DNA from: Microbacteriaceae bacterium PS02332
GTDB taxonomy: Bacteria; Actinomycetota; Actinomycetes; Actinomycetales; Microbacteriaceae
DNA length: 47,030 bases
Reading direction: 5' to 3'
Assembly (NCBI GenBank): GCA_029959645.1
Contig: JASCOJ010000006.1
Location: forward strand, 1-47,030
Shown here one piece after another: positions 1 to 47,030 of this stretch; within the stretch, counting starts at the first letter, position 1; each line of letters begins with the position of its first letter. The notes under the pieces are model-generated. The model was not told the DNA's origin, searched no databases, and saw only the letters and a list, made by a program, of their open reading frames with translations. Made by a program: the position numbers and the translations under genes.

Positions 1-21
1 CCGCTCACCAATGGTGAGCGG
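1..21. repeat. Perfect palindrome at window edge
   Basis: A 9-base arm (CCGCTCACC), a 3-base spacer and the exact reverse complement. It lies downstream of the minus-strand gene ending at 96, so it may be that gene's transcription terminator, although no T-run is visible. The neighbouring sequence is outside the window. Confidence 0.5.
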
Positions 22-95
22 CGCTTCGACGGCCCGGCGCGGCTGGCCGACAGCGGCCACACCGTTACCGCAGGCGGTCGTCGCTGGCGACAGGC

Positions 96-896
96 TCAGT
101 CGAGGAGGTCAGGGTCGAGGAGGCTCGGCTCAGACTCGGACGCGTCGCGCTTCATGATGATCAGCTCGATGACCCAGGGCGCGTGTCGGAACGCCGTCGC
201 CGGTCGCTGGTCGTACCAGCCGGGCTTGTAGTTCGACTCGCGGGAGCCGGTCGGGTTGTCCGCAGCGTGCGACGGGGTCGCGTCGAGCTGGACGCGCTGG
301 CTGACACCCGGCAGGTAGCTCCACTGACGCGGCGTAGACGCGTCCGTGGCCCAGTGGTCAACGCTGTGCTGGTCGGCGTTCTGCTGCTCGATGAGGTTCC
401 GCGTGGAGCGCCGCTGGGCACCCTCGAGGTGGTCGTACTTGCGGGTGGGCGGGAGCATCGCGGCGGGGACACGGTGCGCGTACCCGAAGCAGTTCGGGTC
501 GTTCGGCGCGGGCGTCGGGGCCGGCTGCAGCGCATCTCCGTCCAGGTTGGTCTCCCCCACGGTGCGGGGCGTGGCGACGGGCCATCCGTCGCAGTGCCAG
601 CGCACCAGGACGTTGCTGACCTGGATGTCGGCCTCCAGCACGCGGCTGCGGTGCAGCTCCGTCTTGTCCGACTGCGACGCATCGGTCGGGGTGAACGTGG
701 CGTCCACCGCGTAGGTGTCGACGAACTGGCGGCGCCAGGCACGGATCATCGGGCAGGTGAACTCCTGCCGGCCTCGGCGGCCGGCTCGGCGGAGGGCGAT
801 GCGCAGCTGCTGCAGCTCCTCGACGCTGTGGATGTGGTGCGTCGCCTGCGTGCAGGTCGTGATGGGGGTGTTGCTGATGGTGAGGTTGCGGTCCAT
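96..896 (-). CDS. Hypothetical protein, 266 aa
   Basis: I do not recognise a family. The ATG at 896 was chosen because AAGGA lies at the right distance upstream (GAAGGACACCACC then ATG); a longer reading frame to 1223 has no such site and reads as low-complexity sequence. The protein is soluble, with no membrane segment or signal peptide. The N-terminal half is basic, with a helical Arg-rich stretch near residues 25-45, and the C-terminal half is rich in Trp, Tyr, Pro and Asn. It is transcribed away from the operon that starts at 1305. A phage or plasmid structural or accessory protein is possible, but nothing in the sequence decides it. Confidence 0.6.
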   Translation of the reverse strand: MDRNLTISNTPITTCTQATHHIHSVEELQQLRIALRRAGRRGRQEFTCPMIRAWRRQFVDTYAVDATFTPTDASQSDKTELHRSRVLEADIQVSNVLVRWHCDGWPVATPRTVGETNLDGDALQPAPTPAPNDPNCFGYAHRVPAAMLPPTRKYDHLEGAQRRSTRNLIEQQNADQHSVDHWATDASTPRQWSYLPGVSQRVQLDATPSHAADNPTGSRESNYKPGWYDQRPATAFRHAPWVIELIIMKRDASESEPSLLDPDLLD

Positions 897-1304
897 GGTG
901 GTGTCCTTCAGGTCGGAGCGAGGCGGTTGCTCGCTTGCGCCACCCCTATGCGAGCTCGTGCTTGCGAGCGGGGCGCCGACACTGTTCGCGGACCTGATTT
1001 GGGACTCTAAGAGCCGTTTTGCCCCTCGTTCGTGGGCCAGAATGTTGCCTGTTCGGCGTTTTCTGACCCCCGGAGTGGGGAGTCCGGGCTGGGAGTTCGG
1101 ACTGGGACTCAGGAGTCGCTGAAGCGCGTGGCGGCGACGGGTTTTCCTGCTGGTGGACTCGGCGCCGTTCGAACGGCCCCATGAGTGGCGCGGGCCTCGT
1201 AGCGTGCGCAACATGCGTCGCATCGCGAGTCACACCAGGAGTGCCATCACCAGTCCGACCGGGCGTCCCGAGAGGACTGCCGAGACCGGTGACGGGTCTG
1301 CTTC
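897..1304. other. Divergent intergenic region, 408 bp
   Basis: It separates the minus-strand gene at 96-896 from the plus-strand operon at 1305 and should carry both promoters. I see several GGGAGT/GGACTC-like short repeats around 1070-1115 but no clear promoter hexamers. Open frames here are short and have no ribosome site. Confidence 0.4.
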
Positions 1305-1898
1305 GTGAATGGCAGCCCCGACGAGACGGCGCTGACCGCGAAGCAGCGTCAGCAGCTCGCCGCGATTCGTGGCATGGCGCGCATCCCGTTATCGGACCTG
1401 CGCGACCAGAGTCCCCCGAACCTCCAGGCCCTCTACGCCGAACTGCAGGACGGCCAGGCGCTGATCCCGGGCCTGAAGATGGGGCTCGGTGCTCTCACCG
1501 TCCAGCGTTGGGATCCCGCTTACGCGGCCAAGGGTTGGACGCTGTACGGTGCGGACCTCACGCTCGACATGGGGCACCCGTTCGGGTCGATGTTCTACCG
1601 CAACGACACCGACGGCCGTGTGCTGCGCATCGGTGTGAAGTGGCACCCGCCGGTGCAGCAACTCGAGTTCCCTGCCCTGCACCCATCGAAGCCGGAGCTC
1701 ACGTCTGACTGCACGGCTGAGGAGGTCGCCGCGGTCGTGTTGGACGCGCGGAGTCGGATCGGGACTCTTGTCGCGATCAACGCGCAAATCGGGTCGTTCG
1801 TAGCCACCGAAGAGTCAGAGAACGCCATCCTCGACGCATCAGGGCTCGGGCTCGAGCGGCTCTCCGAAGACGACCCACGGTTGGCTGGCGATGCCTGA
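1305..1898 (+). CDS. Hypothetical protein, 197 aa (first gene of A/B operon)
   Basis: First gene of a compact operon running to 5678. The GTG start at 1305 has no obvious Shine-Dalgarno sequence, and an in-frame ATG at 1374 is a possible alternative. The protein is soluble and mixed alpha/beta, with a hydrophobic, Gly-rich centre (around residues 55-110) followed by an acidic helical C-terminus. I recognise no family. Its end overlaps the start of the next gene by 8 bases, so the two are probably translationally coupled. Being first in an operon of paralogous A and B proteins, it could be the effector or a regulator, but the sequence gives no catalytic motif. Confidence 0.6.
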   Translation: MNGSPDETALTAKQRQQLAAIRGMARIPLSDLRDQSPPNLQALYAELQDGQALIPGLKMGLGALTVQRWDPAYAAKGWTLYGADLTLDMGHPFGSMFYRNDTDGRVLRIGVKWHPPVQQLEFPALHPSKPELTSDCTAEEVAAVVLDARSRIGTLVAINAQIGSFVATEESENAILDASGLGLERLSEDDPRLAGDA

Positions 1899-2208
1899 GC
1901 GTGGGGCGGCGCTGCGATTCGAGCCGGTGCCGTTGCGGCTGCTGTCGTTGTCGGCGCAGTTCGACGCCGGGATCTGGCCGACGTTGGCCGGAATGACGTT
2001 CACGAACTCCACCGGGCCGAAGATCCTGCAGCGGACCGTCAACGTCCGCACCAGCGAAGACGGGTGGGTGTTCACGCTCCTGAACGGAACACCATTGTCG
2101 GATCCTGCGGACCCGCTGCGTGAGGCAGCGACTCAAGTGATGGACGCACTGTCGAAGCTTCGTGCGGTGGGGCGTGGTCCTGAAGCGGCTGGTGCGGCTG
2201 ATGTCTGA
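1891..2208 (+). CDS. Small A-domain protein A1, 105 aa
   Basis: Member of a local family of four small proteins (with 3229-3504, the N-terminus of 3545-4408, and 4396-4650). The shared pattern is a hydrophobic strand with LxSL, an Asp, a Gly followed by a [VM]xF strand, a further strand, and a C-terminal helix with spaced Ala/Glu and Leu. A1 is the most divergent copy. It overlaps the next gene by 8 bases, which couples it to the 342-residue protein B1. The same A-then-B arrangement recurs at 4396-5678, so A and B probably act as a pair. The function is unknown. Confidence 0.6.
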   Translation: MPERGAALRFEPVPLRLLSLSAQFDAGIWPTLAGMTFTNSTGPKILQRTVNVRTSEDGWVFTLLNGTPLSDPADPLREAATQVMDALSKLRAVGRGPEAAGAADV

Positions 2209-3229
2209 CCGGCAGTGGGTGCGGACCATCCGGCATGAGCAGTCGATGCTGTCGCTGCCGTTCGGGCTTGGCTACACGATCGACATCACCGAGACCCTCA
2301 CCGCCCTCGCTGCTGCCGGGCTGACCGCACGCGTGGAGACGTTCGACCGGCTCCGATTCGACGACGGCCGCACGGCGCTTCTCGCCACCCCGGACCCGAC
2401 CACCACCGTCACCGACGGCGACGGCGGCGAGGGCCGGGTGGATGATGTGATCCTCCTGCCCGGCGGGTCCGAGGGCGGGGTGCTGTCACTGGTGCGCCGA
2501 TACCCCGACCTGGTGGTCGTGAACGGGAAACGCGGGCGGGTGTGGGCTGACGGGCGGCAGCTGTCCGGCACGTCGATGCAACGGGAAGCGACCCCAGGGT
2601 GGCGGACCGTGTTCGCGATCGCCCGCGCCATCGCCATCCACGGCGGGGGTTCTCAGTCAATCGCGGACCGCATCGGCATTCCACTTGATGTTGTGCGTGC
2701 CGCGATGCCTGCTCTCGGGACACACGTGTTCTTCACGCCGATCGGGTGGGAAGCAGCCGATCGCGCCGCCCTGTGCGATTGGGCGCTGGCGGCCTACCCC
2801 GGTGTCGGTGGAATCCGGACCTGCTGGCGCCGCGACACCACCATCGACGAGCAGGCGGACCAGCTGATTGCGTTGGGTGGGGTGATGTCGGACCGGTGGG
2901 CGGCGCAGCAGTCCGGCGTACTCGTCCCGCCAGACCGATTGACCGCGTTCTTCGCCGAGCATCCCGACATGCAGGCGCTCGGCTACGAGCCCGCCACTAT
3001 GAATGAGGCGACAGTGTCGGTCGTCATCCCGCAGGACACCACCGTCCTGACCGGCGCTGAGGGGTGCTGCGCGGACGACTTCATCACCGCGCACGTTCTC
3101 TACGAAGACAGCTGGGTGGCCGCGAACACGGATGCGGTGAACGGGCTGCGGCAGCTGCTGCACTTCAAGTCGGACCTTGCCCATGACCTTCGCTGGCACC
3201 CCGGCAGCGGTGAGGGCAGGGAGGGCTGA
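2201..3229 (+). CDS. B-family protein B1, 342 aa (AbiEi/COG4861-like layout)
   Basis: Paralogue of 4650-5678 and exactly the same length. Shared blocks include FGLGxTxDxTxTL near the N-terminus, a VWxDGRQ segment, a putative winged helix around residues 140-190 with GW and a following DWALAAYPGVGGIR block, then a C-terminal EQA, GYEP and DDxITA pattern. The order (ligand or RNA-binding N-terminus, winged helix, substrate-like C-terminus) resembles the AbiEi-type antitoxin/regulator family COG4861, but this is from memory of the family layout and not a search. ATG at 2201 lies inside the end of A1. No toxin of the AbiEii nucleotidyltransferase type is adjacent. Confidence 0.65.
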   Translation: MSDRQWVRTIRHEQSMLSLPFGLGYTIDITETLTALAAAGLTARVETFDRLRFDDGRTALLATPDPTTTVTDGDGGEGRVDDVILLPGGSEGGVLSLVRRYPDLVVVNGKRGRVWADGRQLSGTSMQREATPGWRTVFAIARAIAIHGGGSQSIADRIGIPLDVVRAAMPALGTHVFFTPIGWEAADRAALCDWALAAYPGVGGIRTCWRRDTTIDEQADQLIALGGVMSDRWAAQQSGVLVPPDRLTAFFAEHPDMQALGYEPATMNEATVSVVIPQDTTVLTGAEGCCADDFITAHVLYEDSWVAANTDAVNGLRQLLHFKSDLAHDLRWHPGSGEGREG

Positions 3230-3504
3230 TGCTGCAACTGCTGTCACTGACGTTGGCGTACGACGACACCCGATTCTTCGGCTCCGTCATGTTCACCGAC
3301 CCCACCCACCCGGACGACAATCCCGCCGCGGTCCTGGTGGACCACACGGATGAACCGCCCTGGTTCCGGCTCACCAACGTGGACCCGGACGGGCAGGATC
3401 GTTCGGTCCCGGCGATGGTCGAGGCGGAACGCATCATGCGGTTCCTCCTCCGCTACACGCCCGAACGCATCGGCCGCACTCCCGCCGACTTCCCCCAGCC
3501 CTGA
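3229..3504 (+). CDS. Small A-domain protein A2, 91 aa
   Basis: The start ATG shares its A with the stop codon of B1, a one-base overlap. The sequence begins LQLLSLTLAYDD, continues with a GSVMFTDP strand-turn, and ends with a helix containing VPAMVEAERI. These elements align by eye with the N-terminus of the next gene (MHLVSLHLSND, GHVLLEDT, VPAVREANRI). Here the domain stands alone. It is soluble, with no membrane segment. Confidence 0.65.
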   Translation: MLQLLSLTLAYDDTRFFGSVMFTDPTHPDDNPAAVLVDHTDEPPWFRLTNVDPDGQDRSVPAMVEAERIMRFLLRYTPERIGRTPADFPQP

Positions 3505-3544
3505 TCCGCTCTGCTCACGCCCGTCCCTTTGGAGGTAGTTGCTG

Positions 3545-4408
3545 ATGATGCATCTGGTGTCCCTGCATCTCTCGAACGACCGGATCCTCTCGGGGCATGT
3601 CCTCCTCGAGGACACCGAGAACCCGGACGCACACCTGGCGCAGATCCTTGTCCGCGCCGTGGATGTCGAGCCGGGGTATGAGCTCTACGACAGGACCAAC
3701 ACGGTCCTGTCGGACCTGACGGTGCCGGCGGTGCGGGAAGCGAACCGTATCGTGCAGACCCTCCTCATCCCCGCCTCCGAGATCGCGAAGCGGGAGAAAG
3801 CCGTTCGGGCGGTGATCCACTCCGGCTACTTGGAAGGGTCCCCCGACGACATGCCCTGGCAGTCGCAGCTGTGGATGTACGCCCGCGGTGAAGTCACCCG
3901 CGAGCAGCTCAGCGCCTACGCCGACGAAGGCAGACAGATCCCCCGTGCCCCCGACCACGGTGCTGTTGGTCCGGCGGACGTTCCCGAGGACTGGTGGCAG
4001 ACCACACAGGCCCGAATCCGCCGGAACCTCCTGAACACGACCCTCACCGAACCCGAAGTCGCTGCGGCCCTGCAGGTCAGCATTGACGAGGTCGGGGAGC
4101 TGTTCGAGTCGTGCCGGCTGACGAGCTTCGACCTCGATGGCGAAGAACGCATCCCGGACTGGCAACTCGTGAAGCCCGCCCTCCCCGAGTTCGGCGACCC
4201 GTCCTCGCTGCTGCCAGGCCTTGACGTCCTCTACGCGGCAGCCCCGCAGCCGCTCCTCGACGCGGCAGCAATGACGGAGTTCATCACCACACCCTTGGAC
4301 TTCCTCGCCGTCGACGACCGGATCCTGACCCCGCTCGACTGGATGCGGGAAGGCCGACCGCTGACGACGATCATCGCCCTGTTCCGCGGACGACGGTGGC
4401 GACCTTGA
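3545..4408 (+). CDS. A-domain fused to HTH/DUF2384-like region, 287 aa
   Basis: Residues 1-75 are an A domain like that of 3229-3504. After a linker, residues about 150-205 contain a probable helix-turn-helix (LTEPEVAAALQVSIDEV) followed by PDWQL. The last about 70 residues end in FLAVDDRILTPLDWMREG, a layout typical of the Xre/MbcA/ParS (DUF2384) antitoxin toxin-binding domain. That suggests a DNA-binding antitoxin-like regulator of the operon, but the assignment is inference from motif layout. ATG at 3545 is 8 bases behind a good GGAGGT; a TTG at 3539 is too close. It overlaps the next gene. Confidence 0.65.
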   Translation: MMHLVSLHLSNDRILSGHVLLEDTENPDAHLAQILVRAVDVEPGYELYDRTNTVLSDLTVPAVREANRIVQTLLIPASEIAKREKAVRAVIHSGYLEGSPDDMPWQSQLWMYARGEVTREQLSAYADEGRQIPRAPDHGAVGPADVPEDWWQTTQARIRRNLLNTTLTEPEVAAALQVSIDEVGELFESCRLTSFDLDGEERIPDWQLVKPALPEFGDPSSLLPGLDVLYAAAPQPLLDAAAMTEFITTPLDFLAVDDRILTPLDWMREGRPLTTIIALFRGRRWRP

Positions 4409-4650
4409 CCAACCGGCCGGACCTGTTCCTCCTCAACGTCTCCTACGACGTCACCGGGGTGCACGGGCACGTGTTCTTCCGCGACCCGCCTAGCAGCGAG
4501 CTGCGGCAGGTCATCATCCGCAGCACCGACACCGGCAACATCTGCGAACCAGTACACGGGGACACCCGCGACGGGTGGGAACCGTTCCTCGAAGAAACCC
4601 GCTGGCTGATCGCCATCACCCGGCCCGACACCCCGGGAGAACAAAGCTGA
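4396..4650 (+). CDS. Small A-domain protein A4, 84 aa
   Basis: Fourth A domain, with a hydrophobic strand (LFLLNVSYD), GHVFFRDP, a strand with VIIRSTD and a C-terminal helix. It starts with GTG at 4396 inside the preceding gene (a TTG at 4405 is an alternative). Its TGA shares one base with the ATG of B2, so this A-B pair is joined in the same way as A1-B1. Confidence 0.6.
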   Translation: MATLTNRPDLFLLNVSYDVTGVHGHVFFRDPPSSELRQVIIRSTDTGNICEPVHGDTRDGWEPFLEETRWLIAITRPDTPGEQS

Positions 4651-5678
4651 TGGGACTGAGGCTCGAATGGGTCGCCGCCGCATACGCCGGCCGGCCGCGG
4701 ATCACGATGCCGTATGGGCTCGGTGACACCACCGACCTCACCGACACCCTCACCGTCCTGAAACTCGCTGGGCTTCGCGCGGTCGTGGAGACGCACGACA
4801 CAATCCGCCTCCCCGACGGCCGCCGAGCACGCTTCCCGACCCTCACCCAACGCCCCCGCAACGACGACCCGACTGATGCGGAACTGCTCCTGCTGGCCCC
4901 GCGGACCGTGACTGCGACGCAGATCGCGCTCGCGGAGCAGACGGCGACGGTGCTGCTGGTCGACGTCGACCGGCGCCGCGTCTGGATCGACGGCAGACAA
5001 GCCCTCGGGACGAAGGAACGATGGAAGGACGCCGCCCCCATCTACGTCACCTTCGCCGTCGCACGGCTGCTCGCCGTCAACGGCTCCACCTTCGACAAGC
5101 TCGTGCAGGCCGGACTCACTGCCGGACAGGTAGATGACGCGCTCGCACGCCTCGGGAAACGCGTGCACCGCACGGACATCGGGTGGGAGTCACGGCAGGT
5201 CGGTGGCCTCGTGGACTTCGTTATCGCCTGCTATCCAGGACCGGGCGGCGTCAGGACACGATGGACGTCCGACCTGCCGCTGGCCGAGCAGGCGGAACGG
5301 CTCATAGGTGCGGGCTGTCGCATCTCCGGGCGCGCCATCTCCGCCCGGCCCGGCTACCCCGCCATCAGTAGACGGGAGATGCCGTACCGGCTCGTCGCGT
5401 TCACCGAGGAAGAAGTTGACATGGCCGCGCTCGGGTTCGAACCCGACACGATCGGCTTCGCCGGCACCGAACTCATCCGGCCAGCGGACCCCGCGATCTT
5501 CCTCACCGCGGCCGCCGCCGGCTACACGGACCGCACCGACGACATCATCACCGCGAACACGATTCTCCGCGCCGACTACCGCAACGCCGACGACACAGCG
5601 TCCCTCGAGGAGGTGCGGAACCGGCTGCAGTTCCTCGCCGACATCGGCTACGACCTCCGCCACAACCTGCCCAACTGA
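4650..5678 (+). CDS. B-family protein B2, 342 aa
   Basis: Paralogue of B1 (2201-3229) with the same length and the same order of blocks: PYGLGDTTDLTDTL, RRVWIDGRQ, a putative winged helix, CYPGPGGVRTRW, EQAERLIGAG with ISGRAIS, MAALGFEPDT, an IRPADPAIFL strand, DDIITANTILRADY, and a final helix SLEEVRNRL ending YDLRHNLPN. The DNA just past the stop codon is also similar to that following the decayed copy at 6605-6710, so the duplication extended beyond the coding sequence. Last gene of the operon. A regulator or antitoxin is my best guess; the function is undetermined. Confidence 0.65.
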   Translation: MGLRLEWVAAAYAGRPRITMPYGLGDTTDLTDTLTVLKLAGLRAVVETHDTIRLPDGRRARFPTLTQRPRNDDPTDAELLLLAPRTVTATQIALAEQTATVLLVDVDRRRVWIDGRQALGTKERWKDAAPIYVTFAVARLLAVNGSTFDKLVQAGLTAGQVDDALARLGKRVHRTDIGWESRQVGGLVDFVIACYPGPGGVRTRWTSDLPLAEQAERLIGAGCRISGRAISARPGYPAISRREMPYRLVAFTEEEVDMAALGFEPDTIGFAGTELIRPADPAIFLTAAAAGYTDRTDDIITANTILRADYRNADDTASLEEVRNRLQFLADIGYDLRHNLPN

Positions 5679-6116
5679 CGAGGACGCAGGGGAGTGCTCC
5701 TCGGTCAGCAACCGAGCACCGTCTCACTTCTGCGCGCCCGCAGACAAGTCCGACACGCGACTTTGAGTGGATCCGACACGCCGAGACGAAGATTCCACAC
5801 TTGTGGATCGAGCGCGTCCACGGGTGTGGGGAAGTGTCGGTGGTCGGCCGTGGATGCTTGATGTTCCGGGATTACCCGAACTGTTCAGACTGTGGAAGAC
5901 GTTGTGGAGAACTACACGGCTGTAACACTTCCATCAGACACAAGTGCGGCAGGGCAGTGGTCCGTCGTAGGATCGAGTTGAGGCCGAACACAGTTTCGAG
6001 CCTCGTAACGCAAGAACCTCCAGTCGATTCCGACTGGAGGCGCCAGCGGGACTGCATTCCGGATCTAGCTTGCCGGCACGGATCGGAAATCAGCCCTTAC
6101 CACGAAAGTCAGGAAC
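5679..6116. other. Intergenic region with short repeats, 438 bp
   Basis: It holds a direct repeat of TCCGACACG (about 5749 and 5773), a palindrome TCCACACTTGTGGA (5794-5807) and further TGTGGA words at 5891 and 5903, plus a perfect hairpin at 6017-6040. The local base composition is less GC-rich than the flanking genes. The TGTGGA words resemble half of an actinobacterial DnaA box, but no full match (TTGTCCACA) is present. A 116-codon open frame (5801-6151) has atypical Cys/Arg-rich composition and is not called. Confidence 0.4.
6017..6040. repeat. Perfect 10-bp hairpin before small gene
   Basis: CCTCCAGTCG, loop ATTC, then CGACTGGAGG. It sits 77 bases upstream of the ATG at 6117. No T-run follows, so it may be a leader structure or an operator rather than a terminator. 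Confidence 0.45.
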
Positions 6117-6326
6117 ATGTCAACTCCCGCCCCTCATGGCTATCAGTTTAGGCCCCAACTGCCCACTTTGGCCAACATCCGTGCGCGCCTTGGGCGTGTC
6201 GAGTTGCGGATCTTGAAGCCCTCGCGATCCGTGATCACTGTGTCGCCTGACCTGCGAGCGATCATCGACTTGATGAAGTTCGCGGTTGCAGCCTACGTGG
6301 CTATCCGCTACAGCGTCGGGCTGTAA
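6117..6326 (+). CDS. Small hypothetical protein, 69 aa
   Basis: The start is supported by CAGGAA six bases upstream. The N-terminus is Pro-rich and basic; the C-terminal about 20 residues (IIDLMKFAVAAYVAIRY) form a possible single membrane helix or amphipathic helix. It is followed at once by a strong hairpin (6337-6374), which favours an independent transcript. No family is recognised. Confidence 0.5.
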   Translation: MSTPAPHGYQFRPQLPTLANIRARLGRVELRILKPSRSVITVSPDLRAIIDLMKFAVAAYVAIRYSVGL

Positions 6327-6336
6327 CTGTCAAGTA

Positions 6337-6374
6337 CCGAACGGTCTCGACTCCTCAGAGTCGAGGCCGTTCGG
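6337..6374 (+). terminator. Long hairpin terminator after 6326
   Basis: A 17-base arm starting CCGAACGG pairs with its complement ending CCGTTCGG around the loop CTCA, with one G-T wobble. It begins 11 bases after the TAA stop. The T-tract is weak, but position and stem length fit a terminator. Confidence 0.65.
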
Positions 6375-6604
6375 TGTCTACAGAGACGTGGCCGCGAACC
6401 ACACGACATCAAGGACATCCACATGGACATCATCGGCGAGATCGCCAGCAGCGCCCGACCGCGGTAGGTCACCGTGGGCCACTTGTCAGCCGCCCGTCTG
6501 AAGGTTCACGCTCTGCGGGCCAATCGTCTACCCGCGGAGTGCGCTCCGATGCAGCAGCGCCGACTGGCGCATCTGCGGTCTGGCCATCACACGCTCCCCC
6601 GAGC

Positions 6605-6710
6605 CGACTCCCGCAGCGGCGACGACGCGGCCTCGCTCGAAGAAGTACGGAACTGGCTGCTGTTCGCCGCCGACACCAGCTACGACCTCCGCTACAACCT
6701 GCCCAGCTGA
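6605..6710 (+). pseudogene. Decayed C-terminus of a third B-family gene
   Basis: Reading in the frame that ends TGA at 6710 gives DDAASLEEVRNWLLF followed by YDLRYNLPS. This matches the C-terminus of B2 (DDTASLEEVRNRLQF, YDLRHNLPN) nearly residue for residue. The rest of the B protein is absent; the sequence upstream in the same frame is unrelated. A 14-codon open frame at 6423 precedes it and may be leftover leader. It shows that the A/B locus was once larger or has been rearranged. Confidence 0.75.
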
Positions 6711-6735
6711 CGAAGACCAATCGATTAGGTGGAAG

Positions 6736-7002
6736 TCACATCACCTTGCCATGGTGCTTCCCCGAACTGCGCCACACCCAGGCGGCGAGCTTGGTCTCGC
6801 CGCGACCGGCTTCCACCCAGACGGCGTCCCGAGTCAGGCGGTACGCATGGGCGTCACTTCGACGAATCAGGCGGTCGGGCAACTGGAACCACGCATGCAC
6901 CGGCAACGACTTCGGCAGTTCGCGCATCTCCGTGCCACGGGCATCCTCCTTGAGCGAGAACGGCGAGCCGGGCAACCAACGATCCGAACGGAGACGACCC
7001 AT
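6736..7002 (-). CDS. Small hypothetical protein, 88 aa
   Basis: A basic protein with a plausible folded core around HAWFQLPDRLIRRSDAHAYR and WVEAGRGETKLAAWVW. An ATG at 7002 is used; 7026 is an in-frame alternative. Neither has a strong Shine-Dalgarno sequence. No family is recognised. The upstream side is close to the transposon-end-like repeat at 7069-7124, so part of its original context may be lost. Confidence 0.45.
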   Translation of the reverse strand: MGRLRSDRWLPGSPFSLKEDARGTEMRELPKSLPVHAWFQLPDRLIRRSDAHAYRLTRDAVWVEAGRGETKLAAWVWRSSGKHHGKVM

Positions 7003-7068
7003 GACCGCGACAGTAGGAGGCCGCACCTACGTTCGCATCCCGGGCCCTCATCGAGAACATCCCCGGGA

Positions 7069-7124
7069 CCAGTCATGTGAGCAGCTTCGCTTTGTGTCGT
7101 CCTTCTGCCTTCGCTTTGTGTCGT
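7069..7124. repeat. Transposon-end-like repeat (solo copy)
   Basis: CCAGTCAT then GTGAGCAGC then TTCGCTTTGTGTCGT, with the last 15-mer repeated at 7110-7124. The same words in the same order recur at 19567-19613, just outside the transposase ATPase gene. Arrays of such repeats are typical of transposase-binding ends in Tn7/Tn402/Tn552-like elements. Confidence 0.55.
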
Positions 7125-7148
7125 GACCGCGTCCCGGTAGCTGGTGAA

Positions 7149-7916
7149 TCAGCGGACAGTTCCGGCGGATGGTGCTGGCTGCGTCGAGTTCTTCCAACTC
7201 ACCGTGAAGGCAATGGCAATGGCAATGAGGAGGACCGCGCTGACGAGTCCGGTGCCCGCGTCGAGGCCGCCTCGAGAGTGTGGGACGGCGATGTAGTCGG
7301 CGAAGGATGCGCCGATCGGTCGGGTGAGGACGTACGCGGTCCAGAACGCTGTGACAGGGCCGACGACCGCTGTTGCCCGTGCGAGGACGACGACGATCAT
7401 CGCGGCAACGAACACGAGGCCGCCGCTGAGGTAGCCGAGGTGGAAGGTGCTGGCGGCGAGGTCTCCGGCGGCGGTCCCCATTGCGAACGTGGTGATCACG
7501 GCGGCCCAGTAGAACAGTTGCCGGGGGATGCTGGTGATGGTGTGCACGTCGACCGTTCCCTCGACGCGACGCCACAAGACAAAGACGGCGACGAGCCCGG
7601 CGAGGAACACGGGCGTCGACACCGCGTAGGGGACGCCGAGCGCGACGTGGGTGACGTCGGCGACCATCGTGCCAAAGACTCCCACCATGGAAACGGTGCC
7701 CCAGTACAACCAGGGCCGGTATCGGTCCGCCCGCAGCTGGACGATGAGGATCACCGCGAAGAGGACCGCGGTGATCAGCACGGTCGGGACGGGGGCGAAG
7801 CGTGTGACGAGGAAGTCGGAGAGTGCTTCACCCATCCCGGTGGTGAGGACCTTGATCAGCCAGAACGATGCGGTGGGTTTCGGCACCCGGTTCAGCTCGC
7901 CTCGCGTGGTGTTCAC
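7149..7916 (-). CDS. COG4705-type multispanning membrane protein, 255 aa
   Basis: An inner-membrane protein with about seven hydrophobic helices. It begins with the block VPKPTASFWLIKVLTTGMGE, the signature of the uncharacterised membrane-anchored family COG4705, and shares it with the frameshifted gene at 8663-9464. Its GTG start overlaps the stop codon of the DedA gene by four bases, so the two are co-transcribed. Both lie divergent to a histidine kinase/response regulator pair at 9721-11459, the likely controller. The substrate is unknown. Confidence 0.8.
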   Translation of the reverse strand: MNTTRGELNRVPKPTASFWLIKVLTTGMGEALSDFLVTRFAPVPTVLITAVLFAVILIVQLRADRYRPWLYWGTVSMVGVFGTMVADVTHVALGVPYAVSTPVFLAGLVAVFVLWRRVEGTVDVHTITSIPRQLFYWAAVITTFAMGTAAGDLAASTFHLGYLSGGLVFVAAMIVVVLARATAVVGPVTAFWTAYVLTRPIGASFADYIAVPHSRGGLDAGTGLVSAVLLIAIAIAFTVSWKNSTQPAPSAGTVR

Positions 7917-8545
7917 TGCTCGCGAGCCGTCCGCTCAGCGGATGCGGGCGCGGATGCGGACGTGTCTCGGTTCTTCCGAGCGACGTGGCGGCGGAGTGCG
8001 CCGATGACGATCGGGAGGATCGAGACCAGGATGATGACGAACATCAGCGCGTCGATGTTGTGAGCGATGAGCGGGATGCCGCCGAGGAGCACACCGACAA
8101 CGGTCAGGCCGCAGGCCCAGGAGATCGCGCCGATGAGGTTGAAGAGCAGGAACCGGCGGTAGTGCATCTGCGCGGTGCCGGCGGCGAGGGGGACGTAGGT
8201 GCGGACGATCGGGACGAACCGGCCGAGGACCAGGCTGAGGCCGCCCCACTTGGTGAAGAACGCCTCCGCTTCGTCGAGTCGAGCGGTGGTGAGGATGCGG
8301 GCGTCGTCCTTGAACAGGCGTCGCCCGAAGCGCTTCCCGATCCAGTAGCCGACCTGGTCGCCGGCGATCGCGGCGATCGCGGCGACGATGGCGACCTGCC
8401 ACGGTGTCACACCGAGCGTGCTGCTGATGATCGCTGCGGTGACGAGGAGCGAGTCTCCGGGCAGGAAGGGGAACAGGACCCCGGACTCGATGAAGATCAG
8501 CAGCGCGATCCCGGCGAGGACGAACGGGCCGAACGCATGCAGCAC
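7913..8545 (-). CDS. DedA/VTT-family membrane protein, 210 aa
   Basis: Shows the DedA pattern: an N-terminal LIFIESGVLFPFLPGDSLL re-entrant segment, GDQVGYWIGKRFG, a cytosolic linker, then GRFVPIVRTYVPLAAGTAQM, and C-terminal membrane helices. DedA proteins are inner-membrane proteins linked to lipid scrambling or transport and to membrane-potential maintenance. The GTG at 8545 lacks a clear ribosome site, so the start may be slightly off. It overlaps the COG4705 gene by four bases. Confidence 0.85.
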   Translation of the reverse strand: MLHAFGPFVLAGIALLIFIESGVLFPFLPGDSLLVTAAIISSTLGVTPWQVAIVAAIAAIAGDQVGYWIGKRFGRRLFKDDARILTTARLDEAEAFFTKWGGLSLVLGRFVPIVRTYVPLAAGTAQMHYRRFLLFNLIGAISWACGLTVVGVLLGGIPLIAHNIDALMFVIILVSILPIVIGALRRHVARKNRDTSASAPASAERTAREQ

Positions 8546-8616
8546 GGAGGCTGCGTCGAACGACGCTCACTGCGAGCGGAACGGTGTGGAGCACGAGGTG
8601 CCTTTCACGGGACGGG

Positions 8617-8653
8617 CTGGTGCAGCCGCCGTTCGAGTCGACGGCGGCACCAG
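8617..8653. terminator. GC-rich hairpin between membrane-protein genes
   Basis: CTGGT, a GCA bulge, then GCCGCCGT pair with ACGGCGGC and ACCAG around an 8-base loop. It lies between the frameshifted COG4705 gene and the DedA gene, just after the former's original stop codon, so it could end or attenuate that transcript. Confidence 0.5.
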
Positions 8654-8662
8654 CGAACGGGG

Positions 8663-9464
8663 TCAGACGGTGAGTCGGCTCCGCTGCGCGGGTTCCTCGC
8701 GGCGGAGCCGGATCACGAGGAAGCTGATGATCGCGGCGATGACGACGAAGAACACGACGCTCGTGGTGACGGTCCCGATCCCGAGTCCGCCGTCCTTCGT
8801 GGACGCGGACAGCAGGTCACCGGTGGACGCGCCCGAGGGGACGGGTGAGGATGTATGCGATCCAGAAGCACAGGACAGGACCGCGACGGCCGATGAACCA
8901 GACCGCAGCGGTCAGGGCGATAGCGCCGGCGAAGAGCAGCAGGGACGGGAAGTACCCCAGGCCGGTCTGCTCGGCGATCAGGTCACCGGCAGCGGTACCG
9001 AGTGCGAACGTGAACAGGATCGCGAGCCAGTAGAACGCTTCGCGGCGGACCGTGTCGATGCTGTGGATCGACAGGGTGCCCTCGACGCGGTACCAGATCG
9101 CGAAGACGACCAGCAGGGCGACGCCGAAGACGGTGGTGCTGACGGCCAGGGGGATGCCGAGGCCGTCGGTGAGGTTGTCGGTGACGCAGGTGCCAACGAT
9201 GCTGATCAGCACCACGGTGATCCAGTACAGCGGCGGCCGGTAGCTGCGGGCACGGAACTGCAGCACCAGGAACACGGCCAGCGCGGCCGCCATGATCAGC
9301 GTTGTCAGCGGTAAGCCCAGACCGACGGTGTCGCTGAGGAGGTCCGCCGCGGTCTCGCCGACGGTGGTCGCGAGGACCTTGATGATCCAGAACGACGCGG
9401 TCGGATCAGGCACCTTGTTCGAGCGGCTCCGGGTTGGCATCGGCGCTGCGGGCGAGTGGGACAT
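8663..9464 (-). pseudogene. Frameshifted COG4705-type membrane protein
   Basis: The ATG at 9464 follows a perfect GAGGAGA. The first about 215 residues are a COG4705 homologue (VPDPTASFWIIKVLATTVGE) up to ILTRPLG. The frame then reads into RVHR and a stop at 8817. Removing one base in the GGGCGCG/GGGG stretch near 8829-8840 restores the family ending ASTGDLLSAS, GGLGIGTV, a last membrane helix and a stop at 8663. It is either a genuine one-base insertion or a sequencing error in a G-run. Confidence 0.8.
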
Positions 9465-9666
9465 GGCGTTCTCCTCGTCGGGACGGGCCGTGCCGCGGTG
9501 TGCGGGACCGGCGATGCTCCGACGGTAGAAAGCGGCGCGCAAGACTCCACCAAGAATCACGCCTGACTGGTGGGGAGATCGGTTTCTTGGCCGTTCCTTG
9601 ACCAGCGGCGGTGAGGATCCGTGCACGGGTTTTGCCATGAGTGAGGCAGGATCGAGCCAACACGGC

Positions 9667-9700
9667 GACGCCGGAACGCACCCCCTCGCGTTCCGGCGTC
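9667..9700. promoter_or_regulatory. 12-bp hairpin just upstream of histidine kinase
   Basis: GACGCCGGAACG, a 10-base loop, then CGTTCCGGCGTC. It ends 20 bases before the kinase ATG and lies between two divergent genes, so it could be a terminator, leader hairpin or operator for the response regulator. Confidence 0.45.
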
Positions 9701-9720
9701 GCTTGTCCGGAAGGGGTCTC

Positions 9721-10803
9721 ATGTCGGCAGGATGGCGGTCAACGGTCGCAGACAAGCTGGCTCGATGGTCGTTCCGGTCGAGTCCTGAGACCGACCCGGA
9801 CCGGTTGACCTACCGACGGTCGGTGGTCGGGATTGCGCTCCGCGTCGCGGTCGTGTCAGCGGCGCTGGTGATCGCGATCATCGTCCTCGTCGTGACGTAC
9901 GTGTTGTGGCAGCTGACACCGAACCAGCTCCACGAACGCCCCGGGCCGACCGACATCCACATCTACCTCGACACCATCGACCTGAGCATCGCGGTCATCG
10001 GCGTCGGTGGTCTCGCGATCATCCTCGCCGGCATCGCAGCATGGGTCATCGCCCGTCGAGCAGTGCGGCCGATCGCGGAAGCGGCACGGATGCAGCGCAC
10101 CTTCGTCGCGGACGCCAGCCACGAGCTCCGCACCCCGTTGACGGTGCTCCATGCACGCGTGCAACGTCTGCAACGCATGACCCCGGCGCACGATCGGCGG
10201 CGCCCGGTCGTCGACGAGCTGCGTGGCGACACGCAGATCTTGATCAACATCGTCAACGACCTCCTCGAAGCAGCTGCAGGGTCGGGTGGCTCGGACGGCG
10301 CCGCTGACCTGAGGGCCGCGATGGAAGCCGTGCACCGCGACATGGACGTCCTCGCAACTGAACGGCAGGTGCACCTCGATGTCGACCCGGTCGACGCGGT
10401 GGTGCAGGTGTCGGAGACCCAGCTGCACCGCTGCCTGATTGCCTTGTCCGACAACGCCATCGGCCACACCCGGGCCGGTGGCAGCGTTCACATCACCGCG
10501 GTGACTAACGGTGGTCGCGTGACGATCCGCGTCGCGGACGAGGGCCCCGGCGTGGTCGGTATCGAGCCAGCACGGGTCTTCGACCGGTTCGCTCACGGCA
10601 CCCCCGTCGAAGCGACCACGACAACCAGCACCCGCACGGGGTACGGCATCGGGTTGGCGTTGGTCCGCGACATCGCCGTCAGAGCCGGCGGCGACGCCGT
10701 CGTCGTCGTCGAGCACACCGATAGCAGCGGGACGGTCTTCGCACTCCGTCTCCCGATCACAGACGACCGCGCACCGGAACACGATCGGGAGGCCCGCGCA
10801 TGA
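9721..10803 (+). CDS. Two-component sensor histidine kinase, 360 aa
   Basis: A membrane sensor that phosphorylates the response regulator encoded immediately downstream. Two membrane helices (about residues 35-64 and 88-112) flank a very short extracytoplasmic loop of about 23 residues, so it may sense the membrane itself. The H-box is SHELRTPLT with phospho-acceptor His134; the N-box is SDNAIGHT, the G1 box ADEGPGV and the G2 box GYGIGLALV. ATG at 9721 follows GGAAGGGG. It overlaps the regulator gene by four bases. A likely target is the divergent COG4705/DedA group. Confidence 0.9.
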   Translation: MSAGWRSTVADKLARWSFRSSPETDPDRLTYRRSVVGIALRVAVVSAALVIAIIVLVVTYVLWQLTPNQLHERPGPTDIHIYLDTIDLSIAVIGVGGLAIILAGIAAWVIARRAVRPIAEAARMQRTFVADASHELRTPLTVLHARVQRLQRMTPAHDRRRPVVDELRGDTQILINIVNDLLEAAAGSGGSDGAADLRAAMEAVHRDMDVLATERQVHLDVDPVDAVVQVSETQLHRCLIALSDNAIGHTRAGGSVHITAVTNGGRVTIRVADEGPGVVGIEPARVFDRFAHGTPVEATTTTSTRTGYGIGLALVRDIAVRAGGDAVVVVEHTDSSGTVFALRLPITDDRAPEHDREARA

Positions 10804-11459
10804 TGCCGCGACTGCTGCTCGTCGAGGACGACCCCCGACTCGGGCCGCTGGTCGCGGACGAGCTGGCCGAGCAGTGGACCGTCACGCTCTGCGCCGACGG
10901 GGAATCCGCGCTCGAGACCGCAGACGCGGAGTACTTCGACGTCATGGTCATCGACCGTCGACTCCCGGGCATCGACAGCACCACGGTGATCGCGACCCTC
11001 CGACAGCGACGCATCAGCACCCCCGTGCTGATGCTCACCGCCCTTAGCGAGGTCCACGACCGTGTCTCCGGGCTGGACGCCGGCGCCAACGACTACCTCG
11101 TCAAGCCGTTCGACTTCGACGAACTCACCGCCCGGCTCCGCGCGCTCACCCGCGACTACACCGGCACCGGCACCAGCGTCGAGATCGGCGGGTGGGCGTT
11201 CTACCCCGAGGACCACAGCATCACCTCCCCCTACGCGGGACGGGTGATGCTCACCGAGAAGGAAACCGCGTTGCTCCGGCTGCTCGCGGGCGAACCATCC
11301 CGCGCGTTCACCCGGCAGCATCTGCTGTCCGCGGTGTTCGACAACGGCGAGCAGCTCGGCACGGTCGACACGTACGTCCACTACATCCGCCGGAAGACCG
11401 ACCGCGACCTCATCACCACCATCCGCGGCGTCGGATACCGGCTCGGCACACCAGTCTGA
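10800..11459 (+). CDS. OmpR-family response regulator, 219 aa
   Basis: The receiver domain has the acidic pocket E9-D10-D11, phospho-acceptor Asp52 (VIDRRLPG), Thr80 and Lys102 (VKPFD). The C-terminal winged helix shows LTEKETALLRLL and TYVHYIRRKTD with a final GVGYRL. It is partner to the kinase, whose TGA overlaps this ATG; a second ATG follows directly. Confidence 0.92.
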   Translation: MMPRLLLVEDDPRLGPLVADELAEQWTVTLCADGESALETADAEYFDVMVIDRRLPGIDSTTVIATLRQRRISTPVLMLTALSEVHDRVSGLDAGANDYLVKPFDFDELTARLRALTRDYTGTGTSVEIGGWAFYPEDHSITSPYAGRVMLTEKETALLRLLAGEPSRAFTRQHLLSAVFDNGEQLGTVDTYVHYIRRKTDRDLITTIRGVGYRLGTPV

Positions 11460-11468
11460 GGCCACCGC

Positions 11469-11624
11469 TCAGTCATCGAAGAGGCCCTCGCGCTCAGCTT
11501 CCGAGGCCACTGCGAGTACAGCAGCTCCAACCGAACCGACGATCACCAGCAGCACGACGACCACTGCGCACACCAACCACACGCCCACGGGGAACCACCT
11601 CCGAGGCCACCCTCGCCGCTGCAC
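11469..11624 (-). CDS. Small single-pass membrane protein, 51 aa
   Basis: A basic N-terminus (RRGWPRRW) is followed by one long hydrophobic helix of about 28 residues rich in Val and Leu and a short acidic tail. It lies directly downstream of the FetB-like permease on the same strand and may be its accessory peptide. The GTG at 11624 is a guess; no clear ribosome site is seen and the frame continues upstream without a better start. Confidence 0.4.
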   Translation of the reverse strand: MQRRGWPRRWFPVGVWLVCAVVVVLLVIVGSVGAAVLAVASEAEREGLFDD

Positions 11625-11659
11625 ACCAAGGAACGACCAAGTCTCAGCCTCAGCCCATG

Positions 11660-12406
11660 TCAGTGCGCTGACGTGGTGGGCCTGGTCGCGACTGGTGCCA
11701 ACCACTGCGTCAGGCACACCGCGGTGCACGATCCGGCGGCCATGATCGCGGCGAGCACCACGATCTGGAACCGGCCGGCGTCCAGCGGCGACAACCCGCC
11801 GAACACCGCTCCGACAAACGCGCCGGGCAACGTCACCAACCCGGTCGTCTTGGTCTGATCTACCGTCGGCACGAGCGCCGCGCTGACCGCCCGACGCACC
11901 AGCCGTTCCGTCGCACGTCGAGGTGACGCTCCAAGCGCGAGCCACCCCTCGACCTCGTCCCACTGATCGGCCACGAGCTCCCGGAACCGCCGGCCGCTGA
12001 TGGTCGCAATCGTCATCGCGTTTCCGATCACGATCCCACCGATGGCGAGGGCGTACCGAGGGCTGAACTCGACCGCACCCGTGCCGAAGACGACGCTGCC
12101 GGTCACCAGGACGCCGCACGCCATGGACACCGCCACCGGAAGTGCCATCGTGGACACGCTGCCGAGTCGACGCGCGGCAGTCACCACAGCGACGGAGAAC
12201 ATCATTAGGAGTGCCGCCCCGATCAGCAGCGGCGATCGGATGATTCCACTCAGCACCAGGCTGATCGCCGCCAGCTGTGCCGCGCCACGCACGATCGCGA
12301 CGGCCGGCGCCCATGGCACTTCCGCCCGCGCCAGGACCAGCACCGCAGACGCGACCCCAAGGAGCAGCACTACACCGAGCAGCGCGTGCGTCAGCTGATC
12401 AGCCAC
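11660..12406 (-). CDS. FetB/UPF0014-family permease, 248 aa
   Basis: A membrane protein with about six to seven helices. The core LVTLPGAFVGAVFGGLSPLDAGRFQIVVL matches the UPF0014/FetB family, membrane partners of an ABC exporter linked to iron efflux in E. coli. No ABC ATPase gene (FetA type) is adjacent, so the substrate is unproven and the partner must be elsewhere. GTG at 12406 follows GGAG; an in-frame GTG at 12421 lacks one. Confidence 0.75.
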   Translation of the reverse strand: MADQLTHALLGVVLLLGVASAVLVLARAEVPWAPAVAIVRGAAQLAAISLVLSGIIRSPLLIGAALLMMFSVAVVTAARRLGSVSTMALPVAVSMACGVLVTGSVVFGTGAVEFSPRYALAIGGIVIGNAMTIATISGRRFRELVADQWDEVEGWLALGASPRRATERLVRRAVSAALVPTVDQTKTTGLVTLPGAFVGAVFGGLSPLDAGRFQIVVLAAIMAAGSCTAVCLTQWLAPVATRPTTSAH

Positions 12407-12683
12407 GCGTGCTCCGAACACTCACGTCTGAACTGTAGGCCTCTGGCTCCGCGGCCCTTGCGGCACGACTGACCCCGACCGACCCTCCCACCGGTGTCCG
12501 ATAGCCGATCCGGCGCGGTGGAAGGGGCGGGAAATCGGCGCGGCGGTGCATTCGATTCGGGTGCATACTGGTGGTGTCTTCGGACCCGGCAGTGGGGCTT
12601 GCCGGACCCAACTTCGACACTCGTCGACAACAGTCCCTATCTCAGCTGGTCGCGCTTCTGCGCGCCTGAGGTAGGGAGAAGAC
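12407..12683. other. Divergent promoter region of fluoride operon copy 1
   Basis: It separates the FetB-like gene from usp. Sequence shared with the inverted copy begins at about 12562 with the extended -10-like word TGCATACT (12562-12569; its twin is 26416-26423). The start of similarity exactly at a -10 element supports a promoter there, giving a leader of about 105 bases before the ATG at 12684. No convincing -35 is conserved. Confidence 0.55.
12634..12677 (+). promoter_or_regulatory. Leader hairpin hiding the usp ribosome site
   Basis: TCCCTATCTCAG pairs with CTGAGGTAGGGA (one G-U), enclosing a second stem CGCGC/GCGCG with loop TTCT. The 3' arm contains the Shine-Dalgarno sequence of usp (AGGTAGGGAG, ATG at 12684), so folding would block translation. 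The hairpin is conserved before the second operon copy with only the loop altered. It does not match the known fluoride riboswitch. Confidence 0.65.
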
Positions 12684-13190
12684 ATGGGACAAGCAGTACC
12701 GACCGGCGCGGTCGTCGTCGGCGTGCGGGCCGGGCAGGTGCGTGACGTTGTGACGGTCGCGGCGCAGATCGCTGAACGCTTCACGGTTCCCCTTGTGTGC
12801 GTGACCGTCGACCCAGCGCTCCTGTCAGCCGGGAATCGAGCGGACGGGTCCGAGATCATCGAGCCGATCGATCCGGACTCGGCAGACGCCGGGCCGGCGG
12901 ATCTTCCCGAAACTGACCGGGCCGTCATCGAGCAGATCGCCGCTGCTCGGTCGGTTCACGCCTCGGTGCTGGCGAAGGTCGGCGATCCCGCACGCGCGCT
13001 GGCCGCGGTCGCCGAGGAACGCGACGCGGTGATGATCGTCGTCGGCACCCAAACCGGTCGCCGGCGGATCACGGAGTTCTTCAACGGCTCGGTCGCGGCG
13101 CGACTCGCGCATCAGCAGCACCGTCCCGTCCTCGTGGTCCCCGTGAACCCCGTGGGGTTCGATGAACCGCTCCCGTGGGATGCGTCATGA
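12684..13190 (+). CDS. Universal stress protein, 168 aa (copy 1)
   Basis: A UspA-fold protein: an N-terminal VVVGVRAGQVRDVVTVA strand-helix and the C-terminal nucleotide-binding pattern VVGTQTGRRRITEFFNGSVAARLAHQ followed by PVLVVP. First gene of the fluoride operon; UspA-like genes are among those known to accompany crcB. Its translation is probably controlled by the hairpin at 12634-12677. TGA overlaps the gpm ATG. The paralogue is at 25795-26301. Confidence 0.88.
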   Translation: MGQAVPTGAVVVGVRAGQVRDVVTVAAQIAERFTVPLVCVTVDPALLSAGNRADGSEIIEPIDPDSADAGPADLPETDRAVIEQIAAARSVHASVLAKVGDPARALAAVAEERDAVMIVVGTQTGRRRITEFFNGSVAARLAHQQHRPVLVVPVNPVGFDEPLPWDAS

Positions 13191-13930
13191 CGGGTGCACT
13201 GGTGCTCCTTCGGCATGGGGCGACCCCCGCGAACCCGGCGGGGACCTGCCGGGGCCTGCGCGCGGGGCGCCTCCCCGCGCGCGGTGAGGAGCAGGCTCGA
13301 CAGGCCGGTCGGCTTCTTGCCGTGCACCACGTGATCCCGGACCTGATCCTCACGTCGACGTTGCAGCGCGCCGTCCACACCGCGGACCTCGTCAGCGACG
13401 TCCTCGGTCGGGACATCCCGACCACCGCGGTGTGGGAGTTGAACGAGCGGAACTTCGGCGCGCTCACCGGGATGACCAAGGCGGCATCCCTCGCTGCGCT
13501 TGGGGACGCCGAGTACCTGCGGCTGCGCCGTTCCCGAGACGGCCGACCAGCACCGATGCCACTCCGGCAATGGCTCACCCTTCGTCGGAGCCCAGCCCTG
13601 CGGGGTCTTCCGCGGGCGGCGGTCCGGCGAACGCAATCATTCGCCGACGTCATCACCCGCATCCGCCCAGTGCTGCGCGACCGGCTCCTACCCGCGGTGG
13701 CGGCGGGGCGGACGGTGTTGGTCGTCGCGCACGGGAACTCGTTGCGGGCGCTCTGCGCCTGCATCGATGACCTGTCGGATGCGGAGCTGGCGGAGCTGAA
13801 CCTGCCCACTGGGCAGCCCTTGCTGTACCGGCCGACTGGCGCCGGTTCGTTGCAGCCGCGGGGTGGGGAGTACCTCGACCCTGCAGCACATCACGCCGCG
13901 GCTCTCGTCGCGGCAGAAGGCGGAACATGA
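13187..13930 (+). CDS. gpmA: Phosphoglycerate mutase-like protein, 247 aa (copy 1)
   Basis: A histidine-phosphatase-fold protein of the 2,3-bisphosphoglycerate-dependent mutase type. RHG with His10, NERNFGALTGMTKA, RRSRDGRPAP and AHGNSLRAL are present. It would supply 2-phosphoglycerate to the enolase encoded in the same operon. Compared with the inverted copy, residues 11-32 are strongly altered: the usual RHGES and FTG..DVPLT positions read RHGAT and CRG..AGRLP. The catalytic loop may therefore be impaired in this copy. Four-base overlaps join it to usp and crcB. Confidence 0.85.
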   Translation: MTGALVLLRHGATPANPAGTCRGLRAGRLPARGEEQARQAGRLLAVHHVIPDLILTSTLQRAVHTADLVSDVLGRDIPTTAVWELNERNFGALTGMTKAASLAALGDAEYLRLRRSRDGRPAPMPLRQWLTLRRSPALRGLPRAAVRRTQSFADVITRIRPVLRDRLLPAVAAGRTVLVVAHGNSLRALCACIDDLSDAELAELNLPTGQPLLYRPTGAGSLQPRGGEYLDPAAHHAAALVAAEGGT

Positions 13931-14430
13931 CCACCCGAACGGACACCCCGATACTCGATGATCAGCTCCCATCCGACCCCGACGTCGATGTTTCCGATCC
14001 GCGACCGGTCATGCGGCCCGTGCACTTGCGGTGGCGCTACCTTGGCCTCGTCGCGCTCGGCGGTGCCGTCGGCACCGCGCTCCGCGACGTCATCAGCGGC
14101 CTCCTCCCCGCAGATGGTGGGGTGAGCTGGTCGATCTTCTGGATCAACATCACCGGCGCACTGCTGCTCGGTGTGCTCCTGGAAGCGCTCGCGCACCGCG
14201 GGCCCGACCAGGGCCGCCGTCGCGTCCTGCGGCTCCTCCTCGGCACGGGGGTCCTCGGTGGGTTCACTACCTACAGCACACTCGCCGAGTCCACCGCCGC
14301 GCTGTTCCTGGGCGGGCATGGCCTCGCCGGCACCGGGTACGCGCTCCTGACCGTCTTGTCTGGTGCGATCGCGACCGCCTGCGGGCTCGTCGTCGTGTCT
14401 TGGTTCCGTCCGCGGGAGGTGCGCGCATGA
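13927..14430 (+). CDS. crcB: Fluoride exporter CrcB, subunit 1 (copy 1), 167 aa
   Basis: A Fluc-type fluoride channel with four membrane helices. Family motifs [10 protein letters not shown], the NITGALLLG helix and [13 protein letters not shown] are visible. A polar N-terminal extension of about 35 residues precedes the first helix. With crcB2 immediately after it, it probably forms a heterodimeric, dual-topology channel that lets fluoride leave the cytoplasm. It overlaps both neighbours by four bases. Confidence 0.93.
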
Positions 14431-14798
14431 GCCCGCTCCTGGTCCTCGCCGTCGCGGCCGGTGGTGGGGTCGGCGCTGCCGGACGGTTCCTTCTCGACGG
14501 CCTGATCAACACGGGCCGGCAGTTCCGGCTCCCGGTCGGGACGTTGACGATCAACATCACCGGGTCGCTGCTACTCGGGATCATCGTCGGCGCTGCTACA
14601 CACCTCGGCGCGGTGCCGGTCGCGGTCCTCGGGACCGGGGTGATGGGCGGCTACACCACATTCAGCACCGCCAGCTTCGAGACCGTCCGCCTCGCCCGCG
14701 GCGGCCGGATCAACGCCGCCGCCGTCAATGGTCTCGGGATGCTCGTCGTCTCCGTCGCCGCAGCGACCGCCGGCATCCTCCTCGGCGGTCTGCTGTGA
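14427..14798 (+). CDS. crcB: Fluoride exporter CrcB, subunit 2 (copy 1), 123 aa
   Basis: The second Fluc subunit lacks the N-terminal extension of subunit 1. Motifs are [19 protein letters not shown] and [13 protein letters not shown], with four membrane helices. Tandem crcB genes usually encode a heterodimer with opposite topologies. ATG overlaps the stop of subunit 1, and its TGA overlaps the GTG of ppa. Confidence 0.93.
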
Positions 14799-15316
14799 CC
14801 GCCACCCCACATCCTGAAACGGACCTCCCCATGCAGTTCGACGTCACGATCGAGATCCCCCGCGGCAGCGGCAACAAGTACGAAGTCGACCACACCACCG
14901 GCCGGATCCGGCTCGACCGGGCCGTGTTCACCAGCATGGTGTTCCCCCAGGACTACGGCTCCATCGACAACACCCTCGGCGAGGACGGCGACCCCCTCGA
15001 CGCGCTCGTGCTCCTACCCCGCCCCACGTTCCCCGGCGTCGTGATCGACGTCCGCCCGGTTGGGATGCTCCGCATGGTCGACGAGAACGGCGGCGACGAC
15101 AAGATCCTCGCCGTCCCCGCCGGCGACGACCGGTTCGAAGACCTGCAGGACATCAGCGACGTCCCGGAGCACACCCTCATCGAGATCGAGCACTTCTTCT
15201 CCCACTACAAGGAGATCGAACACGGCAAGCACGTCACCACCAACGGGTGGGCCAACCGTCCTGCTGCCGAAGCCGTTATCCGCACCGCACAGGAAGCCCA
15301 CACCCGACACCCGTGA
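14795..15316 (+). CDS. ppa: Inorganic pyrophosphatase, family I (copy 1), 173 aa
   Basis: Hydrolyses pyrophosphate in the cytoplasm. The signature [13 protein letters not shown] and the metal/substrate segments [16 protein letters not shown] and DDKILAVP are complete, and the length is normal. Family I pyrophosphatases are classically blocked by fluoride, so an extra copy beside crcB could offset that inhibition. GTG at 14795 is preferred because it overlaps the crcB stop, just as the ATG does in the inverted copy; an internal ATG at 14831 would give the usual N-terminus. Confidence 0.92.
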
Positions 15317-15335
15317 TCCACGGGCCCCTTGACCG

Positions 15336-15396
15336 CCGCGGGGAGGCACTGGCGCTGAGTGATCGCCAGCAGGTCGTCCCCTCCGCCTCCCCGCGG
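15336..15396. promoter_or_regulatory. Conserved long hairpin between ppa and eno
   Basis: CCGCGGGGAGGC pairs perfectly with GCCTCCCCGCGG, with an inner CTGGCG/CGCCAG stem. The same structure lies between ppa and eno in the inverted copy (23594-23654) although the loop sequence differs. It may be an attenuator, partial terminator or mRNA processing site setting the eno level. Confidence 0.55.
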
Positions 15397-15452
15397 CTTT
15401 CCCTTCCATCCGCACGACCACGACGCATGACCCGACCAGAAGGAGCGTCACC

Positions 15453-16787
15453 ATGAACGACTACATCAGCGGCATCCACCACCACGGAGCCCACCAGGGC
15501 GAGTACGTCACCCACCACGACCACCCCGTCACCATCGACGCCGTCCACAGCACCCGCATCCTCGACTCCCGCGGCTACCCGACCGTCCGCGTCCTGCTCG
15601 AACTCGACGACGGCCGCACCGTCACCGGCGACGCCCCCGCGGGCGCATCCACCGGTGCCCACGAAGCCATCGAGCTCCGCGACGGCGGAACAGCGTTCGG
15701 CGGCCGCGACATCACCCAGGCGCTCCACCTGATCAACACCGACATTGCGGGCCTCCTCACAGGGCGATCGTGGTCCGCAATCGGACAGGTCGACGCCGCC
15801 CTCGCCGAACTCGACGGCACCACCGGGTACCGCCGGCTCGGCGCGAACAGCGTCGTCGCAACCTCCATCGCCGCATCCCGGGCGCTCGCACACGCCGCGG
15901 GCCTCCCGCTCTGGCAGTGGATCGCCGAGATCACCGGCTCGACGCCGCGGATGCCGGTCCCGCACTTCAACGTTCTCAACGGCGGCGCGCACGCAGCGAA
16001 CAAGCTCGACTTCCAGGAGTTCATGATCGCCCCCGTCAACGCCTCATCGATGGCCGACGCTGTCCGCATCGGCGCGGACGTGTACCACGCCCTCGCGGGC
16101 CTGGTGCGGGACCGGTTCGGTAGCCTCGGCCTCGGCGACGAGGGCGGCTTCGCACCATCGATCGCTGCACCCGAGGAAGCGCTCGACCTGCTGGTCACCG
16201 CGATCCGCGCCGCAGGCTACGAGCCGGGCGTCGACCAGGTGGCGATCGCCCTCGATCCGGCCGCGAACGAGTTCTCCCTCGGAGACGGCTCGTATCGGAT
16301 GCTCGACGACAGCCTCGACCGGGACGGGTTGGTCGACTACTACCGGCAGCTCATCGACACGTACCCGATCCGCAGCATCGAAGACGGGTGCGCTGAGGAC
16401 GACTATGACGGGTTCCGCCGCATGCAGGCGGCGCTCGGTGACCGGATCCAGAACGTCGGCGACGACCTCTACGTCACCGACCCCCAACGCATCCGCGACG
16501 GCGGCGAGCAACACCTGACGAACGCGGCACTGATCAAGCCGAACCAGATCGGCACCGTCTCCCAGACCCTCGGCGCGATCGCCACCGCCACCAGCATCGG
16601 GATGGCCAGCATGGTGTCGCACCGTTCCGGGGAGACCACGGACACGTTCATCGCCGACCTCGTCGTCGGGACCGGCACTGGGCAGATCAAGTCCGGCGCA
16701 CCCGCCCGCGGCGAACGGGTCGCGAAGTACAACCGGCTCACCGAGATCGCCGAGCAGCACCCGGATCTGCCCTACGGACTGATCTGA
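15453..16787 (+). CDS. eno: Enolase with His-rich N-terminal extension, 444 aa
   Basis: Converts 2-phosphoglycerate to phosphoenolpyruvate. All main enolase blocks are present: GASTGAHEA, the NGGAHAANKLDFQEFMIAP block, SIEDGCAEDD, VGDDLYVTDP, LIKPNQIGT, SHRSGETTDTFIADL and GQIKSGAPARGERVAKYN. Oddities are a 25-residue His-rich N-terminus (HHHGAHQGEYVTHHDH), DSRGYPTVR in place of DSRGNPTVE, PAGASTG in place of PSGASTG in the metal-covering loop, and SIEDG for SIEDP. Enolase is a classical fluoride target, so these changes may matter for tolerance (inference). AAGGAG lies before the ATG. Its 3' end overlaps the convergent LysR gene by 16 bases. Confidence 0.92.
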   Translation: MNDYISGIHHHGAHQGEYVTHHDHPVTIDAVHSTRILDSRGYPTVRVLLELDDGRTVTGDAPAGASTGAHEAIELRDGGTAFGGRDITQALHLINTDIAGLLTGRSWSAIGQVDAALAELDGTTGYRRLGANSVVATSIAASRALAHAAGLPLWQWIAEITGSTPRMPVPHFNVLNGGAHAANKLDFQEFMIAPVNASSMADAVRIGADVYHALAGLVRDRFGSLGLGDEGGFAPSIAAPEEALDLLVTAIRAAGYEPGVDQVAIALDPAANEFSLGDGSYRMLDDSLDRDGLVDYYRQLIDTYPIRSIEDGCAEDDYDGFRRMQAALGDRIQNVGDDLYVTDPQRIRDGGEQHLTNAALIKPNQIGTVSQTLGAIATATSIGMASMVSHRSGETTDTFIADLVVGTGTGQIKSGAPARGERVAKYNRLTEIAEQHPDLPYGLI

Positions 16788-17698
16788 CCACCGGCACTCG
16801 AGCTGCGAGCGGTGTCCAAAAACGCCGTGACAGCAGGCCCGGGGTGGCCCGACCAGATCGCACGCAGCGACCGGATCAGCGGCGGGCCGAGCAGCGGCAC
16901 TCGGACGAGGGCACCGTCGGCGAGGTCCCTGCCGACGGTGCGGAGACTCATCACCGCCGGAGCGATGCCCGCTCGAGCGTTGGCCCGGATGATGCCCGTC
17001 GTCTCCAGTACCGCCGCTGGCGGAACGAGGGTGCGGCCCGCATCGTCGAGCCACGCCTCGACCGTGGCGCGGGTGCCGGACCCTTCCTCACGGAGCAGTA
17101 GCGGCGTCTCCGCGAGGTCATCCGCGGTGATGCTCGAAGCCCGCGCCCACGGATGGTGCGGAGCGACGACAACCACGAGTTCGTCCTCGTCGACCACCAG
17201 AGAGGAGAGGTCAGGTGGCGCAGCAGGGGTCTCCGTGAATCCGACGTCGGCAGCGCCGGAGCGAACAAGGTCGATCACAGCGGTGGAGTTGCCCGCGATC
17301 AATCGGACCGGCGCATCGGGCGCGGCAGCACGGTGGGTGAGCAACCATCCAGGCAGCAAGAGTTCGGCGATCGTCTGCGACGCTGCGACCACGAGGGATC
17401 CCGCCGGTTCTCGAAGCGCGACAAGTCCTGCTTCGAGCCGCTGCGACGCCTCCAACACCGGAACGGCCAGACCGAGCACCACCCGGCCGGCGTCGGTCAA
17501 AGCTGTCCCGGATGCTCTCCGGTGCGCCAGCGGCTGACCGATCGCCTGCTCCGCGGCACGCAGTCGCGCAGACACCGCCTGCTGTGTCACCCCCAACACT
17601 TCGGCCGCGCGGGTCAACGAACCGGTTTCCGCGACGCGGACGAGGACCTCGAGAGTGTCGAGGTCCAGGGTCCGGTCGGTCAGCCGTCGCAGTGCCAC
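16772..17698 (-). CDS. LysR-family transcriptional regulator, 308 aa
   Basis: The N-terminal helix-turn-helix reads LDTLEVLVRVAETGSLTRAAEVLGVTQQAVSARLRAAE, followed by a periplasmic-binding-protein-like effector domain (SLVVAASQTIAELLLPGWL, DVGFTETP, LLLREEGSGTR, GIAPAVMS), typical of the CysB/CbbR type. GTG at 17698 is chosen; an upstream ATG at 17770 would overlap the divergent transporter gene. It probably controls the TDT transporter at 17769. Confidence 0.88.
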   Translation of the reverse strand: MALRRLTDRTLDLDTLEVLVRVAETGSLTRAAEVLGVTQQAVSARLRAAEQAIGQPLAHRRASGTALTDAGRVVLGLAVPVLEASQRLEAGLVALREPAGSLVVAASQTIAELLLPGWLLTHRAAAPDAPVRLIAGNSTAVIDLVRSGAADVGFTETPAAPPDLSSLVVDEDELVVVVAPHHPWARASSITADDLAETPLLLREEGSGTRATVEAWLDDAGRTLVPPAAVLETTGIIRANARAGIAPAVMSLRTVGRDLADGALVRVPLLGPPLIRSLRAIWSGHPGPAVTAFLDTARSSSAGGQISP

Positions 17699-17731
17699 AA
17701 GCAAACATTGTGCCCCGCCAACGAGTTCGCC

Positions 17732-17750
17732 GTTCCCGAACCATGGGAAA
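17732..17750. promoter_or_regulatory. Candidate LysR operator
   Basis: GTTCCC, a 7-base spacer, then GGGAAAC lies between the divergent LysR and TDT genes. It fits the dyad with a T...A core seen at LysR-type sites. No binding data exist for it. Confidence 0.45.
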
Positions 17751-17768
17751 CACGCGCACGCTGGGTGC

Positions 17769-18932
17769 ATGTCCGCTCACCTCGCCCATGCACCCGCACC
17801 CGCACGTTCCGAGCATGGTATGCAAGAACGGCGGTTGTTCCGGGAGTTGGAGCGGCCCGGGCTGATCGTGTCGAACCTGACCCCGAACTGGTTCGCATCG
17901 ATCATGGGGACCGGGATCGTCGCCGTCGCGGCTGCGTCGTTGCCGCTGCAGTTCCCAGGTCTGCGCACTGCGGCGACGGTCGTATGGGCGATCGCCGCGG
18001 TCCTGCTCGTCGCCCTCACGATCGCGACGGTGCTGCACTGGATCCGCTACCGGAGCACCGCAGCGAAGCACCACCTGCACCCGGTCATCTCCCACTTCTA
18101 CGGGGCACCGCCGATGGCGTTCCTCACCGTTGGTGCCGGAACGATCCTGCTCGGCAAGGACTGGATCGGCCTCCCGGCTGCCGTCACCGTCGACTGGGTG
18201 CTCTGGAGCATCGGCACCATCGGAGGACTGCTCACGGCAGTGCTCGTGCCGTACCTGGCGTTCACCCGCCACGAGAACACGCCCGACTCCGCGTTCGGCG
18301 GTTGGCTGATGCCGATCGTCCCGCCGATGGTGTCCGCCTCCACCGGTGCGCTCCTGCTGCCGTACGCTCCCGCCGGGCAGGCGCGGGAGACGCTGCTGTG
18401 GTCCTGCTACGGCTTCTTCGGCCTCAGCCTCATCACGTCGCTGGTGGTGATCACGCTGATCTGGAACCGTCTCGCGCAGCACAAGGTCGGCGCCGCGGGC
18501 ATGGTCCCGACTCTGTGGATCGTCCTCGGGCCGGTCGGACAGTCGATCACCGCCGTGAACCTCCTCGCATCGAACGCCCCCACCGTTGTCGATGCGAGTA
18601 CCGCGCATGCCCTGCTGGTCGTGGCGCTGGTGTACGGGTTCGCGATGCTCGGCTTCGCGCTGCTGTGGACCGTCATCGCCCTCGCGATCACCATCCGCAC
18701 TGCCCGAGAGCACTTGCCGTTCAGCCTGACCTGGTGGTCCTTCACGTTCCCCGTCGGGACCTGCGTCACCGGCCTGAACGGCCTGGCCCTGCACTCCGGA
18801 CTCACCGTCGTCGCCGTCCTCGCAGTTGTCTACTACGTCGGCCTCGTCGCCGCGTGGATCACCGTTGCCGTCCGCACCTTCCACGGCTCCGTCATCCGAG
18901 GCACCCTCCTGGCACCGCCACAGCCGGCGTGA
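17769..18932 (+). CDS. TDT-family transporter (TehA/SSU1-like), 387 aa
   Basis: An inner-membrane protein with ten predicted helices. The opening TPNWFASIMGTGIVAVAAASLP and WIRYRSTAAKHHLHPVISHFYGAPPMAF match the tellurite-resistance/dicarboxylate transporter family, which also contains sulfite exporters. The neighbouring sulfur genes lie 14 kb away, so a sulfite role is only a possibility. ATG at 17769 was chosen over upstream in-frame starts because the conserved region begins 25 residues later. It is coupled by a GTGA overlap to the next gene. Confidence 0.85.
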   Translation: MSAHLAHAPAPARSEHGMQERRLFRELERPGLIVSNLTPNWFASIMGTGIVAVAAASLPLQFPGLRTAATVVWAIAAVLLVALTIATVLHWIRYRSTAAKHHLHPVISHFYGAPPMAFLTVGAGTILLGKDWIGLPAAVTVDWVLWSIGTIGGLLTAVLVPYLAFTRHENTPDSAFGGWLMPIVPPMVSASTGALLLPYAPAGQARETLLWSCYGFFGLSLITSLVVITLIWNRLAQHKVGAAGMVPTLWIVLGPVGQSITAVNLLASNAPTVVDASTAHALLVVALVYGFAMLGFALLWTVIALAITIRTAREHLPFSLTWWSFTFPVGTCVTGLNGLALHSGLTVVAVLAVVYYVGLVAAWITVAVRTFHGSVIRGTLLAPPQPA

Positions 18933-19513
18933 GCTCCGCCGAGGAGCTCGCGGACGAGCTCGCGGACGTTCGATCGCTGAACGCCCTCGCCGAGACATGG
19001 CGCACCGCACCGGACGGCTCGCGACGGTTCGTCCCGAGCTTCGACCCACGATCCGGCGGCACATCAAGCCGCGTGCTGGTCCTCATGCAGTCGCCCGGCC
19101 CGCAGACCATTGCCGCCGCGCACTCGGCGGTCTGCAGCGAGGACAACCCGGGCCCGACCGCGGCCGCGTTCCGCGCAGCCCGCATCGAGTCCGGACTCGC
19201 ACGCAACGAGTACCTCCGCTGGAACCTCATCCCCTGGGAAGTCCCCGGCCGCGTACGACCTGCGGACATCGACGAGGGGCGACGCGCCCTCGGAGCTTTG
19301 CTCGAGGCGCTCCCCGTGCTCGACGCCATCGTCACTTACGGGACCGTTGCCCTTGACGGAGTCATGCGGCATCTCACCCTGGACGAGCACCCCAGACTCA
19401 TACCCGTCATCGCGGCGCCACACCCCTCTCCCGCCAACGGCCGCCACCGCGCGGAACAACAACGACGTTCCGTGCAAGCACTCCAGCTTGCCGCACTGAA
19501 GCGACCGGTGTAG
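18929..19513 (+). CDS. Uracil-DNA-glycosylase-superfamily protein, 194 aa
   Basis: Resembles the short uracil-DNA-glycosylase-like proteins. A hydrophobic strand with SPGPQT near residues 48-60 stands at the position of motif I; GLARNEYLRWNLIPW gives the conserved Asn-Trp block; AAPHPSPANGRH resembles motif II (HPSP). There are no iron-sulfur Cys residues. It may recognise or excise damaged bases, but activity is not shown. GTG at 18929 overlaps the transporter's stop. The transposon begins right after its stop codon. Confidence 0.75.
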   Translation: MSSAEELADELADVRSLNALAETWRTAPDGSRRFVPSFDPRSGGTSSRVLVLMQSPGPQTIAAAHSAVCSEDNPGPTAAAFRAARIESGLARNEYLRWNLIPWEVPGRVRPADIDEGRRALGALLEALPVLDAIVTYGTVALDGVMRHLTLDEHPRLIPVIAAPHPSPANGRHRAEQQRRSVQALQLAALKRPV

Positions 19514-19523
19514 CGAATACGAA

Positions 19524-19537
19524 CGATTCCGCTACAA
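19524..19537. repeat. Left inverted-repeat site of transposon
   Basis: CGATTCCGCTACAA, the exact reverse complement of 22565-22578. A second, imperfect copy in opposite orientation (TGTAGCGAATAC) starts at 19509. Confidence 0.65.
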
Positions 19538-19566
19538 CCGTCCGTTCCGACGGAACGCCAGGGTGT

Positions 19567-19613
19567 GTGAGCAGCCCAGTCATCTGAGTGTGAGCAGCTT
19601 CGCTCTGTGTCGT
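19567..19613. repeat. Transposon-end-like repeat beside tniB
   Basis: GTGAGCAGC occurs at 19567 and 19590, CCAGTCAT at 19576, and TTCGCTCTGTGTCGT at 19599. The same words form the solo repeat at 7069-7124. It lies between the ATPase gene and the left inverted repeat, the usual place for transposase-binding sites. Confidence 0.55.
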
Positions 19614-19638
19614 CGTTTTCGCTGCGGTCGGTGTCGGG

Positions 19639-20451
19639 TTAGGTGGTGCCGATGACGAGGGTGCTGCGGGCGGCTTCGACGACGTCGTTGGTGATGACGT
19701 CGAGCTCGTTGATCTTCAGGACGCGTTGGATCTGTGGGAGTAGGCGTTCGAGGAGTCGGAAGTTGCCGCGGGTGATGCGTTCGACGGCGGCGATGGCTTG
19801 GGCGTCGGTGAAGTCGTCGGGGTCGAGCGTCTTGCCGAGCTTGCGCCATTGACGTTCGAGAACGAAGAGCAGCTCGTCGTGGCCGAGCGGACGGTACTGG
19901 TGGGCGAATCCGAGGCGGCTGTAGAGCTGCGGGTAGTGGCTGAACTGCTTCTCGATGCCGGGCATGCCGATGAGGATCATCGCGATGCCGGTGCGGTCGT
20001 ACTGGTCACGGAGCCACTCGACGGCGTTGCCGGTGAGGCGTTCGGACTCGTCGATGATGATCAGCTCGAGCAGCGACGGGTTGGGGCCGTGTGCGTGGTC
20101 GAAGTGGCGGCCGTGGAGGATGAGGTGTTCCTCGATGCAGTGTTCGGTGCGGAGCATGTCGTGCCGGAGGTCGTCCTGCAGGGCGCGCATCGTGGCGGAG
20201 ACCTCGGGCGTGTAGAAGACGGTGCGGGCACGGTGTGCGGCGGCGTAGATCTTGGTGTCGTCTTCACTGCGTGCGGCCCATCTGGCGATGAACGGGCCGA
20301 TGCTGTCCCAGTGGGCGTAGCGGCGTGCGGAAAGGGTCTTACCGACGCCAGCGGGGCCGAAGCAGACGCCGATGGTGTTCTGCTTCCGGACGGCGTCGGC
20401 GAACTCCGTGAACCGGCGGTGTTCCTTCGTGATGATGAACTGGTTCGTCAT
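19639..20451 (-). CDS. tniB: TniB/TnsC-type transposition ATPase, 270 aa
   Basis: An AAA+ regulator that guides the transposase to target DNA. Walker A is GPAGVGKT (residues 32-39), Walker B LIIIDESERL, sensor region AMILIGMPGIEKQF, with an arginine-bearing YSRLGFAHQYRPL segment after it; the length is usual for IstB/TniB proteins. ATG overlaps the end of the transposase gene by four bases, so they are translated together. Confidence 0.9.
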   Translation of the reverse strand: MTNQFIITKEHRRFTEFADAVRKQNTIGVCFGPAGVGKTLSARRYAHWDSIGPFIARWAARSEDDTKIYAAAHRARTVFYTPEVSATMRALQDDLRHDMLRTEHCIEEHLILHGRHFDHAHGPNPSLLELIIIDESERLTGNAVEWLRDQYDRTGIAMILIGMPGIEKQFSHYPQLYSRLGFAHQYRPLGHDELLFVLERQWRKLGKTLDPDDFTDAQAIAAVERITRGNFRLLERLLPQIQRVLKINELDVITNDVVEAARSTLVIGTT

Positions 20452-21839
20452 GACCGGTCCTCCTCGTAGGTCTTCAGTCGCGGTTGATCCGGTGCGGGTG
20501 CTGGTGGGGTGTGATCATCGGGTGTGGGGCGGACGATCGCGATGCGTTCGCGGATCTGCCCGCGCAGCGCTCTGCGTTGCGCGTTCCGGGCGGCTTGGAT
20601 CTGTTTGAGGCTGATCGTCTCGGTCTGGTGCTGGGTGCTGATGGCGGTGCAGAGGAACGCGTCGCGGTGGAAGACGCGGATCTCGGTGACGTCGCGGGGG
20701 TCGTACCGGACGCTGACGGTGCTGCCCACGAAGGGTGCGAGGGTGGTTGCGGTGTAGCGGAGCCCTTCGAAGTGGATGCCGTCTCGTTGCACGACGCGCG
20801 TGGTTGGGACGGTGAGCAGGAACCCGTCGAGCTGCTCGAGGGAGTCCGGCAGTCGTGGCAGCCACCCGTGTGCGATCCACGCTTCCAGTGGGCTCTTCCG
20901 GAGCTCGCGGTGGGTGCGGGCGTTGTAGCGGCGGATGAACGTGTTGATGGCACTGTCGACGCCGGCGAGATCCAGCGCTGGCGTCGGCGCGGAGGATCTG
21001 GGCGCGAGGTGGCCGGGGAGCGTTGGGAGCAGCTCGGTGTTGATGGTGCCGAAGAACCGCTCGATCTTCCCGCGGCCCTGAGGGCGAGCGACCTGGGAGT
21101 GGATGATGCGAAGGCGCAGCATGGCGGCTGTGTCGCCGATTCGGTGGCTGGTGAAGTCCGACCCGTGGTCCGTGTAGAGCACGTCTGGGATCCCACAGAC
21201 GGGCCAGTCCGGCTCCGGCTTGTGCCAGATCGCTTGCCGGAGCGCGAGCGCTGTGTTCGCCGCTGATGGGGCGCCGAGGAACACCATGTACCCGCAGACC
21301 GCGCGGGAGTAGTCGTCGAGGACCACCGTCAACCACGGCCGTGCGGGCTTGCCATCCGGCCCAACGATGAGCAAGTCCAGCATCGTGTGGTCCGCCTGCC
21401 AGATCGCGTTCGGACGGTCAGCGCGACGTCGGAGCAGTAGCTCGTGCTTGTCCCGGTACGACGCCGGCCCCTCGAGCGCGAGCGTCACCATCCCGGGGTC
21501 GAGCCCGTTCACGATCGACCGCACGACGGAGTACGACGGTGCCGGCTGTCTCCGTTCGGCGCAGTGGACGCTGACCTGACGGTGAATCGTGGCGATCGAC
21601 GGGCGCGGCCTGGTGAGCGCGAGACCCTCGACCAGGCGGACGAGTTCCGGTGCCGTCCGTCGGCCGCCGTGATCGGTACGGGTGCCGTCAGCGAGAGCCG
21701 GGTATCCGCCGGTTCGGTAGCGGGCGAGCCAGCGTTGCAGGGTGCGCTCGGCGATGCCCGTGGTGCGGGCGAGGGCGGCGAGCGGGATGGCGTCGTCGAC
21801 GTGCAGTCGAAGGATCCGCCACCGCTCGCTCGCGTCCAT
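20448..21839 (-). CDS. tniA: TniA/TnsB-type DDE transposase, 463 aa
   Basis: Carries out strand cleavage and joining at the transposon ends. N-terminal helix-turn-helix domains (ALARTTGIAERTLQRWLARY) bind the ends. The rve/RNase-H catalytic triad is Asp150 (WQADHTMLD), Asp224 (YTDHGSDF) and Glu260 (GRGKIERFF), with D-35-E spacing. A Mu-type C-terminal beta-barrel (VGSTVSVRYDPRD) follows. It looks intact and is followed by tniB with overlap. Confidence 0.92.
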   Translation of the reverse strand: MDASERWRILRLHVDDAIPLAALARTTGIAERTLQRWLARYRTGGYPALADGTRTDHGGRRTAPELVRLVEGLALTRPRPSIATIHRQVSVHCAERRQPAPSYSVVRSIVNGLDPGMVTLALEGPASYRDKHELLLRRRADRPNAIWQADHTMLDLLIVGPDGKPARPWLTVVLDDYSRAVCGYMVFLGAPSAANTALALRQAIWHKPEPDWPVCGIPDVLYTDHGSDFTSHRIGDTAAMLRLRIIHSQVARPQGRGKIERFFGTINTELLPTLPGHLAPRSSAPTPALDLAGVDSAINTFIRRYNARTHRELRKSPLEAWIAHGWLPRLPDSLEQLDGFLLTVPTTRVVQRDGIHFEGLRYTATTLAPFVGSTVSVRYDPRDVTEIRVFHRDAFLCTAISTQHQTETISLKQIQAARNAQRRALRGQIRERIAIVRPTPDDHTPPAPAPDQPRLKTYEEDRS

Positions 21840-21845
21840 GACTGG

Positions 21846-22448
21846 CTACATCGTCGGTGAGGGCTTCGGCCGCCTGGCAGCGACCGGTTCGGGGTGGCGG
21901 GCGATGGTCCGGTAGATGGTGGTGCGGCTGACGCCGAGGACATCACCGATCTGCGCGACGGTCATGTCCTGCTGCTCGTAGAGCCGGCGCGCCGTACGCA
22001 CCTGGTCCGCCGAGAGGCGGGACGGCCGGCCGCCGGTGCGGCCGCGGGCACGGGCGGCGGCGAGGCCGGCGTTGGTGCGTTCCTTGATGAGGTCCCGTTC
22101 GAACTCCGCCAGCGCGGCGAAGACGTGGAACACGAGGCGGCCACCGGGTGAGGTGGTGTCGATGGTCTCCTGCAAAGACCGGAATCCGATCCCGCGCTCG
22201 GCGAGGCCCTGCAGCTGGTCGATGAGGTGTCGGATGGATCGACCAAGCCGGTCGAGTCGCCAGACGACGAGGGTGTCCCCGGGGCGGAGCTGGTCGAGGA
22301 GTTTGTCGAGCTCGGGTCGGTGTTGGAGCGAGCCGGACATGGTGTCGACGAACACGCGGTAGCAGCCGGCGGCGTTGAGCGCGTCAATCTGCAGCGACGC
22401 GTCCTGGTCGGTGGTGGACACGCGCGCGTACCCGAGGAGGTGACCCAT
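21846..22448 (-). CDS. tniR: Serine resolvase/invertase, 200 aa
   Basis: Resolves transposition cointegrates. The catalytic domain has YARVSTTDQDASLQ with Ser11, GDTLVVWRLDRLGRSIRHL and AEFERDLIKERTNAGL. The C-terminal helix-turn-helix reads MTVAQIGDVLGVSRTTIYR. ATG at 22448 begins the conserved domain; 62 in-frame codons upstream cross the transposon end and are not coding. The inverted sites at 22458-22522 directly upstream may be its res site or transposase-binding sites. Confidence 0.9.
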   Translation of the reverse strand: MGHLLGYARVSTTDQDASLQIDALNAAGCYRVFVDTMSGSLQHRPELDKLLDQLRPGDTLVVWRLDRLGRSIRHLIDQLQGLAERGIGFRSLQETIDTTSPGGRLVFHVFAALAEFERDLIKERTNAGLAAARARGRTGGRPSRLSADQVRTARRLYEQQDMTVAQIGDVLGVSRTTIYRTIARHPEPVAARRPKPSPTM

Positions 22449-22457
22449 GGGAAGAAC

Positions 22458-22578
22458 GTAGCGAAACTCGACTGGCGTGGGTAGTACCGGGGCGTAGATT
22501 CTGGGACTGAGTTTCGCTACAAGACACGCCGCTGCGACGGATGCCTCACGGCGACTTCTTTCTGTTGTAGCGGAATCG
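22458..22578. repeat. Right transposon end/res-like inverted sites
   Basis: Three related sites alternate in orientation: GTAGCGAAACTC (22458), GAGTTTCGCTACAA (22509) and TTGTAGCGGAATCG (22565). The first two form a perfect 12-base inverted repeat about 40 bases apart directly upstream of the resolvase gene. Confidence 0.6.
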
Positions 22579-22637
22579 GAGGTTTGTGGTACGTCTTTAG
22601 GACAGAGCTCTCCCCGCAGACTCGGCAGGCGCAATTT

Positions 22638-22805
22638 TTACTTCCGGCGGTTGAAGACCCGCGCGATTGCGTTGAGGATCTTCACGACCCGCTTGGTGCG
22701 CTTGTGGCTGGATACGGTCCAGACGAACAGGACGCATGCGATCAGCGTGGGTGCGTTGGCGCCGGAGTTCGCCGCCATCTCGATGACGGTGTCCGTCGTG
22801 AGCAT
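22638..22805 (-). CDS. Small membrane protein, 55 aa (module 1)
   Basis: The protein begins MLTTDTVIEMAANSG, has one hydrophobic helix (TLIACVLFVWTV) and a strongly basic tail (SSHKRTKR...FNRRK). A perfect AAGGAGG precedes the ATG. It looks like a relative of the protein at 36990-37316, which starts MPIADTVDMLMASGG. The two leaders also match (a GC hairpin, then TCTGGCC and GGCCAACCCC before AAGGAGG). The shape, a short hydrophobic helix plus basic tail, resembles type I toxins, holin-like or bacteriocin peptides; none is proven. Confidence 0.65.
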   Translation of the reverse strand: MLTTDTVIEMAANSGANAPTLIACVLFVWTVSSHKRTKRVVKILNAIARVFNRRK

Positions 22806-22862
22806 GGCTGTCCTCCTTGAGGGGTTGGCCGAGCCCGGCCAGACCCGCGCGGGTTGCGCGGG
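22806..22862 (-). promoter_or_regulatory. Conserved leader of small membrane protein (module 1)
   Basis: On the minus strand the leader has the hairpin CCCGCGC/GCGCGGG (22844-22862), then CTGGCC...CGGCCA and AACCCC, then AAGGAGG and ATG. The leader at 37317-37372 has the same order with a different hairpin sequence. Confidence 0.55.
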
Positions 22863-22987
22863 GGTTCGTGGTGTCGGTGCGTGTCGACAGGGTCGTGCGC
22901 TTTATGCCTCTGGCCGGATGGGTCGCAGCTTCGTCATTCAGCGGTGGTGGTTGCACGACGCAGGGTGCGTGGCGTCTTCTGGGCATG

Positions 22988-23019
22988 AAAAAAGCCGGGC
23001 CCTGGGGGTCCGGCTGTTT
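22988..23019 (-). terminator. Rho-independent terminator T2 of module 1
   Basis: On the minus strand: AGCCGG...CCGGCTTTTTT, then CATG. It lies upstream of the small membrane protein gene, so it must end a separate upstream transcript or act as an attenuator. Confidence 0.7.
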
Positions 23020-23127
23020 ACTCAGTTCTGCTGCGTGTTGGCGAACGTATCGCGGTTGGTCGCCATCCGGGGAAGAGACGCACTTCACCCGAGGCAGCTC
23101 CAGTGTACGGCTTGGAGTGGACATGAG

Positions 23128-23158
23128 AAAAGCCGACCCGCTATCGATCGGCCTTTTT
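23128..23158. terminator. Rho-independent terminator T1 of module 1
   Basis: GCCGA...TCGGC flanked by AAAA on one side and TTTTT on the other, so it can work on both strands. It starts just beyond the truncation point of eno copy 2 and about 140 bases from T2. Confidence 0.7.
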
Positions 23159-23170
23159 GGGCGCACACGC

Positions 23171-23540
23171 TCGTGCCGTCGAGCTCCGCGAGGGCCGCGT
23201 CGATCTGCCCGATCGCGATCCAGGATCGGCCGGTGAGGAGCCCCGCGATCTCAGTGTCGATCATGTGCAGTGCTTGGGTGACGTCGCGGCCGCCGAACGC
23301 GGTGCCGCCGTCGCGGAGTTCACGGGCTTCGTGCGCGCCGGTGGATGCTCCGGCGGGGGCGTCGCCGGTGACGGTGCGGCCGTCTTCGAGCTCGAGGGAC
23401 ACGCGGACGGTTGGGTAGCCGCGGGAGTCGAGGATGCGGCTGCCATGCACCGACTCGATACCGACCGGGTGGTTGTGGTGGGTGACGTACTCACCCTGCG
23501 GTGTGCCGTGGTGGTGGGTGCCGCTGATGTAGTCGTTCAT
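23171..23540 (-). pseudogene. eno: Truncated enolase (copy 2)
   Basis: ATG at 23540 with GGAGCGTCACC upstream. It encodes the same His-rich extension and about 118 residues of enolase up to LAELDGT, matching copy 1. After about 23171 similarity stops abruptly and the frame runs through the terminator sequence to a stop at 23085. The catalytic barrel is missing, so it cannot be an active enolase. It shares DSRGYPTVR and PAGASTG with copy 1. Confidence 0.9.
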
Positions 23541-23593
23541 GGTGACGCTCCTTCGTTCGGGTCGTGCGTCGAGTAGTGCTGGTGTGGGCTGGG

Positions 23594-23654
23594 CCGCGGG
23601 GAGGCGGAGGGACGACCTCCTGGCGATCACTGGGCGCCAGTTGCCTCCCCGCGG
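23594..23654. promoter_or_regulatory. ppa-eno hairpin (copy 2)
   Basis: Same 12-base perfect stem (CCGCGGGGAGGC/GCCTCCCCGCGG) as at 15336-15396, with a changed loop but a retained inner CTGGCG-type stem. Confidence 0.55.
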
Positions 23655-23674
23655 CGGTCTGTGAGGCGCCGCGG

Positions 23675-24190
23675 TCAGGGGTGCCGGGTGTGCGCTTCTT
23701 GCGCGGTGCGGATGACTGCTTCCGCGGCGGCACGGTCGGCCCACCCGTTGGTGGTGACGTGCTTGCCGTGCTCGATCTCCTTGTAGTGGGAGAAGAAGTG
23801 CTCGATCTCGGCCCGGGTGTGCTCGGGAACGTCGACAACGTCCTGCACGTGGTCGAACCGGTTGTCGCCGTTGGGGACGGTGAGGATCTTGTCGTCGCCG
23901 TTCTCGTCGACCATGCGCAGCATCCCGACCGGACGGACGTCGATGACGACGCCGGGGAACGTGGGACGGGGCAGGAGCACGAGCGCGTCCAGTGGATCGC
24001 CGTCCGCGCCGAGGGTGTCGTCGATCGAGCCGTAGTCCTGCGGGAACACCATGCTGGTGAACACGGCCCGGTCCAACCGGATGCGACCGGTGGTCTGGTC
24101 GACTTCGTACTTGTTGCCGCTGCCGCGGGGAATCTCGATCGTGACGCCGAAGTGCATCAGGGCCTCCGATTCGGGAGTTGGTGTGGTCAT
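23675..24190 (-). CDS. ppa: Inorganic pyrophosphatase, family I (copy 2), 171 aa
   Basis: Intact family I pyrophosphatase with [23 protein letters not shown], the [16 protein letters not shown] segment and DDKILTVP. Compared with copy 1, it lacks one Gly in the ENGGDD stretch and differs at scattered positions. Its ATG overlaps the crcB stop (ATGA), which supports the longer start also chosen for copy 1. Confidence 0.92.
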
Positions 24191-24558
24191 AGGGCACCGC
24201 CGAGGAGAATTCCGGCGATCGCTGCGGCGACGGAGACGACGAGCATCCCGAGACCGTTGAGGGCGGCGGCGTTGATCCGGCCGCTGCGGGCGAGGCGAAC
24301 GGTTTCGAAGCTGGCGGTGCTGAACGTGGTGTACCCGCCCATCACCCCGGTGCCAAGGACCGCAACCGGCACCGCACCGAGGTGGGTGACGGCGCCGACG
24401 ATGATGCCGAGCAGCAGCGACCCGGTGATGTTGATCGTCAACGTCCCGACCGGGAGCCGGAACTGCCGACCCGTGTTGATGAGCCCGTCGAGAAGGAACC
24501 GGCCGGCGGCACCGGCACCACCACCGAACGCGACGGCGAGGACCAAGAGCGGACTCAT
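24187..24558 (-). CDS. crcB: Fluoride exporter CrcB, subunit 2 (copy 2), 123 aa
   Basis: Nearly identical to 14427-14798: [19 protein letters not shown] and [13 protein letters not shown], four membrane helices. ATG overlaps the stop of subunit 1. Confidence 0.93.
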
Positions 24559-25058
24559 GCGCGCACCTCCCGGGGGCGGATCCAGGACGCGACGACGAGC
24601 CCGCAGGCGGTCGCGATCGCACCGGACAGGATGGTCAGAAGTGCGTACCCAGTGCCCGCAAGGCCATGCCCGTTAAAGAACAGCGCGGAGGTGGACTCGG
24701 CGAGGGTGCTGTAGGTGGTGAACCCGCCGAGGGCCCCTGTGCCTAGGAGGAGCCGCAGGATGCGGCGGCGGCCCTGGTCGGGTCCGCGGTGCGCGAGCGC
24801 TTCCAGGAGCAGACCGAGCAGCAGCGCGCCGGCGATGTTGATCCAGAAGATCGACCAGCTCACCCCACCATCCGCTGGCAGGAGGCTGCTGATGACGTCG
24901 CGGAGCGCGGTGCCGACGGCACCGCCAACGGCGACGAGGCCGAGGTAGCGCCAGCGCAGGTGCACGGGCCGCGTGACCGGTCGCGGGTCGGAGACATCGA
25001 CGTCGGGGTCGGGTGGGAGCAGATCATCGGGCATCGGGGTGTCCGTTCGGGTGGTCAT
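24555..25058 (-). CDS. crcB: Fluoride exporter CrcB, subunit 1 (copy 2), 167 aa
   Basis: Nearly identical to 13927-14430: the same polar N-terminal extension, [19 protein letters not shown] (NITGALLLG in copy 1) and [16 protein letters not shown] overlaps the gpm stop. Two complete crcB pairs in one window imply selection for fluoride export or a passive duplication. Confidence 0.93.
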
Positions 25059-25798
25059 GTTCCGCCTTCTGCCGCGACGAGCGCCGCGGCGTGGTGTGAT
25101 GCAGGGTCGAGGTACTTCCCGCCCCGCGGCTGCAACGAACCGGCGCCGTTCGGCCGGTACAGCAAGGGCTGCCCGGTGGGCAGGTTCAGCTCCGCCAGCT
25201 CCGCATCCGACAGGTCATCTATGCAGGCGCAGAGCGCCCGCAGCGAGTTCCCGTGCGCGACGACCAACACCATCCGCCCCGCAGCCACCGCAGGAAAAAG
25301 CCGGTCGTGCAGCACCGGACGGATGCGGGTGATGACGTCGGAGAGTGCTTCCGTCCGCCGGACCGCCGCCCGGCCAAGGCCCCGCAGGGCTGGGCTCCGC
25401 CGAAGGGTGAGCCACTGCCGGAGTGGCATCGGTGCTGGTCGGCCGTCCCGGGAACGGCGCAGTCGCATGTACTCGACTTCACCGAGCGCAGCGCGAGCTG
25501 CCGCCTTGGTCATCCCGGTGAGCGCGCCGTAGTTGCGTTCGTTGAACTCCCACACCGCGGTAGTCGGGATATCCCGGCCGAGGACGTCACTGACGAGGTC
25601 CGCTGTGTGCACGGCCCGCTGCAACGTCGACGTGAGGATCAGGTCCGGGATCACGTGGTGCGCGGCGAGAAGCCGGCCGGCTTGTCGGGCCTGCTCCTCG
25701 CCGCGGGAGGTGAGCGGTACGTCGACCAGGCCGGTGAAGGTCCCGGCCTGGTTCGTGGTGCTCTCACCGTGCCGAAGGAGCACCAGTGCGCCACTCAC
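25055..25798 (-). CDS. gpmA: Phosphoglycerate mutase-like protein, 247 aa (copy 2)
   Basis: The better-preserved copy: RHGES at residues 9-13, N17, FTGLVDVPLTSRGEEQA as in canonical 2,3-bisphosphoglycerate-dependent mutases, NERNYGALTGMTKA and AHGNSLRAL. It should be catalytically competent, unlike the altered N-terminus of copy 1. GTG at 25798 overlaps the usp stop. Confidence 0.88.
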   Translation of the reverse strand: MSGALVLLRHGESTTNQAGTFTGLVDVPLTSRGEEQARQAGRLLAAHHVIPDLILTSTLQRAVHTADLVSDVLGRDIPTTAVWEFNERNYGALTGMTKAAARAALGEVEYMRLRRSRDGRPAPMPLRQWLTLRRSPALRGLGRAAVRRTEALSDVITRIRPVLHDRLFPAVAAGRMVLVVAHGNSLRALCACIDDLSDAELAELNLPTGQPLLYRPNGAGSLQPRGGKYLDPASHHAAALVAAEGGT

Positions 25799-26301
25799 GA
25801 CGCATCCCACGGAAGCGGGTCATCGAACCCCACCGGGTCCACGGGGACCACGAGAACGGGACGGTGCTGCTGATGCGCAAGCCGCGCCGCGACCAACCCG
25901 TTGAAGAACTCCGTGATCCGCCGCCGACCGGTCTGGGTACCGACCACGATCATCAACGCGTCGTGCTCTTCGGCGACCGCGGCCAGTGCGCGCCCGGGAT
26001 CGCCGACCTTCGTCAGCACCGTGACTTCGGCTGAATGGACAGCGGCGATCTGGTCGATGACTGCCCGATCCGCGTCAGGAAGATCCGTCGGCCTGGCGTC
26101 CGCCGAGTCTGGATCGATCGGTTCGATGATCTCGGACCCGTCCGCTCGGTTCCCGGCTGACAGGAGCGCCGGGTCGACGGTCACGCATACGAGAGGAACA
26201 GAGAAGCGTTCCGCGATCTGCGCTGCGACCGTGACGACGTCGCGTACCTGACCAGCCTGCACGCCGACGACGACCGGGCCGTCCGATGCTGCTTGTCCCA
26301 T
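25795..26301 (-). CDS. Universal stress protein, 168 aa (copy 2)
   Basis: Paralogue of 12684-13190 with the same length and motifs (VVVGVQAGQVRDVVTVA; VVGTQTGRRRITEFFNG; PVLVVP). First gene of the second fluoride operon, behind the same ribosome-site hairpin. Confidence 0.88.
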   Translation of the reverse strand: MGQAASDGPVVVGVQAGQVRDVVTVAAQIAERFSVPLVCVTVDPALLSAGNRADGSEIIEPIDPDSADARPTDLPDADRAVIDQIAAVHSAEVTVLTKVGDPGRALAAVAEEHDALMIVVGTQTGRRRITEFFNGLVAARLAHQQHRPVLVVPVDPVGFDDPLPWDAS

Positions 26302-26307
26302 GTCGTC

Positions 26308-26351
26308 TCCCTACCTCAGGCGCGCACAAGCGCGACCAGCTGAGATAGGGA
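26308..26351 (-). promoter_or_regulatory. Leader hairpin hiding the usp ribosome site (copy 2)
   Basis: Same stem as at 12634-12677; the loop reads TTGT instead of TTCT. Stem bases, including the one G-U pair, are retained although surrounding leader bases have changed. Confidence 0.65.
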
Positions 26352-26415
26352 CTGTTGTCGACGAGTGTCGAGGTTGGGTTCGGCAAGCCCCACTGCCGGG
26401 TCCGAAGACTCCACC

Positions 26416-26423
26416 AGTATGCA
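26416..26423 (-). promoter_or_regulatory. Extended -10-like promoter element (copy 2)
   Basis: TGCATACT on the minus strand, twin of 12562-12569. The two copies lose similarity immediately upstream of it, so the -35 regions differ. Confidence 0.45.
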
Positions 26424-26555
26424 CCAGCGAGCGGCGGCGCGTACGTATCTTCTTCGCCGTCAGGTGTCGCGATGCCGAGAAAGCGAGCTCAGTGTCTGTG
26501 TTTCGTTTCTGTATCAGTCGCCGCACAGCTCCGGCGGAACGGCGAGGGTTGTGGG

Positions 26556-27359
26556 ATGCCCGTGTTTCGAGTCAGCCAGTCAGGACGCGTCGTTGCCATC
26601 GAGGCGCCGACCGTCATGGAGGCGACCGCGCGGGCCGTTGTCATGCGTGGGTTCCACCGCGACTCGTCACTGGCCGTCGAACCGCTCCCGCCAGGCGCCG
26701 CACTCCAAGAAACACGCACGCCTCTGCCTGACCTCACTCGTGCTGCTGCCCGAGAGCTCGAACGGGTGCAGCAGCTCCCCCCAGTTCAACACGTGGTGGG
26801 ACGTGAGGCTACGGCCCGGACCGCCGCAGTGGTGCAGCTGATGGTGGCGTTCGCCGCATTGTCCGCACTCCTCGTCGCGGTGCTCACCGGCGGTGGATGG
26901 GTGATCGTCGCTCGGGCAGCGCACCCGGGACCCCTTGGAGACTGCCTACGCATCGGGCTGTGCACGGCGACTCCGCTGAGCACGGTGGAAGCCCGAACTG
27001 GTATCACTCTGCCGCAGGGTACGGAACGGCTACGGTCATCGGCGTCTCGGAACGGCCGATTCGTGTCCGCGCTCGTTCGCCTGCCCGCGGGTGCTGACCG
27101 GCCCAGCGCCCCGAAGGGGTCTATTCCAGCGCTCACCGGGAGGGCGACGGATGCGTTGCAGAGCACCGGGGCAACGAATCTGTCCGGGTGGGAGGACGGT
27201 GCCGTTGGGCTCTTCGTCGGGCAAGCGAACGATCGGATCGTCGTGTTCCTCCGCTACGACGATTCGACTCCGCCCACAGAGAGCGCCCCACCGGCCGCAG
27301 CTCCGCAGGCTCTGATCGATGGGTATCCGCAACTACATCCGGTAGGGAGTGGAGCATGA
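26556..27359 (+). CDS. Membrane-anchored hypothetical protein, 267 aa
   Basis: Residues 1-80 are cytosolic and begin with a small beta-rich segment (MPVFRVSQSGRVVAIEAPT). One membrane helix lies near residues 90-120, and the remaining about 145 residues should be outside the membrane. The outer part contains a Cys pair (GDCLRIGLC). No family is recognised. ATG at 26556 follows GGCGAGGG, and its TGA overlaps the next ATG, coupling it to the oxidoreductase. Confidence 0.65.
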   Translation: MPVFRVSQSGRVVAIEAPTVMEATARAVVMRGFHRDSSLAVEPLPPGAALQETRTPLPDLTRAAARELERVQQLPPVQHVVGREATARTAAVVQLMVAFAALSALLVAVLTGGGWVIVARAAHPGPLGDCLRIGLCTATPLSTVEARTGITLPQGTERLRSSASRNGRFVSALVRLPAGADRPSAPKGSIPALTGRATDALQSTGATNLSGWEDGAVGLFVGQANDRIVVFLRYDDSTPPTESAPPAAAPQALIDGYPQLHPVGSGA

Positions 27360-28432
27360 CGGAGCTGCAGACAATGCGTGCCGTCGTGACGACCGGTATT
27401 GGTGGTCCCGAGATGGTGCAGGTCACGCAGGTCCCGGTTCCTCCTGTCGGGTCGGAGGAAGTGCTGATCCGTGTCAGCGCAGCGGGAGTGAACAACACGG
27501 ACATCAATACGCGGCTCGGTTGGTACAGCCGTGATGTCCGCAGCGGCACCGCGGATGCGCATCCGATCAGCGCGAAGCAGCCAGGTGGGTACAACGGAGC
27601 GACGGTCTTCCCACTGATCCAAGGCGCCGATGGCTGCGGCACTGTCGTAGCCGTCGGCGCTGGTGTGGCGCCGACCTTGCAGGGGCGCCGCGTTCTCGTG
27701 CGCTCGTGCATGCTGACCCAACGCCGGAATGGGGTACCGCTGTGGTTTGGGTCGGACCGCGACGGTGCGTTCGCGGAGTACACGGTCGTACCCGCCGCCG
27801 AAACGTTCCCCGTTGATTCCAATTGGACAGACGTGGAGCTGGCATCGATCCCGTGTTCTTCGGGCACGGCGGAGAACATGGTCGAACGCACCGGCATCGG
27901 ACGGGGCAGCAGGGTCCTCGTCACGGGCGCTGCGGGCGGTGTGGGGTCAGCCGCGGTCCAGCTTGCGCTTCGTCGTGGCGCTGACGTGGTGGCTGTCGCC
28001 AGTGCATCGAAGCATGCACCGCTGCGTGATCTCGGCGTCACCGACGTCATCGATCGGGACGCCGACCTCATCGAAGCGCTCGGGGACCTGCGCGTCGACG
28101 TCGTCATCGACAACGTCGCTGGTCCCGGATTCAGTTCGGTGCTCGAAGCGCTCGTCTCCGGCGGCACCTATGTCACATCCGGAGCGATCGCGGGGCCGAT
28201 CGTCGAGCTGGACCTGCGCCGCCTCTACCTTCGAGACATCCGCCTCGTCGGCACAACGTCCTGGGCCGACGATGTGTTTCCCCAGGTCATCTCAGCAATC
28301 GAGCATGACGAACTCCGACCGCTGGTCGCCGAAACGTTCCCGCTCGACCAGATCGCCGACGCACAACGCGCGTTCCAACGTCCGGGCCGGTTCGGCAACA
28401 TCGTGCTCACCGTCCGACACCACCACCCGTGA
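27356..28432 (+). CDS. Zinc-independent MDR/quinone-oxidoreductase-like enzyme, 358 aa
   Basis: A medium-chain dehydrogenase/reductase fold. The N-terminal GroES-like domain has VLIRVSAAGVNNTDINTRLGWY and IQGADGCGTVVAVGAGV, followed by a Rossmann domain with VLVTGAAGGVGSAAVQLALRRGADVVAVAS. The usual zinc Cys/His set is absent, as in NADPH:quinone reductases (QOR/crotonyl-CoA-like group). The substrate is undetermined. ATG overlaps the preceding stop. Confidence 0.85.
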   Translation: MTELQTMRAVVTTGIGGPEMVQVTQVPVPPVGSEEVLIRVSAAGVNNTDINTRLGWYSRDVRSGTADAHPISAKQPGGYNGATVFPLIQGADGCGTVVAVGAGVAPTLQGRRVLVRSCMLTQRRNGVPLWFGSDRDGAFAEYTVVPAAETFPVDSNWTDVELASIPCSSGTAENMVERTGIGRGSRVLVTGAAGGVGSAAVQLALRRGADVVAVASASKHAPLRDLGVTDVIDRDADLIEALGDLRVDVVIDNVAGPGFSSVLEALVSGGTYVTSGAIAGPIVELDLRRLYLRDIRLVGTTSWADDVFPQVISAIEHDELRPLVAETFPLDQIADAQRAFQRPGRFGNIVLTVRHHHP

Positions 28433-28456
28433 TTGGCAACGTGTGACACTGCTGTG

Positions 28457-28792
28457 ATGAGTGTGCAGGTGGTCGTCATGGTCGCCCGGATCGGCGACTC
28501 GCAGGAGAACGCCGTCCCGCTCACCTGCGTCGATCGTGATGTCGACACCGCTGCCGCCGCTGTCTCAAGGCAGCTACCACCCGGCTGGCAGGTGCTCCCC
28601 AGCGCGACAGGGTCGAGTGCACAGCAGCGCGAACGCGACGCGCGAATCGCGGCGCTCACTCATGCCGCCGCCGTCGGCGTGATGGCCGCTGCCCTCGACA
28701 TACCTGGAGCTCCGCCGTGGCACCGTGCCGGATCCGACGGCGACGGCGACTGCGCTTATTCGACTGAGCAGCTGGCGTCGACCTCACGATGA
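28457..28792 (+). CDS. Hypothetical protein, 111 aa
   Basis: A soluble protein with an N-terminal strand (MSVQVVVMVARIG) and an Ala-rich helix. The ribosome site is weak and no family is recognised. Codon composition is like its neighbours and it follows the oxidoreductase by 24 bases, so it may belong to that operon. Confidence 0.4.
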   Translation: MSVQVVVMVARIGDSQENAVPLTCVDRDVDTAAAAVSRQLPPGWQVLPSATGSSAQQRERDARIAALTHAAAVGVMAAALDIPGAPPWHRAGSDGDGDCAYSTEQLASTSR

Positions 28793-28873
28793 TTCGGGTT
28801 CATCATCAGGTCGACGTGAGCCCTCCACGGCGGCTGTCGCGTGGGAGTGTGGTGCCTCGATGCACGATCAGTG

Positions 28874-29593
28874 TTAGACGGCTCCTGAGGTGCCAAGGAG
28901 CGAGCCGATGATGAAGGTCGCTGCGAGGGCGAGTGCGCCGCCGATGAGGACACGGATTGTGGCGCGGGGGATGGAGCCGCCGCCGATCTTCGCGCCGGTC
29001 GCGCCGGTGAGGGCGAGTGCGATCAGGACCACGATGAACGTGACCGGCACCCGGATGCTCTCCGGCGGTAGCAGGATCGCCAGCAGCGGCAGGATCGCAC
29101 CGACCGCGAACGCCCCTGCGGATGCGAACGCGGCATGCCATGGACTGACGACCGCGTCCTCGTCGATGCCGAGTTCCGTAGACAGGTGCGCTGCCAACGG
29201 GTCGCGTTCGGTGAGTTCGGCAGCCACCTGCGCGGCGGTCGAACGCTGCAAGCCGCGCTGCTGCCAGAGCTGCGTGAGTTCCTCGAGTTCCGTTTCCGGG
29301 TCGTCACGCAGCTCGGTGCGTTCCTTCTCGATAAGCGCACGTTGGCTGTCGCTCTGGCTACTGACCGACACGTACTCGCCGAGCGCCATCGAGATCGCAC
29401 CACCAACCAGGGCAGCAACACCAGCCGTTGCGATCGCGGCGCCGGACGTCGACGCGCCAGCAACGCCGACCACGATCGACGCAGTCGATACGATCCCGTC
29501 ATTCGCGCCGAGGACACCGGCGCGCAACCAGTTCAGACGGGACGACAGATCCCCGACGTGTGCTTCGCCGACATGCGGCTCGGAAGGGCTCAT
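28874..29593 (-). CDS. VIT1/CCC1-family metal transporter, 239 aa
   Basis: An inner-membrane protein likely to move Fe2+ or Mn2+ out of the cytoplasm. WLRAGVLGANDGIVSTASIVVGVAGA and GGAISMALGEYVSVSSQSDSQ are family hallmarks; the cytosolic Glu-rich metal-binding stretch (LIEKERTELRDDPETELEEL) is present, followed by three C-terminal helices. ATG at 29593 is used; a GTG two codons upstream is possible. Confidence 0.9.
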   Translation of the reverse strand: MSPSEPHVGEAHVGDLSSRLNWLRAGVLGANDGIVSTASIVVGVAGASTSGAAIATAGVAALVGGAISMALGEYVSVSSQSDSQRALIEKERTELRDDPETELEELTQLWQQRGLQRSTAAQVAAELTERDPLAAHLSTELGIDEDAVVSPWHAAFASAGAFAVGAILPLLAILLPPESIRVPVTFIVVLIALALTGATGAKIGGGSIPRATIRVLIGGALALAATFIIGSLLGTSGAV

Positions 29594-29758
29594 GACCACC
29601 AGCGAACCAGGCCCGGACTGGGCCGTTCACGTGAGAACTCGTACGAAGCCATTTCACGTCACACCGGCGGGGGTATGGCCGTTCCGCGAGGCGTCCGGTT
29701 GAGTAAGCACAGTTGCCGACGTGACGTTCGGCACGTCCGATGACCGTGAAAGGCCACC

Positions 29759-30223
29759 ATGGACTGGCAGTTCGGCGGGATCCCGCTGCATCCCCTCTTC
29801 GTCCACCTCACCTCCGTCGCGGTTCCCGTCGCAGCACTCACCGCAATCATCGTCGCTGTGTGGCCGCGGGCGCGCCGTTGGCTCGCTGTCGGAGCGCCCA
29901 TCATCGGCCTGGTCGCGCTGGCGTCCGTGCCGTTGGCGACGCAGTCAGGTGAGTGGTTGGAGCACCGGGAGAAGGAGACTGCGCTCCTAGAACGACACAC
30001 GGAACTCGCTGACGGGATGCTCCCGTGGTCGGTCGCCGTGTTTGCGTTTCTGGTGCTCTGGTGGGCGTGGCACCGGTACGGCACCGACCGCATCGCCGGT
30101 CGTGGCGCCGTCCGCGCGATCAACATCATCGGGCCGGTGCTGCTGATCGTCGTTGGGGTCGTCTCGATGATCGAGGTCATCATCATCGGCCACGCCGGAG
30201 CAACATCGGTCTGGACGGACTGA
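29759..30223 (+). CDS. DUF2231 membrane protein, 154 aa
   Basis: Four membrane helices, opening with GGIPLHPLFVHLTSVAVPVAAL, the His-Pro pattern of DUF2231. His residues near the helix starts could bind a metal or haem, but the function of the family is unknown. It is divergent from the VIT-type transporter. Confidence 0.8.
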   Translation: MDWQFGGIPLHPLFVHLTSVAVPVAALTAIIVAVWPRARRWLAVGAPIIGLVALASVPLATQSGEWLEHREKETALLERHTELADGMLPWSVAVFAFLVLWWAWHRYGTDRIAGRGAVRAINIIGPVLLIVVGVVSMIEVIIIGHAGATSVWTD

Positions 30224-30556
30224 TCCTCCAGCTCAATCCCGGCGCGCCAGCGTCACGCGTGATCGTCCGGCTGGTGCGAACCAGGGGCTGCCATGGGCGT
30301 CTCTGGTTCGAAGCCGTCGCGCAGCCACGCGAGCGCATCCGTGTCTGATTCGAAACCGACCTGCAGGAACATCGGACCAGCGTCCCTCCCTACCCCTGGG
30401 CGTCCGTGCGGTTCCGATCACACCACAGTGCCAATCCTCACCGTCAGCGGGGCCCGTTGACCTCAGCCAGAGCTAGTCAGGCTAGGACCCGAACCGGCTG
30501 CGAACCGTCCGGCGATGATGCTTCCGCGCGAGTTGGCTACTCGGGGCGCGGCCCTC
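30224..30556. other. Intergenic region, 333 bp, possible 39-aa minus-strand ORF
   Basis: On the minus strand 30253-30372 reads MFLQVGFESDTDALAWLRDGFEPE and on to a stop, with GGGAGGGA about 18 bases before the ATG, too far for a good ribosome site. It might be a remnant or a small acidic protein. Nothing else is recognised here; terminators for the flanking convergent genes are not obvious. Confidence 0.3.
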
Positions 30557-31447
30557 TCATCGCAGAGAGTGGTCCGCGGGCTGCGGCTTGGCGCTCTTGC
30601 CTGCTGCATCGATGAGCAGGCCAGAACCGTCATTCAGTCGTCGCGATCGCCGAACGGCGAGGAGAACGATGACGAGTCCGACGAGTGCGGACGTGATCGC
30701 GGCAATGGTGTTGAACTTCATGCCCGCAAGGACCAACTCGGTGGGGTCGAGGCGCTGAGTCTCGAGGTACGCGCGCCCGGCGCCGTACCAGAGGAAGTAC
30801 AGCCCGATCGGAACACCCCGCGGCAGTCGAAAGCGCTTGCCAAGCAGCAGAATCAGCGCACCGCCGGCTGCGTCCCAGAGCAGCTCGTAGAGGAAGAGTG
30901 GCTGGAACAGGGTGTCGGCGGGTAGTCCTGCGGGGAACGCTGGGCTGCTGGTGTGGATCTGCAGTCCCCAGGGCAGGGTGGTGCGGTCGCCGAAGAGTTC
31001 CTGGTTGAAGTAGTTGCCGAGACGGCCGAACGCTTGCGCGAAGAGCATCCCTGGCGCGAGCGCGTCGACGAGGGCAACGAACGGGGTGTTCGTGCGGCGG
31101 CAGCCGATCCAGACGCCGAGGACGCCGGCGAGGATGCTGCCGTAAATCGCAAGTCCGCCCTCCCAGATCGCGATCACGTTCCACAGGTTCGCGCCGGGGA
31201 AGAAGTAGTCCCCGGGGTGGGTGAACACGTGGTAAAGCCGCCCGCCGACGAGCGCGATCGGGACGGCCCAGATCGCGATGTCGATCACGGTGCCGCCGTT
31301 GATGCCGACGGCTCGGAGTCGGGCTGTGGTGACCCAGGAGGCGATGACGACGCCCACGAGGATGCACAGTGCGTAGTAGTGCACCTCGAACGGTCCGATC
31401 GCGAACCCGTTAACGGGTGGGCTCGGAATGCCAGCAGCCAGGATCAC
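30557..31447 (-). CDS. lgt: Prolipoprotein diacylglyceryl transferase, 296 aa
   Basis: Transfers diacylglycerol from phosphatidylglycerol to the lipobox Cys of prolipoproteins at the membrane. The signature GRLGNYFNQELFG, the HYYALCILVG N-terminus, GGRLYHVFTHPGDYFF and WEGGLAIYG are present, with about seven membrane helices. GTG at 31447 follows a perfect GGAGGTG. Actinobacteria normally carry a chromosomal lgt, so this is probably an accessory copy, as often seen near copper or sulfur resistance genes. Confidence 0.93.
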   Translation of the reverse strand: MILAAGIPSPPVNGFAIGPFEVHYYALCILVGVVIASWVTTARLRAVGINGGTVIDIAIWAVPIALVGGRLYHVFTHPGDYFFPGANLWNVIAIWEGGLAIYGSILAGVLGVWIGCRRTNTPFVALVDALAPGMLFAQAFGRLGNYFNQELFGDRTTLPWGLQIHTSSPAFPAGLPADTLFQPLFLYELLWDAAGGALILLLGKRFRLPRGVPIGLYFLWYGAGRAYLETQRLDPTELVLAGMKFNTIAAITSALVGLVIVLLAVRRSRRLNDGSGLLIDAAGKSAKPQPADHSLR

Positions 31448-31611
31448 AGCACCTCCGTTCCGGCGCACCCAGTCAGTTGCAGGGCTAACCAGCCCTCGGC
31501 GCACCACCGTCCAGTCTGTCGTGCTGCGCGCCGGCACACGATTCGACACCGTACGGCAGCAACCACGCCTCGACGGCAGACCGGCGACGAAGCGCTCCGC
31601 ACACGACAGAA

Positions 31612-31651
31612 CCCCTCAGCCCTGACGCCGTTGCGGGTCAGAGCTGAGGGG
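31612..31651. terminator. Stem-loop after persulfide dioxygenase gene
   Basis: CCCCTCAGC pairs with GCTGAGGGG, with an inner CTGAC/GTCAG stem. On the minus strand TTCTGT follows. It lies between the sulfur operon and lgt. Confidence 0.55.
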
Positions 31652-31685
31652 CTGCCTGGTACCGGATGCTGAATGTCGGGTGCGC

Positions 31686-33095
31686 CTACCGTTCCGCTCC
31701 GGCGTTGGCGTGCTGTTGCATGCGGGCGTAGCCGAGGTAGCTGCCATCGACCTCGATGACCGGGAATCCTGCACGGCGCAGCGCCTGCGCGGCGACGATG
31801 TTGCGGGCGCCGCTCTGGCAGTAGCTGACGATCGTGCGGTCCCTCGGGAGCCGGCTGGTTTCCCAAAGCACACGGCCCGCGCCGATGCGCGTGGCGCCGG
31901 GGATGTGGCCGGCGTGGTACTCGCTCATCTCCCGCACATCGAGGAGGAACGGTTCGTCGAGGTCCGCGATCTGGTCCGGTGCAATCGTCTCGGATGGTGC
32001 TGTCTCGATGCCGTCGAGGGAGGTGAAGTAGCCGGCGGTGGTGTCGATGCCGACGCGGATCAGGTGGTCCCGCACGTGCTCAGCCTGCTCGTGGTCCTCC
32101 ACGAGCAGCAGGAGTGGCCGCTGCTCGCGTTCGGGGTCGATCGCCCATGCACCCCAGGCGGCCGTCTTGCCGGTTGCGGGGATCGCGAGAGCGCCGGGCA
32201 CGGTGCCGGCCCGAACATCCGCAGCGGCACGCGTGTCAACCAGGACCGCGTCGCCATCGGCGGCACGGGCGGCAGCATCCTGCGCGGTGACGGCTTCGAG
32301 GTTCGGGAGCGGGCCGAGGACAGCGGGGCCGTCGCGGTTCTCGCGCTTCATGCGGGCGAAGTAGGCGTGCGCGTCGGGCTGGCCGTCGAGGAGTTCCCGG
32401 ACGAACCCGTCGCGGTCGTCGGCGGCAAGGTAGGGACCCCACCACGTGTAGAGGCGTTCGTAGCCGACAGTGGTTGACGCAATCGCCCCGAGCGCCTTCC
32501 CGCAGGCGCTCCCAGCGCCGTGCGCGGGGTGGATCTGCACGTGGTCCGGTAGCGCCAGCAACACGTTCTTGAGGCTGTCGAAGAGGTCCTGCGCCCCCTG
32601 GAAGCGGGTGTCCTTACCGCCTGCTGCTTCGTCGAGAAGGTCCGGTCGGCCGAGGTCGCCGACGAAGACGAAGTCGCCGGAGAGGAGGTAGCCCGGGTCA
32701 TCGGTGAGTGCACCGTCGGTGACGAGAAACACCAGGTGCTCGGGAGTGTGGCCGGGCGTGTGCCGAGCGGCGAGCCGGATGTTACCGACCTGGATGACGT
32801 CGCCGTCGAACAGTCGGGTCGCATCGAACCCGTACTGCCAGTCGACGCCGCCCTCCCCCGACACGTACGCCTCGGCGCCGGTGACGTGGGCGAGCTCGCG
32901 GGTGCCGGAGAGGTAGTCGGCGTGGATGTGGGTCTCGGTGACCGCGACGATCCGCATGCCGTTCTTCGCGGCGGTGTCGAGGTAGACCTGCACCTCGCGG
33001 CGCGGGTCCACGACCACCGCTTCTCCAGTGGCCTGACATCCGATGAGGTAGCTCGCCTGCGCGAGGTCCTCGTCGTAGAAGCGTTCCAGCAGCAT
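31686..33095 (-). CDS. Persulfide dioxygenase-double rhodanese fusion, 469 aa
   Basis: Residues 1-245 are an ETHE1/CstB-like metallo-beta-lactamase domain that oxidises persulfide to sulfite, with THIHADYLSG (His56, His58, Asp60), HTPGHTPEH (His112, His116), LSGDFVFVGDLGRPD and HPAHGAGSACG. Two rhodanese domains follow. The first has no active Cys; the second has VSYCQSGARN with the sulfur-accepting Cys. This is the CstB layout. ATG at 33095 follows AAAGGGGAAG. A CstR-type operator lies at 33127-33144 in its promoter. Confidence 0.92.
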   Translation of the reverse strand: MLLERFYDEDLAQASYLIGCQATGEAVVVDPRREVQVYLDTAAKNGMRIVAVTETHIHADYLSGTRELAHVTGAEAYVSGEGGVDWQYGFDATRLFDGDVIQVGNIRLAARHTPGHTPEHLVFLVTDGALTDDPGYLLSGDFVFVGDLGRPDLLDEAAGGKDTRFQGAQDLFDSLKNVLLALPDHVQIHPAHGAGSACGKALGAIASTTVGYERLYTWWGPYLAADDRDGFVRELLDGQPDAHAYFARMKRENRDGPAVLGPLPNLEAVTAQDAAARAADGDAVLVDTRAAADVRAGTVPGALAIPATGKTAAWGAWAIDPEREQRPLLLLVEDHEQAEHVRDHLIRVGIDTTAGYFTSLDGIETAPSETIAPDQIADLDEPFLLDVREMSEYHAGHIPGATRIGAGRVLWETSRLPRDRTIVSYCQSGARNIVAAQALRRAGFPVIEVDGSYLGYARMQQHANAGAER

Positions 33096-33126
33096 GACTT
33101 CCCCTTTCGATCGGAACCAATCAGAC

Positions 33127-33144
33127 GATACCCCCAGGGGTATC
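33127..33144. promoter_or_regulatory. CstR/CsoR-type operator 1
   Basis: GATACCCCCAGGGGTATC, a near-perfect palindrome of the CsoR-family type, 32 bases before the persulfide dioxygenase ATG. Confidence 0.8.
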
Positions 33145-33208
33145 ATGTTGTCCACCCTGTCGAGATAAGGCGCTCGACGACCGGCTGCACGCGGGAGTCT
33201 TGCCTGAT

Positions 33209-33226
33209 GATACCCCTAGGGGTATC
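33209..33226. promoter_or_regulatory. CstR/CsoR-type operator 2
   Basis: GATACCCCTAGGGGTATC, a perfect palindrome 24 bases before the ATG at 33250. It should control the plus-strand thioredoxin operon and matches the sites at 33127 and 36498. Confidence 0.8.
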
Positions 33227-33249
33227 TTGGCGAGCGGAAAGGAGCCGTG

Positions 33250-33384
33250 ATGTGCTTTCGAGTGACCTGCGACGAGTGCGGGAAAGAGACGTGGGGTGGC
33301 TGCGGCCAGCACGTCGAGGACGCCCTGTGGGACGTCCCGGCGGCGCAGCGCTGCCCGGGCCACGATGAGGAGGTCGCAGCGTGA
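33250..33384 (+). CDS. Small Cys/His-rich protein, 44 aa (copy A)
   Basis: MCFRVTCDECGKETWGGCGQH, then VEDALWDVPAAQRCPGHDE. Two CxxC-like groups and His suggest one zinc or other metal site. It is a relative of 35912-36079 (CKKCGKASWAGCGQHVDQ). Both copies lie in promoter-proximal positions of the sulfide-responsive operons, so they may handle persulfide or metal. GGAGCCGTG precedes the ATG; the stop overlaps the thioredoxin GTG by four bases. Confidence 0.8.
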   Translation: MCFRVTCDECGKETWGGCGQHVEDALWDVPAAQRCPGHDEEVAA

Positions 33385-33734
33385 GCGTGCAGGCGGTGAC
33401 CGCGGCGACGTTGCAGCCGGTGATCGAGGGCGGCGGCATCGTGCTGGTCGACTTCTGGGCCTCGTGGTGCGGGCCCTGCAAGATGTTCGCGCCGATCTTC
33501 GAGCAGGCATCCCAGACGCACGCGGACGTAACCTTCTGCAAGGTCGACACGGAGGCTGAGCAGGATCTCGCTGCAGCGGCGGGGATCACAGCGATCCCGA
33601 CACTGATGGCGTTCCGTGATGGGCAACTGGTGTTCCGGCAAGCCGGCGCACTGCCCGCGCCGGCGCTCGAGGACCTCATCGCGCAAGTCCGCGCCCTCGA
33701 GCCAGCACAGCCGGCGTCCGAGCCCACCGCCTGA
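33381..33734 (+). CDS. trxA: Thioredoxin, 117 aa
   Basis: A cytoplasmic thioredoxin with the active site WCGPC (Cys30, Cys33) and the cis-Pro loop AIPTLMAF. The context of persulfide dioxygenase and rhodanese suggests it reduces protein persulfides or regenerates the rhodanese. A strong terminator follows. Confidence 0.93.
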   Translation: MSVQAVTAATLQPVIEGGGIVLVDFWASWCGPCKMFAPIFEQASQTHADVTFCKVDTEAEQDLAAAAGITAIPTLMAFRDGQLVFRQAGALPAPALEDLIAQVRALEPAQPASEPTA

Positions 33735-33753
33735 CCAGACGAGGTGAGCAAAC

Positions 33754-33800
33754 GAGAGGGGCTGGAATCCGATTGCGTCGGATTGCAGCCCCTCTTTTGT
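33754..33800 (+). terminator. Rho-independent terminator after trxA
   Basis: GAGAGGGGCTG and CAGCCCCTCTTTTG enclose a second ATCCGA/TCGGAT stem; TTTT follows directly. Confidence 0.85.
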
Positions 33801-33819
33801 GCAGCGGCCCCGGCTTCGC

Positions 33820-33972
33820 TCAGCTGGGGAAAGCCGGATTGAAGCAGGCGAAGCAGATGGTGCCGGCAGCGGCAATTGAAGCCGCGAAGACCGCGGCGCC
33901 AACCGCGAGCGTGATCAGGGATCCGCGGGTGACACCGACGACGTCGCTGTCGTGACGGGAAGAGTTGGACAT
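33820..33972 (-). CDS. Small membrane protein, 50 aa
   Basis: ATG at 33972 follows AGGAG. A polar N-terminus (SNSSRHDSDVVGVTRG) is followed by one membrane helix and a short tail with a Cys pair (TICFACFNPAFPS). The CxxC at the membrane exit suggests a redox or metal role alongside the TlpA-like remnant and TSUP transporter just upstream on the same strand. Confidence 0.6.
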   Translation of the reverse strand: MSNSSRHDSDVVGVTRGSLITLAVGAAVFAASIAAAGTICFACFNPAFPS

Positions 33973-34063
33973 GGTGCGCTCCTGATCTGATGAAGGTCGC
34001 CGCACTGGCGGTCCGGCGTTGATGGTCCGGCGTGCGTTACTGGCGGGCGGTGTCAGAACGCGG

Positions 34064-34505
34064 TCATGATGCGGCGGCGATCGCGGTGATGGGCTGGGTG
34101 CTGGTCGCGGCGCCGAGGATGCGTGCGGCAACGCGCCCGTCCTGGTCCAGGATCACCGTGGTGGGGGTCGCGTTCGCTGTGATCGAGCGCTGCAAGGCGG
34201 TCCGGACCGGCGCGTCCCGTGCATCGAGGACATTCGGGTACGGGACGTCGTGCTGGGCCACGAACCGCCGGGCGGGAACGCCGCCGCGTCGATGGTTCCT
34301 CACCCACCTCCGGGGCGGAGAACATGACCGGTGCGCCCCGCTCCGGAACAGGGATCCGGGTCATCACCTGATGCTGCCCCAACGCCTCGGCGCCAGCGCC
34401 GGCGCCGGCGCCGTACTGCACGGCAAGCTCATCGCTTGGAGCGCATCCCGCGGGCAACCCGACCGCCGTGAGCAGGGCCGCTCCGGGGATGATGCGACGG
34501 CCCAT
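34064..34505 (-). pseudogene. Broken TlpA/ResA-like thiol-disulfide protein
   Basis: The N-terminus encodes a lipoprotein signal (LLTAVGLPAGC) and a linker to VMFSAPEVG. In another frame the sequence resumes as ARRFVAQHDVPYPNV and NATPTTVILDQDGRVAARILG, the C-terminal half of a TlpA-like redoxin. The central part, including the WCxxC active site, is absent, and the frame is shifted at about 34300. The likely cause is an internal deletion. It follows the TSUP gene on the same strand. Confidence 0.75.
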
Positions 34506-34507
34506 GC

Positions 34508-35257
34508 TCACCATGTCAGCACGGTGCGGACGACGGTGAGGACGGCGATCGCGAGGACGAGAGCTGCGAACACCCGTTGCAGGGCCTTACCGCTGATGCG
34601 GGCAGCGAAGCGTGCCGCGATCAGGGAAGCTGCGAACGCGGGGACGGCGAACGCGATCGTCAGGGGCCAGTCCACAAATCCTGACCCGGCGTGCGCGGCG
34701 ACGCCGCCGATGGAGTTGACGATCGTGATCACCAGGGAGGTGCCGATTGCGGCACCAATCGGCAGGTTCAGCAGCAGCACCAGCGCCGGCACGATGATGA
34801 AGCCGCCGCCGACACCGAGCAGTCCCGTGAGGAACCCGACCCCGACGCCGACCAGGAGCCCCCGCCACACCCACCGACCCCTCGCGAGGAGCTCGCCCGA
34901 TGCGGTCGGGCGGGGCCGGAGCATCTGGACGCCCGCGGCGATCATCAACGCCGCGAACGCGAGGAGCACCACGTGTTGCGGCAGCGCCGCGTTCACCGCG
35001 GTACCGAGAAACGCTGCCGGGATCCCGACAGCACCGACCGTCGCAGCAATTCGCCACTTGATACCGTGCCGCAGCCTCGGGAGGACAGCTGCGACGGAGG
35101 AGCTCGCCGCCATCACCAGCGACGTGGACATCGCTTCCGTGACCGGCACCCCGATCACGTACACCAGCGCCGGGACGGCGATGATCGCGCCACCCGCACC
35201 GACCAGGCCGAGGACCGCGCCCACGAAGAGCCCGAACGCGGCGACACCGATCAGCAT
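34508..35257 (-). CDS. TauE/SafE (TSUP) family transporter, 249 aa
   Basis: About eight membrane helices in two halves, each with a conserved Gly-rich loop (GLVGAGGAIIAVPALVYV; GLLGVGGGFIIVPALVLL). TSUP proteins export sulfite or organosulfonates. In this operon it would remove the sulfite produced by persulfide dioxygenase. ATG shares one base with the preceding DsrE stop codon. Confidence 0.9.
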   Translation of the reverse strand: MLIGVAAFGLFVGAVLGLVGAGGAIIAVPALVYVIGVPVTEAMSTSLVMAASSSVAAVLPRLRHGIKWRIAATVGAVGIPAAFLGTAVNAALPQHVVLLAFAALMIAAGVQMLRPRPTASGELLARGRWVWRGLLVGVGVGFLTGLLGVGGGFIIVPALVLLLNLPIGAAIGTSLVITIVNSIGGVAAHAGSGFVDWPLTIAFAVPAFAASLIAARFAARISGKALQRVFAALVLAIAVLTVVRTVLTW

Positions 35258-35607
35258 CAGATCCGCACGTACGCAGCGCCAGCCCACTGCTGCTGCGTCA
35301 AGTACGTCACCGCCGCCGGCACCGTCCCCACATCAGGCAATAGCGCCTCAGCTGCGACACCGACACGCTCCATGCTGTTCGCACACGCCAACACGTCGAC
35401 ACCGGACCCAGCGATCGTGGTCAGCAGATCATCCAGATGCGCACTATCCGTCACCAGCCCGCGAACCGCGCCGCCCTGCACGATGACCTGCACGCTCGTG
35501 TCTGATCCGAGGCTTTGCACTGCGCGCCGGGCGACTCGCAACGCAGCCGTGAGGACACCCGGCTCCTCCGCGAACGCGTGAATCAGGAGCTGATGCCGGT
35601 GCTCCAT
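35257..35607 (-). CDS. DsrE/DsrF-family protein, 116 aa
   Basis: A small alpha/beta protein (HRHQLLIHAFAEEPGVLTAALRVA; VQVIVQGGAVRGL; GVDVLACANSMER) with the single conserved Cys of sulfur-relay DsrE-like proteins. It probably passes persulfide sulfur between the rhodanese and other partners. ATG overlaps the rhodanese stop. Confidence 0.85.
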   Translation of the reverse strand: MEHRHQLLIHAFAEEPGVLTAALRVARRAVQSLGSDTSVQVIVQGGAVRGLVTDSAHLDDLLTTIAGSGVDVLACANSMERVGVAAEALLPDVGTVPAAVTYLTQQQWAGAAYVRI

Positions 35608-35909
35608 CAGTGCTCGACCGGCTTCCCCGCCGCAACCCACGCCGACGTCCCACCGACCACGTTGACCGCCTCAACACCCGCTGCCCACAGCACTTCCGTG
35701 GCTTGCGCGCTGCGCCGACCGCTCTGACAGATCACGTGCACCGGCCCGGCCGTGCGCAGCTCGTCAGCGCGCTCCCACACACTCGCCAACGGCACGTTCC
35801 GCGCGCCAGGAACATGCCCTGTGGCGTACTCATCCGGCTCCCGCACATCGAGGACCGTCCGGTCCACGAGGACGTCGAGGTCATCGACCGACACCTCCGG
35901 GATCGCCAT
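35607..35909 (-). CDS. Single-domain rhodanese, 100 aa
   Basis: A complete rhodanese fold with the active loop VICQSGRRSAQ (catalytic Cys), DVREPDEYATGHVPGARNVPL and the C-terminal VVGGTSAWVAAG. It transfers sulfane sulfur. ATG at 35909 lies two bases after the stop of the small Cys/His protein, and it is followed by dsrE with overlap. Confidence 0.92.
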   Translation of the reverse strand: MAIPEVSVDDLDVLVDRTVLDVREPDEYATGHVPGARNVPLASVWERADELRTAGPVHVICQSGRRSAQATEVLWAAGVEAVNVVGGTSAWVAAGKPVEH

Positions 35910-35911
35910 GA

Positions 35912-36079
35912 TCAGGCCTTCCCGAACAGGCGGGAGAAGAACCCGCCCGAAGACGGTTCGTTCTGGTGCCCCTGGCATCGCTGCGACTTTGGAACACCTC
36001 GCATCACCTGGTCCACGTGCTGGCCGCAACCGGCCCACGACGCCTTCCCGCACTTCTTGCACGTCACTGCACGACACAT
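35912..36079 (-). CDS. Small Cys/His-rich protein, 55 aa (copy B)
   Basis: MCRAVTCKKCGKASWAGCGQ, then HVDQVMRGVPKSQRCQGHQ and a basic aromatic tail (FFSRLFGKA). Paralogue of 33250-33384. The pattern CxxCGK..W.GCGQHVD is distinctive and suggests metal binding. AGAAGGAG precedes the ATG. First gene of the rhodanese-DsrE-TSUP operon. Confidence 0.8.
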   Translation of the reverse strand: MCRAVTCKKCGKASWAGCGQHVDQVMRGVPKSQRCQGHQNEPSSGGFFSRLFGKA

Positions 36080-36149
36080 GGTCGACTCCTTCTGCTCGGG
36101 CCCCGCGGGGCACACCGATGAGGCTCGCGACCAGCAGGCGGCCGCGAGC

Positions 36150-36166
36150 GGATTAGGTACTAATCC
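36150..36166. promoter_or_regulatory. Palindrome upstream of rhodanese operon
   Basis: GGATTAG, GTA, CTAATCC: a perfect 7-base dyad between the CstR gene and the small Cys/His gene. It could be the operator of a second regulator or a short hairpin; it does not match the CstR-type sites. Confidence 0.4.
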
Positions 36167-36198
36167 AGGCGGGGTCGATGAACGACCGGCCTGAATGG

Positions 36199-36950
<752 letters not shown>

Positions 36951-36989
36951 TCGCTGCCGAAACGACGTCGATTGCCTGCCAGAACGAGA

Positions 36990-37316
36990 TCACGACGCGG
37001 AGTGGAGCGAAAACGACGACACCGAACGAAGCTCCTCACCAACGGAGCTCTCCTGACCGAATGAGGGACGGCTTTTTGAACCGGCGGTTACTTCTGTTCC
37101 GCGGCGTGCTCGACGTAGTTCTGCGACGATGCGAGCGCGCTCGGGATCCCTGGCCAGCGTGCGGTCGTCGATGACATCGATGACGTGCTGGATCAGTGCG
37201 ACGACCTGCTTAGACAGGACGACACTGAGCACGCCACCGACGACGGCGATGACGCCAGTCAGGGCAGCGGTACCACCGGATGCCATCAGCATGTCCACCG
37301 TGTCGGCGATGGGCAT
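36990..37316 (-). CDS. Small membrane protein, 108 aa (module 2)
   Basis: Starts MPIADTVDMLMASGG, with a hydrophobic helix (LTGVIAVVGGVLSVVLS) and a long charged tail. The first about 60 residues resemble the 55-residue protein at 22638-22805; the rest is extra. GAAGGAGG precedes the ATG, behind the same type of leader hairpin. The tail composition is unusual and could be a read-through extension after loss of an earlier stop. Confidence 0.6.
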   Translation of the reverse strand: MPIADTVDMLMASGGTAALTGVIAVVGGVLSVVLSKQVVALIQHVIDVIDDRTLARDPERARIVAELRRARRGTEVTAGSKSRPSFGQESSVGEELRSVSSFSLHSAS

Positions 37317-37372
37317 GATGCCTCCTTCGGGGTTGGCCAGATGCGGCCAGAACCCACCCGGCTTCGGGTGGG
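37317..37372 (-). promoter_or_regulatory. Conserved leader of small membrane protein (module 2)
   Basis: On the minus strand: hairpin CCCACCCG/CGGGTGGG (37353-37372), TTCTGGCC, GGCCAACCCC, GAAGGAGG, then ATG at 37316. Same order as the leader at 22806-22862, with a different hairpin sequence but a preserved stem. Confidence 0.55.
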
Positions 37373-37461
37373 GGCATGAGAGTGCCGACGCGCAACAAGG
37401 TGCGACGGCGGGCAGGAGCGTTGAGCGCTTCCCCCGGATGCCCGAGTCAGATCAGGGCATG

Positions 37462-37490
37462 AAAAAAGCCGGTCCCGAAAGTGCCGGCCG
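37462..37490 (-). terminator. Rho-independent terminator T2 of module 2
   Basis: Minus strand: GCCGG...CCGGCTTTTTTC then ATGCC. Same position relative to the small gene as 22988-23019 in module 1. Confidence 0.7.
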
Positions 37491-37603
37491 GAGACAGCCT
37501 CGTGCTGTCTTGAGCGTCAGCGTACAGAGCGGATACGACACCGGGGAGATTCCGGGCAGACGCGTGCCGAGCGGGTCTCAGAGTAGCGGAGCGGTCAGGC
37601 ATG

Positions 37604-37630
37604 AAAAAAGCCGATCCAGAGGACCGGCTG
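37604..37630 (-). terminator. Rho-independent terminator T1 of module 2
   Basis: Minus strand: AGCCGGTCC...GGATCGGCTTTTTTC then ATGCC. It is about 140 bases from T2, the same spacing as the two terminators of module 1. Confidence 0.7.
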
Positions 37631-37756
37631 TGGGCGCGCACTATGAACGCAGGACCATCTTGGCACGACCGGCGGACATTCAGCTAGCCCTTTGCACTGA
37701 CGAGTGCCGATCTACTACTTCGCCGGAGCTCGTGCTCGCGTCGATGGCGGCCGGGC

Positions 37757-37794
37757 CCCGGGAGAAGTAGGCGAAGTGCCGCGCTTCTCCCGGG
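37757..37794 (-). terminator. Terminator after mhuD-like gene
   Basis: CCCGGGAGAAG pairs with CTTCTCCCGGG around a 16-base loop, starting about 20 bases after the stop codon at 37815. Confidence 0.65.
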
Positions 37795-37814
37795 TGCTCC
37801 GAGCGCACCTCGTG

Positions 37815-38102
37815 TCAGAGGACGACGGTCTCGAACTCAAGCAGCTCGGCACCGGTGGCGACCGGGTTACTGCCGCCGTGGTGCGCGCCGGCCTGCCCGG
37901 CCCGCCACGCCTGGTAGGCGTCCTCGTCTGCCCAGGTGGAGACAACGAAGTAGCGGCTCTCGCCGTGCACGGGGCGGAGCAGTTGGAAACTCTCGAACCC
38001 GGGCTGCTGTTCCACGTCGTGGTTCCGACCGACGAAGCGGGCTTCGAGGTCCGCCCCCTTGCCCTCGGGGACGGTGATCGCGTTGATCTTGACGACGGAC
38101 AT
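37815..38102 (-). CDS. mhuD: MhuD-like haem-degrading monooxygenase, 95 aa
   Basis: A dimeric ferredoxin-fold enzyme that opens haem and releases iron. The sequence follows mycobacterial MhuD closely (VVKINAITVPEGKGADLEARF; PGFESFQLLRPVHGESRYFVV; NPVATGAELLEFE) and keeps the catalytic residues at the same numbers: Asn7, Trp66 and His75. GAAAGGAAG precedes the ATG. It follows the CDF exporter on the same strand by 20 bases and may be co-transcribed. Confidence 0.88.
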   Translation of the reverse strand: MSVVKINAITVPEGKGADLEARFVGRNHDVEQQPGFESFQLLRPVHGESRYFVVSTWADEDAYQAWRAGQAGAHHGGSNPVATGAELLEFETVVL

Positions 38103-38122
38103 GCTGCTTCCTTTCGTGATGC

Positions 38123-39213
<1,091 letters not shown>

Positions 39214-39217
<4 letters not shown>

Positions 39218-39576
39218 GCGCTTGCCGCCTCAACACGGTGGTGCGGGGCCGCACCGATCGCGTGCTCGGCTTGCTTCACGGCGTCGATGACGAGCTCCGA
39301 CGCGTGCTCATCGGTCAGCCGGTAGAACACCGTCGTGCCCTCACGACGCGTCGACACGATGCGCGCCAAGCGGAGCTTCGCCAGGTGCTGCGACACCCCG
39401 GCCGGGCTCTTGTCCACGACGTCCGCGAGGTGGTTCACGGACATCTCCTCCGCGCTGCGAAGCGCGAGGATGATCTTCACCCGCGTCGCGTCCGCGAGCA
39501 TCGCGAACACCTCGACCGCCAGCTCGACGTACTCCGACTCCGGGCTAAGCCCGCAGGGCTGCTTATCTACGTGCAC
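39214..39576 (-). CDS. kmtR: KmtR-like ArsR-family metal sensor, 120 aa
   Basis: A winged-helix repressor (MSVNHLADVVDKSPAGVSQHLAKL). Putative ligands His91, Glu104, His105, His112 and His113 reproduce, with almost the same spacing, the nickel/cobalt site reported for KmtR of M. tuberculosis (His88, Glu101, His102, His110, His111). KmtR also controls a CDF exporter, and here the CDF gene follows with a four-base overlap. Confidence 0.85.
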
Positions 39577-39691
39577 ACGAAGATAGTAGGCGAAGGAGCG
39601 GACTGCGCACCACCGGATGCGCCGGAGAGCAGACGAGCGTCGAGCCCGTCGGGCTCACAGGCCGAGGACTGATGGAGGCTCCGGAACGGGC

Positions 39692-39726
39692 AATGGCCGC
39701 GTCCCCAGTGCGGGGACGCGGCCATT
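39692..39726. terminator. Perfect 15-bp hairpin
   Basis: AATGGCCGCGTCCCC pairs exactly with GGGGACGCGGCCATT around a 5-base loop, between the DUF4383 gene and the KmtR-like gene, both on the minus strand. It should end the DUF4383 transcript. Confidence 0.75.
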
Positions 39727-39743
39727 ACCGGCTGATGCGTCGA

Positions 39744-40205
39744 TCAGGCGCGTCGGGTGGCACCGGCTCGAGGCAGCACGATGCCAAGGACGATCATCGC
39801 GACGGCGAGGATCAGGTGCAGCCAGTTGTCGGCGCTGTTGAGGGGGACGAAGTTCGCGCCGCCCATCATGCCGGCGGTGAACAGGCCGTAGATGAACAGG
39901 ACGGCGTAGACGATGCCGCCGACCAGGAGATACAGCCGAGCTGCGACGGCGGTGCGGGCGGCGATGAGGCCGACGATGCCGAAGAGCAGGTGCACGATGT
40001 TGTGCAGGACGGACACCTGGAACAGGCCGAGGAGCATCGCCATCGAGCCGTGGCCGGCGACGGACATCGAGCCCATGTCCATCGTGAGTCCGGGGATGAA
40101 GCCGGCGATGCCGACGATGAGGAACACGACTCCGAAGACGAGGGCGCCCTTCTGAGTCAGGGTGCGGCCGTACCCGGTGCGGGCAGTTGCTGCGGTGCTG
40201 GTCAT
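39744..40205 (-). CDS. DUF4383 membrane protein, 153 aa
   Basis: Four membrane helices. The second segment SVLHNIVHLLFGIVGLIAARTAVAARLYLLVGGIVYAVLFIYG and the end NWLHLILAVAMIVLG are typical of DUF4383, an actinobacterial family of unknown function. A perfect GGAGGAG precedes the ATG at 40205. Confidence 0.85.
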   Translation of the reverse strand: MTSTAATARTGYGRTLTQKGALVFGVVFLIVGIAGFIPGLTMDMGSMSVAGHGSMAMLLGLFQVSVLHNIVHLLFGIVGLIAARTAVAARLYLLVGGIVYAVLFIYGLFTAGMMGGANFVPLNSADNWLHLILAVAMIVLGIVLPRAGATRRA

Positions 40206-40586
40206 GATGGGGTCTCCTCCGACGGGTGCCGTGATGGCGTGTGCTTCCCAGGTAGTTCGGAGTGAACGTGCATCTGGTTTGCGGCGCGATCCGAACCCCT
40301 GCAGAAGGACCCGGTCATTGGGACCTTGGACGACGGCGTGGCCGATACCGCGGCTGATCATCCACCGGTTCACCCGGGTCGTCCCGTTGAACGATCGAAG
40401 GGGAAACGCGAGGGAGCTCCATAGCAGCCATTAGTGCGTGGCCTAAGAGCACGCTGAACGCGGCAAGACATTGGGCACAAAACCGATCCAAAGCCCCGCT
40501 GTTGGCGCGCGCGAAGAAGGCAGGGTTCAGTCTGCCAACGGTCGACATCCCGCAAGCAGCAACGAGGAGCTTGGCGGCCAAGAGTG
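40206..40586. other. Intergenic region, 381 bp
   Basis: It lies between the end of nuoN and the DUF4383 gene. Short minus-strand frames exist (one from about 40430) but lack ribosome sites and have unlike codon use, so none is called. It should contain the promoter of the DUF4383 gene. Confidence 0.35.
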
Positions 40587-41966
40587 TCACAACTGCAAGA
40601 GGGGCGGACTGCTGGCGACGGCGACGATGACCAGCGCACCGAGCGTCACGGCGGTGACCGCCTGCAGCTGAACTGCGGCGGGGTGAGGCCGAGGTTCCGT
40701 CGGTGCTTGGAAGGCCACTGACACCCAACGGAGTGCGTAGAACAGCGACGCGACCGAGACGGCTGCGGCGATGACCACCAGCCACGGCATCCCGCCCTGC
40801 CAAGTAGCAGTAAACACGGCGAGCTTGCCGACGAAGACGGCGGTTGGCGGTGTCCCGACAAGGCTCAGCAGGCCAACGAGGACGACACTGGTGATGACGG
40901 GATGTTCCCGCGCCGCTCCGCGCCAGGAGGGGATTGTCGTGCGGCCCGGAAGCGCGGCTATCGCGGCGAACAGGGCGAGGTTGGTCACGGCGTAGAACAC
41001 CAGGTACATCAGCAGGGCGGCGCGCGCCGACGGTTCGGCGCCAATGACGGCGACGGGCATCAGCAGGAACCCGACCTGGCCAACCGTGGACCAGCCGAGG
41101 AGTCGCGGGGCGCTGCGTTGCCAGAATGCCGCGAGGGTGCCGAGGATCATGCTCGCGGCGGCGAGCACACCGACCAGCAGCGGCGCGTTCACGGTGCCGG
41201 GTATGACGTCGACGACGCGTGCCAGTGCGATCAGCGCCCCGAGCTTCGGGACGGTGGTGATGAACGCGGCAATGCCGATACCGGCGCCCTCGGCAGCATC
41301 CGGAACCCAGAAATGTCCCGGGACCGCTCCGGCTTTGAATAGCAGGCCGGCGAGGACCCCGATGAATCCGAGCGCGATCGCTGCCGCCGGCACGTGTGGC
41401 AGCGCCTGTTGGAGCTCAGGGTAGGTGCTGCCGCCGGCGACACCGACGAGGACGGTGATGCCGAAGACCATCACGACGCCGAAGATCGCGCCCAGCAGGT
41501 ACGTCTTTATGGTCGCTTCGGCTGCGGCCGGGGATCGGGACAGTCCGATCAACGCGTAGAGCGGCACGGTCGCTAGGAGGAACCCGGTGGCGACGATGAG
41601 CAGGTCGTTGGCGCCGGCGAGGACGACCGTGCCGAGTGCCGCGAGGAGCAGCAGCGACGCGGTCTCACTCTCCCGAGCCGAGCCACGGAACTCCTGTCGC
41701 CCGATGAGCATCACGACCGCGGTCGCCAACGGTACGAGGATCCTGATCGTCGTTGTCGCGTTGTCGAGCGCGTAGCTGTCACTGAAGACGGTCGGTGGTC
41801 GGGTGCTCACGGCGGCCGTAGCGGCGCTGCCGCACGCCACGGCGATCGCGAACCAGGTCACGAGCGCCTGCCTGCGTCGGGGCAGGAAGCTGCCGCCGAG
41901 GAGCGCGACGATCGCGCCGCCCATCATGATGATCTCCGGCAGGAGCGCGCCGTAGTTCATGTTCAC
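40587..41966 (-). CDS. nuoN: NADH-quinone oxidoreductase subunit N-like, 459 aa
   Basis: An antiporter-like complex I membrane subunit with about 13-14 helices. GLLFKAGAVPGHFWVPDAAEGAGIGIAAFITTVPKLGALIAL carries the conserved Lys residues and HFW-PDA block. The usual Glu of helix 5 (E..S...Y motif) appears replaced in GFLLATVPLYALIG, which would affect proton transfer. GTG at 41966 overlaps the nuoM stop by four bases. Last gene of the operon in this direction. Confidence 0.85.
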   Translation of the reverse strand: MNMNYGALLPEIIMMGGAIVALLGGSFLPRRRQALVTWFAIAVACGSAATAAVSTRPPTVFSDSYALDNATTTIRILVPLATAVVMLIGRQEFRGSARESETASLLLLAALGTVVLAGANDLLIVATGFLLATVPLYALIGLSRSPAAAEATIKTYLLGAIFGVVMVFGITVLVGVAGGSTYPELQQALPHVPAAAIALGFIGVLAGLLFKAGAVPGHFWVPDAAEGAGIGIAAFITTVPKLGALIALARVVDVIPGTVNAPLLVGVLAAASMILGTLAAFWQRSAPRLLGWSTVGQVGFLLMPVAVIGAEPSARAALLMYLVFYAVTNLALFAAIAALPGRTTIPSWRGAAREHPVITSVVLVGLLSLVGTPPTAVFVGKLAVFTATWQGGMPWLVVIAAAVSVASLFYALRWVSVAFQAPTEPRPHPAAVQLQAVTAVTLGALVIVAVASSPPLLQL

Positions 41967-43456
41967 GCGGGACCTCCGACCAGTGCGGCGAGCTGTCGGG
42001 CGGCGGGAGCGATGAGCTGCAGCAACGGTCCGGGTACCACACCAATCGCCAGGGAGAGCAGCAGGAGCGCCCCGACCGTCACGGTCTCCCGAGCGGTGAC
42101 GTCGGTGAATCCGTCGGCGAGGTGTTCCGTGGGTCCGGTGAGCAGCTTCTGCACGGTGCGGAGGAACAGGGCTGCGGTGATGAGGATCCCTGGCAGCGCG
42201 ATCGCGGCGATTGCTGTTGCACCGATGCTGCCGGCGAAGATCTGGAACTCGGCGATGAAGCCACTGAAGCCGGGGATCCCGAGTGACGCGAACGCGGCAA
42301 TGGCGAAGAGTCCGGAGAACCGTGGGGCGGGCTTCGCGAGGCCGCTGTAGTCGCTGATCTCGTAGCTGCCCCGCCGGTCGTGGAGGACGCCCGCGAGGAG
42401 GAACAGCGCCCCGGTGATGAGTCCGTGCGACACCATCTGCACGGTCGCGCCGGTGATCGCCAGCTGGTGCGCCTGCGCAGAGGTTGCCCCGGTCATGCCC
42501 GCGGCGCCGACGGCGAGCACGACGTAGCCCATGTGGTTCACCGATGTGTACGCGATCAACCGCTTCACGTTCGTCTGCGCGAGCGCGACGAGCGCTCCGT
42601 ACAGCACGGACACGATGCCGACAATGACAATCACCCAGGACCAGGACCTCCACGCGTCCGGGAGCATCGGCATCGCGATGCGGAGGAACCCGTACGTGCC
42701 CATCTTCAACAGGACACTCGCGAGGACGACAGAGCCAATGGCGGGTGCGTCGGTATGTGCCGGCGGCAGCCAGGAGTGGAACGGCACCGTGGGGGTTTTG
42801 ACCGCGAAACCCACGACGAGCGCGGCGAGAACGGCGCCGGCGGCCAGGGGTGTGCCGGTGACGCCGTTCCGGGTGAGCTCGACCATGTCGAACGTGTGCG
42901 GTGCGGAGCCGAGGTAAAGGCCAATGAAGCCGAGCAGCAGCGCCAGAGATCCGAGGAACGTGTAGAGGAAGAACCGCAACGCGGACCGCTGATGGTCGCC
43001 GTGTCCCCACCCGGCGATCACGAAGTACATGCCGACGATGGACAGGTCGAAGAACACGAAGAAGACCAGCAGGTCCTGCGCGGCGAACACCCCAAGACAC
43101 GTGGTCTGGAGGGACAGGAAGAGTGCAGCCTGCGGGCGGGGCCGGTCAGTGTCCCGCATCGCCCAGAGCGCGCAGGCGAGGAACACGACGTCGGTCAGGA
43201 GCAGCAATGGTGCCGAGAAACCGTCAACACCGAGGTGGTAGCTGGTGCCGACGCTCGGCATCCACTCAATTCGCTCCTCCCAGCGCAGTCCCGACACGGT
43301 GGATCCGGGGATGGACGCGAGGACCCCGAGGACGAGCTCCACGATGCTCGTCATCAGCCACACCCACGCGGCTGCCCGTCCGGACATCGATCGCGTCAGG
43401 GCGAGGACCGCCGCGACGACAACGGGAAGGAACACGATCAGACTGAGCACGATCAC
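41963..43456 (-). CDS. nuoM: NADH-quinone oxidoreductase subunit M-like, 497 aa
   Basis: An antiporter-like subunit. AVKTPTVPFHSWLPPAHTDAPAIGSVVLASVLLKMGTYG is the classical block with its Lys and LLKMGTYG; NVKRLIAYTSVNHMGYV and VQMVSHGLITGALFLLAG also fit. The key helix-5 Glu is an Asp here (FFVFFDLSIVGMY). GTG at 43456 overlaps the nuoL stop. Confidence 0.92.
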   Translation of the reverse strand: MIVLSLIVFLPVVVAAVLALTRSMSGRAAAWVWLMTSIVELVLGVLASIPGSTVSGLRWEERIEWMPSVGTSYHLGVDGFSAPLLLLTDVVFLACALWAMRDTDRPRPQAALFLSLQTTCLGVFAAQDLLVFFVFFDLSIVGMYFVIAGWGHGDHQRSALRFFLYTFLGSLALLLGFIGLYLGSAPHTFDMVELTRNGVTGTPLAAGAVLAALVVGFAVKTPTVPFHSWLPPAHTDAPAIGSVVLASVLLKMGTYGFLRIAMPMLPDAWRSWSWVIVIVGIVSVLYGALVALAQTNVKRLIAYTSVNHMGYVVLAVGAAGMTGATSAQAHQLAITGATVQMVSHGLITGALFLLAGVLHDRRGSYEISDYSGLAKPAPRFSGLFAIAAFASLGIPGFSGFIAEFQIFAGSIGATAIAAIALPGILITAALFLRTVQKLLTGPTEHLADGFTDVTARETVTVGALLLLSLAIGVVPGPLLQLIAPAARQLAALVGGPA

Positions 43457-45282
43457 CTCACGACCAAGAGCAGGACAGCTGCGGCAGCGACGGTCACGGT
43501 CGCGCCGATGTAGTAGTGGTGCACCTGGCCGGTCTGCGGTCGCCGAGCCAGTCGACCGAGGACCGCGACGGCGGAACCGATCCACCCCGTCACGGCGGCG
43601 GGGCCACGCTGATCAAGAGCGCGCGCGGCTCGGGCGGTCTGCTCGAGCGCACGGCCCGACCGATCGACTGCCGTGCCGTAGCGGTCGTCCAGACGCGCGA
43701 GCGCGGCGGCGAGTCGCAGTGTCGGCGTGGCGATGACGGCAACGGCTGCCCGCTCCAGCCCGAACCAGTGCATCCCACTGCGGACTGTGGGTGTGCGCCA
43801 CAGAGTCAACAGGACCACGACCACCGCGATTGCCCCGGACGCCGCGAGCTCCGGCCACGACACCGACGTCCCGGAAAGCGGAGCGAGCATCGGATGCAAC
43901 AGCGGTGTGCCGAGAAGCGCAAGTCCGGCTGCGGCAACGGCAAGCACCACCATCGGGACGACCGCGAGGCGTGGCACCCGCCGGGTGCCGCGCTCTTCGT
44001 CGTCCCAGGACGCTTCCGGTGTGCCGGCACGCCGCCACAGCAGCGCGATGATCCGGGCGGAGTAAGCCGCTGCAAGTGCCGCTCCGGCCAGGCCCGCCGC
44101 ATACAACCAGGGTTCTTCCTCCAATGCTGCGGCGAGGACGACGTCCTTGGCGTACCAGAGCGACAACGGTGGCAGGCCGGCCAGCGACAACGCACCGACG
44201 GTCGCGAGGACGCCGACCGCGGGCCAGCGGGCGGCGACGCCGCGGAGACCGGTGAATTGTTTCGTCCCGGTGGCCGTCAGCCATGCGCCCGCGGTGAGGA
44301 ACAGCAGCGCTTTCGTGGCGGCGTGTGCGACGAGCTGCGCGGTGCCGCCGCTGACCGAGCCGACGCCAGCGGCGAGGACGACGAACCCCAGCTGGGATGC
44401 CGTCGACGCGGCGAGGACCTGCTTCACGTCCCGCTGCGACAGTGCGATGACACCGAGGACGATCGCGGTCGTGACGCCCAGCCACGCCGCCGTCGGACCT
44501 GCCCAGCCGGTCACGTTCAGGAGCGGTTCGACGCGGAGGAGCAGGTACCCGCCCATGGCGACCATCGCTGCGGAGTGCAGCAGCGCACTCACCGCGCTGG
44601 GGCCCTCCATGGCGCGGGAGATCCAGAACGAGAACGGCAGCTGCGCTGCCTTCCCGAAGCCGGCAGCGAGCAATCCTGCGGCAGCGACGTGCACCCAGGG
44701 GCCTGGCAGCGACTGCAGTGCGGTCAGCGACCAGGAGCCGCCGCCGGCGACGACGGCGCCAGCGGCGAGGTACAGGCCGAGGTCCCCGGCGCGGGTGACA
44801 GTGAACGCGGTGAATCCACCGGCGACGCGGTTCCGGTCTTGCCAGCGGAATCCGATGAGCGCGTAGGAGGTGGCGCCCATCACCTCCCATGCGGCGAGGA
44901 GCAATGGCAGGCCGGTTGCGGTCACGGTGACGACGACGGCAGCGAGGAAGAGCAGCATCAGCCCGTGGAACCGCGCCGCCGGTCGGGTCCGGTCCGCAGT
45001 CGCGAACACGAGGACGAGGAATCCGATCCATACCACGGTCGGCAGGACGACAGCGGCCAGCGCGTCGACGCGGAGATCCGGGCCAGGGGCGCCAAGCATC
45101 GCAGGCACCCCGCCGGTCACCTCGGCACCCGTGATGGCTGCAATGGTCGCTGCGATCGCCATGACCGCTGCCGTGAAGAGGCTGACGGGAACGGCGATCC
45201 GTTCGGCGAAGCGTCCAGCTGTCGCCAGTGCGGCTCCGACGAGGGCGGGCAGGATGATGGCGGTGATCAGCGCGGCGCTCAC
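43453..45282 (-). CDS. nuoL: NADH-quinone oxidoreductase subunit L-like, 609 aa
   Basis: The largest antiporter-like subunit, with the lateral helix at its C-terminus. AAWEVMGATSYALIGF (Glu retained), FGKAAQLPFSFWISRAMEGPSAVSALLHSAAMV and AATKALLFLTAGA are clear. GTG at 45282 overlaps the nuoK stop by four bases; an in-frame stretch upstream is out-of-frame nuoK/J sequence and not coding. Confidence 0.92.
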   Translation of the reverse strand: MSAALITAIILPALVGAALATAGRFAERIAVPVSLFTAAVMAIAATIAAITGAEVTGGVPAMLGAPGPDLRVDALAAVVLPTVVWIGFLVLVFATADRTRPAARFHGLMLLFLAAVVVTVTATGLPLLLAAWEVMGATSYALIGFRWQDRNRVAGGFTAFTVTRAGDLGLYLAAGAVVAGGGSWSLTALQSLPGPWVHVAAAGLLAAGFGKAAQLPFSFWISRAMEGPSAVSALLHSAAMVAMGGYLLLRVEPLLNVTGWAGPTAAWLGVTTAIVLGVIALSQRDVKQVLAASTASQLGFVVLAAGVGSVSGGTAQLVAHAATKALLFLTAGAWLTATGTKQFTGLRGVAARWPAVGVLATVGALSLAGLPPLSLWYAKDVVLAAALEEEPWLYAAGLAGAALAAAYSARIIALLWRRAGTPEASWDDEERGTRRVPRLAVVPMVVLAVAAAGLALLGTPLLHPMLAPLSGTSVSWPELAASGAIAVVVVLLTLWRTPTVRSGMHWFGLERAAVAVIATPTLRLAAALARLDDRYGTAVDRSGRALEQTARAARALDQRGPAAVTGWIGSAVAVLGRLARRPQTGQVHHYYIGATVTVAAAAVLLLVVR

Positions 45283-45581
45283 TGGCTGAGGTCCGTCGCA
45301 GAATCGGTCATGTCGGAGTTCCGGGAACGGTGCAGGATCGTCGCAACCGCGAAGCCCATCGCCATCTCGATCGTCATCGCCGCGATGATCACCAGCAGCA
45401 GCACCTGCCCATCGACCGTCGGTGCGAGGTACCACCAGAACGCGGCGGCGGCGAGGATGACGGCGTTGATCATCACCTCGATGCCCATCATCACCATCAC
45501 CACCACCTGCTGCGAGATCGCGCCGTACAGTCCGATGGCGAACAGCGCAGCCACGACGAGCAGAACGAGTTGCAGCGTCAT
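45279..45581 (-). CDS. nuoK: NADH-quinone oxidoreductase subunit K, 100 aa
   Basis: Three membrane helices with both conserved buried acids: MGIEVMINAVILA and AAMTIEMAMGFAVATILHRSR. Normal length. ATG overlaps the nuoJ stop. Confidence 0.93.
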   Translation of the reverse strand: MTLQLVLLVVAALFAIGLYGAISQQVVVMVMMGIEVMINAVILAAAAFWWYLAPTVDGQVLLLVIIAAMTIEMAMGFAVATILHRSRNSDMTDSATDLSQ

Positions 45582-46144
45582 CGTCCGACACCTCCCGGCT
45601 CCGGGTCAGCGGGGGCATTCTGGAGGTCGTCCCCGAGCCGGTCGTACCGGCCACGAGGGTTCGCCAGGACGAGGGCGGCGATGATCGTGGCGAACAGGAT
45701 CGGGCTGATCGTCAGCATCACCAGCATTTTCGAGCTCATGATCGCCTCGCCAAGGGCACGGGTGGTGTCCGCCGCCGCGGTCCCGGCACGGGCTGGCCAC
45801 GGGATGAAGAGCGCGGCTGCGGCGAGGCCGACGAACACGGCGGCCGCGATCACTGCCGCGGGGCGTTTGCTGTGGGTCATATCCATTGGCATCAGCGCCG
45901 GGTTCATGCCCATATAGGAGACCATGAACACCGCCATCACGGCCATCTCCATCACCATCATCAGGATCGTGATGACCCCGATGAAGTCCAGGTGCAGCAC
46001 CAGCACGGTGACGCCGACGGCGATGAACGACACCGCCAGCGCGTACGTCGCGCGCGCCATCGAGTCCACCCGGAACACTGCGGCGGCAGCGAGCACCGCG
46101 ACGACCGCCGCGACCCAGAACACGATCGTTGCCATCCCGGTCAT
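45578..46144 (-). CDS. nuoJ: NADH-quinone oxidoreductase subunit J-like, 188 aa
   Basis: Five membrane helices. The region DFIGVITILMMVMEMAVMAVFMVSYMGMNPALMPMDM stands where the conserved pi-bulge helix 3 lies (usually with a Tyr and Gly), and here it is unusually Met-rich and divergent. ATG at 46144 overlaps the nuoH stop. Confidence 0.85.
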   Translation of the reverse strand: MTGMATIVFWVAAVVAVLAAAAVFRVDSMARATYALAVSFIAVGVTVLVLHLDFIGVITILMMVMEMAVMAVFMVSYMGMNPALMPMDMTHSKRPAAVIAAAVFVGLAAAALFIPWPARAGTAAADTTRALGEAIMSSKMLVMLTISPILFATIIAALVLANPRGRYDRLGDDLQNAPADPEPGGVGR

Positions 46145-47030
46145 CCTTTCCCCATCACGGCGAGCACCGACGTGACCAGCAGTTGCAGCAGCACCAGCGG
46201 CAACACGACAACCCAGCCCAGCTCCGCGAGCCGCTGCGGCCGGATCGCGGGCATCGCGTGTCCGAGCAGCAAGAACACGGCGAGCAGCAAACACGTCTTC
46301 AACAGCACCCATAGCGCCGACGGAAGCAACGGACCAGCTCCGCCGCCGAGGAACATCGGCACCGCGAATGCGGCGCCGACCACGAGCAGACACCATCTGC
46401 CGGCGAGAACGAGCAGTCGGTCGACGCCGGAGAGTTCCCCGAGGACACCGCCGGCGATGTCTGTGCCGGCGGGAAACGCGAACGGACCCCAGGCGGAGAA
46501 CGCGGTGACGGAGGCGCAGTAGACGATGAACGCGACCGGCATTGTCAGGGCGAACCAGATCGGTTGCTGCGCGGCGACCACGTCGGTCAGCCGAAGGCTC
46601 TGCGCACCGATGGCGGGGGCGGTCAGGGCGAACATCAGCGGGATCTCGTACGCCAGGGCCTGCGCCAGGAACCGGTACCCGCCGATCAGCGGGTGCACGC
46701 TGTTGCCGCCCCACCCGAGCAGCCACCACAAGGCCCAGAGGGAGACGTCGACGGCGTTGAACCACACCACGCCGACCGGAATGTCCAGTGGTACCAGAGC
46801 GCCGACGGGAACGGCGAGAGCGGCGAGGAACGCGGCGACGGCTAGCCCGGACCCGCCGATCCGCCACAGAAGGGAGTCCGCGCCGAGCACGGATCGACGT
46901 TGTTGGCGGAGGAGCCGGCCGGTTTCCCGGAACGGCGAGAGGACCCCAACATGCACCGGTATCCCGCGGTCTCGTGCTGCCAGGGCGGCGTTGCCGCTGG
47001 CGGCCAGGATGGCGAGGACGAGGACGACGC
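46141..47030 (-). CDS. nuoH: NADH-quinone oxidoreductase subunit H-like (5' end off window)
   Basis: The reading frame stays open to the window edge (VVLVLAILAASGNAALAARDRGIP precedes the internal GTG at 46956), so the gene is cut. NuoH forms the quinone chamber. GVLSPFRETGRLLRQQRR and SLWALWWLLGWGGNS fit the family. The acid-rich cytosolic loop that usually reads PFDLPEAEAELV is changed to PFAFPAGTDIAGG, losing most of its Glu residues, while GELSG remains. This suggests a divergent or specialised complex. Confidence 0.85.
   Translation of the reverse strand, partial: VVLVLAILAASGNAALAARDRGIPVHVGVLSPFRETGRLLRQQRRSVLGADSLLWRIGGSGLAVAAFLAALAVPVGALVPLDIPVGVVWFNAVDVSLWALWWLLGWGGNSVHPLIGGYRFLAQALAYEIPLMFALTAPAIGAQSLRLTDVVAAQQPIWFALTMPVAFIVYCASVTAFSAWGPFAFPAGTDIAGGVLGELSGVDRLLVLAGRWCLLVVGAAFAVPMFLGGGAGPLLPSALWVLLKTCLLLAVFLLLGHAMPAIRPQRLAELGWVVVLPLVLLQLLVTSVLAVMGKG

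What the first reader, a model, noticed from the sequence alone, without database searches (positions are those of the whole stretch)
1305..5678. Operon alternating a repeated small domain (A) with paralogous 342-residue proteins (B)
Four proteins share one small domain that I cannot name (1891-2208, 3229-3504, the N-terminus of 3545-4408, 4396-4650). Two B paralogues of identical length (2201-3229, 4650-5678) each directly follow an A gene with overlapping start and stop. One A domain is fused to an HTH/DUF2384-like region, a hallmark of antitoxins. B resembles AbiEi-type (COG4861) regulators in layout. No classical toxin is nearby, so either A or the first gene (1305-1898) may be the effector. 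This could be an undescribed toxin-antitoxin or defence-like system.
Basis: partly seen in the sequence, partly recalled or inferred. Interest (0 to 1): 0.8.

Follow-up and report, generated by a model that had tools for sequence, protein, structure and literature searches.

The report
Mobile cassette of toxin-free antitoxin genes
A block of seven tightly packed genes that turns up at different places in Curtobacterium genomes is built partly from antitoxin-type parts belonging to three different bacterial toxin families, yet carries none of those toxins, so it may protect its carrier from other elements' poisons; this has not been tested at the bench.

Summary
The window (Curtobacterium, near-identical here to C. 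pusillum) has a seven-gene unit at 1305-5678: G1-A1-B1-A2-A3-A4-B2. B1/B2 are paralogues (E 7e-55). A2, A3-N and A4 share a small domain; A1 weakly; G1 unproven. The order recurs in about 25 Curtobacterium-type loci in several flank types; homology starts in G1 and stops at the B2 stop codon; all seven genes are under purifying selection. B's distant relatives sit beside a DUF1814-like nucleotidyltransferase (11 of 14 loci), so B is AbiEi-like. A3 fuses an A domain, a VbhA (Fic-antitoxin) domain with intact SxxxEG motif (25 of 25 cassette copies; 53% identical to a VbhA beside a Fic) and a helix-turn-helix half whose relatives sit beside RES toxins (5 of 12 loci). Among 34 cassette-type B places in 26 genomes, no RES or nucleotidyltransferase lies within 30 kb; a Fic lies within 30 kb of two. 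Best reading: a mobile, toxin-free multi-antitoxin (anti-addiction or anti-abortive-infection) cassette. Main rival: a toxin-antitoxin or defence system whose effector is A or G1. Against my reading: divergent relatives (L073-L076) lack the Fic motif; nothing was tested functionally; structure models were poor.

The parts
1305..1898 (+). G1, 197 aa; unnamed domain, conserved first gene of the cassette
   Evidence: a match in 12 of 398 family genomes (own included), 4 genera
1891..2208 (+). A1, 105 aa; probable A domain; not found in L025, L027-L030, L036
2201..3229 (+). B1, 342 aa; AbiEi-like (wHTH in the middle) regulator/antitoxin type
3229..3504 (+). A2, 91 aa; A domain
3545..4408 (+). A3, 287 aa; fusion A domain + VbhA domain + HTH half
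3545..3775 (+). A domain of A3 (predicted beta-beta-beta-beta-alpha)
   Evidence: block means of pLDDT 77-86 in residues 21-70
3791..3913 (+). VbhA domain of A3; Fic-inhibitory motif SGYLEG at 3821-3838
   Evidence: Pfam PF18495 E 7.6e-5, 23.1 bits, just under the 25.9-bit cut-off; 26 of 49 identical to stand-alone VbhA of L113
3992..4405 (+). HTH half of A3, related to proteins beside RES toxins
4396..4650 (+). A4, 84 aa; A domain
4650..5678 (+). B2, 342 aa; AbiEi-like, paralogue of B1; cassette homology ends at its stop codon
6588..6710 (+). Scar: 3' end of another B2 copy (65% identical to residues 303-342)

Best explanation
A mobile, toxin-free, multi-antitoxin cassette. Shown by sequence: B1/B2 belong to an AbiEi-like kind whose distant relatives pair with a DUF1814-like nucleotidyltransferase; A3 carries a VbhA domain with intact Fic-inhibitory motif and an HTH half related to proteins that precede RES toxins; none of these toxins is in the cassette and they are rarely near it; the same block occurs at different sites. 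Inferred: when a cell holding the cassette meets a toxin of these classes (from a competing plasmid or island, or from a host abortive-infection system), A3's VbhA helix would place its glutamate in the Fic ATP site, the HTH half would bind RES, and B would neutralise the nucleotidyltransferase as AbiEi does. The A domain, made just before B in coupled genes, is proposed as a B partner or adaptor; B and the HTH half would also autorepress the operon.
For: B relatives: nucleotidyltransferase adjacent in 11 of 14 distant loci L043-L056 (broken in L046), and in none of the loci with A/G1 genes in that set. That protein keeps GG, RRTxDAD, an invariant K-x6-R and +DxxD in 8 of 8 aligned, the DUF1814 motifs of PMC3985639 (passages), though with about 21 residues between motifs I and II where that paper gives 15. 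Central wHTH in a B relative (PF13545 7.9e-5, below cut-off; B2 model helices 130-171). VbhA: PF18495 7.6e-5; 26 of 49 identical to a stand-alone VbhA (PF18495 2.9e-10) beside a Fic (PF02661 1.2e-13) with HPFMEGNGR (best of 2000 shuffles 41 against 125); Fic adjacent in 3 of 3 genus loci L113-L115; SGYLEG in 25 of 25 cassette A3 copies. HTH half: RES adjacent in 5 of the 12 loci fetched, of 24 HTH-only matches by my count; Pfam RES 4.9e-12 and 2e-7 for two. Toxins circulate in the genus: RES in 43 of 61 genomes, L113-type Fic in 7, nucleotidyltransferase in 5, two of them weak. Of 34 cassette-type B places in 26 genomes none has RES or nucleotidyltransferase within 30 kb on its contig. C. pusillum AA3 carries three cassettes on the chromosome (one with a split A3) and the nucleotidyltransferase pair, a RES gene and an orphan VbhA on its 567-kb plasmid. 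Cassette and RES co-occur (23 of 26 against 20 of 35, p 0.011). Orphan antitoxins in anti-defence regions have precedent (passages of PMC11541004).
Against: No function was tested. In the divergent relatives L073-L076 (L075 and L076 are from a Curtobacterium genome) the VbhA-like stretch lacks the full SxxxEG motif (4 of 4; L074 keeps a shifted LEG), so Fic inhibition cannot be the general function. A 395-aa Fic gene lies about 4 kb before the cassette of L025, and one Fic lies 13 kb from a cassette in G425, so 'no Fic near' is not absolute; Fic domains of any kind are in 59 of 61 genomes. B2 itself hits no Pfam, NCBIfam or PDB family significantly. RES neighbours were found for only 5 of 12 HTH relatives (my single-protein query is insensitive, so this is a lower bound). 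Co-occurrence with L113-type Fic (p 0.45) and nucleotidyltransferase (p 0.15) is not significant, and the RES p value ignores phylogeny and three tests. Four of seven genes (A1, A2, A4, G1) and the N-terminus of A3 have no antitoxin assignment. Two orphan-VbhA plasmids show that a VbhA domain need not mean a Fic partner.
Confidence: 0.4

Rival explanations
1. A self-contained toxin-antitoxin or phage-defence system: the A domain or G1 is an unknown toxin/effector, held in check by B1/B2 and A3.
For: Tight operon, antitoxin-type partners, A-B adjacency also in another genus (L073), mobile-element genes near some copies, defence-like patchiness (26 of 61 genomes by my count); A1, A2 and A4 evolve faster than B2, G1 and A3 (dN/dS 0.26-0.40 against 0.15-0.18; B1 0.22).
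Against: No catalytic family found in A or G1; four A copies, one fused to antitoxin-type domains; PADLOC finds only one chance-level hit; A is only about 80 aa; the known partner toxin of the B family is absent.
Confidence: 0.3
2. A regulatory module of mobile islands: DNA-binding B and A3 with A and G1 as co-factors, controlling excision or transfer genes; the antitoxin kinship is only of DNA-binding and dimerisation domains.
For: wHTH in B relatives and the HTH kinship of A3; an XRE-like gene found near 11 cassette or relative loci and other shared island genes.
Against: The VbhA motif in A3 is not a DNA-binding feature and is kept in 25 of 25 cassette copies; flanking mobility genes differ between groups of loci.
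Confidence: 0.22
3. A target-choice module of Tn7-like transposons.
For: TnsA/TnsB/TnsC-like genes diverge from the cassette in L028, L033, L040, L082; TnsA- and TnsB-like in L032, L037; other transposase genes in L029.
Against: Only 7 of 25 cassette loci have such genes in the fetched flanks (in the window they are 14 kb away and not counted), and the TnsA-like genes of the two groups did not find each other.
Confidence: 0.04

Closest known systems
AbiE type IV toxin-antitoxin (AbiEi/COG5340-COG2253 and COG4861-COG4849 pairs)
   Same: B resembles the regulator partner; B's distant relatives sit beside a DUF1814-like nucleotidyltransferase
   Different: No nucleotidyltransferase in the cassette; B duplicated and coupled to A genes; no significant family hit for B itself
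Class I Fic toxin-antitoxin (VbhA-VbhT)
   Same: VbhA domain with (S/T)xxxE(G/N) motif, 53% identical to a genus VbhA beside a Fic
   Different: Domain is the middle of a 287-aa fusion and has no adjacent Fic
RES-Xre (MbcA-ParS) toxin-antitoxin (family name by recall)
   Same: HTH half of A3 related to proteins that precede RES toxins
   Different: No RES within 30 kb in the surveyed genomes; no Pfam DUF2384-type hit
Orphan antitoxins as anti-defence or anti-addiction genes (plasmid leading regions, PMC11541004; phages, a reference in PMC12548467)
   Same: Antitoxin-type genes without their toxins, on or near mobile DNA
   Different: Seven-gene conserved array joining three toxin classes; not linked here to conjugative leading regions or phages
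Panacea hyperpromiscuous antitoxins (PMC8832971, listing and abstract start only)
   Same: Idea of one antitoxin system for many toxins
   Different: Here by joining several domains, not one versatile domain

Membership tests
AbiE type IV TA | AbiEi-type regulator with wHTH and C-terminal domain | tested here: inconclusive
   B relatives have sub-threshold wHTH hits and toxin partners; B2 itself has no significant family or fold hit
AbiE type IV TA | Adjacent DUF1814 nucleotidyltransferase toxin | tested here: not met
   Profile search finds none in the window or the cassette loci; none within 30 kb of 34 B places; present in 11 of 14 distant B loci
Class I Fic TA | (S/T)xxxE(G/N) inhibitory motif in a VbhA domain | tested here: met
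   SGYLEG, 25 of 25 cassette copies; PF18495 7.6e-5, just below cut-off
Class I Fic TA | Adjacent Fic toxin | tested here: not met
   Pfam Fic positions: within 30 kb of 2 of 34 cassette B places, neither adjacent; the genome's only Fic is on another contig
RES-Xre TA | Adjacent RES toxin | tested here: not met
   Pfam RES positions: none within 30 kb of 34 cassette B places; the genome's one RES is on contig 310
RES-Xre TA | Antitoxin with HTH and MbcA-ParS-Xre C-terminal domain | tested here: inconclusive
   Homology to RES-linked proteins but no DUF2384-type Pfam hit
Known defence systems (PADLOC) | Match to a component model | tested here: not met
   Only one chance-level hit, E 0.01
Anti-addiction / orphan antitoxin genes | Neutralises a toxin encoded elsewhere | not testable with these tools
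   Needs co-expression
Tn7-like targeting module | Constant linkage to tnsABC | tested here: not met
   7 of 25 loci have tns-type genes in the fetched flanks

The most novel reading that the evidence does not exclude
A horizontally moving pan-antitoxin cassette that gives its carrier immunity to three unrelated toxin classes (Fic AMPylases, RES NADases, DUF1814-like nucleotidyltransferases) at once, as a counter-measure against addiction and abortive infection, with the A domain as a new adaptor that widens or tunes antitoxin B.
Probability: 0.3. Interest if true: 0.82.

Novelty: new variant of a known kind. Interest (0 to 1): 0.6.

Why it matters
Orphan antitoxins are suspected, but rarely shown, to be weapons in conflicts between mobile elements. 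A conserved seven-gene array that joins antitoxin-type parts of three toxin classes, present up to three times in one genome and leaving recurrent scars, would be a direct, testable case, and would name two new small domains (A and G1) in that conflict. If instead A or G1 is an effector, it is an undescribed toxin-antitoxin or defence system. The library and paper searches made here did not turn up this arrangement.

Tried and rejected
AlphaFold models of A3 and B2 were poor (mean pLDDT 52 and 53) and Foldseek against the PDB gave nothing at E <= 0.001; they are used only for the A domain's secondary structure and the wHTH region of B2. PDB sequence search with the B profile gave only weak partial hits, mostly wHTH regulators (best E 0.01). 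Searches of viral contigs with A3 and G1 profiles confirmed no relative; phage records none for A3; plasmid records none for G1, only VbhA pieces for A3 in 2 records, distant B relatives in 17 records. G1 as an A domain was not established. Fucose isomerase, polysaccharide deacetylase and tRNA nucleotidyltransferase hits were judged noise. A Rfam search of two loci found nothing.

First claims that were mended on checking: I had first taken single-protein searches as proof that no Fic or RES lies near any cassette. One search (Pfam Fic) showed a Fic in the flank of L025, and my own RES profile missed known RES genes in L133-L135, L153 and L154 (control); the absence claim now rests on Pfam and profile positions in 26 genomes (places typed by hand from those outputs).

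Several cassette copies are broken (split frames in L028, L030, L039, L040, L082; L116 lacks G1 and an intact B2; L038 is cut by its contig end; L041 and L042 are remnants); they were described, not mended. Rows dropped: short or partial hits were left out of the profiles and the dN/dS sets. The 26 cassette genomes were listed by hand (best E 1e-149 or lower), broken copies included.
Full report
What is there. The window is contig 306 of a 3.5-Mb Curtobacterium genome (genus), near-identical in this stretch to C. pusillum AA3 (B2 100% identical). Seven genes on the + strand, 1305-5678, overlap by 1 to 13 nt, with one 40-nt gap before A3. I call them G1-A1-B1-A2-A3-A4-B2. B1 and B2 are paralogues (E 7e-55). 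A2, the N-terminus of A3, and A4 share the small domain (E 4e-8 and 7e-4); A1 is a weak but probable member. None is named by Pfam, NCBIfam or PADLOC except for a VbhA match in A3, E 7.6e-5, just below that model's cut-off.

It is a discrete unit. One scan of public genomes returned 22 loci, 20 of Curtobacterium and 2 of a Microbacteriaceae isolate; two of the 22 (L041, L042) hold only the end of B2 and one (L038) is cut by its contig. Wherever the region is complete the order is the same, with A1 not found in L025, L027-L030 and L036. DNA homology among the loci begins in the start of G1 and ends at the B2 stop codon. Outside these limits flanks are shared only within small groups (L021-L023 with the window; L028, L033, L040 upstream; L032, L037 upstream; three short downstream types) and otherwise differ. 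Some genomes carry two or three copies (CP018783.1: L021, L028 and a third). Remnants of the B2 3' end lie at 6588-6710 in the window, in L036, L041 and L042; those of the window, L036 and L042 are followed by sequence that follows an intact B2 elsewhere: old copies seem to be replaced or deleted, leaving this end. In a sample of 61 Curtobacterium genomes, 32 hold a B-like stretch and 26 a cassette-type B by my count. All seven genes show purifying selection (median dN/dS 0.15-0.40), though several copies have split frames. Tn7-like or other transposase genes lie in the fetched flanks of 7 of 25 cassette loci; other recurrent neighbours, named by eye from their sequences, are XRE regulators, a zinc-ribbon gene and Dam-type methylases.

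What B is. A family-level search matched 16 of 150 genomes, own and one same-genus genome included; the other 14 gave loci L043-L056. In 11 of these 14 a protein of about 250 aa is directly beside B (in L046 broken). It keeps GG, RRTxDAD, K-x6-R and +DxxD in 8 of 8 aligned proteins, matching the motifs given for AbiEii/DUF1814 nucleotidyltransferases in PMC3985639 (passages read) except for a longer spacing between the first two; Pfam's AbiEii model itself gave only E 0.075 for one of four tested. So B is of the AbiEi kind, the regulator-antitoxin of type IV systems. The three exceptions are L047, which has the cassette's A and G1 genes instead, and L055 and L056. No searched locus with A or G1 genes has the nucleotidyltransferase.

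What A3 is. Residues 1-77 are the A domain. Residues 83-123 match VbhA. In Curtobacterium, three loci carry a relative of this stretch directly before a Fic toxin (L113-L115; the Fic frame of L115 has a stop). The A3 stretch is identical to the L113 antitoxin at 26 of 49 positions, including the Fic-inhibitory motif (S/T)xxxE(G/N) (PMC3667792, passages), here SGYLEG, found in 25 of 25 cassette A3 copies read. In the divergent relatives of L073-L076 the full motif is missing (4 of 4); L075 and L076 come from a Curtobacterium genome. The C-terminal half has relatives in other Microbacteriaceae (30 of 398 genomes match some part of A3); in 5 of 12 such loci fetched, a RES toxin is the next gene.

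Relatives elsewhere. L047 and L073 (another genus) hold HTH, A and B in that order without VbhA fused to the HTH, with G1 nearby; in L047 two small ORFs lie between A and B. L074-L076 hold other combinations; in one genus (L077-L080) a G1-type gene stands without A or B. This suggests an older core of HTH, A, B and G1, in which the cassette line doubled A and B and gained the VbhA motif (inference).

How it may work. The cassette joins antitoxin-type parts for three toxin classes and has none of those toxins inside. Using Pfam and profile positions in 26 genomes, no RES or nucleotidyltransferase lies within 30 kb of 34 cassette-type B places on the same contig; a Fic lies 7.4 kb from B2 in one (L025, a 395-aa protein about 4 kb before G1) and 13 kb in another. 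The simplest reading is an anti-addiction or anti-abortive-infection cassette. In its favour: such toxins circulate in the genus (RES 43, Fic of the L113 type 7, nucleotidyltransferase 5 of 61 genomes; any Fic domain 59 of 61); in C. pusillum AA3 the 567-kb plasmid bears the nucleotidyltransferase pair, a RES gene and an orphan VbhA, and the chromosome three cassettes. Cassette presence goes with RES (23 of 26 against 20 of 35, p 0.011) but not significantly with L113-type Fic (p 0.45) or nucleotidyltransferase (p 0.15); phylogeny is not corrected. Orphan antitoxins are reported among genes of plasmid leading regions (PMC11541004, passages) and in phages (a reference in PMC12548467). Against: no function is shown, four of seven genes (A1, A2, A4, G1) and the N-terminus of A3 have no antitoxin assignment, and divergent relatives lack the Fic motif. 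The main rival, a system with A or G1 as effector, is nearly as likely.

Novelty. None of the literature searches (four papers were opened, in passages only) showed an A-B cassette or a fusion of this kind. As orphan antitoxins are known, I class it as a new variant of a known kind; the A and G1 domains are unnamed in the libraries searched.

Noticed in passing
window 12684-16787 and 23085-26301: An inverted duplication of a probable fluoride-resistance set (universal stress protein, phosphatase, two CrcB-like channels, pyrophosphatase, enolase; names by recall from the sequences) flanks a transposition set (TniB-like ATPase, transposase, resolvase; also by eye) at 19639-22448.
   Followed up: no
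window 6117-6375: A 69-aa ORF with a ribosome-site-like AGGA upstream, followed by a strong terminator-like hairpin (6337-6375), lies between B2 and the B2 scar (seen by eye).
   Followed up: no
L025, L031, L033, L039, L040, L042 just after the B2 stop; L148 5991-6030: A conserved hairpin-like stretch of about 37 nt follows B2, also near a divergent solitary B; no Rfam match in L033 and L148. Terminator or element end?
   Followed up: partly
L148 6469-7524: A third B type (351 aa) stands without A genes beside what looks like a fluoride island and a Dam-type methylase (by eye); similar places in five of 61 genus genomes at E near 1e-70.
   Followed up: partly
L152 3705-3941 and L155 4813-5168: Orphan VbhA antitoxins (two in tandem in L155) with intact SGRLEG motif on Curtobacterium megaplasmids; the L113 Fic finds no Fic beside them.
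   Followed up: partly
L031, L035, L047, L077-L080: Two or three long neighbouring genes (about 320, 330-420 and 500-634 aa) recur near cassettes and G1 relatives; the two tested have no Pfam hit; possibly an unknown recombinase set.
   Followed up: no
window 96-896 (-): A 266-aa minus-strand protein without Pfam hit recurs upstream of the cassette in L021-L023, L027 and L151.
   Followed up: no
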